From the NCBI GenBank assembly GCA_025965695.1, contig JAOPWM010000309.1, forward strand, positions 1 to 38,846: a stretch of DNA of 38,846 nucleotides, in the 5' to 3' direction. The position numbers and the translations under genes are program-made. Below the pieces are notes generated by a model. That model made no database searches. It was not told where the DNA came from and was given only the letters and a program-made list of their open reading frames with translations. Position 1 is the stretch's first letter. Each line of letters opens with the position of its first letter. Source of the DNA: Blastococcus sp. GTDB lineage: Bacteria > Actinomycetota > Actinomycetes > Mycobacteriales > Geodermatophilaceae. Below, in pieces: positions 1 through 38,846 of the stretch.

Positions 1-1
1 C

Positions 2-697
2 GAGCTCGACCGGGCCCTGGGCTACGAGGCCGCCTACGCCGGGACGTCGTTCGCGACCGTCGACAAGCTCGGCAGCCTGCAGTACGGCTCCCCGCTGATG
101 AACGTCACCGGTGACCGGACCGCCGCGTACGGGCTGTCCACGGTCGGTTGGGACGACGAGGGCGTGGCCGGTCAGCAGTGGGACATCGTCAAGGACGGCG
201 TCCTCGTGGGCTACCAGGTCGACCGGAACATGGCCCGGCTGCGCGGCATGCCCCGCTCCAACGGCTGCGCCTTCGCCGACTCGTCCAGCCACGTGCCGGT
301 GCAGCGGATGGCCAACGTCTCGCTGCAGCCCGCGCCTGACGGGCCATCGACGGAGGAGATCATCGGCGGCGTCGAGCGTGGCATCTACGTCGTCGGCGAC
401 AAGAGCTGGTCGATCGACATGCAGCGTTACAACTTCCAGTTCACCGGTCAGCGGTTCTACAAGATCGAGGGCGGGCGGCTGGCCGGCCAGCTCCGGGACG
501 TCGCCTATCAGGCGACGACGACCGACTTCTGGGGCTCGATGTCGGTCGTCGGGGGCCCGCAGACCTATTTCGTCGGCGGCGCGTTCAACTGCGGCAAGGC
601 CCAGCCCGGGCAGGTCGCCCCGGTGAGCCACGGCTGCCCGTCGGCGCTGTTCGAGAACGTGAGCATCCTCAACACGGTGCAGGAGGCGGGCCGATGA
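2..697 (+). CDS. tldD: TldD-family metalloprotease, 3' part (5' end outside window)
   Basis: This is the C-terminal 231 residues of a TldD-type protein; the reading frame is open from base 2, so the gene enters from the left edge. TldD and its partner TldE/PmbA form a zinc-dependent protease that trims small modified peptides and unfolded peptides in the cytoplasm. The visible part has the typical late TldD features: a MNVTGD stretch, a conserved segment around NGCAFAD, and the closing core around GGPQTYFVGGAFNCGK and SHGCPSALFENV. The HExxxH zinc motif of the family would lie upstream and cannot be checked. Its stop overlaps the start of the next gene (ATGA), so the pair is translationally coupled, as expected for a heterodimer. 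The family is known to mature some RiPPs (microcin B17, PQQ-related peptides), which is worth noting given the peptide cassettes 20 kb away, but no link is shown here. Confidence 0.92.
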   Translation, partial: ELDRALGYEAAYAGTSFATVDKLGSLQYGSPLMNVTGDRTAAYGLSTVGWDDEGVAGQQWDIVKDGVLVGYQVDRNMARLRGMPRSNGCAFADSSSHVPVQRMANVSLQPAPDGPSTEEIIGGVERGIYVVGDKSWSIDMQRYNFQFTGQRFYKIEGGRLAGQLRDVAYQATTTDFWGSMSVVGGPQTYFVGGAFNCGKAQPGQVAPVSHGCPSALFENVSILNTVQEAGR

Positions 698-2082
698 CCG
701 CGCTGACCCCGCAGGCGCTCGTCGAGAAGGCGCTGGCCGCCTCGACCGCCGACGGGCAGGTCACGTTCGTCACCGAGAGCTCCGAGGCCAACCTCCGGTG
801 GGCAGGCAACAGCCTGACGACCAACGGCGCGATGCGCTCTCGGCACGTCGTCGTCATCTCCTTCGTCGACGGTGGCGCCGGGATGGCAGCGGGCACCGTC
901 GCCCGGACGGGGACACCGGACGTCGCAGCGCTCGTGGCGGCCAGCGAGCAGGCCGCACGGGACGCCGGACCGGCCGAGGACGCCGTTCCACTGGTCAGCG
1001 AGGCGCCCCCCGGCAGCGGCGACTGGGACGCCGAGCCGGCCGGGACCTCGATCGAGGTGTTCGGCGAGTTCGCGGCCGCCCTGGGCCAGGCCTTCGGGGA
1101 GGCCCGCGACCGCGACGAGCTCCTCTTCGGCTTCGCCGAGCACTCGATGCGGACGACGTATCTCGGCACCTCGACCGGCCTGCGGCTGCGGCACGACCAG
1201 CCCACCGGGCGGGTCGAGCTCAACGGCAAGAGCCCGGACTTCTCCCGCTCGGTGTGGGCCGGCACCGGCACCCGTGACTTCCGGGACGTCTCGGTCGCCG
1301 ACCTCGCGGCCGACGTCCAGCGCAAGATGGGCTGGTCCCAGCGCCGGATCGAGCTGCCGGCCGGGCGGTACGAGACGCTGCTGCCGCCCTCGGCCGTCAG
1401 CGACCTGATGATCTACCTCTACTGGACGATGGAGGCCCGCGACGCCGACGAGGGCCGCAACGTCTTCGCCCGTCCCGGGGGCGGCAACCGCATCGGCGAG
1501 CGGCTCTCGGCGCTCCCCTTGACGCTGCGCAGTGACCCGAACGCCCCGGGGCTGGAGACCACGCCGTTCCAGGTGGTCGGCGCCTCGTCGGGCTCGGCCT
1601 CGGTGTTCGACAACGGCATGGCCACGCCGGCGGTCGACTGGATCGCCGACGGCGTCCTGGCCAACCTGATCCGCCCGCGGGCCTGGGCCCTGCGGACGAC
1701 GGCCCCTGCAACGGCCGCCGTCGACAACCTGATCCTCGAGGACCCGAACGCGACGGCGACGCCGGAGGAGATGCTGGCCGCGACCGAGCGGGGCCTGCTG
1801 CTGACCACCCTCTGGTACATCCGCGAGGTCGATCCGCAGACGCTGCTGCTCACCGGGCTCACCCGCGACGGGGTGTTCCTGGTCGAGAACGGAGAGGACA
1901 CCGGGGCGGTCCACAACTTCCGGTTCAACGAGTCGCCGGTCGACCTCCTCGGCCGGAACGTGCAGGCCGCCCGGACCGAGCGGACCCTGCCGCGGGAGTG
2001 GAACGACTGGTTCACCCGGGCCGCGATGCCACCGCTGCGGGTGCCGGACTTCAACATGAGCAGCGTGAGCCCGGCCAGCTGA
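694..2082 (+). CDS. pmbA: TldE/PmbA-family protein, partner of TldD
   Basis: A complete 462-residue protein of the usual TldE/PmbA length. The ATG overlaps the tldD stop by four bases, fixing the start. The family has the same fold as TldD but lacks the zinc-binding HExxxH, and I see none here, so this is the non-catalytic half of the TldD/E protease. Recognisable parts are the N-terminal domain (ALVEKALAAS, then TFVTESSEANLRWAGNSLTTNG), the central LPAGRYETLLPPSAVSDLM segment that follows the sequence region where TldD carries zinc ligands, and the C-terminal GLTRDGVFLVENGE and HNFRFNESP motifs. It is the last gene of this operon; a 7-bp inverted repeat at 2173-2207 may mark the transcript end. 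Confidence 0.93.
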   Translation: MTALTPQALVEKALAASTADGQVTFVTESSEANLRWAGNSLTTNGAMRSRHVVVISFVDGGAGMAAGTVARTGTPDVAALVAASEQAARDAGPAEDAVPLVSEAPPGSGDWDAEPAGTSIEVFGEFAAALGQAFGEARDRDELLFGFAEHSMRTTYLGTSTGLRLRHDQPTGRVELNGKSPDFSRSVWAGTGTRDFRDVSVADLAADVQRKMGWSQRRIELPAGRYETLLPPSAVSDLMIYLYWTMEARDADEGRNVFARPGGGNRIGERLSALPLTLRSDPNAPGLETTPFQVVGASSGSASVFDNGMATPAVDWIADGVLANLIRPRAWALRTTAPATAAVDNLILEDPNATATPEEMLAATERGLLLTTLWYIREVDPQTLLLTGLTRDGVFLVENGEDTGAVHNFRFNESPVDLLGRNVQAARTERTLPREWNDWFTRAAMPPLRVPDFNMSSVSPAS

Positions 2083-2479
2083 GGGCCCTCGCGCGCTGCG
2101 TTCGGTGAGCGCCTGGCGCAGGGATGCGCCCGCCTCGTGTGTGGCGAACTGCGCGATACGACGCCCCCCAGCGGGGTGTGACTGCCGCTTTGGCGACGTG
2201 ACACCCCATCCGTCACTCCGGCACCGTCGGACGACCCGGCATGGTGCATGTGCGACAACTGCTGGGCGAAACCTGGTGAAAACTGACGGCGACTCCGTGT
2301 GCTGGCACGGCTACCGTAGGTGTCGGGAGAGCGACGCGGCTGCACCCCGGAATCCGACCGATTTCGCACCCAGGGATTCAGTTCCACACGATTCCTGCCG
2401 ATATCTCGTTCAGCTTCGCCTTTTCGCCACATGCACAGGGGTCCCGCTCAGCGAGCGGGACTGTCGAGGGGAGGACTCC
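2083..2479 (+). other. Gene-free stretch between pmbA and the Cys-rich small gene
   Basis: About 400 bases without a convincing gene. Open frames exist but they have no ribosome binding site and unusual composition. It contains a possible terminator for tldDE (GGGGTGT at 2173-2179 pairing with ACACCCC at 2201-2207) and a locally AT-richer part (about 2370-2430), which likely carries the promoter of the next gene. I could not assign clear -35/-10 boxes. Confidence 0.5.
2441..2461 (+). promoter_or_regulatory. Hairpin directly upstream of the ribosome binding site
   Basis: GTCCCGCT and AGCGGGAC form a perfect 8-bp stem with a 5-base loop. It ends only four bases before the GAGGGGAGG ribosome binding site of the Cys-rich gene. 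The position suggests control of translation or transcript stability, possibly an attenuator; no regulator is identified. Confidence 0.45.
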
Positions 2480-2782
2480 ATGACCAGGAGTCGCAAGCCG
2501 TCCGTCTTCCAGGTGGGCAAGGTCCGGGACGACGGCCGTACGGTCGTCATCTCCGGGTGGGGTCTGGGCCTGTGTGCCCAGGGCTGCGCCTGCCACCGTC
2601 ACCCGTCGGCCGGGCACCTCGCCATCGAAGAGGACCAGGCCGGTGGCCGCCTCGGCCTCGCCACCTTCCGCGAGGGCGGCTGCGACTGCTGCGAGCCGTG
2701 GACTGCCGAGGAACTCTCCGCGATCCTGCGCGACCTCGACGCCGTCACCAGCCTGCAGGCGCAGGAGCCCCTCGCCGGCTGA
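2480..2782 (+). CDS. Small Cys-rich protein of unknown function (100 aa)
   Basis: The ATG at 2480 is chosen because a strong GAGGGGAGG box ends five bases before it; the frame is open further upstream but with no better start. The protein carries two dense cysteine groups: CAQGCACHRH at about residues 31-40 and CDCC at about 71-74, with a Trp-containing VISGWGLGL stretch just before the first. Such CxxxCxCH plus CxCC spacing could bind a metal (zinc or iron) or support disulfides. There is no signal peptide or membrane segment, so a cytoplasmic metal-binding or redox-sensing role is possible. The C-terminal third (PWTAEELSAILRDLDAV) is probably helical. I do not recognise a named family. It appears monocistronic, with a leader hairpin before it and two hairpins after it. 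Confidence 0.8.
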   Translation: MTRSRKPSVFQVGKVRDDGRTVVISGWGLGLCAQGCACHRHPSAGHLAIEEDQAGGRLGLATFREGGCDCCEPWTAEELSAILRDLDAVTSLQAQEPLAG

Positions 2783-2802
2783 GCCGGTCGAGCTCGTTCC
2801 GT

Positions 2803-2817
2803 CTGCCGCACCGGCAG
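2803..2817 (+). terminator. Short hairpin after the Cys-rich gene
   Basis: CTGCCG and CGGCAG pair around a 3-base loop 20 bases after the stop codon. There is no T-run. It is probably part of the transcript end together with the larger inverted repeat that follows. Confidence 0.4.
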
Positions 2818-2823
2818 GCGGTC

Positions 2824-2875
2824 ATGTGCGCCCAGAGTGCAGATCCATCAGTGGAAATGCGCTCTGGGTGCACAT
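2824..2875. repeat. Imperfect 17-bp inverted repeat, possible terminator or palindromic element
   Basis: Arms at 2824-2840 and 2859-2875 match at 15 of 17 positions around an 18-base spacer; the right arm runs into TTTG. It lies between the Cys-rich gene and the NlpC/P60 gene on the same strand. It shares the word AGTGCAGATC with the perfect palindrome at 9779-9836 (GTGTGCAGATCT), so it may be a diverged copy of the same element class. Confidence 0.5.
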
Positions 2876-3071
2876 TTGTCTATAGCGGCTCCACCATTCT
2901 CCCCGGAGCGATGAATGGGACACCCGGATACTCCTGTGACAGGCGTGGCGGTGCACAAAGATGACCAGCGCGCCCTCCACTACTTGTCGACAGCGCTTCC
3001 CTACCGTCGGTTCCGACGCGCATGATCGCGGCCCCTTCCCCGGGCCCGGCGCACGCAGACGGAGGCCGACG

Positions 3072-4100
3072 GTGCAGTTCACCCGAACGACCCATCGCCG
3101 CCGTTCCCGTGCCGCCGTCGCCCTGGGTGCAGCCCTGGGTGCAGCCCTGGTCGCCACGGCGACCGGGCTGCTGTCGCCCTCCGCCGCCGGTGCCGCACCC
3201 GGGACCGCTGTGGAGGCCGGTGAGCTGGTGCGCCAGGCCGCGGAGCAGCTGACCCTCGTCGACGAGCAGGTGCACGAGGCAGAACTGACCGTGGCGGCCC
3301 AGCAGGAAGCCGCCGCGGCTGCCGCGGCGCAGGCCGCTGTGGCGCAGGCCGCCGTGGCGGCCTACGAGCCGCAGCTGCGGGCGATCGCCCAGAGCGGATA
3401 CACCGGCAAGACCCAGTCCCGGTTCGCCGCTTTCCTGACCAGCGAGTCGGCGACCGAACTCGTCCAGCAGATGACGACGCTGGACATGATCGCCGAGCAC
3501 ACGAACTCGGTCATGTCCGAGGTAGCCGCGGCGCAGGCCGTCGCGCAGCAGGCTCAGAATGCCGCGGACGAGGCGGCCGCGACGGCCACGGCCGGCCTCG
3601 CGCAGCTCGAGGCACAGCAGGCCGAGGTCCAGAAGCAGATCGCCGGCTACCAGGCCGACTTCGCCCGGCTGTCGGCCACCGAGCAGGCCGCCGTGACCAC
3701 CGCCGTCGCAGGGCGCTCGCTGCAGGCACCCAGGGATCTGCCGATGCCCTCCGGTGCCGCCGGTGTGGCCATCCAGACCGCGCTGGCCCAGGTCGGTGAC
3801 CGGTACGAGCACGCGGCCTCCGGTCCGGACGCCTTCGACTGCTCCGGCCTCACGTCCTACGCCTACGCCGCGGCCGGCTTCTCGCTGCCGCACTCCAGCC
3901 GTGCGCAGTCCCAGCTGGGCACCCAGGTGTCGCGGGGGGAGCTGCAGGCGGGGGACCTGGTCTTCTTCTACACACCGATCAGTCACGTCGGCCTCTACAT
4001 CGGCAACGGGATGATGGTGCACGCGCGCACCTACGGGTCGCCGGTCGCGGTCACCAGCGTCGACCAGCAGGGTTTCCGCTTCGGCGTCCGTCTCGGCTGA
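3072..4100 (+). CDS. Secreted NlpC/P60 peptidoglycan hydrolase with coiled coil
   Basis: A 342-residue exported cell-wall endopeptidase of the RipA/RipC kind, which cuts peptidoglycan stem peptides. The GTG at 3072 is chosen because GGAGG sits six bases upstream and the protein then starts with an ideal signal peptide: RRRSR, a hydrophobic Ala/Leu run, and a GAAPG cleavage region near residue 40. Residues about 45-225 are Ala/Gln-rich and should form a long coiled coil, used by relatives for regulation by FtsX-like partners. The NlpC/P60 domain follows with catalytic Cys257 in DAFDCSGLTSY, His305 in ISHVGLYIG and a third polar residue at His317. It stands alone after the small Cys-rich gene. 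The signal-peptide DNA contains a 12-base tandem repeat (3120-3143) that gives the ALGAALGAAL run. Confidence 0.92.
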   Translation: MQFTRTTHRRRSRAAVALGAALGAALVATATGLLSPSAAGAAPGTAVEAGELVRQAAEQLTLVDEQVHEAELTVAAQQEAAAAAAAQAAVAQAAVAAYEPQLRAIAQSGYTGKTQSRFAAFLTSESATELVQQMTTLDMIAEHTNSVMSEVAAAQAVAQQAQNAADEAAATATAGLAQLEAQQAEVQKQIAGYQADFARLSATEQAAVTTAVAGRSLQAPRDLPMPSGAAGVAIQTALAQVGDRYEHAASGPDAFDCSGLTSYAYAAAGFSLPHSSRAQSQLGTQVSRGELQAGDLVFFYTPISHVGLYIGNGMMVHARTYGSPVAVTSVDQQGFRFGVRLG

Positions 4101-4129
4101 CCGGTCCACGGCGCCTCCCTCGGTCCGGG

Positions 4130-4142
4130 CAGAATTCCGGCG
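4130..4142 (+). promoter_or_regulatory. Possible leaderless promoter of the permease gene
   Basis: CAGAAT at 4130-4135 has -10-like character and its spacing would place the transcription start on the GTG at 4142. No ribosome binding site is seen upstream of that start, so a leaderless mRNA is plausible. There is no clear -35 box. Confidence 0.3.
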
Positions 4143-5629
4143 TGGTCGCCCGTCCTGAAGCTGCATCCCCGAAGAGCGTCGCCGGAGAGCCGGAGCCGAC
4201 GCTCCGGGCCGACGCCGTCGGTTTCCTCGACGCCCTGGTGATCGGCCTCGCCGCCACCTCGCCCGCGTACTCGCTGGCCGCCGTCCTCGGGCCGGTCGTC
4301 GCGCTGGTCGGCGTGCATGCCCCGGGCGTGCTGCTCGCCTCGTTCGTGCCGATGCTGCTCATCGCGGGCGCCTTCGCGGCGCTGAACCGCGCCGACCCCG
4401 ACTGCGGGACGACGTTCTCCTGGGTCACCCGCGGGCTGGGGCCGTGGGCCGGCTGGATCGGCGGCTGGGCCATCACGATGACGGGCGTACTGGTGCTCGG
4501 GTCGCTGGCCGAGGTGGGCGTGCGGTTCACCCTCCTCGCCGTGGGGCTGGACGGCTGGGCGGATTCCACCCTCGCCGTCCGGGGCCTCGCGGTGGTGCTC
4601 GTCCTGGTCATGGCGGCCATCTGCGTGCTGGGGATCGAACTGTCCGCCCGCGTGCAGAACGGGCTCATCGTGGCGCAGACCGTCGCCCTGGCGGTCTTCG
4701 CCACCGTGGCGATCACCCGTGGCATACGGGGCGACAGCCCGTTCGGCGGCCTGACCCCCGCGTGGACCTGGCTCGACCCGTTCGGTGCCGGCGGCTCGTC
4801 GCTGACCGGCGGCCTCCTGCTCGGGGTGTTCGCCTACTGGGGCTGGGAGACGGCCCACAACCTGACCGAGGAGATCACCGACCCGCGGTCGGCGCCGGGG
4901 CGGGCGGGGGTGCTCTCGACGGTGGTCCTGCTGCTCACCTATCTCGGGGTGGCCACGGCGGTCGTCTCCTTCGCCGGGACCGCCTGGCTGGCCGGTCACG
5001 CGGACCAGGAGGAAGCGGTCTTCGCGCTGCTGTCGACCGGCGCGCTCGGCGGCTGGGACTGGGTGGTGCTGCTGGCCGTCGCCACGTCGGCGATCGCGTC
5101 GACGCAGACGACGATCATCCCGGCCTCGCGGACCGCGCTGTCCATGGCGCGACGGGCCGCCCTGCCCCGCCGGTTCGCCTCGATCTCCGCCCGCCATCGC
5201 ACGCCGGACGTCTCGACCTGGTGGGTGGCCGGGGTCGGCATCGCCTGGTACATCGGTGTCGGCCTGATCAGCGAGAACGCGCTCTACGACTCGATCACCG
5301 GACTGTCCCTGCTGATCGCCCTCTACTACGCGCTCACCGGCCTGGCCTGCGCCGTGTACTTCCGCCGCCGACTGCTGGTGAGCGTGCGGAACTTCCTGCT
5401 CCTCGGCGTCGGCCCGCTGACCGGAGCGGCGATGCTCGCCTGGCTGCTCGTGCTCTCCGTGCGCGATCTCGCCGACGCGGAGAACTCCTATACCGGCCAG
5501 GCCTGGCTGGGGGTGGGGCCGCCGCTGGTGATCGGCGTGGGCGTGCTGGTTGCGGGTGCGCTTCTCATGCTGTGGTGGCGCTACCGGGACGGCGCCTTCT
5601 GGCGGGAACAGGCATCGGTCGCCGACTGA
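4142..5629 (+). CDS. APC-superfamily amino-acid permease
   Basis: A 495-residue membrane protein with about twelve hydrophobic segments. It belongs to the amino acid-polyamine-organocation superfamily, which imports amino acids or related amines with protons. Typical early features are the GFLDALVIGLAATSPAYSLAA segment (TM1 with the unwound, small-residue substrate region) and the GTTFSWVTRGLGPWAGWIGGW region of TM2-3. The middle FAYWGWETAHNLTEEITDP motif matches TM6 and the following loop of permeases that resemble putrescine/amino-acid transporters. The substrate cannot be told. The GTG start has no Shine-Dalgarno box. The next gene is convergent with only three bases between stops. Confidence 0.88.
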   Translation: MVARPEAASPKSVAGEPEPTLRADAVGFLDALVIGLAATSPAYSLAAVLGPVVALVGVHAPGVLLASFVPMLLIAGAFAALNRADPDCGTTFSWVTRGLGPWAGWIGGWAITMTGVLVLGSLAEVGVRFTLLAVGLDGWADSTLAVRGLAVVLVLVMAAICVLGIELSARVQNGLIVAQTVALAVFATVAITRGIRGDSPFGGLTPAWTWLDPFGAGGSSLTGGLLLGVFAYWGWETAHNLTEEITDPRSAPGRAGVLSTVVLLLTYLGVATAVVSFAGTAWLAGHADQEEAVFALLSTGALGGWDWVVLLAVATSAIASTQTTIIPASRTALSMARRAALPRRFASISARHRTPDVSTWWVAGVGIAWYIGVGLISENALYDSITGLSLLIALYYALTGLACAVYFRRRLLVSVRNFLLLGVGPLTGAAMLAWLLVLSVRDLADAENSYTGQAWLGVGPPLVIGVGVLVAGALLMLWWRYRDGAFWREQASVAD

Positions 5630-5632
5630 ACG

Positions 5633-6211
5633 TCAGTGGATGTGCCGGCCCTCGGCGAGCATCTGCACGAGCGTCGCGATCCGCTTCGCCCGCGTCGTCG
5701 CGCTGTTCGCCGTGTGCACGCGCCAGAGAACGGCGTAGCGGTTTGCCCCGTCGAGCGTCTCGAACTCCTTCAGCGCCGCGGGCTCTGCCGCCAGGGCCTC
5801 GGCGAGGTCGTCGGGCACGGTGATCGTCGCCGAGCCCGCGTAGGCGCGTTCCCACCGCCCGTCGGCCCGGGCCGAGTCCACGGCGGCGAGACCGGCAGCG
5901 CGCATCCGGCCCGCGAGGGTCAGCGTCTCGACCGCGTCGACGTTCTTCTGCGACCACACGCTGCGGGCCCGGCGCGGGGTGATGCGCTGCAGGTAGAACC
6001 GGTCGTCGAGACGGTTGGAACGCCCGTCGATCCAACCGAAGCACAGCACCGCCTCGACGAGCTCGCCGTAGGTCAGCGACGGGACGTCGGCCCCCTTCTT
6101 GGCGAGCTTCACGTAGAGGCCGGGGGCGGTCGCGTGCTCGGCCTCCAGCCACGCCTCGAGGGCCCCCTGATCGGGAAATCCCAGCACGGGCAGGTCGGTC
6201 GGCAGCGTCAC
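5633..6211 (-). CDS. YdeI/OmpD-associated family protein
   Basis: A 192-residue cytoplasmic protein of the YdeI (OmpD-associated, sometimes called bacteriocin-protection) family. Motifs are LPVLGFPDQGALEAWLEAEH at the N-terminus, LTYGELVEAVLCFGWIDGR, and YLQRITPRRARSVWSQKN, followed by a C-terminal part with VPDDLAEALA typical of the DUF1905/YdeI tail. The biochemical role is unknown. The GTG at 6211 is chosen because the family begins near there and AGGA lies about seven bases upstream; the open frame continues far upstream, antisense to the next gene. It is divergent from the histidine phosphatase gene, with about 110 bases between starts. Confidence 0.85.
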   Translation of the reverse strand: MTLPTDLPVLGFPDQGALEAWLEAEHATAPGLYVKLAKKGADVPSLTYGELVEAVLCFGWIDGRSNRLDDRFYLQRITPRRARSVWSQKNVDAVETLTLAGRMRAAGLAAVDSARADGRWERAYAGSATITVPDDLAEALAAEPAALKEFETLDGANRYAVLWRVHTANSATTRAKRIATLVQMLAEGRHIH

Positions 6212-6319
6212 TTCGCCATCCTGGTCACGGCACGGTCCGTCGTCCACTGTTTCGGGGCCGCACGCTGCGGCTACCGGCGTCCGGGGAGCCGCAGCGTGCG
6301 GCCGGATCGGAGGTGGCGC

Positions 6320-7054
6320 GTGGCCGACCGGGAGCCGGTCCCGTCCGTGCTCTGGCTGGTGCGGCACGGCGAGAGCATGGGGAATCTCGCCGATGCGCGT
6401 GCCCACGAGGCCGGAGCGGCCCGGCTGGACCTGGACATCCGCGACCCCGACGTCCCGCTGTCCGACACCGGCCGGGCACAAGCGGAGGCGCTGGGCCGCC
6501 GGCTGGCCGCGCTCCCCGAGGACGAGCGGCCGACCGCCGCCCTCAGCTCCCCCTTCGCGCGGGCCTTGACGACGGCACAGCTGGCCACCGCGGGCCTCGA
6601 CGTCCGGGTGCGCACCGACGAGCGGCTGCGGGAACGGGACTTCGGCGCCTTCGACGGGATGACCGGCGCGGGGATCCGGGAGCACTTCCCCGACGAGGCC
6701 GGCCGCCGCGACCTGCTGGGCAAGTTCTACTACCGGCCTCCCGGCGGTGAGAGCTGGGCCGACGTCGCGCTGCGGGTGCGCAGCCTGCTGGCGACCGAGG
6801 CGCTGCGGCACGACTGCGAGCGGCTGATCGTCGTGGCGCACCAGGCGGTGATCATGGTCTTCCGGTACGTGCTGGAGGAGCTGACCGAGCAGGAACTGCT
6901 CGCCGTCGACAAGGAGGAGCAGGTCGCCAACGCCTCGCTGACCCGCTACGAGCTCGATGCCGCCGGCAACCTGACGCTGGCGGCGTTCAACGAGGTCGAG
7001 CACCTCGACGACGAGGACATCACCGAGGAGCCCGATGCCGCACCCCAGTCCTGA
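6320..7054 (+). CDS. Histidine phosphatase family protein (phosphoglycerate-mutase-like)
   Basis: A 244-residue enzyme of the histidine phosphatase superfamily. Catalysis uses a phosphohistidine in the RHGE motif at residues 15-18 (LVRHGES); the second catalytic His sits in VVAHQAVIM, and the acid/base region lies in LRERDFGAFDGMT. These enzymes remove phosphate from small molecules or proteins; the substrate here is unknown. The GTG start at 6320 has GGAGG six bases upstream. The gene's last 20 bases overlap the start of the NAD(P)HX dehydratase gene, so the two are likely co-translated, perhaps as a metabolite-repair pair. Confidence 0.9.
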   Translation: MADREPVPSVLWLVRHGESMGNLADARAHEAGAARLDLDIRDPDVPLSDTGRAQAEALGRRLAALPEDERPTAALSSPFARALTTAQLATAGLDVRVRTDERLRERDFGAFDGMTGAGIREHFPDEAGRRDLLGKFYYRPPGGESWADVALRVRSLLATEALRHDCERLIVVAHQAVIMVFRYVLEELTEQELLAVDKEEQVANASLTRYELDAAGNLTLAAFNEVEHLDDEDITEEPDAAPQS

Positions 7055-7925
7055 TCCGACGATCGTCACCCCGGAGGTGCTGCGGGCCTGGCAGCTCCCG
7101 GAGCCGGCCGGCGACAAGAACACCCGCGGCTCCATCCTGGTGATCGGCGGGAGCTCGGAGACCCTCGGAGCGGTGCTGCTCGCGGCCGAGGCCGCCATGC
7201 GGGCGGGCGCGGGCAAGTTGCAGGTGGCCACGGTGGCGTCGGTCGCCCCGTTCGCGGCGGCCGCCCTGCCTGAAGCACTGGTCCGCGCACTGCCCGAGAC
7301 CGACGGCGGCGCGATCAGTGCCGACGCCGCCGACGCGGTGCGCGACCTCGCCGAGGCCGCGGACGCCGTCCTGATCGGGCCGGGCATGGCCGACAAGGAG
7401 GCGACCCAGGAGTTCGGGGCGCGGCTGCTGCCCCATCTGACGGGCCCGCTGGCGCTCGACGCGCTCGGGCTCGCCTGCGTCACCGCTGACGACACCTGCC
7501 TGCACCACCTCGACGGCCGGGCGGTGCTCACCCCCAACCCGCTGGAACTCGCCTACGCGCTGCACGTCGACAGGGACGAGATCGACGAGGACCCGGCCGG
7601 CGCCACGGCGGATCTCGCCGGCCGGGCCCGGGCTGTCGTCGGGCTGGGTGGGGTGAGCTCGTGGATCGCCACCCCGGACGCCCGGCTCTGGCGGGACGAC
7701 AGTGGCGCGGCCGGCCTCGGGGTGTCCGGGTCGGGCGACGTCCGTGCGGGGATCACCGGAGGACTGCTCGCCCGCGGGGCCGATCCGGCGCAGGCCGCGG
7801 TCTGGGCGGCGTTCGTACACGGCCGCTGCGGCGAGCGGCTGTCCTCCTCGGTCGGGCGGCTGGGCTTCCTGGCCCGCGAGCTGCCGCCGGAGATTCCCCG
7901 AGCACTCGCCGAGATCACCGGCTGA
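7035..7925 (+). CDS. nnrD: ADP/ATP-dependent NAD(P)H-hydrate dehydratase
   Basis: A 296-residue carbohydrate-kinase-fold protein of the NnrD/CARKD family, which dehydrates damaged NAD(P)HX back to NAD(P)H using ADP or ATP. Visible motifs are GSILVIGGSSETLGA, RAGAGKLQVA, LIGPGM, LTPNPLELA at residues 165-173 and the anion-hole/catalytic GSGDVRAGITGGLLA with Asp235. It is the stand-alone dehydratase; the NnrE epimerase domain found fused in many bacteria is absent. It overlaps the phosphatase gene and is followed 42 bases later by the carbonic anhydrase gene on the same strand. The central LTPNPLE differs from the more common LTPHPGE, so a diverged subgroup is possible. Confidence 0.88.
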   Translation: MPHPSPDPTIVTPEVLRAWQLPEPAGDKNTRGSILVIGGSSETLGAVLLAAEAAMRAGAGKLQVATVASVAPFAAAALPEALVRALPETDGGAISADAADAVRDLAEAADAVLIGPGMADKEATQEFGARLLPHLTGPLALDALGLACVTADDTCLHHLDGRAVLTPNPLELAYALHVDRDEIDEDPAGATADLAGRARAVVGLGGVSSWIATPDARLWRDDSGAAGLGVSGSGDVRAGITGGLLARGADPAQAAVWAAFVHGRCGERLSSSVGRLGFLARELPPEIPRALAEITG

Positions 7926-7966
7926 CTGCCAGACTTCGGCCGACGACGCAGATCGAGGAGGACGGC

Positions 7967-8545
7967 GTGGCCGACAACTACATCGCTGAACTGGACTTCG
8001 GAAAGCCCCGTATCGACGACCAGGCCTTCGTGGCGCCTACGGCGGTCGTGGTGGGCGCGGTGACGATGGGCGCCCACTCCAGCATCTGGTACGGCGCCGT
8101 CGCCCGCGCCGACGCGGATGTCATCGAGATCGGTGAGGGATCCAACGTCCAGGACGGCTGCACGCTGCACTCCGACGCGGGCTTCCCGCTGCTCATCGGC
8201 AAGGGGGTCACCGTCGGCCACCGCGTCGTCCTGCACGGGGCGCGGGTCGACGACGACGTCCTCGTGGGCATGGGCAGCATCGTCATGAACGGGGCGCACA
8301 TCGGCTCGGGCTCGATCGTCGCCGCCGGTGCCGTCGTCACCCCTGGCACGCAGGTGCCGCCGGGCTCGGTGGTCGGCGGCGTCCCCGCCAAGGTGCTGCG
8401 TCAGGCGACCGCGGACGACATGGCGCACATTCGCGGGAACGCGGCCAGCTACACCGAACGGCTCACCTCGGCCCGCAAGGTGCGCCCGGTGGTCCGCCGT
8501 CCGCTGCCCCCGGCGGGACAGGTGCCGGGCGACTACATGAGCTGA
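7967..8545 (+). CDS. Gamma-class carbonic anhydrase-like hexapeptide protein
   Basis: A 192-residue left-handed beta-helix protein made of hexapeptide repeats, homologous to gamma-carbonic anhydrases (Cam/CaiE/PaaY group). Three histidines occupy the zinc-ligand positions: His68 in CTLHSD and His85 and His90 in TVGHRVVLHGARV. NVQDGC and SIWYGAV are also typical. It may hydrate CO2 or be a non-catalytic relative. The GTG at 7967 is preceded by GAGGAGGA. It closes the phosphatase-nnrD-carbonic anhydrase cluster and is convergent with the next gene, with five bases between stops. Confidence 0.9.
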   Translation: MADNYIAELDFGKPRIDDQAFVAPTAVVVGAVTMGAHSSIWYGAVARADADVIEIGEGSNVQDGCTLHSDAGFPLLIGKGVTVGHRVVLHGARVDDDVLVGMGSIVMNGAHIGSGSIVAAGAVVTPGTQVPPGSVVGGVPAKVLRQATADDMAHIRGNAASYTERLTSARKVRPVVRRPLPPAGQVPGDYMS

Positions 8546-8550
8546 CTGAC

Positions 8551-9756
8551 TCAGGCGGCGAGGAACTCCCGCAGCCCGGCCAGCAGGCGCTCGACGTCGT
8601 CCCGGTCGCTGTAGGGCGCCAGGCCGACGCGCAGGCCACCGGTGTCGCCGAGCCCCAGCCACCGGCTGGCCTCGATCGCGTAGAACGATCCGGCCGGGGC
8701 GTTGACGCCGCGCGCCGCGAGGAAGCGGTAGGCCTCCGCGGCGTCGTGGCCGTCGAAGGTGACCAGCAGCGTCGGCGTCCGGGAGGCGGCCCGTGACCAC
8801 AGCCGGACGCCGGGCAGCGCGGTGAGGCCGGCCTCCAGGTGTTCGCGCAGGTCGTCCTCGTACGCCTCGAGCGTGCTCATGGCGGCGACCAGCCGCTCGC
8901 GCCGGGTGCCGCCGGCGTCCTGGGAGAGACCGGCGAGAAAGTCCACCGCGGCGGTGCTGCCGGCGAGCAGCTCGTAGGGCAGCGTGCCGAGCTCGAAGCG
9001 CTCCGGGACGTCGTCGGACGACGGCAGCAGCTTGGTCGGCGCCAGGGTTTCCAGCAGGGACGGCGCGGCCGCCAGCACCCCGCAGTGCGGGCCCAGGAAC
9101 TTGTAGGGCGAACAGGTGAAGAAGTCCGCTCCGAGCGCGACGACGTCGACCGGCGCGTGGGCGGTGAGGTGGACGCCGTCCACCGCGAGGAGGGCGCCGG
9201 CGGCGTGGACGAGCCGGGCGATCTCCGCGACCGGCGGGCGGGTGCCGATCAGGTTCGAGGCGCCGGTGACGGCGACCAACCGTGTCCGCGCTGTGAGCAC
9301 CTCGGCGACGTCGTCCGCGGTCAGCTCGCCGGTGGTGGGGTCGAACTCGATCCAGCGGACGGTCGCGCCCACCGCCTCGGCGGCCCGCGCCCAGGGGCGG
9401 ACGTTCGCGTCGTGGTCGAGCCGGGAGACGGCCACCTCGTCGCCGGGACCCCAGCCGGTGGCCAGCGTGCGGGCCAGGTCGAAGGTCAGCTGGGTGGCGC
9501 TGCGGCCGAAGACGATGCCGCGTGGGTCGGCGCCGAGCAGGTCGGCGATTGCCTGCCGCGCACCGGTCACGATGTCGTCGGCGGTGCGTTCGGCGGCGGT
9601 GACCCGGCCCCGGTTGGCGATCGGCGAGGTGAGGGTCCCGGCGACCGCCCGGGCGACGGCCTCGGGCACCTGGGTGCCGCCGGGCCCGTCGAAGTGGGCG
9701 GTGCCCGCCCGCAGGGCCGGGAACTGCGCCCGCACGGCCGCGACGTCATAGCTCAT
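8551..9756 (-). CDS. Cysteine-desulfurase-like PLP enzyme
   Basis: A 401-residue aminotransferase class V protein of the cysteine desulfurase-like (VC1184-type) subgroup. The PLP lysine is Lys219 in TCSPYKFLGPHCG; AVDGVHLTAH holds the cofactor Asp/His pair, and RLDHDANVRPW and GTRPP are typical of the subgroup. Unlike SufS/IscS there is no neighbouring Fe-S assembly gene, so its substrate may be another amino compound. I prefer the ATG at 9756 (MSYDVAAVRAQFPALR), where homologues begin; the frame is open 12 codons further. A perfect palindrome separates it from metX. Confidence 0.87.
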   Translation of the reverse strand: MSYDVAAVRAQFPALRAGTAHFDGPGGTQVPEAVARAVAGTLTSPIANRGRVTAAERTADDIVTGARQAIADLLGADPRGIVFGRSATQLTFDLARTLATGWGPGDEVAVSRLDHDANVRPWARAAEAVGATVRWIEFDPTTGELTADDVAEVLTARTRLVAVTGASNLIGTRPPVAEIARLVHAAGALLAVDGVHLTAHAPVDVVALGADFFTCSPYKFLGPHCGVLAAAPSLLETLAPTKLLPSSDDVPERFELGTLPYELLAGSTAAVDFLAGLSQDAGGTRRERLVAAMSTLEAYEDDLREHLEAGLTALPGVRLWSRAASRTPTLLVTFDGHDAAEAYRFLAARGVNAPAGSFYAIEASRWLGLGDTGGLRVGLAPYSDRDDVERLLAGLREFLAA

Positions 9757-9778
9757 GCCGTCGGACGCTACCGATGGG

Positions 9779-9836
9779 CGAGATCTGCACACTCGCCCCC
9801 TTCAGGGCCCTGATGGGGGCGAGTGTGCAGATCTCG
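9779..9836. repeat. Perfect 22-bp inverted repeat with palindromic loop
   Basis: The arms at 9779-9800 and 9815-9836 pair perfectly over 22 bases (core words GAGATCTGCACACTCG and its complement). The loop itself contains a second palindrome, TCAGGGCCCTGA (9802-9813). It begins seven bases after the metX stop on the minus strand and ends 22 bases before the desulfurase start. As RNA it would be an extremely stable stem without a T-run, so it can act as an actinobacterial-type terminator. Its perfect arms also fit a dispersed palindromic (REP-like) element. Confidence 0.85.
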
Positions 9837-9842
9837 TCGTGG

Positions 9843-10919
9843 TCAACCGTCGAGCAGGCCGCTCAGTAGCTTGCCGACCTCGTCGACCTCGATGAGGAAG
9901 CCGTCGTGCCCGTACGGGGAGGTGATCACCTGCAGCGGGACGCCGAGCGCATCGGCCACCTGCTGCTGCAGCTCCAGCGGGTAGAGCCGGTCGCTGTCCA
10001 CGCCGGCCACCAGCGGCCGCGCGGTCACCCGGCCCAGCGCCGCGTGCACGCCGCCCCTGCCGCGGCCGACGTCCCAGCTGTTCATCGACTCGGTCAGCAG
10101 TACGTAGCTGCCGGCGTCGAACCGGGCGGCGAGCTTGTCGGCGTGGTGCTCGAGGTAGGAGGCGACGGCGAAGCGGCCGTCGTCCTGGACCTGAGTGCCG
10201 AACCGTTCGTCGAGCTCGTACGCGCTGCGATAGGTCAGGTGCGCGATCCGGCGGGCGATGCCCAGCCCGGCGACCGGGGGATCGGTGAGCGGGTAGTGGC
10301 CGCCGCCCCAGCGCGGGTCGGCCCGGATCGCCGTCTGCTGGGTGGTCTGGGTGCCGATCTGGTCGGCGGTCGCCACCGCACCGGACGCGAGGAAGAACAG
10401 CGTCGCCACCCGGTCGGGCATGGCGACGGCCCACTCCAGGGCGCGCATGCCGCCCATGGATCCGCCGACGACGCAGGCCCACTGCCCGATCCCGAGGGCG
10501 TCGGCCAGCTCCGCCTCGACCCGGACCTGGTCGCCGACGGTCACCTCGGGGAAGCGGGCGCCCCACCGGCCGCCGTCCGGACCAGGGGACGACGGCCCCG
10601 TCGTCCCCTGGCAGCCGCCGAGCACGTTGGCGCAGACGACGAAGAAGCGATCGGTGTCCAGGGCCCGGCCCGGCCCGATCAGCCCGTCCCACCAGCCTCC
10701 GGTCGGGTGCCCGGGTCCGGCGGGGCCGACGACATGGCTGTCGCCGGTCAGCGCGTGCTCGACGAGGACGGCGTTGTCGCCGTCCCCGTCGAGCGTTCCC
10801 CACGTCTCGTACGCGACCCGCACTGCGGGGAGGAGTCCGCCGCGCTCGGGCCGGAAGGGTCCGGGCAGGTCGAGGAACCGGCGGTCACCCGCCGGGTCGC
10901 CCTCGACCCACCCGCCCAT
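9843..10919 (-). CDS. metX: Homoserine O-acetyltransferase
   Basis: A 358-residue alpha/beta-hydrolase-fold enzyme that acetylates homoserine with acetyl-CoA, the first committed step of methionine synthesis. The nucleophile elbow is GGSMGG with Ser154; the later GVDSDRLYPLELQQ and SPYGHDGFLIE carry the expected Asp and His of the triad. LVEHALTGDSHV, CANVLGGCQGTTGP and GWWDGLIGPG are family signatures. The start lies one base after the metY stop, so metY-metX form a tight operon transcribed from upstream of metY and thus under the riboswitch described below. A perfect palindrome follows the stop. Confidence 0.95.
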   Translation of the reverse strand: MGGWVEGDPAGDRRFLDLPGPFRPERGGLLPAVRVAYETWGTLDGDGDNAVLVEHALTGDSHVVGPAGPGHPTGGWWDGLIGPGRALDTDRFFVVCANVLGGCQGTTGPSSPGPDGGRWGARFPEVTVGDQVRVEAELADALGIGQWACVVGGSMGGMRALEWAVAMPDRVATLFFLASGAVATADQIGTQTTQQTAIRADPRWGGGHYPLTDPPVAGLGIARRIAHLTYRSAYELDERFGTQVQDDGRFAVASYLEHHADKLAARFDAGSYVLLTESMNSWDVGRGRGGVHAALGRVTARPLVAGVDSDRLYPLELQQQVADALGVPLQVITSPYGHDGFLIEVDEVGKLLSGLLDG

Positions 10920-10920
10920 G

Positions 10921-12225
10921 TCAGGCCGACTTGGCGGCGCGGAACCCGGCCTCGAGGTCGGCGATGATGTCCTCGATGCCCTCCAGGCCGACGGCCAGGC
11001 GCACCAGGCCGGGGGTGACGCCGGTGGTCAGCTGCTCCTCGGGGGTGAGCTGCGAGTGCGTCGTCGAGGCCGGGTGGATGACCAGGCTGCGGACGTCGCC
11101 GATGTTCGCCACGTGGCTGTGCAGCTCCAGTGCCTCGACGAACTTCTTGCCGGCCTCGATGCCGCCGTGCAGCTCGAAGGTCAGCACCGCGCCGCCGCCC
11201 TTCGGGGCGTACTTCTGCTGTGCCGCGTGCCACCGCGAGGAGGCCAGTCCCGGGTAGTTCACCGAGTCGACCTCGTCGTGCCCCTCGAGGAACTCCGCTA
11301 CCCGCAGGGTGTTGGCCACGTGCCGCTCCATGCGCAGCGACAGCGTCTCGATCCCCTGGACGACGAGGAAGGCATTGAACGGGGAGATCGCCGGGCCGAG
11401 GTCGCGGAGCAGCTGCACGCGGGCCTTGAGCGCGTAGGCCGGCGCACCCAGGCTGGCGTAGACGACCCCGTGGTACGTCGGGTCGGGCGTGGTGAATCCG
11501 GGGAACTTGCCGCCGGTCCAGTCGAACGTCCCGGCGTCGACGATGATCCCGGCGATCGCCGTACCGTGGCCGCCCAGGTACTTGGTGGCCGAGTGGACGA
11601 CGACGTCGGCGCCGAACTCGAACGGCCGGATCAGGTACGGCGTCGCGATGGTGTTGTCCACGATCAGGGGGACGCCGTTGCGGTGGGCGACCCCGGAGAC
11701 GGCCTCGATGTCGAGGATGTCGCCCTTCGGGTTGCCGATCGTCTCGGCGAAGAACGCCTTGGTGTTGTCCCGGACGAGCGACTGCCAGTTCTCCGGATCG
11801 TCGGGGTCCTCGACGAAGGAGACGGTGATGCCCAGCTTGGGCAGCGAGTGGTGCAGCAGGTTGTAGGTGCCGCCGTAGAGCGAGGCGGAGGCGACGACGT
11901 GGTCGCCGGCCTCGGCGATGTTCAGGATCGCCAGCGTCGTCGCCGACTGTCCGCTCGACACCGCCAGCGCCGCGACGCCGCCCTCCAGAGAGGCGACGCG
12001 CTGCTCGAGCGCGTCCTGCGTCGGGTTCATGATCCGGGTGTAGATGTTGCCCATCTCGGCCAGCGCGAAGAGGTCGGCGGCGTGCTGGGTGTCGCGGAAC
12101 TGGTAGGCGGTGGTCGCGTAGATCGGCAGGGCGCGGGCACCGGTCGTGGGGTCGGGGCTGGTGCCGGCGTGAATCTGCCGGGTCTCGAAGCTCCAGGCTG
12201 CCTTGTTCTGGTCGGGTTCGGACAT
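10921..12225 (-). CDS. metY: O-acetylhomoserine sulfhydrylase
   Basis: A 434-residue PLP enzyme of the Cys/Met metabolism family that converts O-acetylhomoserine and sulfide (or methanethiol) to homocysteine (or methionine). The PLP lysine is Lys215 in HSATKYLGGHGT; FETRQIHAG at the start, YTRIMNPTQ, SGQSATTLAI and VDNTIATPYL are diagnostic. The length is typical of MetY rather than of the shorter MetB/MetZ. It is the first gene of the metY-metX operon. The start has GAGAGG about ten bases upstream, beneath a CGCGG/CCGCG hairpin in the leader that could hide it. Confidence 0.94.
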   Translation of the reverse strand: MSEPDQNKAAWSFETRQIHAGTSPDPTTGARALPIYATTAYQFRDTQHAADLFALAEMGNIYTRIMNPTQDALEQRVASLEGGVAALAVSSGQSATTLAILNIAEAGDHVVASASLYGGTYNLLHHSLPKLGITVSFVEDPDDPENWQSLVRDNTKAFFAETIGNPKGDILDIEAVSGVAHRNGVPLIVDNTIATPYLIRPFEFGADVVVHSATKYLGGHGTAIAGIIVDAGTFDWTGGKFPGFTTPDPTYHGVVYASLGAPAYALKARVQLLRDLGPAISPFNAFLVVQGIETLSLRMERHVANTLRVAEFLEGHDEVDSVNYPGLASSRWHAAQQKYAPKGGGAVLTFELHGGIEAGKKFVEALELHSHVANIGDVRSLVIHPASTTHSQLTPEEQLTTGVTPGLVRLAVGLEGIEDIIADLEAGFRAAKSA

Positions 12226-12304
12226 GTGCGCCTACCTCTCGCTCGCGGAGAACCCGCGGCGCGCAGGAGCTCCGTCCTTGCCGGGCGACGGGCGTCGTCC
12301 AGCC

Positions 12305-12390
12305 GGCTCTTCCCCTGGAGCACCTCAGACGGAGTAGAGGTTGCCGGGCAGCCAGCCAGGTGCTTGTCGCTGCCTCTCGTGAGCCAGAGC
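12305..12390 (-). promoter_or_regulatory. SAM riboswitch (S-box / SAM-IV type) upstream of metY
   Basis: Read on the minus strand, the metY leader shows the S-box core. P1 is formed by GGCTC and GAGCC. P2 is formed by GAGG-CAGC and GCTG-CC, closing onto the invariant CCCGGCAACC. A P3 stem follows (ACCTC with GAGGT), then GGTGCTCC, the usual SAM-contact region. A further hairpin (GCCGG...CCGGC, about 12280-12306) and a CGCGG/CCGCG hairpin near the metY ribosome binding site are likely expression-platform parts. S-box and SAM-IV RNAs shut off methionine genes when S-adenosylmethionine is high, and the position before metY-metX fits. I cannot decide between the SAM-I and SAM-IV classes by eye. 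Confidence 0.8.
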
Positions 12391-12405
12391 AGATCTTAGG
12401 CACCC

Positions 12406-12427
12406 GGATGTCTCACGTGAAACATCC
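12406..12427. other. parS-like ParB-binding palindrome
   Basis: A 22-bp near-palindrome (20 of 22 symmetric) lies between the metY leader and the next gene. Its central 16 bases, 12409-12424, read TGTCTCACGTGAAACA. This differs at one position from the bacterial chromosome-partition consensus TGTTTCACGTGAAACA bound by ParB. parS sites lie mostly near the replication origin and are often intergenic. No parAB or origin genes are in the window, so this would be an outlying site. Confidence 0.65.
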
Positions 12428-12502
12428 GTCCCGCGCAGTGCCCCGCCAGCACCTCGAAGTTGATCCGCTGAATCCACAGATCTCGAGCCGGCCGGTGTTC
12501 GG

Positions 12503-12613
12503 GTGCGCCGCGCTCGATGGACGCGGCGAGAGGTCGCGCATGCGGATCTCGGCTACTCGCGGTGGAGAGTGGCGATCGAGTACGAGGGTCGTCAGCACGC
12601 CGAGCGGGAAGCG
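12503..12613 (+). pseudogene. Remnant of a DUF559-type (very short patch repair-like) protein
   Basis: One frame encodes HADLGYSRWRVAIEYEGRQH, which matches the core of DUF559 proteins, a family with an endonuclease-like fold common in actinobacteria (usual form D-x-A-x-P-x-x-R-V-A-I-E-Y-D-G-x-x-H). The usual downstream part with arginine-rich helix and final catalytic motif is missing: after about codon 37 the frame reads unrelated Pro/Gly-rich sequence into the alcohol dehydrogenase gene. No start with a ribosome binding site is visible. I read it as a truncated gene relic. Confidence 0.6.
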
Positions 12614-12660
12614 CGGCCCCCGTTCGAGCCCGGGGACCGGGCCGGGGCAGGCTGGCGCCC

Positions 12661-13689
12661 GTGCGCGCGCTGGTCTTCGATTCCTTCGGTGGTCCGTTCG
12701 AGGTGCGGGAGGTGCCCGCTCCCGAGTCGCCGCCGGGTGGTGTCGTCGTCCGTGTGGCGGCGAGTGGCATCTGCCGGAGCGACTGGCACGCGTGGCAGGG
12801 CCACGACCCGGGCGTCGTCCTCCCGCACGTGCCCGGGCACGAGTTGGCCGGCACGGTGGCCGCCGTCGGGACGGGGGTGCGCCACTGGTCGGTCGGCGAC
12901 CGGGTGACCGTGCCGTTCGTGAACGCGTGCGGGACCTGTGCCCAGTGCGCGGCGGGCGAGCAGCAGGTGTGCGTCCGCCAGACCCAGCCGGGCTTCACCC
13001 ACTGGGGCTCGCTGGCGGAATTCGTCGCACTCGACGCCGCCGACGTCAACCTGGTCGCCGTCCCTGAGGAGCTGGACGTGGTCACCGCCGCCGCGCTGGG
13101 CTGCCGGTACGCGACTGCCTTCCGGGCGGTCGTGCAGGTGGCGCGGGTACGGGGCGGCGAGTGGGTGGCGGTGCACGGCTGCGGGGGCGTCGGGCTCTCC
13201 GCGGTGCAGATCGCGGCGGCGGCCGGTGCCCGGGTGATCGCCGTCGACGTGGTGCCGGGGGCGCTCGCTCTCGCTCGCGAGCTCGGGGCCGAGCACACCC
13301 TGGACGGCGCCTCGGACGTGCCCGCGGCGGTGGCGGAGCTGACCGGTGGGGGAGCCCACGTCTCGCTGGATGCTCTCGGCGCGGTCGTGACCTGCGCGAA
13401 CTCGATCCGGTGCCTGCGTCCGCGGGGCCGGCACGTGCAGGTGGGGCTGCTGCCGGCGGCGCAGGGGCGCCCCGAGGTGCCGATGGAGCGGGTGATCGGG
13501 CTGGAGCTGCAGGTGCTCGGCAGCCACGGCATGGCCGCGCACGCCTATCCGGAGCTGCTCGGCCTGATCGCCGCCGGGCGGCTGGACCCGCGGCCGCTGA
13601 TCACCCGGCGGCTGGCGCTCGACGACGCCGGCGCCGCGCTTGCGGAGATCGGTCGGCAGCCCGGCATCGCCGTCGTGACGTCGTTCTGA
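12661..13689 (+). CDS. Zinc-dependent alcohol dehydrogenase
   Basis: A 342-residue medium-chain dehydrogenase/reductase. Catalytic zinc ligands are Cys38 (GICRSDWH) and His60-Glu61 (VPGHELAG), with a third around GCRYATAF; structural zinc is held by Cys90, Cys93, Cys96 and Cys104. The Rossmann motif is GCGGVGLSAVQIA. It oxidises an alcohol or reduces an aldehyde with NAD(P); the exact substrate is unknown. The GTG at 12661 starts the protein where the family starts (VRALVFDSFGGPFEVREVP). There is no clear Shine-Dalgarno box. It lies between two gene remnants, so the neighbourhood has been rearranged. Confidence 0.88.
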   Translation: MRALVFDSFGGPFEVREVPAPESPPGGVVVRVAASGICRSDWHAWQGHDPGVVLPHVPGHELAGTVAAVGTGVRHWSVGDRVTVPFVNACGTCAQCAAGEQQVCVRQTQPGFTHWGSLAEFVALDAADVNLVAVPEELDVVTAAALGCRYATAFRAVVQVARVRGGEWVAVHGCGGVGLSAVQIAAAAGARVIAVDVVPGALALARELGAEHTLDGASDVPAAVAELTGGGAHVSLDALGAVVTCANSIRCLRPRGRHVQVGLLPAAQGRPEVPMERVIGLELQVLGSHGMAAHAYPELLGLIAAGRLDPRPLITRRLALDDAGAALAEIGRQPGIAVVTSF

Positions 13690-13803
13690 TCCCGGCGGCA
13701 GAAGCCCGACGTGGTCGAAAGGAACAGCGCCGCGCAGCCCGATCCCTGGAGCGGGCGCCGGGTGCGCGTGTGATCGACGCTCCGAACGGACCTGGGGGCC
13801 GAC

Positions 13804-14025
13804 ATGACCGTCGAGTACATCCGCTACCGGATCGCCGAGGACCACCAGGCTGCGTTCCTGGCCGACCATGAACGGGCGGCGCAGGTACTCGAACGGGCGC
13901 CGCAGTGCGTGGACTACGAGCTCAGCCGCAGCTGGCGCTGGCCAACTCCCAGCGCGGCGCGGAGGTGGTCCGGTCCGCTCCGGTGCCGCTGGGGCTGGGG
14001 CGTCGCCTCGCCCTGGTCGGGCTGA
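13804..14025 (+). pseudogene. Truncated antibiotic-biosynthesis-monooxygenase-like gene
   Basis: The first 41 or so codons (MTVEYIRYRIAEDHQAAF ... APQCVDYELSR) match the N-terminal half of small ABM-domain quinol monooxygenase-like proteins, which are about 100 residues long. After CVDYELSR the frame turns into Trp/Arg/Pro-rich sequence with no family resemblance, and the family's second half is not found in the other two frames. This is a 3'-truncated gene. The sequence that replaced the end has another open frame (LALANSQRGAEVVRSA) that I do not recognise. Confidence 0.6.
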
Positions 14026-14042
14026 CCTGTCCTCCCGAGTGC

Positions 14043-14516
14043 TCAGCCCCCCGGTGGGTTGACGGTCGTGGTGGGCACTGGCGGCGGGGTCGTCGTCGCC
14101 ACCGTGGGCGTCGGGAGGGTGCCCTCCGTCGTCCCCCCCGGCGTCCCCCCCGGCGTCCCCCCCGGCGTCGTCGTGTCGGTGGGGCCGCCGGTGGTCGTCG
14201 ACTGCCCCGTCGTCGTCGGCTGCTCCGTCGTCGTCTCGGGTGCCGGCGTCGTGGTCGCGGTCGGCTCCCGTGCGGGCGCCGACGTGGAAGCCGGTGCCCG
14301 GTTGCCGGTGGTCCCGGCGGTCGCCGTCCCCGTCGTCGCCGGACGGATGTTGAGGTAGAGCGTTCCGATCGCCAGGAAGAGCACGGCCAGGACCACGGTC
14401 GACGTCCGTGCCCGGCCCAGGTGCGCCGGGATCCGGGACACGTGCCACCGCGAGCGGGGCGGGTCGGTGCTGACTGTCGGGGTGACCGCGGGCTGCTCCT
14501 GGGTCGGGTCGCTCAT
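14043..14516 (-). CDS. Thr/Pro/Gly-rich protein with one membrane segment
   Basis: A 157-residue protein of unknown function. Residues 1-38 are polar and basic, one hydrophobic helix follows (about 39-58, STVVLAVLFLAIGTLYLNI), and the remaining 95 residues are low-complexity Thr, Pro and Gly, probably extracellular and a candidate for O-glycosylation. A GGTP repeat is encoded by the 12-base tandem repeat at 14131-14166. The start overlaps the stop of mscS by four bases (ATGA), so the two are co-translated and it may accompany the channel in the membrane. Confidence 0.75.
   Translation of the reverse strand: MSDPTQEQPAVTPTVSTDPPRSRWHVSRIPAHLGRARTSTVVLAVLFLAIGTLYLNIRPATTGTATAGTTGNRAPASTSAPAREPTATTTPAPETTTEQPTTTGQSTTTGGPTDTTTPGGTPGGTPGGTTEGTLPTPTVATTTPPPVPTTTVNPPGG
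14131..14166. repeat. Three perfect 12-bp tandem repeats
   Basis: The unit GTCCCCCCCGGC occurs three times in a row inside the Thr-rich gene and encodes a GGTP-like repeat on the minus strand. Seven-C runs make it prone to slippage, although the 12-base period keeps the frame. Confidence 0.95.
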
Positions 14517-15409
14517 CGTTCTCCCTCCCGTGCGAGTTCGTCGTCCGGCGTGGAGGTCGCGACCGGCGGCGGTGGCGGCACGCTCAGCCCCTGGGCCCGG
14601 AAGGCGTGGACGACGCGGGCGCGTAGGTCACGGCCGACCTCGAACTGCTTGCCGGGCAGCGTGCGGGCGACCATCCGGACGTTGACCTGATCGAGGTCCA
14701 GGCTCTCCACGCCCATCACGCTGGGCGGGTCGAGCAGCAGCGGGCGCAGCGCTGGGTCCCGGAACGCCTCGCGGCCCACCTCGCGCAGGATCTCGTTCAC
14801 CCGGTTCACGTCCACGGTGGTCGGGATGGGGACGTCGACGACGGCCCGGGCCCAGTCGCGGGACAGGTTCACGACCTTCGCGATCGCCCCGTTCGGCACC
14901 GTGATGACCTCCCCGTTCGGGGAGCGCATCCGGGTCACCCGCAGGGTGACGTCCTCGACGGTGCCGGTGGCCGGCTCACCGGCCCCGGTGACGGTGATGG
15001 AGACGACGTCGCCGAAGCCGTACTGCCGCTCGGTGATGATGAAGAAGCCGGCCAGCACGTCACCGACGACCCGTTGGGCGCCGAAGCCGAGCCCGACGCC
15101 GAGCACGGTGGCCGGCGCGACCAGCCCGGTCACCGGCACGCCGAGCCGGTCGAGCACGAAGAAGACCGCGATCGAGTAGATGAGCACGATCGCCGCCCAA
15201 GTCAGCACCTGCGTCAGCGAGTGCCGGTGCTTGGCCGCCTCCGAGCGGACCAGGACGTCGCCGCCGGTCGCGCGGCGATCGATCCGGTCGGTGATGCGGC
15301 GGCCCACCCAGGCCACGAACCGGCCCAGCAGGATCGAGCCGAGGATGATCAGGACGACTTCCAGGCCACGCCCGGACAGCCAGTCGCGGAGTTCGACCAG
15401 GGGGCTCAT
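14513..15409 (-). CDS. mscS: Mechanosensitive ion channel, MscS family
   Basis: A small MscS-type channel (298 residues from the ATG at 15409) that opens under membrane tension to release solutes during osmotic downshock. It has an N-terminal membrane region (VVLIILGSILLGRFVAWVG, then VLTWAAIVLIYSIAVFFVL), the pore helix TM3 (TVLGVGLGFGAQRVVGDVLAG), and the beta domain (GDVVSI ... VEDVTLRVTRMRSPNGEVITVPNGAI) followed by an alpha/beta domain. The frame stays open to 15481. I favour 15409 because a 12-codon ORF with a good ribosome binding site ends in an ATGA overlap with it. The downstream Thr-rich gene overlaps this stop. Confidence 0.9.
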   Translation of the reverse strand: MSPLVELRDWLSGRGLEVVLIILGSILLGRFVAWVGRRITDRIDRRATGGDVLVRSEAAKHRHSLTQVLTWAAIVLIYSIAVFFVLDRLGVPVTGLVAPATVLGVGLGFGAQRVVGDVLAGFFIITERQYGFGDVVSITVTGAGEPATGTVEDVTLRVTRMRSPNGEVITVPNGAIAKVVNLSRDWARAVVDVPIPTTVDVNRVNEILREVGREAFRDPALRPLLLDPPSVMGVESLDLDQVNVRMVARTLPGKQFEVGRDLRARVVHAFRAQGLSVPPPPPVATSTPDDELAREGER

Positions 15410-15444
15410 CGCGGCGCCATCGGTTCGCTCGGTCGGTTCGTCAT
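15406..15444 (-). CDS. Possible 12-codon leader peptide upstream of mscS
   Basis: An ATG at 15444 with AAGGTGG about five bases upstream opens a 12-residue frame (MTNRPSEPMAPR) whose TGA overlaps the mscS ATG. mscS itself lacks a good ribosome binding site, so this short frame may serve for translational coupling. It could equally be chance, with mscS starting at 15481 in the other frame. Confidence 0.3.
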   Translation of the reverse strand: MTNRPSEPMAPR

Positions 15445-15493
15445 CGGTACCACCTTGGCCGGTGCGGCCGGTCGGTGCCACATCCCCCGGTGA

Positions 15494-16303
15494 TCAGCGT
15501 GGCTCCACGAACAGCGACTGGGTCGAGCGTCCGATCGCTCCCGTCTCGTCGAAGAGGACGGCGTAGCACTGGGCGGCCCCGGTGCCACCGAGCACCGTGG
15601 TGGCGTCCATCCCGAGCCAGTCGCCGCGCGGCGGCCGGTGCAGGGCGACGCTGAGGTCGACGTTGGCGAAGGTCGCGCGGTTCCAGTCCAGCGACGCCGA
15701 GATGCCGCTGGCCGCATCGGTCATCACCAGCAGGTGCTGCAGGGGCGTCATGGGCTCGCCGGCCACCAGTTCGCACTCCGGCCGCGTCCACGCCGACGCC
15801 GGACCGGGGGAGTTGAAGCTGCCCGCGGCGAAGCGCCACTCCAGCGCGCGGTGGTAGGCGACGTCCTCGGTGAAGAAGGCGGCGTCCTCCGGCCGGCTGT
15901 CCTGCGGGCCGGCGGCGGCGGGATGGGCCGGGGACTGCGCCTCGGCGGCGCCGTCCTCCCGGGTGCGTATCCGCCAGGCGGCCAGCCGCATGAGCGGCCG
16001 CTCGTCACCACCCGTGAGAACGGCCTCGACGAGCTCGATCCGGCGGCCGGGGCGGACGACGGACGCGCTGAGCCGGATCGGGCCGACCGGCACCGGCGCG
16101 AAGATGTCGTAGGCCAGCCGGACGGTCTGCCCGCCTTCGATGCCGCTCGCCCGCTCGGCCTCGCGCAGCAGGAGCGCGGCCGGCGGTCCGGCGTGCTGCA
16201 GCCCCGGGTCCCAGGGGCCGATGGTGAGCGCGGTGGCCTCGTAGCCGCCGTGTGTAGGGACGCCGCCGTGTGTAGGGACATAGAGGGATGCGGGCAGCTC
16301 CAT
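15494..16303 (-). CDS. Acyl-CoA thioesterase family protein (double hotdog)
   Basis: A 269-residue TesB-like double-hotdog protein, of the actinobacterial thioesterase family often annotated as acyl-CoA thioesterase. The first hotdog contains ATALTIGPWDPGLQHAGPPAALL and LAYDIFAPVPVGPI; the second contains PLQHLLVMTDAASGISASLDW and NVDLSVALHRPPRGDWLGMD, where the typical Asp/Thr/Gln active-site residues of the family lie. It should hydrolyse an acyl-CoA; chain length is unknown. Near the N-terminus an 18-base direct duplication gives the residue repeat VPTHGG-VPTHGG where relatives have a single turn. It lies alone on the minus strand. Confidence 0.82.
   Translation of the reverse strand: MELPASLYVPTHGGVPTHGGYEATALTIGPWDPGLQHAGPPAALLLREAERASGIEGGQTVRLAYDIFAPVPVGPIRLSASVVRPGRRIELVEAVLTGGDERPLMRLAAWRIRTREDGAAEAQSPAHPAAAGPQDSRPEDAAFFTEDVAYHRALEWRFAAGSFNSPGPASAWTRPECELVAGEPMTPLQHLLVMTDAASGISASLDWNRATFANVDLSVALHRPPRGDWLGMDATTVLGGTGAAQCYAVLFDETGAIGRSTQSLFVEPR
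16244..16279. repeat. 18-bp perfect tandem duplication in the thioesterase gene
   Basis: GCCGCCGTGTGTAGGGAC occurs twice back to back (16244-16261 and 16262-16279). It adds six in-frame residues near the protein N-terminus and is identical in both copies, so it looks recent. Confidence 0.95.
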
Positions 16304-16325
16304 GCCCTGCAGTCTGTCGCGCCGG

Positions 16326-16694
16326 TCAGTCGCCCGAGCGGCGGGTCTGCCAGACCGCCGCCGCCGTCCAGGCCGCCGCGGCGACGGCGATCAGCGACCA
16401 CAGCCAGCGCAGGTCGGCCGATGTGGACAGCAGCAGGAGGACGGCGACCACGAGCACCGCCCCCGCCAGCGGGACGGTGTGAAAGAGCGTGCGCAGGGTG
16501 CCCGGCCCCGGGATGGCGAGGAACACCACCGTGGCGACCACGAGCAGGAGACCGCAAAGTGCGGCGAGGGACGCCGAGGTCACGCCGTACTGGTCCGGCA
16601 GGCCGACCGCACCGAGGGCGAAGGCGACGATCCCGACGGCGAGTCCGAGCAGGGTGCGGCGCCGACGGTCCGACCAGGCCGGCCTGCTCCTCAC
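16326..16694 (-). CDS. Small membrane protein of unknown function
   Basis: A 122-residue protein with an Arg-rich N-terminus (MRSRPAWSDRRRR) and four hydrophobic segments: about residues 15-33, 40-59, 70-87 and 95-113. It ends with a short basic tail (TRRSGD). No enzymatic motif is visible and I do not recognise a family; such four-helix proteins are common in actinobacteria. It lies 22 bases upstream of the thioesterase gene on the same strand, so they may share a transcript. Confidence 0.72.
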   Translation of the reverse strand: MRSRPAWSDRRRRTLLGLAVGIVAFALGAVGLPDQYGVTSASLAALCGLLLVVATVVFLAIPGPGTLRTLFHTVPLAGAVLVVAVLLLLSTSADLRWLWSLIAVAAAAWTAAAVWQTRRSGD

Positions 16695-16721
16695 GGGTCG
16701 AGTGTGCCCGGCCGGGGGCGG

Positions 16722-17291
16722 TCAGCCGTTCTGCCCGTAGGCGGCCCGCAGCAGGCTCCGGACCTCGTCGTCGACGTCGGCCACCGAGAAGAGTTGCACC
16801 CGGTGCGTGGCCGACCCGGGTGCCGTGGTCTGCTGCAGGCGGTCACCGGCCGGCGGATCGGGGAGCCGGAGGCCGAGGTCGATCCGGGTGGCCGTCGCCG
16901 CGGCCACGGCGGCGAACTGCCGGCGCCGGACGAACGGCACGTAGGTTCCGCGGCCTTCGACGACGACGTCGTCCCCGAGGGCGAGGACCGCCTCCCGCAC
17001 CGCGTCGAAGATCGGGCGGAGCGCGGCCTTGGCGCCGGTGTACTGCGCGTCGACGTACTCCTCGACGGTCGGCCACACCCAGCCGGCGTCCCGGGCGGCG
17101 GCGTCGGCGATGGCCCACTGGCTGTTCTGCTTGACATCGTGGACCTCGCGCAGCCAGCGGCGCACCGCGTTCTGGTCGAGCGGGTCGACGCCCGAGGTCG
17201 CGACGAGGGCCACCCATTCCTGCAGCGTGCGGTCGGTGCGCCCGGCCATCGAGTCGGTCACCGCGCTCACCATGTCGTCGGGACTCGGCAC
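16722..17291 (-). CDS. DUF4287/DUF5655 domain protein
   Basis: About 189 residues from the GTG at 17291; the frame remains open to 17330. The N-terminal half (RTLQEWVALVATSGVDPLDQNAVRRWLREVH ... QNSQWAIADAAA, read here in parts) matches DUF4287. The C-terminal half (YTGAKAALRPIFDAVREAVLALG, then VPFVRRRQFAAV and DLGLRLPD) matches the DUF5655 fold, which resembles a DNA-transport/nuclease-associated domain. The biochemical function is not known. It precedes the small membrane protein gene by 27 bases on the same strand. Confidence 0.8.
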   Translation of the reverse strand: MPSPDDMVSAVTDSMAGRTDRTLQEWVALVATSGVDPLDQNAVRRWLREVHDVKQNSQWAIADAAARDAGWVWPTVEEYVDAQYTGAKAALRPIFDAVREAVLALGDDVVVEGRGTYVPFVRRRQFAAVAAATATRIDLGLRLPDPPAGDRLQQTTAPGSATHRVQLFSVADVDDEVRSLLRAAYGQNG

Positions 17292-17495
17292 GCCCGGCAC
17301 GCTAGCCGCCGGCCGGATCCGCGGGGCCACGGTCCACCGGCTACATCGAGGTCACGCTGCGTGGTGCGGCGCCGCGCCACGGCGCGTCGGCCTCCGCCAC
17401 GCCGGTGCTGTGGCCGGGGACACACAGGGTTCTGTCGGTAGCCGTGCGTAGCGTTTGTCACGACGGCGGTGCCGTCGGCAGGGCTGGGGGCAGGC

Positions 17496-17942
17496 ATGGT
17501 TCGGGCGCATGAGCGGGACACCTCTCGACGGTTGGGGCGTGCCTCCGGGGGACGTCGTCCCTGGTGGGTGGCACATCCGGTGGCCTGTCGTCCTGCCTCC
17601 GGGCTGGACTGGGAATCGTCGGGCAGCCGCGCCGTCGTGCTGGTCCGCGGGGACCTCGACGGCCTGAGCGCCCTGCAGCTGGAGTCGTTCCTGGCCGGCC
17701 GACCCCTGGTCGGCTGCCGTGACCTGGAGATCGACCTGTCGGGGGTCCCCTCGATGGGCTCGATCGGGGTTTCCACGCTGCTCGGTGTCCGGCGCTGGGC
17801 CCTCCAGCGGGGCATCGCGCTGCGCCTGCGGGGCGTCCAGCCGTCGGTCTGGCGGGTCTTCGAACTGGCGGGCCTGGATCAGCTGTTCACCGCGGCCGGC
17901 GAGCCGCCCGCCGCCCCCGCGCAGGAACTCGCGCTCTTCTGA
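17496..17942 (+). CDS. STAS-domain protein (anti-sigma factor antagonist-like)
   Basis: A 148-residue protein with a non-conserved basic N-terminus of about 45 residues and a C-terminal STAS domain (AVVLVRGDLDGLSALQLESFLAG, LEIDLSGVPSMGSIGVSTLLGVRRWA). STAS proteins such as SpoIIAA/RsbV bind anti-sigma kinases and are controlled by phosphorylation of a Ser in the DxSGVxxMGSxG loop; here the loop reads DLSGVPSMGSIG with candidate serines. No kinase gene is adjacent. The ATG at 17496 has GGGGGCAGG just upstream; an in-frame GTG at 17469 is the alternative. Confidence 0.78.
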   Translation: MVRAHERDTSRRLGRASGGRRPWWVAHPVACRPASGLDWESSGSRAVVLVRGDLDGLSALQLESFLAGRPLVGCRDLEIDLSGVPSMGSIGVSTLLGVRRWALQRGIALRLRGVQPSVWRVFELAGLDQLFTAAGEPPAAPAQELALF

Positions 17943-17985
17943 TCCGCCCGGCCGCCCCGTAGGGGGTTCGGCAGCTGTTGGGGAC

Positions 17986-17998
17986 TACGTTCCCGGCG
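17986..17998 (+). promoter_or_regulatory. Possible leaderless promoter of the EamA transporter gene
   Basis: TACGTT at 17986-17991 resembles a -10 box and places the transcription start exactly on the GTG at 17998. There is no Shine-Dalgarno sequence. The arrangement mirrors that at 4130-4142. Confidence 0.35.
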
Positions 17999-18963
17999 TG
18001 ACCCGTGTCGCCCGCCCTGCAGCCGGCTACGCCCTGACGCTGGCTTCGGCCGGCCTCTTCGCCGTCAACGGCACGGTCTCCACGCTCGCGCTGCGGGCGG
18101 GCATCCCGGCGACCCGGCTCACCGCTCTGCGCTGCACCGGCGCGGCCGTGTGCCTGCTGGCCCTCCTGGCGGTCGTCGCCCCCCGCCGGCTGCGGATCGC
18201 CTGGCGGGAGGTCCCCTTCCTGGCGGTGTTCGGCGTCGTGGGGGTCGCGCTCACCCAGTTCCTGTACTACGTCGCCATCGGCCGGATGCCGGTCGGGATC
18301 GCGCTGGTCTTCGAGATGACCGCGCCGGTCTTCATCGCGCTCTACGTCTGGCTGGTGCGCCGGGAGAAGGTGCGCAGCCGGCTCTGGCTGGCCCTGTTGC
18401 TCTCGCTGTCCGGGCTGGTGCTGGTCGCCGAGATCTGGCAGGACGGCGGGTCGCTGGACCCGGTCGGCCTGGGCGCGGCGTTGATCGCGGCGCTCTGCCT
18501 GGCCACGTATTACCTGATGGGGGAGCGCGGCACCGTCACCCGCGACCCGGTGGCGCTCACCTGCTGGAGCTTCGTGGCCGCCGCGCTGTTCTGGGCCGCG
18601 GCAGCGCCGTGGTGGCAGTTCGACGCGGGGACGCTGGCCGAGCGGGTGCCGGTGTCGGCCGGCTCGCTGCAGCTGCCGCTCTGGGTGCTGGTGGCCTGGA
18701 TCGTCGTCCTCGGCGCGATCGTGCCGTTCTGGCTGTCGATCTCCGCGCTCCGCCACCTCCCCCCGACCGCCGCGGGGCTCGTCGCAACCGTGGAGCCGGT
18801 GTTCGCCTCGATCGTGGCGTGGCTGTGGCTCGAGCAGGTGCTCGCCGCCTGGCAGGTGGCCGGCGGTGTCGTCGTCCTCACCGGGATCGTGCTGGCCCAG
18901 ACCGCCCGGGCGACGCCGGTGCCGACGTCCCTGCCCGAGACCCCCGCCGCACTCTCGAGCTGA
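17998..18963 (+). CDS. EamA-family (DMT superfamily) transporter
   Basis: A 321-residue membrane protein with ten predicted helices in two repeated EamA halves, typical of RhaT/YdcZ-like drug-metabolite exporters. Motifs include GLFAVNGTVSTLALRAGIPA in helix 1, VALTQFLYYVAIGRMPVGIALVFE in the first half, and the second-half counterpart PFWLSISALRHLPPTAAGLVATVEPVFASIVAWLWL. It probably exports amino acids or other small metabolites. It follows the STAS gene by 55 bases but seems to have its own leaderless promoter. Confidence 0.87.
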   Translation: MTRVARPAAGYALTLASAGLFAVNGTVSTLALRAGIPATRLTALRCTGAAVCLLALLAVVAPRRLRIAWREVPFLAVFGVVGVALTQFLYYVAIGRMPVGIALVFEMTAPVFIALYVWLVRREKVRSRLWLALLLSLSGLVLVAEIWQDGGSLDPVGLGAALIAALCLATYYLMGERGTVTRDPVALTCWSFVAAALFWAAAAPWWQFDAGTLAERVPVSAGSLQLPLWVLVAWIVVLGAIVPFWLSISALRHLPPTAAGLVATVEPVFASIVAWLWLEQVLAAWQVAGGVVVLTGIVLAQTARATPVPTSLPETPAALSS

Positions 18964-18996
18964 TCGCCGGGGCCGTCAGCACAGCCGCCGGGCCGC

Positions 18997-19491
18997 TCAG
19001 ACGGGGAGGACCGATTCGATCGCGGCGCGGACCTCGGGTGCGTCCGGCTCGGTCGTCGGGCGGAACCGGCCCACCACGTCGCCGGCGGGGCTGAGCAGGA
19101 ACTTCTCGAAGTTCCACTGGACGTCGCCGGACTCGCCCGCGGCGTCCGGCGTCGCGGTCAACCGCTGGTAGAGCGGGTGCGCGCCGGCGCCGTTCACCTC
19201 GACCTTGTCCGTCATCGGGAACGTGACGCCGTAGGTCGCGGAGCAGAACTCGGCGATCTCCTCGGCGGTGCCCGGCTCCTGGCCCATGAACTGGTTGCAC
19301 GGCACTCCGACGACGGTGAACCCTCGGCCCGCGTACTCCTTCTGCATCGCCTCGAGCGCGCCGTACTGCGGCGTGAGCCCACATTTGCTGGCAACGTTGA
19401 CGATGAGGGCGGCGCGGCCGCTGGTCAGTGCGCCGAGCGTGGTCGGCTCGCCGTCCAGCGTCGTGAGGGGCAGGTCCAGGAGATCGCTCAT
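18997..19491 (-). CDS. Glutathione peroxidase family thiol peroxidase
   Basis: A 164-residue enzyme that reduces peroxides. The peroxidatic residue is Cys37 in NVASKCGLTPQY (the position used by selenocysteine in animals). GVPCNQFMGQEPG carries the conserved Cys65 and Gln71, and WNFEKFLL has the Trp/Asn of the catalytic tetrad. In actinobacteria such proteins usually depend on thioredoxin or mycothiol systems rather than glutathione. I take the ATG at 19491 (MSDLLDLPLTTLDG), where the family starts; the frame is open to 19587. It is convergent with the EamA gene. Confidence 0.92.
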   Translation of the reverse strand: MSDLLDLPLTTLDGEPTTLGALTSGRAALIVNVASKCGLTPQYGALEAMQKEYAGRGFTVVGVPCNQFMGQEPGTAEEIAEFCSATYGVTFPMTDKVEVNGAGAHPLYQRLTATPDAAGESGDVQWNFEKFLLSPAGDVVGRFRPTTEPDAPEVRAAIESVLPV

Positions 19492-19560
19492 GGTCTCGGG
19501 AGCGTCGCGACGGCGCAACTCATTCCACCGCACCGTCCCGCCCCGACGTACATCCCACGG

Positions 19561-19598
19561 GCTCGTGCTCTGAGTGCCCCTGCACACAGAGCACGAGC
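19561..19598. terminator. Strong 17-bp hairpin (terminator or palindromic element)
   Basis: Arms 19561-19577 and 19582-19598 pair at 16 of 17 positions around a 4-base loop (CCCT). On the minus strand it lies 27 bases after the stop of the DUF2237 gene and ahead of the peroxidase start, so it fits as terminator. It has no T-run, like the palindromes at 2824 and 9779. Confidence 0.75.
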
Positions 19599-19624
19599 TT
19601 GCAGAGACACGTCAGGGGCCGGCG

Positions 19625-20029
19625 TCACTCCAGGCCGCTGATGTCGTCCGGGACGTCGACCGCGTTCTGGCGCAGCGCCTCCATCGGCACGATCTCGAGA
19701 GCCCGGGCATGGGTGGCGGCCAGGACGACGCCCGCGGCCGCGCCCGCCTGGTAGGCCTGGAGCCAGCGCGCGGCGACGACGCACCAGCGGTCGCCGGGCC
19801 GGAGGCCGGGAAAGCCGTACTCCGGACGGGGGGTCGACAGGTCGTTGCCGAGGTCGCGCTGCAGGGCCAGGAACTCGGCCGAGACGACCGCACAGACGGT
19901 GTGCGAGCCGAGGTCCTCGGGACCGGTCCTGCAGCGCCCGTCCCGGTAGAAGCCGGTCATGGGATCGATGCCGCAGGGCTGCAGGGGGCCGCCCAGCACG
20001 TTGAGCTCGGCCTGGGGATCGGGCTGCAC
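19625..20029 (-). CDS. DUF2237 family protein
   Basis: A 134-residue protein of the DUF2237 family. Signatures are NVLGGPLQPCGIDPMTGFYRDG, RTGPEDLGSHTVCAVVSAEF, GNDLSTPRPEYGFPGLRPGD and RWCVVAARWLQA. The fold is related to ClpP-adaptor-like small domains but no activity is established. Three conserved cysteines (in LQPCG, HTVCAV and RWCVV) are present. The GTG at 20029 has AGGAG seven bases upstream; the frame is open further but the extra sequence is unlike the family. It is divergent from the acetoacetyl-CoA synthetase gene with 67 bases between starts, which must hold both promoters. Confidence 0.87.
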   Translation of the reverse strand: MQPDPQAELNVLGGPLQPCGIDPMTGFYRDGRCRTGPEDLGSHTVCAVVSAEFLALQRDLGNDLSTPRPEYGFPGLRPGDRWCVVAARWLQAYQAGAAAGVVLAATHARALEIVPMEALRQNAVDVPDDISGLE

Positions 20030-20096
20030 GGTGAGCTCCTGCGCTGGTCGTCGGCGTGCCGTGGTCGGCGTCGGCACAGAATGGCATGGTGCGGGA

Positions 20097-22079
20097 GTGA
20101 GTGATCGCCCTGACGAGCTCTGGCGGCCGACCCCAGAGAGCATCCGTGCCACCCGCGTAGCCGCCTTCGCCGGCTGGGTCGAGGAGCGACGCGGCCTCTC
20201 CTTCGGCGATCCGACCGACTACGACACGCTGTGGCGTTGGTCGGTCGACCACCTCGACCAGTTCTGGGGCGACCTCGCCACCTGGACCGGGGTGCTGCCC
20301 GACGTCCCCGACGACGAGGTGCTGACCGACCGCGGCATGCCGGGTGCGGTCTGGTTCTCCGGCACGACGATCAACTACGCCGAGCAGGCCTTCCGCAATG
20401 CCTCCGACGACCACCCCGCGCTGATCGCGGTGGCCGAGGGCGCCGAACCGGTGGAGATGTCCTGGGCATCGCTGCGCGGCCAGGTCGGCGCGTTCGCCGC
20501 GACGCTGCGCCGGCTCGGGGTGCAGCGCGGCGACCGGGTGGCCGGGTACCTGCCCAACGTGCCCGAGGCGGTGATCGCCTTCCTCGCGGCGGCGTCCATC
20601 GGCGCCGTCTGGTCCTCCTGCGCGCCCGACTTCGGCAGCCGCGCCGTCCTCGACCGATTCGCCCAGATCGAGCCCACCGTGCTGGTCGCCGTCGACGGCT
20701 ACCGGTTCAACGGCAAGGACTACGACCGCCGGGACGTCGTCGCCGAACTCCGGGCCTCGCTGCCGACCGTGCGGACGACGATCGCCGTCCCCCGGCTCTT
20801 CCCGGACGAGGTGCCCGACGGCGTGCTCCCGTGGTCCGAGGCGGTCGCCGACGAGCAGCAGCCGCACTTCGAGGCCCTGCCGTTCGACCACCCGCTGTGG
20901 ATCGTCTACTCCTCCGGGACCACCGGGCTGCCCAAGGGGATCGTGCACGGCCACGGCGGAGTGGTGCTCGAGCAGCGCAAGGCGGCGGACCTGCACATGG
21001 ACGTCGGCGTCGGCGACCGCTTCTTCTGGTACGCCTCCACGGCCTGGATCATGTGGAACATCGCGACCTCGGTGCTGCTGTCCGGCGCGACGCTGATCGT
21101 CTACGACGGTGCCCCCGCGTATCCGTCGGTCGACGCCCAGTTCGCGCTGGCCGCCCGCACGGGGATGACCTACCTCGGTACCAGCGCCGGTTACCTGTCC
21201 GCATGCGAGAAGGCGGGGATCCGGCCGGGCGAGATGCAGGACCTGTCGGCCCTGCGGAGCATCGGCTCGACCGGCTCGCCCCTGCCGGCATCGGCCTTCC
21301 ACTGGGTCTACGACGCGGTGCGCCCCGACGTGCTGCTCGGCTCGCTGTCCGGCGGCACGGACGTCGCGACCGGCTTCATCGGGAGCTCGCCGCTGCTCCC
21401 CGTGACGGCGGGCGAGCTGCAACGGCCCAACCTGGGCGTGGCGGCCGCCTCCTGGAACGAGGACGGGCAGCCGGTCGTGTGCGAGCTCGGCGAGCTGGTG
21501 ATCACCGAGCCGATGCCGTCGATGCCGCTGTACTTCTGGAACGACCCCGACGGCACCCGCTACCGGGAGGCGTACTTCGAGCCGTGGCCCGGGGTCTGGC
21601 GGCACGGCGACTGGCTGGAGATCACCGACCGCGGCACCTGCATCATCACCGGGCGGTCGGACTCGACGCTGAACCGTGGCGGGGTGCGCATGGGGACGGC
21701 GGACATCTATGCGGCCGTCGAGTCCATCCCGGCCGTCCTCGACTGCGTCGTGCTCGGGGTGGAGCAGCCCGACGGCGGCTACTGGATGCCGCTGTTCGTG
21801 CAGCTGGCGCCCGGCGAGCAGCTCACCGACGAACTGGTCGGCACGATCCGGACGGCGATCCGCGAGCAGGCCAGCCCGCGGCACGTGCCCGACGAGATCA
21901 TCGCCGTCCCCGGCGTCCCGCACACCCGGACGGGCAAGCGGCTGGAGGTACCGCTCAAGCGGCTGTTCCAGGGGGCGGACCCGGCCAAGGCGGTCGGTCT
22001 CGGCACGGTGGACGATCCAGCCGCAGTCGACTACTACGCGCGACTGGCGCGGGAAAGAGCCGCGCGCTCGTTGCAGTGA
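20097..22079 (+). CDS. Acetoacetyl-CoA synthetase
   Basis: A 660-residue adenylate-forming enzyme that activates acetoacetate to acetoacetyl-CoA with ATP. The length and the N-terminal domain (ELWRPTPESIRATRVAAF, WSVDHLDQFWGDLATW) match acetoacetyl-CoA synthetases rather than acetyl-CoA synthetases. The AMP-binding core includes VYSSGTTGLPKGIVHGHGG, the YFWNDPDGTRYREAYFEPWPG segment, HGDWLEITDRGT, and GRSDSTLNRGGVRMGTADIY. The C-terminal GKRLEVPLKRLFQG contains the Lys of the A10 motif, the acetylation site known in relatives. It follows a divergent promoter region and is the last ordinary metabolic gene before the peptide cassettes. Confidence 0.93.
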   Translation: MSDRPDELWRPTPESIRATRVAAFAGWVEERRGLSFGDPTDYDTLWRWSVDHLDQFWGDLATWTGVLPDVPDDEVLTDRGMPGAVWFSGTTINYAEQAFRNASDDHPALIAVAEGAEPVEMSWASLRGQVGAFAATLRRLGVQRGDRVAGYLPNVPEAVIAFLAAASIGAVWSSCAPDFGSRAVLDRFAQIEPTVLVAVDGYRFNGKDYDRRDVVAELRASLPTVRTTIAVPRLFPDEVPDGVLPWSEAVADEQQPHFEALPFDHPLWIVYSSGTTGLPKGIVHGHGGVVLEQRKAADLHMDVGVGDRFFWYASTAWIMWNIATSVLLSGATLIVYDGAPAYPSVDAQFALAARTGMTYLGTSAGYLSACEKAGIRPGEMQDLSALRSIGSTGSPLPASAFHWVYDAVRPDVLLGSLSGGTDVATGFIGSSPLLPVTAGELQRPNLGVAAASWNEDGQPVVCELGELVITEPMPSMPLYFWNDPDGTRYREAYFEPWPGVWRHGDWLEITDRGTCIITGRSDSTLNRGGVRMGTADIYAAVESIPAVLDCVVLGVEQPDGGYWMPLFVQLAPGEQLTDELVGTIRTAIREQASPRHVPDEIIAVPGVPHTRTGKRLEVPLKRLFQGADPAKAVGLGTVDDPAAVDYYARLARERAARSLQ

Positions 22080-22372
22080 CGGTCGGCCGCGGCCGCCGAT
22101 CCTGCTGAGCACCCCGTGCGGCAGGAACCGCCGGCGACTCCTGCGCCGTTGCTGCGACAGGGACGAAGGTCCTGGGTGCCGAAAACGGAACCGATCCGTC
22201 CGCTAGCAGGTTGTGAGCGGCGCGCGTATGAGACGTTCCTGTACCGATCTCACTCACATCTTCGTGGCTTTTCTGCTTGCCGCCTGGCGAAAGCCTGTCA
22301 ATCCTTGGCCCCGCGCCGGAGGAGGTGATGAGTCCAGCATTTGGGGATCGCGCGCATGGGGTGGTGACGGAT

Positions 22373-22388
22373 CTCGGTCGGGACCGAG
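22373..22388. promoter_or_regulatory. 16-bp palindrome, possible operator
   Basis: CTCGGTC and GACCGAG flank two G bases. It sits eight bases before the 21-base word shared between both cassette leaders. A repressor or activator dimer could bind here; the binding protein is unknown. Confidence 0.4.
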
Positions 22389-22395
22389 TCGCAAC

Positions 22396-22416
22396 GATCG
22401 ACCGCCACCGACCGCG
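22396..22416 (+). promoter_or_regulatory. Leader motif shared by both peptide cassettes (copy 1)
   Basis: A 21-base word starting GATCGACCG, matching 18 of 21 positions with 29085-29105 in the second leader. It ends 380 bases before the start of peptide 1. It is a candidate common control site, though one match of this size in GC-rich DNA is weak evidence. Confidence 0.35.
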
Positions 22417-22796
22417 CTGCCTCGTCTTTCTTTCCGTCGCAACGCAATGGGATCTCTCGCTCGGTGTGTCGTTGCTTTTCACCTGCAATCAACCGTCCTC
22501 GACATGCCGTGCGAATGATGCTGTGAGGCCGCCTCGCTGATGACCATGGGGGACACGGACATACCGGTGGCGGTCGCGCCGCCGAACGGGTCCCCCGTAT
22601 CGCGTCGCGAGACGAGTCTTGGAGCACTTTGTCGACTCGTGCGGAATCTCTGGCCTCCAGACCGGTTCTGCGCGCTACCGGGAACCACAGAGCAGGCGCG
22701 ATCGACCGCACGGTCGCGTGAACGAACTCGATGCGGAAAGGCTCACGGGGGACACGGGGGAGCAGTGCCCACTGAAATCCGAGAGGGAGGAAGACC

Positions 22797-22931
22797 ATGT
22801 CGCAGAGCAGTGACAAGTGGCACGACGACGGCTGGCACAAGGACGACAAGGACAAGGGCTGGCACAAGTGGCACGACGACGGCTGGCACAAGTGGCACGA
22901 CGACAAGGGCTGGCACAAGTGGCACAAGTGA
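22797..22931 (+). CDS. Trp/His-rich repeat peptide, putative modified-peptide precursor 1
   Basis: A 44-residue peptide whose ATG has the strong box GGGAGGA five bases upstream. It has eight Trp (residues 8, 13, 22, 25, 30, 33, 39, 42), and every Trp is followed by His. The rest is almost only Asp (10), Lys (9) and Gly (4); there is no Cys, Thr, Pro, Val, Leu or Ile. From residue 7 it consists of two 17-residue repeats (7-23 and 24-40, identical at 14 positions) plus a partial third, KWHK. Only MSQSSD precedes the repeats, so any leader is very short. A 17-bp hairpin follows, then genes for an ABC exporter and a flavin hydroxylase. I infer a ribosomally made precursor whose indoles are oxidised before export. 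Alternatives are a metal-binding (His) peptide or a structural peptide. Function is unproven; that the gene is real is supported by the ribosome site, the repeats and the parallel in cassette 2. Confidence 0.82.
   Translation: MSQSSDKWHDDGWHKDDKDKGWHKWHDDGWHKWHDDKGWHKWHK
22815..22916 (+). repeat. Two 51-bp tandem repeats within peptide gene 1
   Basis: Units 22815-22865 and 22866-22916 (17 codons each). Codons 7-15 and 24-32 are identical at DNA level over 27 bases, and codons 19-26 and 36-43 over 24 bases. A partial third unit follows. The period is a multiple of three, so unit gain or loss keeps the frame, allowing the peptide to grow by whole Trp-His blocks. Confidence 0.9.
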
Positions 22932-22963
22932 CACCTGCGTAGCCACGGCCGAACATGTCCGGC

Positions 22964-23001
22964 GGTCGGCCCTCCGCGCCGGGAGGCGCGGGGGGCCGAC
23001 C
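22964..23001 (+). terminator. 17-bp hairpin between peptide 1 and its exporter (attenuator)
   Basis: Arms 22964-22980 and 22985-23001 form 16 Watson-Crick pairs and one G-U pair around GGGA. It begins 32 bases after the peptide stop and ends 36 bases before the exporter start. The same structure with the same core words (GGCCCTCCG, GCGCGGGGGG) stands at the matching place in cassette 2. A hairpin after a precursor-peptide gene is a familiar way to make more peptide mRNA than enzyme mRNA. Confidence 0.8.
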
Positions 23002-23037
23002 TCGGACGGCCAGTCCACCGACGAATGAGGTTTACCC

Positions 23038-25074
23038 GTGTGGGACGTCGTGCGCACGCTGGTGCGCCCTGACACACCGGAGGACGAGGGACTGGTCGAG
23101 GCCGCTCCCACGGTGATGGTGCGTGAGGTCTATCGCCGGTTCTGGCCCTACGCCCGGCCGCTGCGCTGGTGGCTGCTGATCAGCGTGCTGCTCGCCAGCG
23201 CGGGGCTACTCCTCCAGGGCCTGAGCGTGTGGCTGTCCAAGGTCCTGGTCGACGAGGTCCTCGTTCCCCGGAACTTCGCCGCCTTCCCACCGCTCGCGGG
23301 CGCGTACGTCGGCATCGCGCTGGCCACGGGTGCCATCGGCTTCGTCGGCGACTACGTCGCGGCCTGGACCGGGGAGAACTTCCTGCACCGGCTGCGAACC
23401 GCGGTGTTCACCCATCTCCAGACGCTGTCGGTCGGTTTCTTCGATCGGCGCCGGCTCGGGGACATCATCAGCCGGCTCACCAGTGACATCGTCGCCATCG
23501 AGGGCGTGGTCCTGTCCGGCGTGGCCGGGCTCGTCATCTCCGTCCTGAGGATCCTCCTCTTCGGTGGCGTGCTGTTCGTCCTCGACTGGCAACTGGCGCT
23601 GATCTCCCTGATCGTGGCCCCGCTCTTGTGGGTCACCGCCCGTTCCTTCTCCCGGAGGATCAAGCTGGCGTCCGGCGAGGTCCGCCGGCGCAGCGGCTCG
23701 ATCGCCACCGTCGTCGAGGAGAGCCTGGGCAACGCCCCCATGGTCCAGGCGTACGGCCGGGAGCAGGCGGAGGTCCGCAGGTTCACCGGGCAGTCCCGGG
23801 CCAGCGTCGCGGCAACGCTCCGGGCCGAGCGGATCGGTGGCCTGTTCACACCCCTCATCGACCTGGTGCAGGTCCTGGGCGTGATCACCATCGTCGGCGT
23901 GGGAGCGTGGCAGCTCGCCGCCGACCGCATCACCCTCGGCGAACTGCTCGCGTTCCTGCTCTACCTGTCCATGCTCTACGGCCCGCTCAGTGGGCTGGGG
24001 CACATGTCCACCGGACTGTTCGCCGCCGCCGCCGGCGGAGAGCGGATCCTGGAACTGCTGGATGAGCAGCCCGAGGTGCGCCGCCCCGCGCATCCCGTGC
24101 CGCTCGGTAGGGCAGTCGGCCTCATCGAGGTCGAGGATGTGGGCTTCCGCTACCCCGGCACGACCACGGACGTGCTGCAGGGCATCAGCTTCACCGCTCG
24201 GCCCGGCCGGACGACGGCGCTGGTCGGCGTCAGCGGCGCGGGGAAGTCGACGATCGCGCGCCTGATCCTGCGGCTGTACGACCCGACCTCGGGCCGGATC
24301 ACCCTGGACGGACACGACCTGCGCGACCTCGACCCGGCGGAGCTGCGGGCGAACATCGCGATGGTGCTGCAGGAGACGCTCCTGCTGGACGACACGGTCG
24401 CTGAGAACATCAAGGCGGGTCGCCCGGACGCCAGCGAGGACGAGATCATCGCCGCGGCGAAGGCGGCCGACGCGCACGAGTTCATCGAGCGGCTGCCCGA
24501 TGGCTACGCCACCCGGGTCGGCCAGCGCGGGCGCCTGCTGTCGGGCGGCCAGCGGCAGCGCGTGGCCATCGCCAGGGCCATGGTGCGCGACGCTCCCATG
24601 CTCCTGCTCGACGAGCCCACCGCCGGTCTGGACGACCAGGCCAGCGAGCGCATCCTCGGCCCCGTGCGCCGGTTGATGGCCGGCCGGACGACGATCGTGA
24701 TCTCGCACGACCTGCTGACCGTGGCCGAGGCGGACCAGATCCTCTATCTCGAACGGGGGCGGGTCGTCGAGGCCGGCACTCATGAGCAACTGCTGAGTGC
24801 GGACAACGGCTACGCGCACCTGTACCGCCTACGGCACCCGGAGTCCGCACGGGTGGCCGTCCGTCGCGGCCCCGGAACGGATTCGGTCGGTCGGCACCGC
24901 GCACCCGGCCCCGCATCGGCTGGTCTCACCGAGCCGCTGCGGGACGCACCGTCGAGCCCGCTGCCGTTCAGCAGCCCGGCGCCGGCGGGGTCCCCCGGAG
25001 TTGGACGACTCGTTCCGGTTCCTGACCGTGGGGGCGCCGAGCCCTGGGACGGCGCGGCGCGCATACCCAGCTGA
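23038..25074 (+). CDS. ABC exporter (membrane plus ATPase half-transporter), cassette 1
   Basis: A 678-residue type I ABC exporter half, working as homodimer. Residues about 35-320 form the six-helix membrane domain (ARPLRWWLLISVLLASAG at helix 1; GENFLHRLRTAVFTHLQTLSV at the coupling region). The ATPase domain follows, with Walker A GVSGAGKST from residue 397, signature LSGGQ from 501, Walker B LLLDEP with Asp525-Glu526, and His557 in the switch ISHDL; all catalytic residues are intact. No C39 peptidase domain precedes the membrane part, so leader removal, if any, is done elsewhere. The last 75 residues are a Pro/Gly/Arg-rich tail not usual in this family. The GTG start is supported by the aligned start in the paralogue (WDVVRT). 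It lies 106 bases after the peptide gene and 39 before the hydroxylase gene. Confidence 0.93.
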   Translation: MWDVVRTLVRPDTPEDEGLVEAAPTVMVREVYRRFWPYARPLRWWLLISVLLASAGLLLQGLSVWLSKVLVDEVLVPRNFAAFPPLAGAYVGIALATGAIGFVGDYVAAWTGENFLHRLRTAVFTHLQTLSVGFFDRRRLGDIISRLTSDIVAIEGVVLSGVAGLVISVLRILLFGGVLFVLDWQLALISLIVAPLLWVTARSFSRRIKLASGEVRRRSGSIATVVEESLGNAPMVQAYGREQAEVRRFTGQSRASVAATLRAERIGGLFTPLIDLVQVLGVITIVGVGAWQLAADRITLGELLAFLLYLSMLYGPLSGLGHMSTGLFAAAAGGERILELLDEQPEVRRPAHPVPLGRAVGLIEVEDVGFRYPGTTTDVLQGISFTARPGRTTALVGVSGAGKSTIARLILRLYDPTSGRITLDGHDLRDLDPAELRANIAMVLQETLLLDDTVAENIKAGRPDASEDEIIAAAKAADAHEFIERLPDGYATRVGQRGRLLSGGQRQRVAIARAMVRDAPMLLLDEPTAGLDDQASERILGPVRRLMAGRTTIVISHDLLTVAEADQILYLERGRVVEAGTHEQLLSADNGYAHLYRLRHPESARVAVRRGPGTDSVGRHRAPGPASAGLTEPLRDAPSSPLPFSSPAPAGSPGVGRLVPVPDRGGAEPWDGAARIPS

Positions 25075-25113
25075 CGTTCCCCCTGCCCCTCTGTTTCCTC
25101 CCGGAGATGATCG

Positions 25114-26337
25114 ATGAAGACCGTGTGCATCGGCGCCGGCCCTGCTGGGCTCTACTTCGCCATCCTCATGAAGCTGGCCGACCCCGACTGCGACATCACG
25201 GTCCTGGAACGCGACCCGCAGGGTGCGACCTACGGATGGGGTGTCTGCTTCTCCGACGACCTGTTCGAGCTCCTGTACGACCACGATCGGGAGAGTGCCC
25301 GGGCGGTGCGCCGCGCGTCGGTGCTCTGGCGGCGCCAGGAGACCCACCTCGACGGGGGGGTCTCCCGCATGGGGGGCTACGGGTTCGCCATCCTGCGGGC
25401 GAGATTGCTCGAGGCGCTCACCCAGCGGGCAGTCCAGCTCGGCGTCCGGGTGCAGCACGACCACCCGGTCGAGGACCTCGCCGAATTGGCCGACGCCGAC
25501 CTGATCGTGGCGGCGGACGGTGCGGGCAGTCGGATCCGCCAGCTCAGCGGGGACGGCTTCGACACACGGGTGGACACGGGGCACAACCCCTACATCTGGC
25601 TGGGCACGGACAAGGTGTTCGACGGACTCGTCTTCGCCGCCGAGCCGACTCCGGGGGGCTGGATCTGGTTGCACGCCTATCCGTCGAGCAGCAGCGTCAG
25701 CACCTGTGTCCTGGAGTGCAGCGAGGAGACGTGGCGCTGGCTCGGGCTGGACCAGCGCGAGGAGTCCGACGGCCTGCAACTGCTGGAGAAGCTCTTCGAG
25801 CAGGTGCTGGAGGGCCACTCGCTGATCAGCCAGTCGCGCGGTGAGCCCGCTCGCTGGCTGCGGTTCCGGGATGTGAGCAACGAGTCCTGGACGCACGACA
25901 ACGTGGTGCTCATCGGGGATGCTGCCCACACGACGCACTTCACCGTCGGGTGGGGTACCAAGCTGGCCCTCATCGACGCCGTGGAGCTGGTGAGCAGCCT
26001 GCGGTACTACAGGGACGACCTCCCGATGGCGCTCCGTGACTTCGACGAACGGTCACGTCCGTTCCTGCGGCGGATCCAGGCCGCTGCTCGCGGCAGCATG
26101 GACTGGTACGAGCACGCCGACGAATACCTTGCCGGCCGCACCGCCGCGGAGGCGGCCTACGCCATGGCCACGCGGAACTCGTCCGGGCCGCGTCGCAGCT
26201 TCCGGCGGTTCCGGCTCGCGCAGCGGCCACCGATGTGCTGGGTCCGGGACGCCCGTCAGACTGCCCATCGGATCCGCCAGGCCGCAGAGCGGGGGGAGTA
26301 CGCCTTCGTGCCGCACAGGACGTCCCGTCGCGGCTGA
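25114..26337 (+). CDS. FAD-dependent aromatic monooxygenase (VioD/aryl-CoA hydroxylase-like), cassette 1
   Basis: A 407-residue single-component flavin hydroxylase. FAD-binding GAGPAG is at residues 7-12, the DG motif at Asp135-Gly136 (IVAADGAGSR) and the GD motif at Gly268-Asp269 (LIGDAAHTTHF). The middle part NPYIWLGTDKVFD, HAYPSS, CVLECSEETW and the GWGV motif at 41-44 closely recall VioD, which hydroxylates the indole ring in violacein synthesis. They recall equally the hydroxylase domain of anthraniloyl-CoA and salicylyl-CoA monooxygenases. This group puts OH on electron-rich aromatic rings using NAD(P)H and O2. Next to a Trp-rich peptide and an exporter, hydroxylation of peptidyl-Trp is the natural hypothesis; a CoA-bound aromatic substrate is the alternative. 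ATG with GGAG seven bases upstream. Confidence 0.9.
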   Translation: MKTVCIGAGPAGLYFAILMKLADPDCDITVLERDPQGATYGWGVCFSDDLFELLYDHDRESARAVRRASVLWRRQETHLDGGVSRMGGYGFAILRARLLEALTQRAVQLGVRVQHDHPVEDLAELADADLIVAADGAGSRIRQLSGDGFDTRVDTGHNPYIWLGTDKVFDGLVFAAEPTPGGWIWLHAYPSSSSVSTCVLECSEETWRWLGLDQREESDGLQLLEKLFEQVLEGHSLISQSRGEPARWLRFRDVSNESWTHDNVVLIGDAAHTTHFTVGWGTKLALIDAVELVSSLRYYRDDLPMALRDFDERSRPFLRRIQAAARGSMDWYEHADEYLAGRTAAEAAYAMATRNSSGPRRSFRRFRLAQRPPMCWVRDARQTAHRIRQAAERGEYAFVPHRTSRRG

Positions 26338-26399
26338 CGGCCGTGCCAGCCGCTGACCAGAAGCTCCACATCCGTGACGACGACGTCCGGGTGCCGGTG

Positions 26400-26728
26400 A
26401 GGTCGCGGCCTACCCGGTCGAGCCGGTACGACCGCGCGCGGGACCTCCACCCCCTGATGCCGTCGGGTACGCCGGTGAGCAGGGCGGCTGGGACGTCGCC
26501 GGGGCGGGTGTAGACCGCGGCCCATGGGTGGAAATCCTCGTCCAAGGCGGCGTCGCCGACCTGCACGGACCCGGCGAGCTCGACCAGCGGGAGGTCCTGC
26601 CCGTTGACCCGCAGGTGCCCGGCGCGGAACCGCTGGGGGCATGCGGTCTGGAGCGCCCGATGGTCGGCCTCGATCAGGGCTGGGGTGTCGCCGGTGCCGC
26701 TCCGGTACGGCCCGGCGACCAGGATCAT
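26400..26728 (-). pseudogene. Decayed DUF4406 / nucleoside deoxyribosyltransferase-like gene
   Basis: From the ATG at 26728 the minus strand reads MILVAGPYRSGTGD, then RALQTACPQRFRAGHLRVNG, LPLVELAGSVQVGDAALDE and FHPWA, matching the N-terminal two thirds of small DUF4406 proteins related to nucleoside 2-deoxyribosyltransferases. After FHP the expected CDAVLRIxGxSxGAD region is degraded, and fragments of it (VEVPRAVVPAR) appear in another frame, implying a frameshift or deletion. No good ribosome binding site. It fills most of the 536-base gap between cassette 1 and the acyl-CoA dehydrogenase gene; I see no other gene there. Confidence 0.6.
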
Positions 26729-26873
26729 CAGGCGAGCCCTCACCGGCCGAACCCCAGGGCCGCCGCATGACGTGGCGTTGCTCACCCGGGCGGATGACCG
26801 GACGTGCGGGGGGCATGTCCACCGGCCAAGGTGTACGTGATCATCCGCCGAGCCGAGTGGAGAGCGACCGACG

Positions 26874-28133
26874 ATGACGTCGACCGACAGCGCCGCCGAG
26901 ACCGAGATCTGGGAGCCCAAGCCTCCGGAGCTGCTGCCCCCGTGGCACACGCCGGAGCGGGAGAAGCTGCAGGAGCAGGCCCGCCGGTTCGCGATGGACG
27001 AGGTGCTGCCGGTCGCCGACGAGCTCGACCCGCAGAGGGGGGAGATCCCGGCCTCGCTGCTCTCGAGGCTGGCAGAGCTGGGTTACTTCGGCATCACCGT
27101 CACGGCGGAGCACGGTGGCCTGGGCCTCGGCGTCTTCGAGTACTGCATGGTGTCGGAAGAGCTGGCCCGCGCCTGGATGAGCACCGCCAGCATCCTGGCC
27201 CGCTCGCAGGGCCTCGGGACGGCGATCCCCGATGACGAGCGCCGGGCCGAGCTGCTCGCCCGCAGCGCGCGCGGTGACTGGATCGGTGCGATCGCGCTGT
27301 CGGAGCCCGACGCCGGCTCGGACCTGGCGGGCGTCTCCACCCGGGCGGTGCTGGACGGCGACGAGTGGGTGGTCACCGGTCGCAAGCGCTGGTGCGGCAA
27401 CGCCAAGGCGGCCGACTTCATCCAGGTGCTGGTGCGTGAGCGGGACCCGGAGCCGGGGGAGTCCCGGTCCAAGGGGCTGGTGAACCTGCTGCTGGAGAAG
27501 AAGCGGGGCGAGTTCCCCGAGGGGCTCTCCGGCTATCCGATCGACAAGGTCGGTTACCACGGCTTCCTCACCTGGGACCTGACCTTCGACGGCGTGCGGA
27601 TCCCCGCCGGCAATGTCATCGACGAGGCGGCTGCCAGCGACGAGGAGGGGGATGAGGCCAAGCGCGCCGGCTTCGCAGAGGCGCAGAAGTTCCTCAACAC
27701 CGCCCGCGTGCACACCGCCGCCCGCGCCGTCGGCCTGGCCCGGGCCGCCCTGGAGGACTCGATCCTCTACCTGCAGGAGCGCGAGCAGTTCGGCCACCCG
27801 ATCGGCGACTTCCAGGCGCTGCGGTTCAACGTGGCCGAGATGGCCGCGCAGATCGAGCAGTCGCGCGCCTTCTACCGGCAGGTGGCACACCTGCTCGACC
27901 TGGGCGTCCCCTGCGAGAAGGAGGCGTCGATGGTGAAGCTCGAGGCGACCGAGATGTCGGTGCGGGTGACCAACCAGGCCATGCAGCTGCACGGTGGGAA
28001 CGGGTACACCACCGAGCGGCAGGTGGAGCGGCACTGGCGTGACGCCCGGCTGACCACCATCTTCGAGGGCACCAGCGAGATCCAGAAGCGGATCATCAGC
28101 GACCGCCTGTTACCCCGGAGCCCGCTGACCTGA
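26874..28133 (+). CDS. Acyl-CoA dehydrogenase
   Basis: A 419-residue FAD flavoenzyme that introduces a C2-C3 double bond in acyl-CoA. The three-domain layout is complete: N-terminal helices with GYFGITVTAEHGGLGLG, the beta domain with ALSEPDAGSDLAGVSTRA and VTGRKRWCGNAKAADF, and the C-terminal helices with LQEREQFGHPIGDFQALRF and QLHGGNGYTTE. The catalytic base is the Glu in IFEGTSEIQKRII. Substrate length is unknown. It lies between the two peptide cassettes on the same strand but is separated by remnants and spacers. Only one copy exists, so I do not count it as part of the duplicated system. Confidence 0.92.
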   Translation: MTSTDSAAETEIWEPKPPELLPPWHTPEREKLQEQARRFAMDEVLPVADELDPQRGEIPASLLSRLAELGYFGITVTAEHGGLGLGVFEYCMVSEELARAWMSTASILARSQGLGTAIPDDERRAELLARSARGDWIGAIALSEPDAGSDLAGVSTRAVLDGDEWVVTGRKRWCGNAKAADFIQVLVRERDPEPGESRSKGLVNLLLEKKRGEFPEGLSGYPIDKVGYHGFLTWDLTFDGVRIPAGNVIDEAAASDEEGDEAKRAGFAEAQKFLNTARVHTAARAVGLARAALEDSILYLQEREQFGHPIGDFQALRFNVAEMAAQIEQSRAFYRQVAHLLDLGVPCEKEASMVKLEATEMSVRVTNQAMQLHGGNGYTTERQVERHWRDARLTTIFEGTSEIQKRIISDRLLPRSPLT

Positions 28134-28238
28134 CGGGCCGCGGTAGCGCTCGATCCCCGCCACCGGACCACAGGTCGCTGACAGAAACCAGGCGCATGCT
28201 CCCTCGGATCGCCATGTCCGGCGTGGAGGAGGAGATCC

Positions 28239-28709
28239 ATGACCCAGTCGCCCGGCTTCGGGACCCCCGACCCGTTCCAGCCGCCGCCCGAGCCTCCGCC
28301 CCGGACGCGGGCCTCCGATGCCGACCGGGAGTCGGTCGTGCGGACGCTGCACGACGCCGTTGCCCGCGGACTGCTGACCTTGGAGGAGGGCGATGAACGA
28401 GTGTCCACCGCGTACGTCGCCCGGTTCATGGACGACCTTCCGCGGCTGACCGCAGACCTGCCGCCGGCACCCGCACCGACTCAGGTGGCACCCGGGTGGC
28501 GAGCGCTGGCGCTGCTGGCATGGCTCCAGCTGCGCACCGTGCCGGCCGGTATCTCCTGGCACAGCGTCCGCGCCAGGCCCCGGCTGGCCGTGGCTCTCGC
28601 CGTCGCGCTCGTGCTGGCAGTGGTCGCGCTCAGTGCGATCACTGGGGGTGGCGAAGCCTTCGAGCACGGCCGCGGCGTCGAGCAGTTCGAGCATGTCGGC
28701 CCACGCTGA
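28239..28709 (+). CDS. DUF1707 domain membrane protein
   Basis: A 156-residue protein. Residues 1-22 are Pro-rich; residues about 23-70 form the DUF1707 domain (RASDADRESVVRTLHDAVARGLLTLEEGDERVSTAYVARFMDDLPRLTADLP, read in parts), a SHOCT-like helical module often found before membrane segments in actinobacteria. One hydrophobic segment follows (about 122-140, LAVALAVALVLAVVALSAI). The tail is His/Glu-rich (GEAFEHGRGVEQFEHVG). Such proteins are thought to be membrane-associated regulators or scaffolds. The ATG has GGAGGAG seven bases upstream. A hairpin follows its stop, separating it from the leader of cassette 2. Confidence 0.83.
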   Translation: MTQSPGFGTPDPFQPPPEPPPRTRASDADRESVVRTLHDAVARGLLTLEEGDERVSTAYVARFMDDLPRLTADLPPAPAPTQVAPGWRALALLAWLQLRTVPAGISWHSVRARPRLAVALAVALVLAVVALSAITGGGEAFEHGRGVEQFEHVGPR

Positions 28710-28729
28710 CTGGCCTTCAGCGGGCTCCC

Positions 28730-28747
28730 GCCGGCCACACGGCCGGC
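28730..28747 (+). terminator. Terminator-like hairpin after the DUF1707 gene
   Basis: GCCGGCC and GGCCGGC form a perfect 7-bp stem with an ACAC loop, 20 bases after the stop. There is no T-run. Confidence 0.6.
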
Positions 28748-28932
28748 AGACCTCCTGGTGGTGCGGAAGCCCTCCGATGCTCCGAGGCGAGATGCATCGC
28801 ACAACGATCATGGTCGAGCGAGTTCGCGCTGAAGGTTCGCGGTGGCCGACGAGCAGGTAGTCGGCTGGGAACACTCTGCGTCGTGACTGATCGCAGCATG
28901 TGAGGCCACGCCGGGCGACGTCGGTTTCCGGG

Positions 28933-28979
28933 CGATCTGGTTCCGAATTGGGGCGCATGTCCTTGCGTCCCCCAGATCG
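28933..28979 (+). promoter_or_regulatory. Large two-part hairpin in cassette 2 leader
   Basis: Outer arms CGATCTG (28933-28939) and CAGATCG (28973-28979) pair perfectly. Inside, GGGGCGCA (28950-28957) pairs with TGCGTCCCC (28964-28972) with one bulged T. It could be a folded RNA element or a binding site. Confidence 0.4.
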
Positions 28980-29084
28980 GCATTGGAATCCTTTGCACGC
29001 CCACCCCGCGCGGGTGAGCGTGCAACAACCGGACAGCGTTCTACGAGTGCGGCCGGCAACGCGTTGGGGCCGTACCCGGGTGGT

Positions 29085-29105
29085 GATCGACCGACACCGG
29101 CCGTG
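29085..29105 (+). promoter_or_regulatory. Leader motif shared by both peptide cassettes (copy 2)
   Basis: Matches 18 of 21 positions with 22396-22416; ends about 300 bases before peptide 2. The word CTCGGTCGG is also near both copies, downstream here and upstream in cassette 1. Confidence 0.35.
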
Positions 29106-29129
29106 CGCCGGCGCTGTCCAACTCGGTCG

Positions 29130-29177
29130 GTGCGAAGGTGCTCCTTCGCACGGGCGCGACCGGCCCGGGAGGGCCGG
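29130..29177 (+). promoter_or_regulatory. Two adjacent hairpins in cassette 2 leader
   Basis: GTGCGAAGG/CCTTCGCAC (29130-29138, 29143-29151) is a perfect 9-bp stem with a TGCT loop. CCGGCCC/GGGCCGG (29160-29166, 29171-29177) is a perfect 7-bp stem with a GGGA loop. Their tandem order suggests a structured untranslated leader or a terminator/antiterminator pair. Confidence 0.45.
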
Positions 29178-29406
29178 CAGGGCTGTGGTAGTGCCGACGA
29201 GACCCGCAGTCGGGCCTTGGCCATCGACGACTTCCCAGGCCATCGCTCCCGCGGCTCCGCCCAAGGGTCCCGATTCGAGTTTTCCCTGGGTCGCCGATCC
29301 AGAGGGGGTGGCGCGGGTGCGCGTTCCGCACCTGCTCCATCGCAGTCCCGTTCGACGACTTCACGGGGATCCCGGTTCGATCCGAATTCCAGAGAAGGGA
29401 CCCGTC

Positions 29407-29517
29407 ATGACTGACCGGCAACGGAGGCGCGACGACGACAAGTGGGGCGGCTGGTGGGGCGGCTGGCGCAGGGATAGGCACGACGGCCGGTGGGGTTGGT
29501 GGGGCGGCTGGGACTGA
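29407..29517 (+). CDS. Trp/Gly-rich peptide, putative modified-peptide precursor 2
   Basis: A 36-residue peptide, with GAAGGGA six bases before its ATG. It has exactly eight Trp (13, 16, 17, 20, 29, 31, 32, 35) in two blocks, WGGWWGGW (13-20) and WGWWGGW (29-35), plus eight Gly, eight Arg and seven Asp; no Cys, Ser, Leu, Ile, Val or Pro. The first 12 residues (MTDRQRRRDDDK) are charged and could be a short leader; the first Trp follows D-K exactly as in peptide 1. A matching hairpin, exporter and flavin hydroxylase follow in the same order. The DNA has three copies of TGGGGCGGCTGG. I infer a second precursor of the same system, with His replaced by Gly in the core. A membrane-active W/R-rich peptide is also imaginable. 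The gene lies in frame at the end of a longer open frame, so the start rests on the ribosome site. Confidence 0.8.
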   Translation: MTDRQRRRDDDKWGGWWGGWRRDRHDGRWGWWGGWD

Positions 29518-29556
29518 TCGCCAGCTGATCGCTCCGGTCCAGTCCGGTCCGATCCG

Positions 29557-29595
29557 GGGGTGGCCCTCCGTGCCCTGAGCGCGGGGGGTCACCCC
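29557..29595 (+). terminator. 17-bp hairpin between peptide 2 and its exporter (attenuator)
   Basis: Arms 29557-29573 and 29579-29595 form 14 Watson-Crick and three G-U pairs around CCTGA. It begins 39 bases after the peptide stop and ends 35 bases before the exporter ATG. Structure, core words and spacing match the hairpin in cassette 1, and several differences keep pairing through wobble, so it looks selected. Confidence 0.8.
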
Positions 29596-29630
29596 TTGTG
29601 AAAGGGAAAAGCCCGACGAGAGGTGCGCCC

Positions 29631-31691
29631 ATGTGGGACGTTGTGCGCACCATGCTGCGGCCGGGTGCGCCGGAGGACGACGGACTGGTCGAGGCCGCCC
29701 CGCCGGTACCCGTCCGCGAGGTCTTCCGCCGGTTCTGGCCCTACGCCCGGCCGCTGCGCTGGTGGTTGCTGGTCAGCATGATCCTGGGGAGCGCCGGCCC
29801 CGTCCTCGAAGGCGCCGGTATCTGGCTGGCCAAGGTGCTGGTCGACAACGTCCTCGTGCCCCGCGACTTCACCGCGTTCGCACCGCTGGCAGCCGCCTAC
29901 GTAGGCATCACCCTCGCCACCGGCTTGATCGGATTCATCGGCGCATATCTCACCGCGTGGACCGGTGAGAACTTCCTGCACAGGCTGCGCACGTCGGTCT
30001 TCGCCCACCTCCAGACCCTCTCGGTGGGCTTCTTCGACCGCCGCAGGCTCGGGGACATCATCAGCCGGCTCACCGGGGATGTCATCGCCATCGAGAGCCT
30101 CGTGCTCTCCGGCGTCGCGGGGGTCTTCACCGCGCTGCTGAGGATCCTCCTCTTCGGCGGTGTGCTGTTCTTCCTCAACTGGCAGTTGGCCCTTATCTCA
30201 CTGGTCGTGGCCCCACTGTTCTGGGTCGCCGCTCGTTCCTTCTCCCGCCGGATCAAGCAGGCCAGCACCGAGGTCCGCCGACGCAGCGGCTCCATCGCCG
30301 CCGTGGTCGAGGAGAGCCTCGGCAACGCCCCGTTGGTCCAGGCCTACGGCCGCGAGCAGGCGGAGGTCCACCGGTTCACCACCCAGTCACTGGGCAGCGT
30401 CGCCGCCGCGTTGCGGGCGACGCGGATCAGTGCGCTGTTCACGCCACTCGTCGACCTGGTGGAGGTCGCCGGCGTGATCACCATCGTCGGGGTGGGAGCG
30501 TGGCAGCTCAGTGCCGGCCGCATCAGCCTCGGCGGGTTGCTGGCCTTCCTCCTGTACCTGTCCATGCTCTACGGCCCGATCAGCGGGCTGGGCCAGCTGT
30601 CCACCACGATGTTCGCGGCCGCCGCCGGTGCAGAACGGATACTGGAACTGCTCGACCAGCAGCCCGAGGTGCGCCGACCCGAGCACCCTGAGGCGCTCGG
30701 ACGCGCAGCCGGGCGGATCCGGGTGGAGGACGTCGATTTCCGTTACCCCGGCACGACCGCGGACGTGCTGCGCGGCATCGCCTTCAGCGCCGAACCGGGC
30801 CAGATCACCGCCCTGGTCGGCCTCAGTGGCGCGGGGAAGTCCACGCTGGCACGCCTGATCCTACGGCTGTACGACCCGACCGGTGGGCGCATCACGCTCG
30901 ACGGCCACGACCTGCGAGACGTGGACCCGGCCGAGTTGCGGGGCAACATCGCGATCGTGCTGCAGGAGACCCTGCTGCTCGACGCCAGCGTCGCGGAGAA
31001 CATCCGGGCCGGCCGTCCGGATGCCACCGGCGAGGAGATCGTGGCCGCGGCGAAGGCGGCCGACGCCCATGAGTTCATCGAGAGATTGCCGGAGGGCTAC
31101 GCCACCCGCGTCGGCCAGCGCGGCCGCCTGCTGTCGGGCGGCCAGCGCCAGCGGGTCGCCATCGCCCGGGCCATGGTGCGTGACGCTCCCGTCCTTCTAC
31201 TCGACGAGCCCACCGCCAGCCTGGATGCACAGGCCAGCGAGCGCATCCTGGCCCCGATACGTCGGCTGATGGCCGGTCGCACCACCATCGTGATCTCGCA
31301 CGATCTGCTCACTGTTGCCGAGGCCGACCAGATCCTGTACCTGGAGCGGGGGCGGATCGTCGAGGCGGGCACTCACGACCAACTGCTGCGGGCCGACAAC
31401 GGTTATGCCCACCTGTACCGGCTGCGGCACATGACATCCGACCCGGTGGACGGCCGCGCTGACGGCTCGCACGGCCGTCACGAAGCGCACGGGCGTCACG
31501 AAGCGTCTGAACCCGAGACCCGGCGGGTCGGCGTTGCCCTAGGGCCCGACTGGGACGGTCCGCCTCCGGACGGCCCGAGCTGGGACGGTCCGCCCCCGAA
31601 CGGCTTCCCGTCGCGTAGGCCGCCGGTCCCGATCCCGCAGGGCGAACCGGAGGAGTTCTGGCGTGGTCCGCCACCGCCTCGCGTCCGCTGA
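29631..31691 (+). CDS. ABC exporter (membrane plus ATPase half-transporter), cassette 2
   Basis: A 686-residue paralogue of the exporter in cassette 1, colinear without visible gaps over the first 600 or so residues and very similar throughout. Walker A GLSGAGKST again starts at residue 397; LSGGQRQRVAIARAM, LLLDEPTASLD and IVISHDL are intact. The ATG at 29631 has GAGAGG about seven bases upstream and aligns with the GTG of the paralogue. The tail after HLYRLRH is unrelated to that of copy 1. It holds GRHEA repeats and a WDGPPP repeat, then ends in a Pro/Arg-rich stretch. Since the tails follow the conserved ATPase and differ like the peptides do, they may be pair-specific. The hydroxylase gene follows after 41 bases. 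Confidence 0.93.
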   Translation: MWDVVRTMLRPGAPEDDGLVEAAPPVPVREVFRRFWPYARPLRWWLLVSMILGSAGPVLEGAGIWLAKVLVDNVLVPRDFTAFAPLAAAYVGITLATGLIGFIGAYLTAWTGENFLHRLRTSVFAHLQTLSVGFFDRRRLGDIISRLTGDVIAIESLVLSGVAGVFTALLRILLFGGVLFFLNWQLALISLVVAPLFWVAARSFSRRIKQASTEVRRRSGSIAAVVEESLGNAPLVQAYGREQAEVHRFTTQSLGSVAAALRATRISALFTPLVDLVEVAGVITIVGVGAWQLSAGRISLGGLLAFLLYLSMLYGPISGLGQLSTTMFAAAAGAERILELLDQQPEVRRPEHPEALGRAAGRIRVEDVDFRYPGTTADVLRGIAFSAEPGQITALVGLSGAGKSTLARLILRLYDPTGGRITLDGHDLRDVDPAELRGNIAIVLQETLLLDASVAENIRAGRPDATGEEIVAAAKAADAHEFIERLPEGYATRVGQRGRLLSGGQRQRVAIARAMVRDAPVLLLDEPTASLDAQASERILAPIRRLMAGRTTIVISHDLLTVAEADQILYLERGRIVEAGTHDQLLRADNGYAHLYRLRHMTSDPVDGRADGSHGRHEAHGRHEASEPETRRVGVALGPDWDGPPPDGPSWDGPPPNGFPSRRPPVPIPQGEPEEFWRGPPPPRVR

Positions 31692-31732
31692 CGTCGTCCG
31701 ACACCACCCCGCCGCACCCTCGGAGGTCATCG

Positions 31733-33109
31733 ATGAAAATCGTGTGCATCGGCGCCGGGCCCGCCGGCCTGTACTTCGCCATCTCGGCGAAGCTGCAAGA
31801 CCCCGACCGAGACATCACGGTCGTCGAACGGGACCCGCATGGTGCGACCTACGGATGGGGGGTCGTCTACTGGGACGACATGCTCGATCTGCTCTTCATC
31901 AACGACCAGGTGAGTGCCCGGGCAGTGCGCCGGGTGTCCACGCTGTGGAAGGACCAGGAGATCCGCCTCGGCGGCGACGTCGCCCATCTCGGGGGTTACG
32001 GCTTCGCCACCCAACGTGCCGCATTCCTCGAAGCGCTGGCGCAGCGGGCCGGCCGGCTCGGCGTCGCGGTGCACTACGAGCACCCGGTGGAGGACCTGAC
32101 CGAGTTCGCCGATGCGGACCTGATCGTGGCGGCCGACGGCGCGGGGAGCCGAGCCCGTCAACTGCACGGGGACCACTTCGGCACCCAGGTGGAGACGGGG
32201 CACAACCCCTACATCTGGCTGGGCACGGACAAGGTGTTCGACAGCTTCGTCTTCGCCTTCGAGCAGACGCCCGCGGGGTGGATCTGGTTCCACGCCTATC
32301 CGTCGAGCGACACCGTCAGCACCTGCATCGTGGAGTGCACGGAGGAGACCTGGCGCGGGCTGCGGCTCGATCAGCTGGGCGAGGACGACGGCCTCCGGGT
32401 GCTGGGGAAGATTTTCCAGCGACCGCTGGAGGGTCGCTCGCTGATGAGCCAGTCGCGCGGCGAGCCGGCCCGCTGGCTGCGGTTCAAGCAGGTGACCAAC
32501 ACGACGTGGTGCCACGGGAACATGGTCCTCATCGGGGACGCCGCCCACACCACGCACTTCACCATCGGATCGGGCACTCGCCTGGCGGTGATCGATGCGG
32601 TGGAGCTGGTGCGCAGTTTGCAGGACTTCCCGGACGACCTGTCTGCGGCTCTCCGGGACTTCGACGAGCGGGCTCGCCCGAACCTGCGGCGGATTCAGTC
32701 GATGGCCCGCAACAGCATGCACTGGTACGAGCACGCCGACGCCTATCTCGACGGCCGCGACGCCGTGGGGGCCGCATTCGCCATGGCCGGGCGGAACTCA
32801 CCGCAGCCCGGCTGGCGCACCCGGCGGTTCCGGCTCGAGCAGCTTCCGGTGGCCCGACGCGTGGAGAGCGCGGTCGGGACGGTGCGCCGGCTACGCCTGG
32901 CGGGGCGGCGTGGCGAGATCCCGTTCGTGCCGTCCTGGCATCCCGGCCCCCCACCCGCGGGACCACGGCCAGCCGGTCCCCCGGCGGCGACCGGCTCCGA
33001 ACCGCAACCGTCGCCCGCACTGGACGGCGCGGCGGAAGCGCAGGACACACGTCACGACGCACAGCGAGCGGAAGCGGAGCCGGTCGCGGCCCCGCCGATC
33101 ATCCGCTGA
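31733..33109 (+). CDS. FAD-dependent aromatic monooxygenase (VioD/aryl-CoA hydroxylase-like), cassette 2
   Basis: A 458-residue paralogue of the cassette 1 hydroxylase, colinear over about 390 residues. GAGPAG at 7-12, AADGAGSR, NPYIWLGTDKVFD, CIVECTEETW and LIGDAAHTTHFTIGSGT are conserved, so FAD and substrate regions should work. Differences cluster near the early GWGVxxxDD loop (CFSDDLFELLYDHD versus VYWDDMLDLLFIND), which may tune the substrate. A 55-residue Pro/Ala-rich tail (GPPPAGPRPAGPP) is added compared with copy 1. Its last 11 bases overlap the convergent glucosidase gene. As for copy 1, Trp hydroxylation on the adjacent peptide is inferred, not shown. Confidence 0.9.
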   Translation: MKIVCIGAGPAGLYFAISAKLQDPDRDITVVERDPHGATYGWGVVYWDDMLDLLFINDQVSARAVRRVSTLWKDQEIRLGGDVAHLGGYGFATQRAAFLEALAQRAGRLGVAVHYEHPVEDLTEFADADLIVAADGAGSRARQLHGDHFGTQVETGHNPYIWLGTDKVFDSFVFAFEQTPAGWIWFHAYPSSDTVSTCIVECTEETWRGLRLDQLGEDDGLRVLGKIFQRPLEGRSLMSQSRGEPARWLRFKQVTNTTWCHGNMVLIGDAAHTTHFTIGSGTRLAVIDAVELVRSLQDFPDDLSAALRDFDERARPNLRRIQSMARNSMHWYEHADAYLDGRDAVGAAFAMAGRNSPQPGWRTRRFRLEQLPVARRVESAVGTVRRLRLAGRRGEIPFVPSWHPGPPPAGPRPAGPPAATGSEPQPSPALDGAAEAQDTRHDAQRAEAEPVAAPPIIR

Positions 33110-34811
33110 TGCGCAGCACCCGCGCTTCCCACGGGGCCAGGACGGCGGGGTCGTTCGCGGTCCGGTTGCCCAGCACGAGCTCGGCGTCCACCGCCTGAGG
33201 CAGTAGCTCGGCCAGCGGGTACGGCGTCCGGCCGACGTTGCAGACGACGAGCAGCACCTCGCGTCCGAGCGTGCGGGTGAACGCGTACACGTCCTGGTGC
33301 TCGGGCAGCAGCATCGTGAACTCGCCCAGCGCGACCACCGGGTTCTCGTGCCGGAGCGCGATCAACCGCCGGTAGTGGGCGAGGACGGATGTCGGGTCGT
33401 CGCGCTGGGCGGCGGCGTTCCACTCGACGTGGTCGGGGTTGACCGGCAGCCACGGCGTCCCCGTGGTGAAGCCGGCAGAGGGCGACGCGTCCCACTGCAC
33501 CGGCGTACGGGCGTTGTCGCGGCTCATCCGTCGCAGCGCCGCGAGGACGGCGGTCGGGTCCTCCCCGGCGACCATCGCGGTGGCGAAGTGGTTGACCGAC
33601 TCGAGGTCCCGGAAGTCGTCGATCCCGGCGAACGGGAAGTTCGCCATGCCGATCTCCTCGCCCTGGTAGACGTACGGCGTTCCGCGGTGCAGGTGCAGCA
33701 GGGTGGCCAGGCAGGTCGCGGAGTCGCGCCGGAAGGCGGGGGAGTCGTCGCCGAACCGGGAGACGGCACGTGGCTGGTCGTGGTTGTCCCAGTAGAGGGA
33801 GTTCCAGCCGACCTCGGCCAGCCCGGCCTGCCAGCGCCCCAGCGACGCCTTGAGGTCGCGCATCTTCAGCGGGCGGAGATCCCACTTCGAGCTGCCCTGG
33901 TCGAGGCCGACGTGCTCGAATTGGAAGACCATGTCCACCTCGGCGCGGGCCGGGTCGGTGAACAGCCGTGCCTGCTCGACCGTGACGCCCGGCATCTCCC
34001 CGACGGCGAGCAGGGCGTCCGGTCGCCCGGCGAACACCTCGAGGTGCATCTCCTGCAGGAACTCGTGGATCCGGGGGCCGCACAGGTAGGACGCCGACCC
34101 GTCGCCCAGGGCCGACCCTGGCTGCGGCGGGCCGTCGTGCAGGTGCCCGTCCGGGGTGACGTCCTTGGAGATCATGTTGATGACGTCCATGCGGAAACCG
34201 TCGACCCCACGGTCGAGCCACCACCGCATCATCGCGTACACCGCCTGCCGGACCTCGGGGTTCTCCCAGTTGAGGTCGGGCTGCTCGCGGGCGAAAAGAT
34301 GCAGGTAGTACTCGCCGCTGGCCTCGTCGTACCCCCACGTCGGGCCGGAGAAGAACGACTGCCAGTTCGTCGGCTCGGCACCCGGGTCGCCGCCGGCCAT
34401 CCCGAACCGGGGCGGCCGCCACCAGTACCAGTCCCGCTTGGCTGACGTCCGGGACGCTCTGCTCTCCAGGAACCAGGGGTGCTCGTCGCTGGTGTGGTTG
34501 ACGACGAGGTCCATCACCAGCCGCATACCGCGACGGTGCAGCTCGGCGATCAGCTCGTCGAGCTGGGCCAGCGTGCCGAACAGTGGGCCGATGTCCTGGT
34601 AGTCGCTGATGTCGTAGCCGTTGTCGGCCTGCGGCGAGGGATAGACCGGCGAGAGCCACAGGACTTCGACGCCCAGGTCGGCCAGGTGGTCCAGCCGCTG
34701 CAGGACGCCGCCCTGGTCACCGACGCCGTCGCCGTCGGAGTCCATGAACGAGCGGGGATAGATCTGGTAGACGACGGAGCGGGTCCACCAGGGAGCGTTC
34801 TGCGGCTCCAT
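33099..34811 (-). CDS. GH13 alpha-glucosidase / oligo-1,6-glucosidase-like
   Basis: A 570-residue glycoside hydrolase family 13 enzyme that splits terminal alpha-glucosidic bonds. Catalytic residues are Asp209 (GFRMDVIN, nucleophile), Glu272 (LLAVGEMPG, acid/base) and Asp345 (YWDNHDQPR, stabiliser). VVYQIYPRSFMDSDGDGVGD with its calcium-like loop and DLVVNHTSDEHPWF are diagnostic of the oligo-1,6-glucosidase subfamily. TPVQWD near residue 440 is also usual. No signal peptide, so cytoplasmic. The ATG overlaps the stop of the VOC gene by one base, indicating co-translation; the frame is open further upstream but in the VOC gene's shadow. Confidence 0.92.
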   Translation of the reverse strand: MEPQNAPWWTRSVVYQIYPRSFMDSDGDGVGDQGGVLQRLDHLADLGVEVLWLSPVYPSPQADNGYDISDYQDIGPLFGTLAQLDELIAELHRRGMRLVMDLVVNHTSDEHPWFLESRASRTSAKRDWYWWRPPRFGMAGGDPGAEPTNWQSFFSGPTWGYDEASGEYYLHLFAREQPDLNWENPEVRQAVYAMMRWWLDRGVDGFRMDVINMISKDVTPDGHLHDGPPQPGSALGDGSASYLCGPRIHEFLQEMHLEVFAGRPDALLAVGEMPGVTVEQARLFTDPARAEVDMVFQFEHVGLDQGSSKWDLRPLKMRDLKASLGRWQAGLAEVGWNSLYWDNHDQPRAVSRFGDDSPAFRRDSATCLATLLHLHRGTPYVYQGEEIGMANFPFAGIDDFRDLESVNHFATAMVAGEDPTAVLAALRRMSRDNARTPVQWDASPSAGFTTGTPWLPVNPDHVEWNAAAQRDDPTSVLAHYRRLIALRHENPVVALGEFTMLLPEHQDVYAFTRTLGREVLLVVCNVGRTPYPLAELLPQAVDAELVLGNRTANDPAVLAPWEARVLRISG

Positions 34812-35197
34812 CAGGCAGAGAACGTGTGGTGCACGGCCTCGACGTTGTTGCCGTCGGGATCGCGGAAGAACACCCCGTAGTAGCCCTGGTGGTACTCCGG
34901 CCAGACCCGAGGCTCGTGCAGGATCTCCGTCCCCGACGCCTGCGCCGCGGCGAAGACGTCGTCCACGGCCTGACGGGACGGGGCCGTGAGCGCGAGGTGC
35001 ACCGGACGGTTGCCCGCGCCCTCGATCGGTCCGAGCCACAGCTTCGGGAACCCGTCCGGGCCGCTGAGCCCGACGACGGCGCCGAAGCGCATGGCCTCGC
35101 GGAGCCCGCAGGGCGCGAACACCCGGATGTAGAAGTCGGCCGCGGCGTCGACGTCCGCGCACTGCAGTGCCAGGTGGTCCAGCATGCGTCCGGACAC
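34811..35197 (-). CDS. VOC-fold (glyoxalase/bleomycin-resistance-like) protein
   Basis: A 128-residue vicinal-oxygen-chelate protein. LDHLALQCADVDAAADFYIRVF starts the first beta-alpha-beta-beta-beta unit with a His metal ligand; PVHLALTAP begins the second; YYGVFFRDPDGNNVEAVHH carries the final Glu. Such proteins isomerise glyoxal adducts, bind toxins or act as dioxygenases; the substrate is unknown. The GTG at 35197 and the ATG at 35185 are both possible starts. It is the first gene of a two-gene unit with the glucosidase. Confidence 0.88.
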   Translation of the reverse strand: MSGRMLDHLALQCADVDAAADFYIRVFAPCGLREAMRFGAVVGLSGPDGFPKLWLGPIEGAGNRPVHLALTAPSRQAVDDVFAAAQASGTEILHEPRVWPEYHQGYYGVFFRDPDGNNVEAVHHTFSA

Positions 35198-35289
35198 TAG
35201 CCGGGACGGGCGTCGCGGGGCGCTGCTTTGATGGGGCCGCGTCGTTCAGATGCAGGCGCCGGGATCGTCCCGGCGCAGGAGGGAGAACT

Positions 35290-35667
35290 GTGGCCGAGCT
35301 GAGCCGACCGGACGTCGAGCCCCCCACCGGACCGGCGCCGGACGACCTCGTGACCGAGGACATCGTCATCGGCGACGGACCTGAGGCGACTGCCGGCAGC
35401 CTGGTGAGCGCGCACTACGTAGGCGTCACGCACGAGGGCGGCGAGCAGTTCGACGCTTCCTGGGACCGCGGTGACCCGCTGGAGTTCCGGCTGGGCGTGG
35501 GCATGGTCATCCAGGGCTGGGACGAGGGCATCGCCGGCATGAAGGTCGGCGGCCGCCGTCGGCTGACCATCCCGTCGCACAAGGCCTACGGCGAGCGTGG
35601 CGCGGGCGGCGTCATCAAGCCCGGCGCCACCCTGGTCTTCGTCGTCGACCTCGTCGGCGTGCGATAA
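35290..35667 (+). CDS. FKBP-type peptidyl-prolyl cis-trans isomerase
   Basis: A 125-residue single-domain FKBP that speeds prolyl isomerisation during folding. The key motifs are VSAHYVGVTHEGGEQFDASWDRGDPLEF (in parts), VIQGWDEGIAGMKVGGRRRLTIPSHKAYGERGAGG (in parts) and LVFVVDLVGV; the pocket residues of the DASW, VIQGWD and AYG segments are kept. There is no signal peptide, so cytoplasmic. The GTG at 35290 has GGAGGGA five bases upstream. It is divergent from the VOC gene and followed by a terminator hairpin. Confidence 0.93.
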   Translation: MAELSRPDVEPPTGPAPDDLVTEDIVIGDGPEATAGSLVSAHYVGVTHEGGEQFDASWDRGDPLEFRLGVGMVIQGWDEGIAGMKVGGRRRLTIPSHKAYGERGAGGVIKPGATLVFVVDLVGVR

Positions 35668-35670
35668 CAC

Positions 35671-35689
35671 TGCGGTCCTCCGGACCGCA
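35671..35689 (+). terminator. Terminator hairpin of the FKBP gene
   Basis: TGCGGTCC and GGACCGCA form a perfect 8-bp stem with a 3-base loop, four bases after the stop codon. Confidence 0.7.
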
Positions 35690-35820
35690 CCGCGGCCACG
35701 TGCCGTCCCCCGGCTGAGCGGAGCCGCTTCGTCGCACCTGCCCGGGACCCTCCGGGCCCCACTCCTCTCGACACCGTTCATGCCGGTTAGCAGCCCGACG
35801 CGCGGGGCACCCGCGGTCCT

Positions 35821-36807
35821 ATGACGGAGTCGGAACAGTCGTCGGGGGGCGAGTCGACCGGCACGGTCATCCTCGCCGGGGTCGTGAACCTGGCGATCGC
35901 CGTCGCGAAGCTGATCGGTGGCCTGATCAGCCATTCCTCCGCGATGCTGTCGGAGTCTGCTCACTCGGTCGCCGACACGGTCACCGAGGTGCTGCTGTTC
36001 GTCGCGCTCAAGCGTGGCGACCGGGCGCCGGACGCCAGGCACCCGTTCGGCTACGGCCGGGAGACCTACTTCTGGGCGTTCGTCGCCGCCCTGGCCACGT
36101 TCGGCGTCGGGGCCGGCTTCTCGATCGTGCAGGGCGTGCAGACGATCCTCGGCGGAGAGGAGCAGGGCGATCCGCTGATCTCCTACGTCGTGCTGGCGGT
36201 CTCCTTCGTCCTCGAGGGCAGCTCGCTGTTCAAGGCGGTCCGGCAGGTCCGTGGCTCGGCGCGCAAGTGGCGGGTGTCGCCAGGTGAGTACCTGTCCGGC
36301 ACGACGGACACCACGGTCAAGGCGGTCACCTTCGAGGACAGCGCGGCCCTCGTGGGGCTGGTGCTCGCCGCACTGGGCCTGTTCCTGGAGCAGCTGACCG
36401 GCGATCCGATGTGGGACGGGCTCTCGGCCATCGTCATCGGCCTCCTGCTGATCGTCGTGGCCGCGGTGCTCGGACGGGCGAACGTCTCGTTGCTGATCGG
36501 CCAGTCGGTCTCGCCACGGATCCAGGCGCAGCTCAAGGCGGAGATCGCAGCCCTCGACCACGTCGTCGACGTGCCTTTCCTCCTCACCTCCGTCATCGGG
36601 CCGGCTCAGCTTCTGGTCGCCGCGAAGGTGGACTTCGACGACGACGCGAGCGCCGGTGACGTCGAGCGGGTCGCCGACGAGGCGGAGCGACGGCTGGTGG
36701 CCCGTCATGAGGGGGTCCGCTACGTCTTCCTGGACCCGACCGCCGGCGACGGGCGGGCGCGGGCGCAGGTGCACCGCCCGTCGGCAGAAGAAGGCCGGAA
36801 TGCTTGA
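35821..36807 (+). CDS. Cation diffusion facilitator family transporter
   Basis: A 328-residue membrane protein of the CDF family, which exports zinc or related divalent cations in exchange for protons. Helices 1-2 include VNLAIAVAKLIGGLISHSSAM and LSESAHSVADT, whose His/Asp are metal ligands; ARHPFGYGRETYFW is the family's cytosolic-loop signature. Helix 5 begins TFEDSAALVGLVLAALG, with Glu-Asp in place of the usual His-Asp pair, as in the ZnT9-like subgroup, so the metal may differ from zinc. A soluble C-terminal domain follows. The ATG at 35821 has no ribosome binding site, so the mRNA may be leaderless. Confidence 0.9.
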   Translation: MTESEQSSGGESTGTVILAGVVNLAIAVAKLIGGLISHSSAMLSESAHSVADTVTEVLLFVALKRGDRAPDARHPFGYGRETYFWAFVAALATFGVGAGFSIVQGVQTILGGEEQGDPLISYVVLAVSFVLEGSSLFKAVRQVRGSARKWRVSPGEYLSGTTDTTVKAVTFEDSAALVGLVLAALGLFLEQLTGDPMWDGLSAIVIGLLLIVVAAVLGRANVSLLIGQSVSPRIQAQLKAEIAALDHVVDVPFLLTSVIGPAQLLVAAKVDFDDDASAGDVERVADEAERRLVARHEGVRYVFLDPTAGDGRARAQVHRPSAEEGRNA

Positions 36808-36825
36808 AGGCTCACCGAAGTTGCC

Positions 36826-37524
36826 GTGGGCATGCAGGTAGAGGTCTGGTCCGACGTCGTGTGTCCGTGGTGCTACATCGGCAAGCGCCGGTTGGAGAGT
36901 GCCCTCGAGAAGTTCCCCCACCGGGACGAGGTCGAGGTGATCTGGCGGTCCTTCCAGCTCGACCCGAGCGTGCCCGAGGGTGAGACCCACCCGACGCTGC
37001 CGTCCCTGGCGGCCAAGTACGGCCGCAGCGTCGACGACATGCGGCCGATGATGGCGCAGGTCGAGCAGGTCGCCGCCGAGGAGGGCCTGGAGTACCACCT
37101 GGCCGACGGCGTCAGCGGGAACACCCTGCTCGCCCACCAGCTGCTGCACCTGGCCGCCGAGCACGGGCTGCGGAACCAGCTCAAGGAGCGGCTGCTGCAC
37201 GCCCACTTCGAGGAGGGACGCTCCGTGTTCGACGTCGACTCCCTGGTGGCGCTCGGGGCCGAGGTCGGGCTGGACGAGACCGAGGCCCGCGAGGCGCTCG
37301 CCGACCGGCGTTACCTCGCCGCCGTCCGTGAGGACGGCGCGACAGCCCAGGCCCTCGGCGCGACGGGCGTCCCCTTCTTCGTCGTCGACCGCAAGTACGG
37401 CGCGGCGGGCGCCCAGCCGGCCGAGCTACTGCTCCAGATCCTGGAGCGCGCCTGGGCCGAGGCGAACCCGCTGATCACCGTGCCCGCCGCGGAGGGCTGC
37501 ACCGACGACAGCTGCGCGGTCTAA
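36826..37524 (+). CDS. FrnE/DsbA-like thioredoxin-fold oxidoreductase
   Basis: A 232-residue DsbA-family protein of the FrnE (polyketide-isomerase-like) group. The active-site CPWC lies in WSDVVCPWCYIGKRRLE near residues 13-16; WRSFQLDP, GNTLLAHQLLHLA and the cis-Pro region ATGVPFFVVD are typical. A second cysteine pair, CTDDSC, ends the protein, a feature also known in FrnE of Deinococcus, where it supports disulfide exchange under oxidative stress. No signal peptide. Start GTG 36826 or ATG 36832. It is 18 bases downstream of the CDF gene, so possibly co-transcribed, and convergent with the next gene with a 4-base overlap of stops. Confidence 0.9.
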   Translation: MGMQVEVWSDVVCPWCYIGKRRLESALEKFPHRDEVEVIWRSFQLDPSVPEGETHPTLPSLAAKYGRSVDDMRPMMAQVEQVAAEEGLEYHLADGVSGNTLLAHQLLHLAAEHGLRNQLKERLLHAHFEEGRSVFDVDSLVALGAEVGLDETEAREALADRRYLAAVREDGATAQALGATGVPFFVVDRKYGAAGAQPAELLLQILERAWAEANPLITVPAAEGCTDDSCAV

Positions 37525-38483
37525 CTCAGCAGGCGCGGCACCGCCCGCAGCGCCTTCTCGGCGGCGGCGTCGAGGTCCCGGACGACGTCGGTCGCCGACC
37601 GCTCGTTCGTGACCAGCCCGACCGACTCGCCCGCGTAGATGGGCGCCTGGTCGAGGTCGTCGGTGCGCCGGGCGTCGACCACGCGGCGGCAGGCATCAAG
37701 GTCACGGGCCAGTTCGTCCTCCCGTCCGTGCCAGGTCCGGCTGAACCCGTTGGTCAGCGCCCGCCCGGGCCAGCGTTCCGGCCAGGCCAGGCGCTGGGCG
37801 ACGTCGAAGGCCCGGGTCAGCACCGTGTCGTCGCCCCCCGCCGCCTGCACTCGGGCCCGCGCGGCAGCGGAGTTCAGGGCCTCGGGGCAGGCGAGCAGTG
37901 CCGTCCCGATCCACACGCCCGCGGCGCCGGCCGCGAGCACCGCTGCCATTCCGGCTCCTGTCGCGATCCCACCGGCGGCGACCACCGGACGGTCGGTCAA
38001 CGTGAGCACCTCCTGCAGCAGCGGAAGGGTGGCGCGTCGGCCGGTGTGCCCACCGGCCTCGGTGCCCTGGGCGACCAGGACGTCGACACCCGCGTCCACG
38101 GCCCGGCGGACGTCGGCGACCGTGTTCACCTGCGCGGCGACCGCGATCCCCGCGTCGTGCAGGAGGCCTACCCAGGGCTCCGGATCGCCGAAGGAGACCG
38201 ACACCAGGCCGGGCTGCGCGGCGATCGTCGCCGCGAGCAGGTCCGGCCGGTCGTCGAGCACCCACGCCATGAGCCCGACGCCGAACGGCACCTCGGCCTC
38301 GGCGGGCACCGCACACTGCTCGGTCAGGAACTCCACGGTGGTCGCCCCGCTGACTCCGATCATCCCCAGGCCACCGCCGACCGAGACGGCCCGCGCGAGC
38401 GCGCCACCGGCCACGCCCGCCATGGGCGCGCCGATGATCGGCGTCGACAGATCGAACCAGCGGGTCAGCGGTGTCTTGATCAC
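37521..38483 (-). CDS. Nitronate monooxygenase (2-nitropropane dioxygenase family)
   Basis: A 320-residue FMN-dependent TIM-barrel enzyme that oxidises alkyl nitronates, detoxifying compounds such as propionate 3-nitronate. Signatures are PIIGAPMAGVAGGALARAVS at the N-terminus, the GTEAGGHTGR loop with the conserved His, and the flavin phosphate-binding AAGGIATGAGMAAVLAAGAAGVWIGTALL (in parts). Related enoyl-ACP reductases (FabK) share the fold, so the substrate is not certain. The family start at MIKTPLTRWFDL agrees with the ATG at 38483. Confidence 0.9.
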   Translation of the reverse strand: MIKTPLTRWFDLSTPIIGAPMAGVAGGALARAVSVGGGLGMIGVSGATTVEFLTEQCAVPAEAEVPFGVGLMAWVLDDRPDLLAATIAAQPGLVSVSFGDPEPWVGLLHDAGIAVAAQVNTVADVRRAVDAGVDVLVAQGTEAGGHTGRRATLPLLQEVLTLTDRPVVAAGGIATGAGMAAVLAAGAAGVWIGTALLACPEALNSAAARARVQAAGGDDTVLTRAFDVAQRLAWPERWPGRALTNGFSRTWHGREDELARDLDACRRVVDARRTDDLDQAPIYAGESVGLVTNERSATDVVRDLDAAAEKALRAVPRLLS

Positions 38484-38553
38484 GCGGTCATCGTGCCGTG
38501 GGGCCTCCTCCGGGGCCTCCCCGAGCGTGCGAGGGGATGCGGGAGGGGTCCTT

Positions 38554-38796
38554 TCACTGCGTGGCGGGGCCTCCGTGCTCGGTGCCCTGCAGGCGGCCGA
38601 GAAACTCGTGGCAGCGCTTCGCGCGCTGCGAGTCCTGGTCCATGACGTCGCGGAAGAACCTCGCGATGTCGTCCAGGTTCGCGTTCTCCGCGTCGCGGAC
38701 GTACTGGCCGTAGTCGTGTCCGGCCTTGAGCGAGTGGTACTGCACGGAGATCAGGTCGTAGGCGACGTCGGCGAATCCGGTCTCACCTGTGGCCAT
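38554..38796 (-). CDS. Small helical actinobacterial protein of unknown function
   Basis: An 80-residue acidic protein, ATG preceded by GAGGAGGA. It is probably all helical: FADVAYDLISVQYHSLKAGHD, then QYVRDAENANLDDIARFFRDVMDQDSQRAKRCHEFLGRL (in parts). The His, Asp, Glu and Tyr residues spaced along two helices recall a half ferritin-like bundle, so a metal or carotenoid-binding dimer is conceivable, but I do not recognise a named family. No membrane segment. It stands alone; the 50 bases upstream hold the likely promoter and reach the window edge. Confidence 0.78.
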   Translation of the reverse strand: MATGETGFADVAYDLISVQYHSLKAGHDYGQYVRDAENANLDDIARFFRDVMDQDSQRAKRCHEFLGRLQGTEHGGPATQ

Positions 38797-38846
38797 TGCG
38801 TCCTCCTCGGTGTCAGAAGCGAGTGGAACCGCACGGGCTTACCCCC

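Follow-up and report, generated by a model that had tools for sequence, protein, structure and literature searches.

Tryptophan-rich repeat peptides encoded beside VioD-like flavin monooxygenases in Actinomycetes: candidate precursors of modified, secreted peptides

Introduction

A short open reading frame (ORF) of Blastococcus sp., an actinobacterium of soil type, encodes a peptide in which eight Trp residues, each followed by His, are arranged in repeats, upstream of genes for an ABC exporter and a flavin monooxygenase (FMO). This raises the question of whether the frame is a gene and, if so, of what becomes of its product. The question is addressed here with the window, i.e., the whole stretch of 38,846 nucleotides analysed (assembly GCA_025965695.1, contig JAOPWM010000309.1), and with related loci from other genomes, designated below by L and G numbers, respectively.

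The peptide 1 gene and its repeats

The peptide 1 gene (Table 1) translates as MSQSSDKWHDDGWHKDDKDKGWHKWHDDGWHKWHDDKGWHKWHK, followed by the stop codon. The product contains 8 Trp, 8 His, 10 Asp, 9 Lys and 4 Gly among its 44 residues. Its Trp residues, at positions 8, 13, 22, 25, 30, 33, 39 and 42, precede His in eight cases out of eight, as stated in the preliminary description of this DNA, where Trp was said never to occur without His. The two 17-residue units with a partial third that were described there are also recovered: 14 of 17 positions are the same in residues 7-23 as in residues 24-40, a third unit begins with residues 41-44, and the peptide matches itself at 17 of 21 residues when shifted by 17. 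At the DNA level, Tandem Repeats Finder reports 22813-22925 with a period of 51 and a score of 189, the highest of the 19 rows obtained for the window. When the residues of peptide 1 were shuffled, which tests their order and not their composition, eight WH pairs never occurred in 200,000 shuffles (maximum 6).

The pattern GGNTGGCAYAARTGGCAY occurs three times in the source genome, always inside the peptide 1 gene, and has no match in the 107 other genomes of the family sampled, G096 (carrier of L032/L043) being outside this sample. A GGGAGG motif located 6 nt 5' of the ATG is plausibly, from its sequence, a ribosome-binding site, and the frame is presumably translated. Searches of Pfam, NCBIfam and PHROGs gave no match for this peptide or for the second peptide of the window.

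Two cassettes in the window

Peptide 1 belongs to a cassette of three genes on the + strand, with 106 nt between peptide gene and exporter gene and 39 nt between exporter gene and FMO1. A paralogous cassette (29407-33109) contains peptide 2, exporter 2 and FMO2; for exporter 2, whose longest ORF starts at 29598, the start was set by similarity to exporter 1. About one-fifth of the residues of the window peptides are Trp, and neither peptide contains Cys. When the cassettes were compared using blastn, the exporter and FMO genes aligned and nothing else did. According to Pfam, exporter 1 consists of transmembrane and ATPase domains only, with no peptidase domain; with TIGR01193, the model of double-glycine-leader bacteriocin exporters, it scores 252 bits, below the cut-off of 523.85.

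Table 1. Positions of the cassette features in the window
Feature	Position	Strand	Basis or remark
GGGAGG, likely ribosome-binding site of peptide 1	22785..22790	+	read by eye
Peptide 1 gene, eight Trp-His pairs	22797..22931	+	44 aa; translation, Tandem Repeats Finder, shuffles, relatives
First 17-residue unit, residues 7-23	22815..22865	+	self-comparison of peptide 1
Second 17-residue unit, residues 24-40	22866..22916	+	14/17 identical to first unit
ABC exporter 1	23038..25074	+	Pfam PF00664 (transmembrane) and PF00005 (ATPase)
FMO1, VioD-like flavin monooxygenase, proposed Trp hydroxylase	25114..26337	+	profiles, PDB search, predicted structure
Peptide 2 gene, Trp-Gly type with eight Trp in 36 aa	29407..29517	+	translation, relatives
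ABC exporter 2	29631..31691	+	76% identical to exporter 1
FMO2	31733..33109	+	68% identical to FMO1

When the DNA preceding five peptide genes (up to 800 nt each) was aligned using MAFFT, no conserved block was convincing by eye, and no repeat of at least 20 nt in the window frames a cassette as the mark of a mobile element. The Rfam and tRNA search of the window returned no tRNA and one Rfam match, a SAM-IV riboswitch located 10 kb from the cassette (12269-12384, - strand, 87.1 bits). The PmbA/TldD family takes part in the maturation of some RiPPs; a metallopeptidase gene of this type lies 20 kb from peptide 1 (694-2082, + strand).

Cassette 1 is flanked by an acetoacetyl-CoA synthetase gene (19959-22079) and an acyl-CoA dehydrogenase gene (26874-28133), and cassette 2 by a DUF1707 gene (28239-28709) on one side and, on the other, by an alpha-amylase-family gene of opposite strand (33099-35369). 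Both sites (22080-26873 and 28710-33109, one per cassette) are empty in some close relatives (L205, L206). In G034 (L205), a gap of about 285 nt without cassette separates synthetase and dehydrogenase, and the match to the window extends to 29048, within the region upstream of peptide 2; in L206, the amylase-family gene comes directly after the DUF1707 gene. Moreover, the synthetase was found in the 1.5 kb next to the dehydrogenase in 21 of 29 relatives' loci, a spacing too small for the 4.8-kb insert. It was not found in that 1.5 kb in the other eight, among them Geodermatophilus ruber, where a cassette is present at the site. Judging from the empty sites, the cassettes seem to be gained and lost as whole blocks.

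Pairing of Trp-rich peptides with one clade of FMOs

An FMO of at least 64% identity was found in five of 112 genomes of the family, the source genome being counted. Immediately 5' of the exporter, a Trp-rich ORF is present in three of the four others, namely Modestobacter RYN_176 (L032 = L043, WH type), G. ruber (L035 = L045) and Modestobacter RYN_168 (L036 = L046); the contigs of the fourth, G034 (L033, L034), are truncated. Two short FMO patterns searched against GTDB contigs located 55 loci. At E <= 1e-85, the FMO was present in 9 of 397 genomes of an order-level sample and in 45 of 394 of a class-level one, each including the source genome, and the 55 stretches examined correspond to every listed match of these samples outside that genome. 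Families missing from the VIA-align listing were not counted as absent. Where needed, family names were taken from contigs in common with named records (e.g., Frankia for L151 and L050).

Peptides were sought using two rules. The first calls for 4 Trp, with 17 of 24 residues belonging to WGHDKNQE, and misses L058. The second, set after this miss had been noticed, calls for 3 Trp, with 20 of 24 residues belonging to WGHDKNQECS, and gives one spurious-looking extra match in L064, which also has a clear peptide. Among 123 FMO rows, 46 have a Trp-rich ORF within 3.6 kb, all of them inside one clade of 54 rows. After merging near-identical rows (54 to 49 in the clade, 69 to 68 outside, hence 117 distinct FMOs), a Trp-rich repeat ORF was found within 3.6 kb of 41 of the 49 distinct FMOs of this clade, which is the smallest that contains all positives (FastTree, midpoint root, support 0.911), vs none of the 68 outside. 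In the 934,275 bases surrounding 67 outgroup loci, neither rule gave a match. The pairing extends over several families, with cases in Frankia, Streptomyces, Saccharopolyspora, Pseudonocardia and Geodermatophilaceae.

Four of the eight in-clade misses are contig ends (L044, L154, L155, L163); L044 has both exporter and FMO, but its contig starts within the exporter. The real exceptions, with an FMO and no peptide nearby, are L056, L144, L146 and L167. L146 is a second FMO copy of Saccharopolyspora spinosa, with no peptide near, and its match comes in two pieces in different frames. Because the peptide-less L158 and L166 stand just outside the clade, its border is not sharp. In an IQ-TREE phylogeny of 66 rows, a clade of 24 rows (support 100/100) unites all 22 peptide-linked FMOs then known with L044 and L056.

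That the peptide gene is conserved in association with exporter and hydroxylase-like genes, as the preliminary description implied, is supported by the 17 distinct loci that have the FMO together with an exporter at least 50% identical to that of the window and in which the region upstream of the exporter is covered. All 17 keep an open Trp-rich ORF (L058, with a GTG start, belongs to them only by the loosened rule), and none shows a broken ORF beside intact exporter and FMO genes.

Two further observations concern more distant FMOs. L147 and L148 carry tandem FMO genes (41-42% identical to FMO1), near which no Trp-rich ORF was found. The best match of a plasmid search was a Pseudonocardia plasmid FMO (41% identity), in a stretch with no repeat-like Trp-rich ORF.

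Features common to the peptides

The 45 tabulated peptides, L058 not being among them, have 5-17 Trp each. In the 43 that are not of the WH type, Gly comes next after 392 of 460 Trp and His after three. The WH type comprises two peptides, peptide 1 and that of L043, in which 16 of 16 Trp precede His. Thus, the Trp-His pairing put forward in the preliminary description finds no support as a general rule. With Trp as the common feature, any joint modification of Trp and His, cross-linking or binding of copper or haem may at most be a trait of the WH lineage. The two FMOs of this lineage share five residues not seen in 40 other clade FMOs; at one of these, FMO1 position 176, both have Ala and all 40 others compared have Phe.

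Among 13 peptide pairs, which overlap and whose alignments run through repeats, 12 have a pN/pS ratio of 0.05-0.45; these values suggest that the peptides are under protein-level constraint. For the WH pair, the ratio of 1.42 derives from 1.5 synonymous changes over 16 sites and thus argues neither for nor against constraint.

N-termini and export settings

Three export settings were distinguished in 41 loci. An ABC exporter similar to those of the window and a short N-terminus characterize 17 loci (5 Geodermatophilaceae, 6 Saccharopolyspora or other Pseudonocardiaceae, 6 Pseudonocardia). The six Streptomyces peptides have an apparent Sec signal, recognized by eye from a basic start, a hydrophobic stretch and AxA. 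Finally, the 18 Frankiaceae loci encode 23 peptides with a lasso-type leader, all of which fit Y..P.[LI]...G.F...T; with the NCBIfam lasso leader model NF033521, five of nine such peptides pass the cut-off, three are below it and one has no match. Neither peptide 1 nor peptide 2 matches NF033521, and no leader was recognized in either. The window-type exporter is absent from the Streptomyces and Frankiaceae loci, where peptide and FMO are kept. Within these sequences, the Trp-rich core and the FMO are the constant elements, the N-terminus and the predicted export route the variable ones.

A lasso-type B2 protease was found in 17 of 17 Frankiaceae genomes searched (G677 left out) vs none of 16 genomes of other families, a co-occurrence that is suggestive only, since the compared genomes differ in ancestry. 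Among the best B2 loci, taken from 10 of the 17 genomes, six have a homologue of an Asn-synthase-type cyclase (tblastn, E <= 1e-5 within about 10 kb) and four have none. The cyclase-less loci (L198, L199, L200, L203; Frankiaceae) come with an ABC exporter; in L200, Pfam identifies the B1-like protein as PqqD and its neighbour as an ABC exporter. Such loci make it plausible that, in Frankiaceae, leaders are removed in trans from Trp/Gly peptides encoded elsewhere. A scan of shared neighbours found no Asn-synthase-like cyclase among the genes common to the peptide-FMO loci.

Two Trp/Gly lasso-leader peptide genes per FMO occur in L157, L161, L162, L164 and L168. Lasso-leader ORFs are also found beside B2 loci (L194 near 7843, L197 near 7955, L201 near 8616 on the - strand), and the cores of these short ORFs contain R[WF]GWGRD.

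Single-linkage clustering of neighbouring ORFs in 40 loci gave, beyond the FMO and ABC genes, one larger cluster, of 16 response-regulator-like genes in 14 loci (11 of the 18 lasso-type loci, 3 of the 22 others), whose representative is a response regulator by Pfam; the other clusters involve at most six loci. An example is L159 8699-9529, with similar genes in 13 other loci, mostly of Frankiaceae. A LuxR-type response regulator gene (L073 7322-7942) lies just 5' of a peptide-less Streptomyces outgroup FMO. The loci have no genes of a small-molecule pathway in common.

FMO1 as a relative of VioD and QhpG

The best PDB match of FMO1 by sequence is VioD (E 6.2e-55; next family 4.1e-15). The AlphaFold2 model of FMO1 (pLDDT 86.8, pTM 0.87) also aligns best with VioD (Z 43.5, rmsd 2.0, 348 residues, 31% identity; next family Z 33.5). 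With the VioD model NF053547, FMO1 scores 199.4 bits, far below the cut-off of 620. It is likewise below the cut-offs of the QhpG model NF049967 (28.8 for 240 bits) and of the salicylyl-CoA 5-hydroxylase model NF006101 (361.1 for 1078 bits, covering positions 1-362 of 768). FMO1 may work like VioD and QhpG, while being assignable to neither of their models nor to salicylyl-CoA hydroxylase.

VioD hydroxylates an indole at position 5, its substrate being a small bis-indole molecule (PMC5577590). VioD (PDB 8gqr, 3c4a), the nearest solved relative of FMO1 by sequence and predicted fold, thus has the indole ring as target; it differs by this small-molecule substrate and its five-gene pathway, and FMO1 is about 30% identical to it. 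QhpG, as presented in PMC7876137, is a flavoprotein whose target for hydroxylation is a Trp of a polypeptide, and an ABC exporter for this polypeptide is specified by the same operon. The QhpC/QhpG/QhpF system of quinohemoprotein amine dehydrogenase therefore offers a precedent for cytoplasmic Trp hydroxylation on a small polypeptide by a flavoprotein. However, in QhpC a single Trp is modified, a radical SAM enzyme introduces thioether crosslinks and QhpE cleaves the leader (PMC7876137), whereas the window peptides are rich in Trp, lack Cys and show no recognized leader. Moreover, QhpG is described there as requiring a pre-crosslinked substrate and a partner, so that repetitive unstructured peptides are perhaps an unnatural substrate for an enzyme of this kind.

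Discussion

We consider it probable, with room for doubt, that peptide 1 is matured into a RiPP-like secreted peptide. The cytosolic FMO of the same cassette would hydroxylate the Trp indoles of the peptide, probably at C5 by analogy with VioD, and the ABC exporter of the cassette would then export the modified, leaderless-looking peptide. The window would hold two such cassettes, with different peptides (Trp-His type and Trp-Gly type). The association of FMO and Trp repeats, kept throughout the clade under three export settings, makes an action of the FMO on Trp the simplest account, and hydroxylation is the likeliest reaction. As expected of RiPPs, a precursor gene beside the gene of a candidate modifying enzyme is found for 41 of the 49 in-clade FMOs.

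The FMO could act on Trp with another outcome, such as ring opening, formation of an oxindole, halogenation, or Trp-Trp or Trp-His cross-links giving a rigid or coloured peptide. The pairing (41/49 vs 0/68) fits equally well with such chemistry, and the fold neighbours of FMO1 indicate that flavin enzymes of this fold class are chemically diverse; since the closest relative by both sequence and fold is nevertheless a hydroxylase, VioD, we view these outcomes as unlikely. It appears quite unlikely that the peptide is not an FMO substrate, being instead a free secreted peptide (antimicrobial or structural) or an FMO-binding helper, while the exporter carries a small molecule made by the FMO. That VioD acts on a small bis-indole (PMC5577590) would agree with this, as would the general likeness of exporter 1 to MsbA-type and multidrug exporters. 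However, the loci share no small-molecule pathway, peptide and FMO persist without the exporter in 6 Streptomyces and 18 Frankiaceae loci, and it is their Trp content that the peptides have in common.

Binding of metal such as copper or of haem was proposed in the preliminary description. Of the 44 residues of peptide 1, 8 are His and 10 Asp; through these it could alternatively be an exported binder of copper/zinc or haem, tuned by the FMO, and several Pseudonocardia peptides are likewise rich in His and Asp. Yet His is rare or absent in many relatives that keep Trp repeats and FMO (3 of 460 Trp precede it), which argues that metal or haem binding is not the family-wide purpose; we hold this explanation to be very improbable. 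As for the ORF being no gene and standing open by chance in GC-rich repeat DNA, slippage can indeed create short GC-rich repeats, but similar ORFs accompany 41 distinct clade FMOs and none outside, none is found in the control bases, and pN/pS is below 1 in 12 of 13 pairs. The order shuffles, the control loci and the conserved position led us to reject a chance ORF, whose probability we regard as close to negligible.

Returning to the proposed hydroxylated peptide, two other known systems deserve comparison. Lasso peptides (NF033521, B1/B2) have the type of leader with which the Frankiaceae relatives start; differences are the absence of such a leader from the window peptides, the Trp/Gly repeat of the core, and the lack of any recognized cyclase among the shared genes of the peptide-FMO loci. 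Mussel-type DOPA proteins are made of short low-complexity repeats in which an aromatic residue is hydroxylated before or on secretion. The likeness lies in this principle alone, i.e., short low-complexity repeats with an aromatic residue whose hydroxylation is here proposed, since these proteins are animal, Tyr-based and unrelated. By analogy, a hydroxyindole-bearing, oxidisable extracellular polymer, either pigment or adhesive, may be offered as a weak guess at the end use.

In the open-access literature searched (titles and abstract openings, subscription papers being mostly outside), no pairing of a Trp-rich repeat peptide with a VioD-like FMO is described. The present comparisons point to a little-noticed kind of modified, secreted peptide. 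It is possible, if on balance doubtful, that the pairing represents an undescribed and widespread actinobacterial class of RiPPs, namely template-encoded poly-hydroxytryptophan peptides with two core genes, for the Trp-rich repeat peptide and the VioD-like FMO, and with interchangeable N-termini serving ABC, Sec or lasso-type export, forming oxidisable extracellular polymers. Such a class, if real, would be a bacterial, Trp-based counterpart of the DOPA proteins. The proposed pathway, if true, would provide a route, based on two genes, to ribosomal peptides with multiply hydroxylated Trp, a peptide Trp hydroxylase able to act on repetitive substrates, and a simple genomic signature for finding more, a Trp-rich repeat ORF beside a VioD-like FMO. 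It would also give a likely role to FMOs that are distant from the family models (VioD, salicylyl-CoA hydroxylase), as found in Frankia, Streptomyces, Saccharopolyspora, Pseudonocardia and Geodermatophilaceae.
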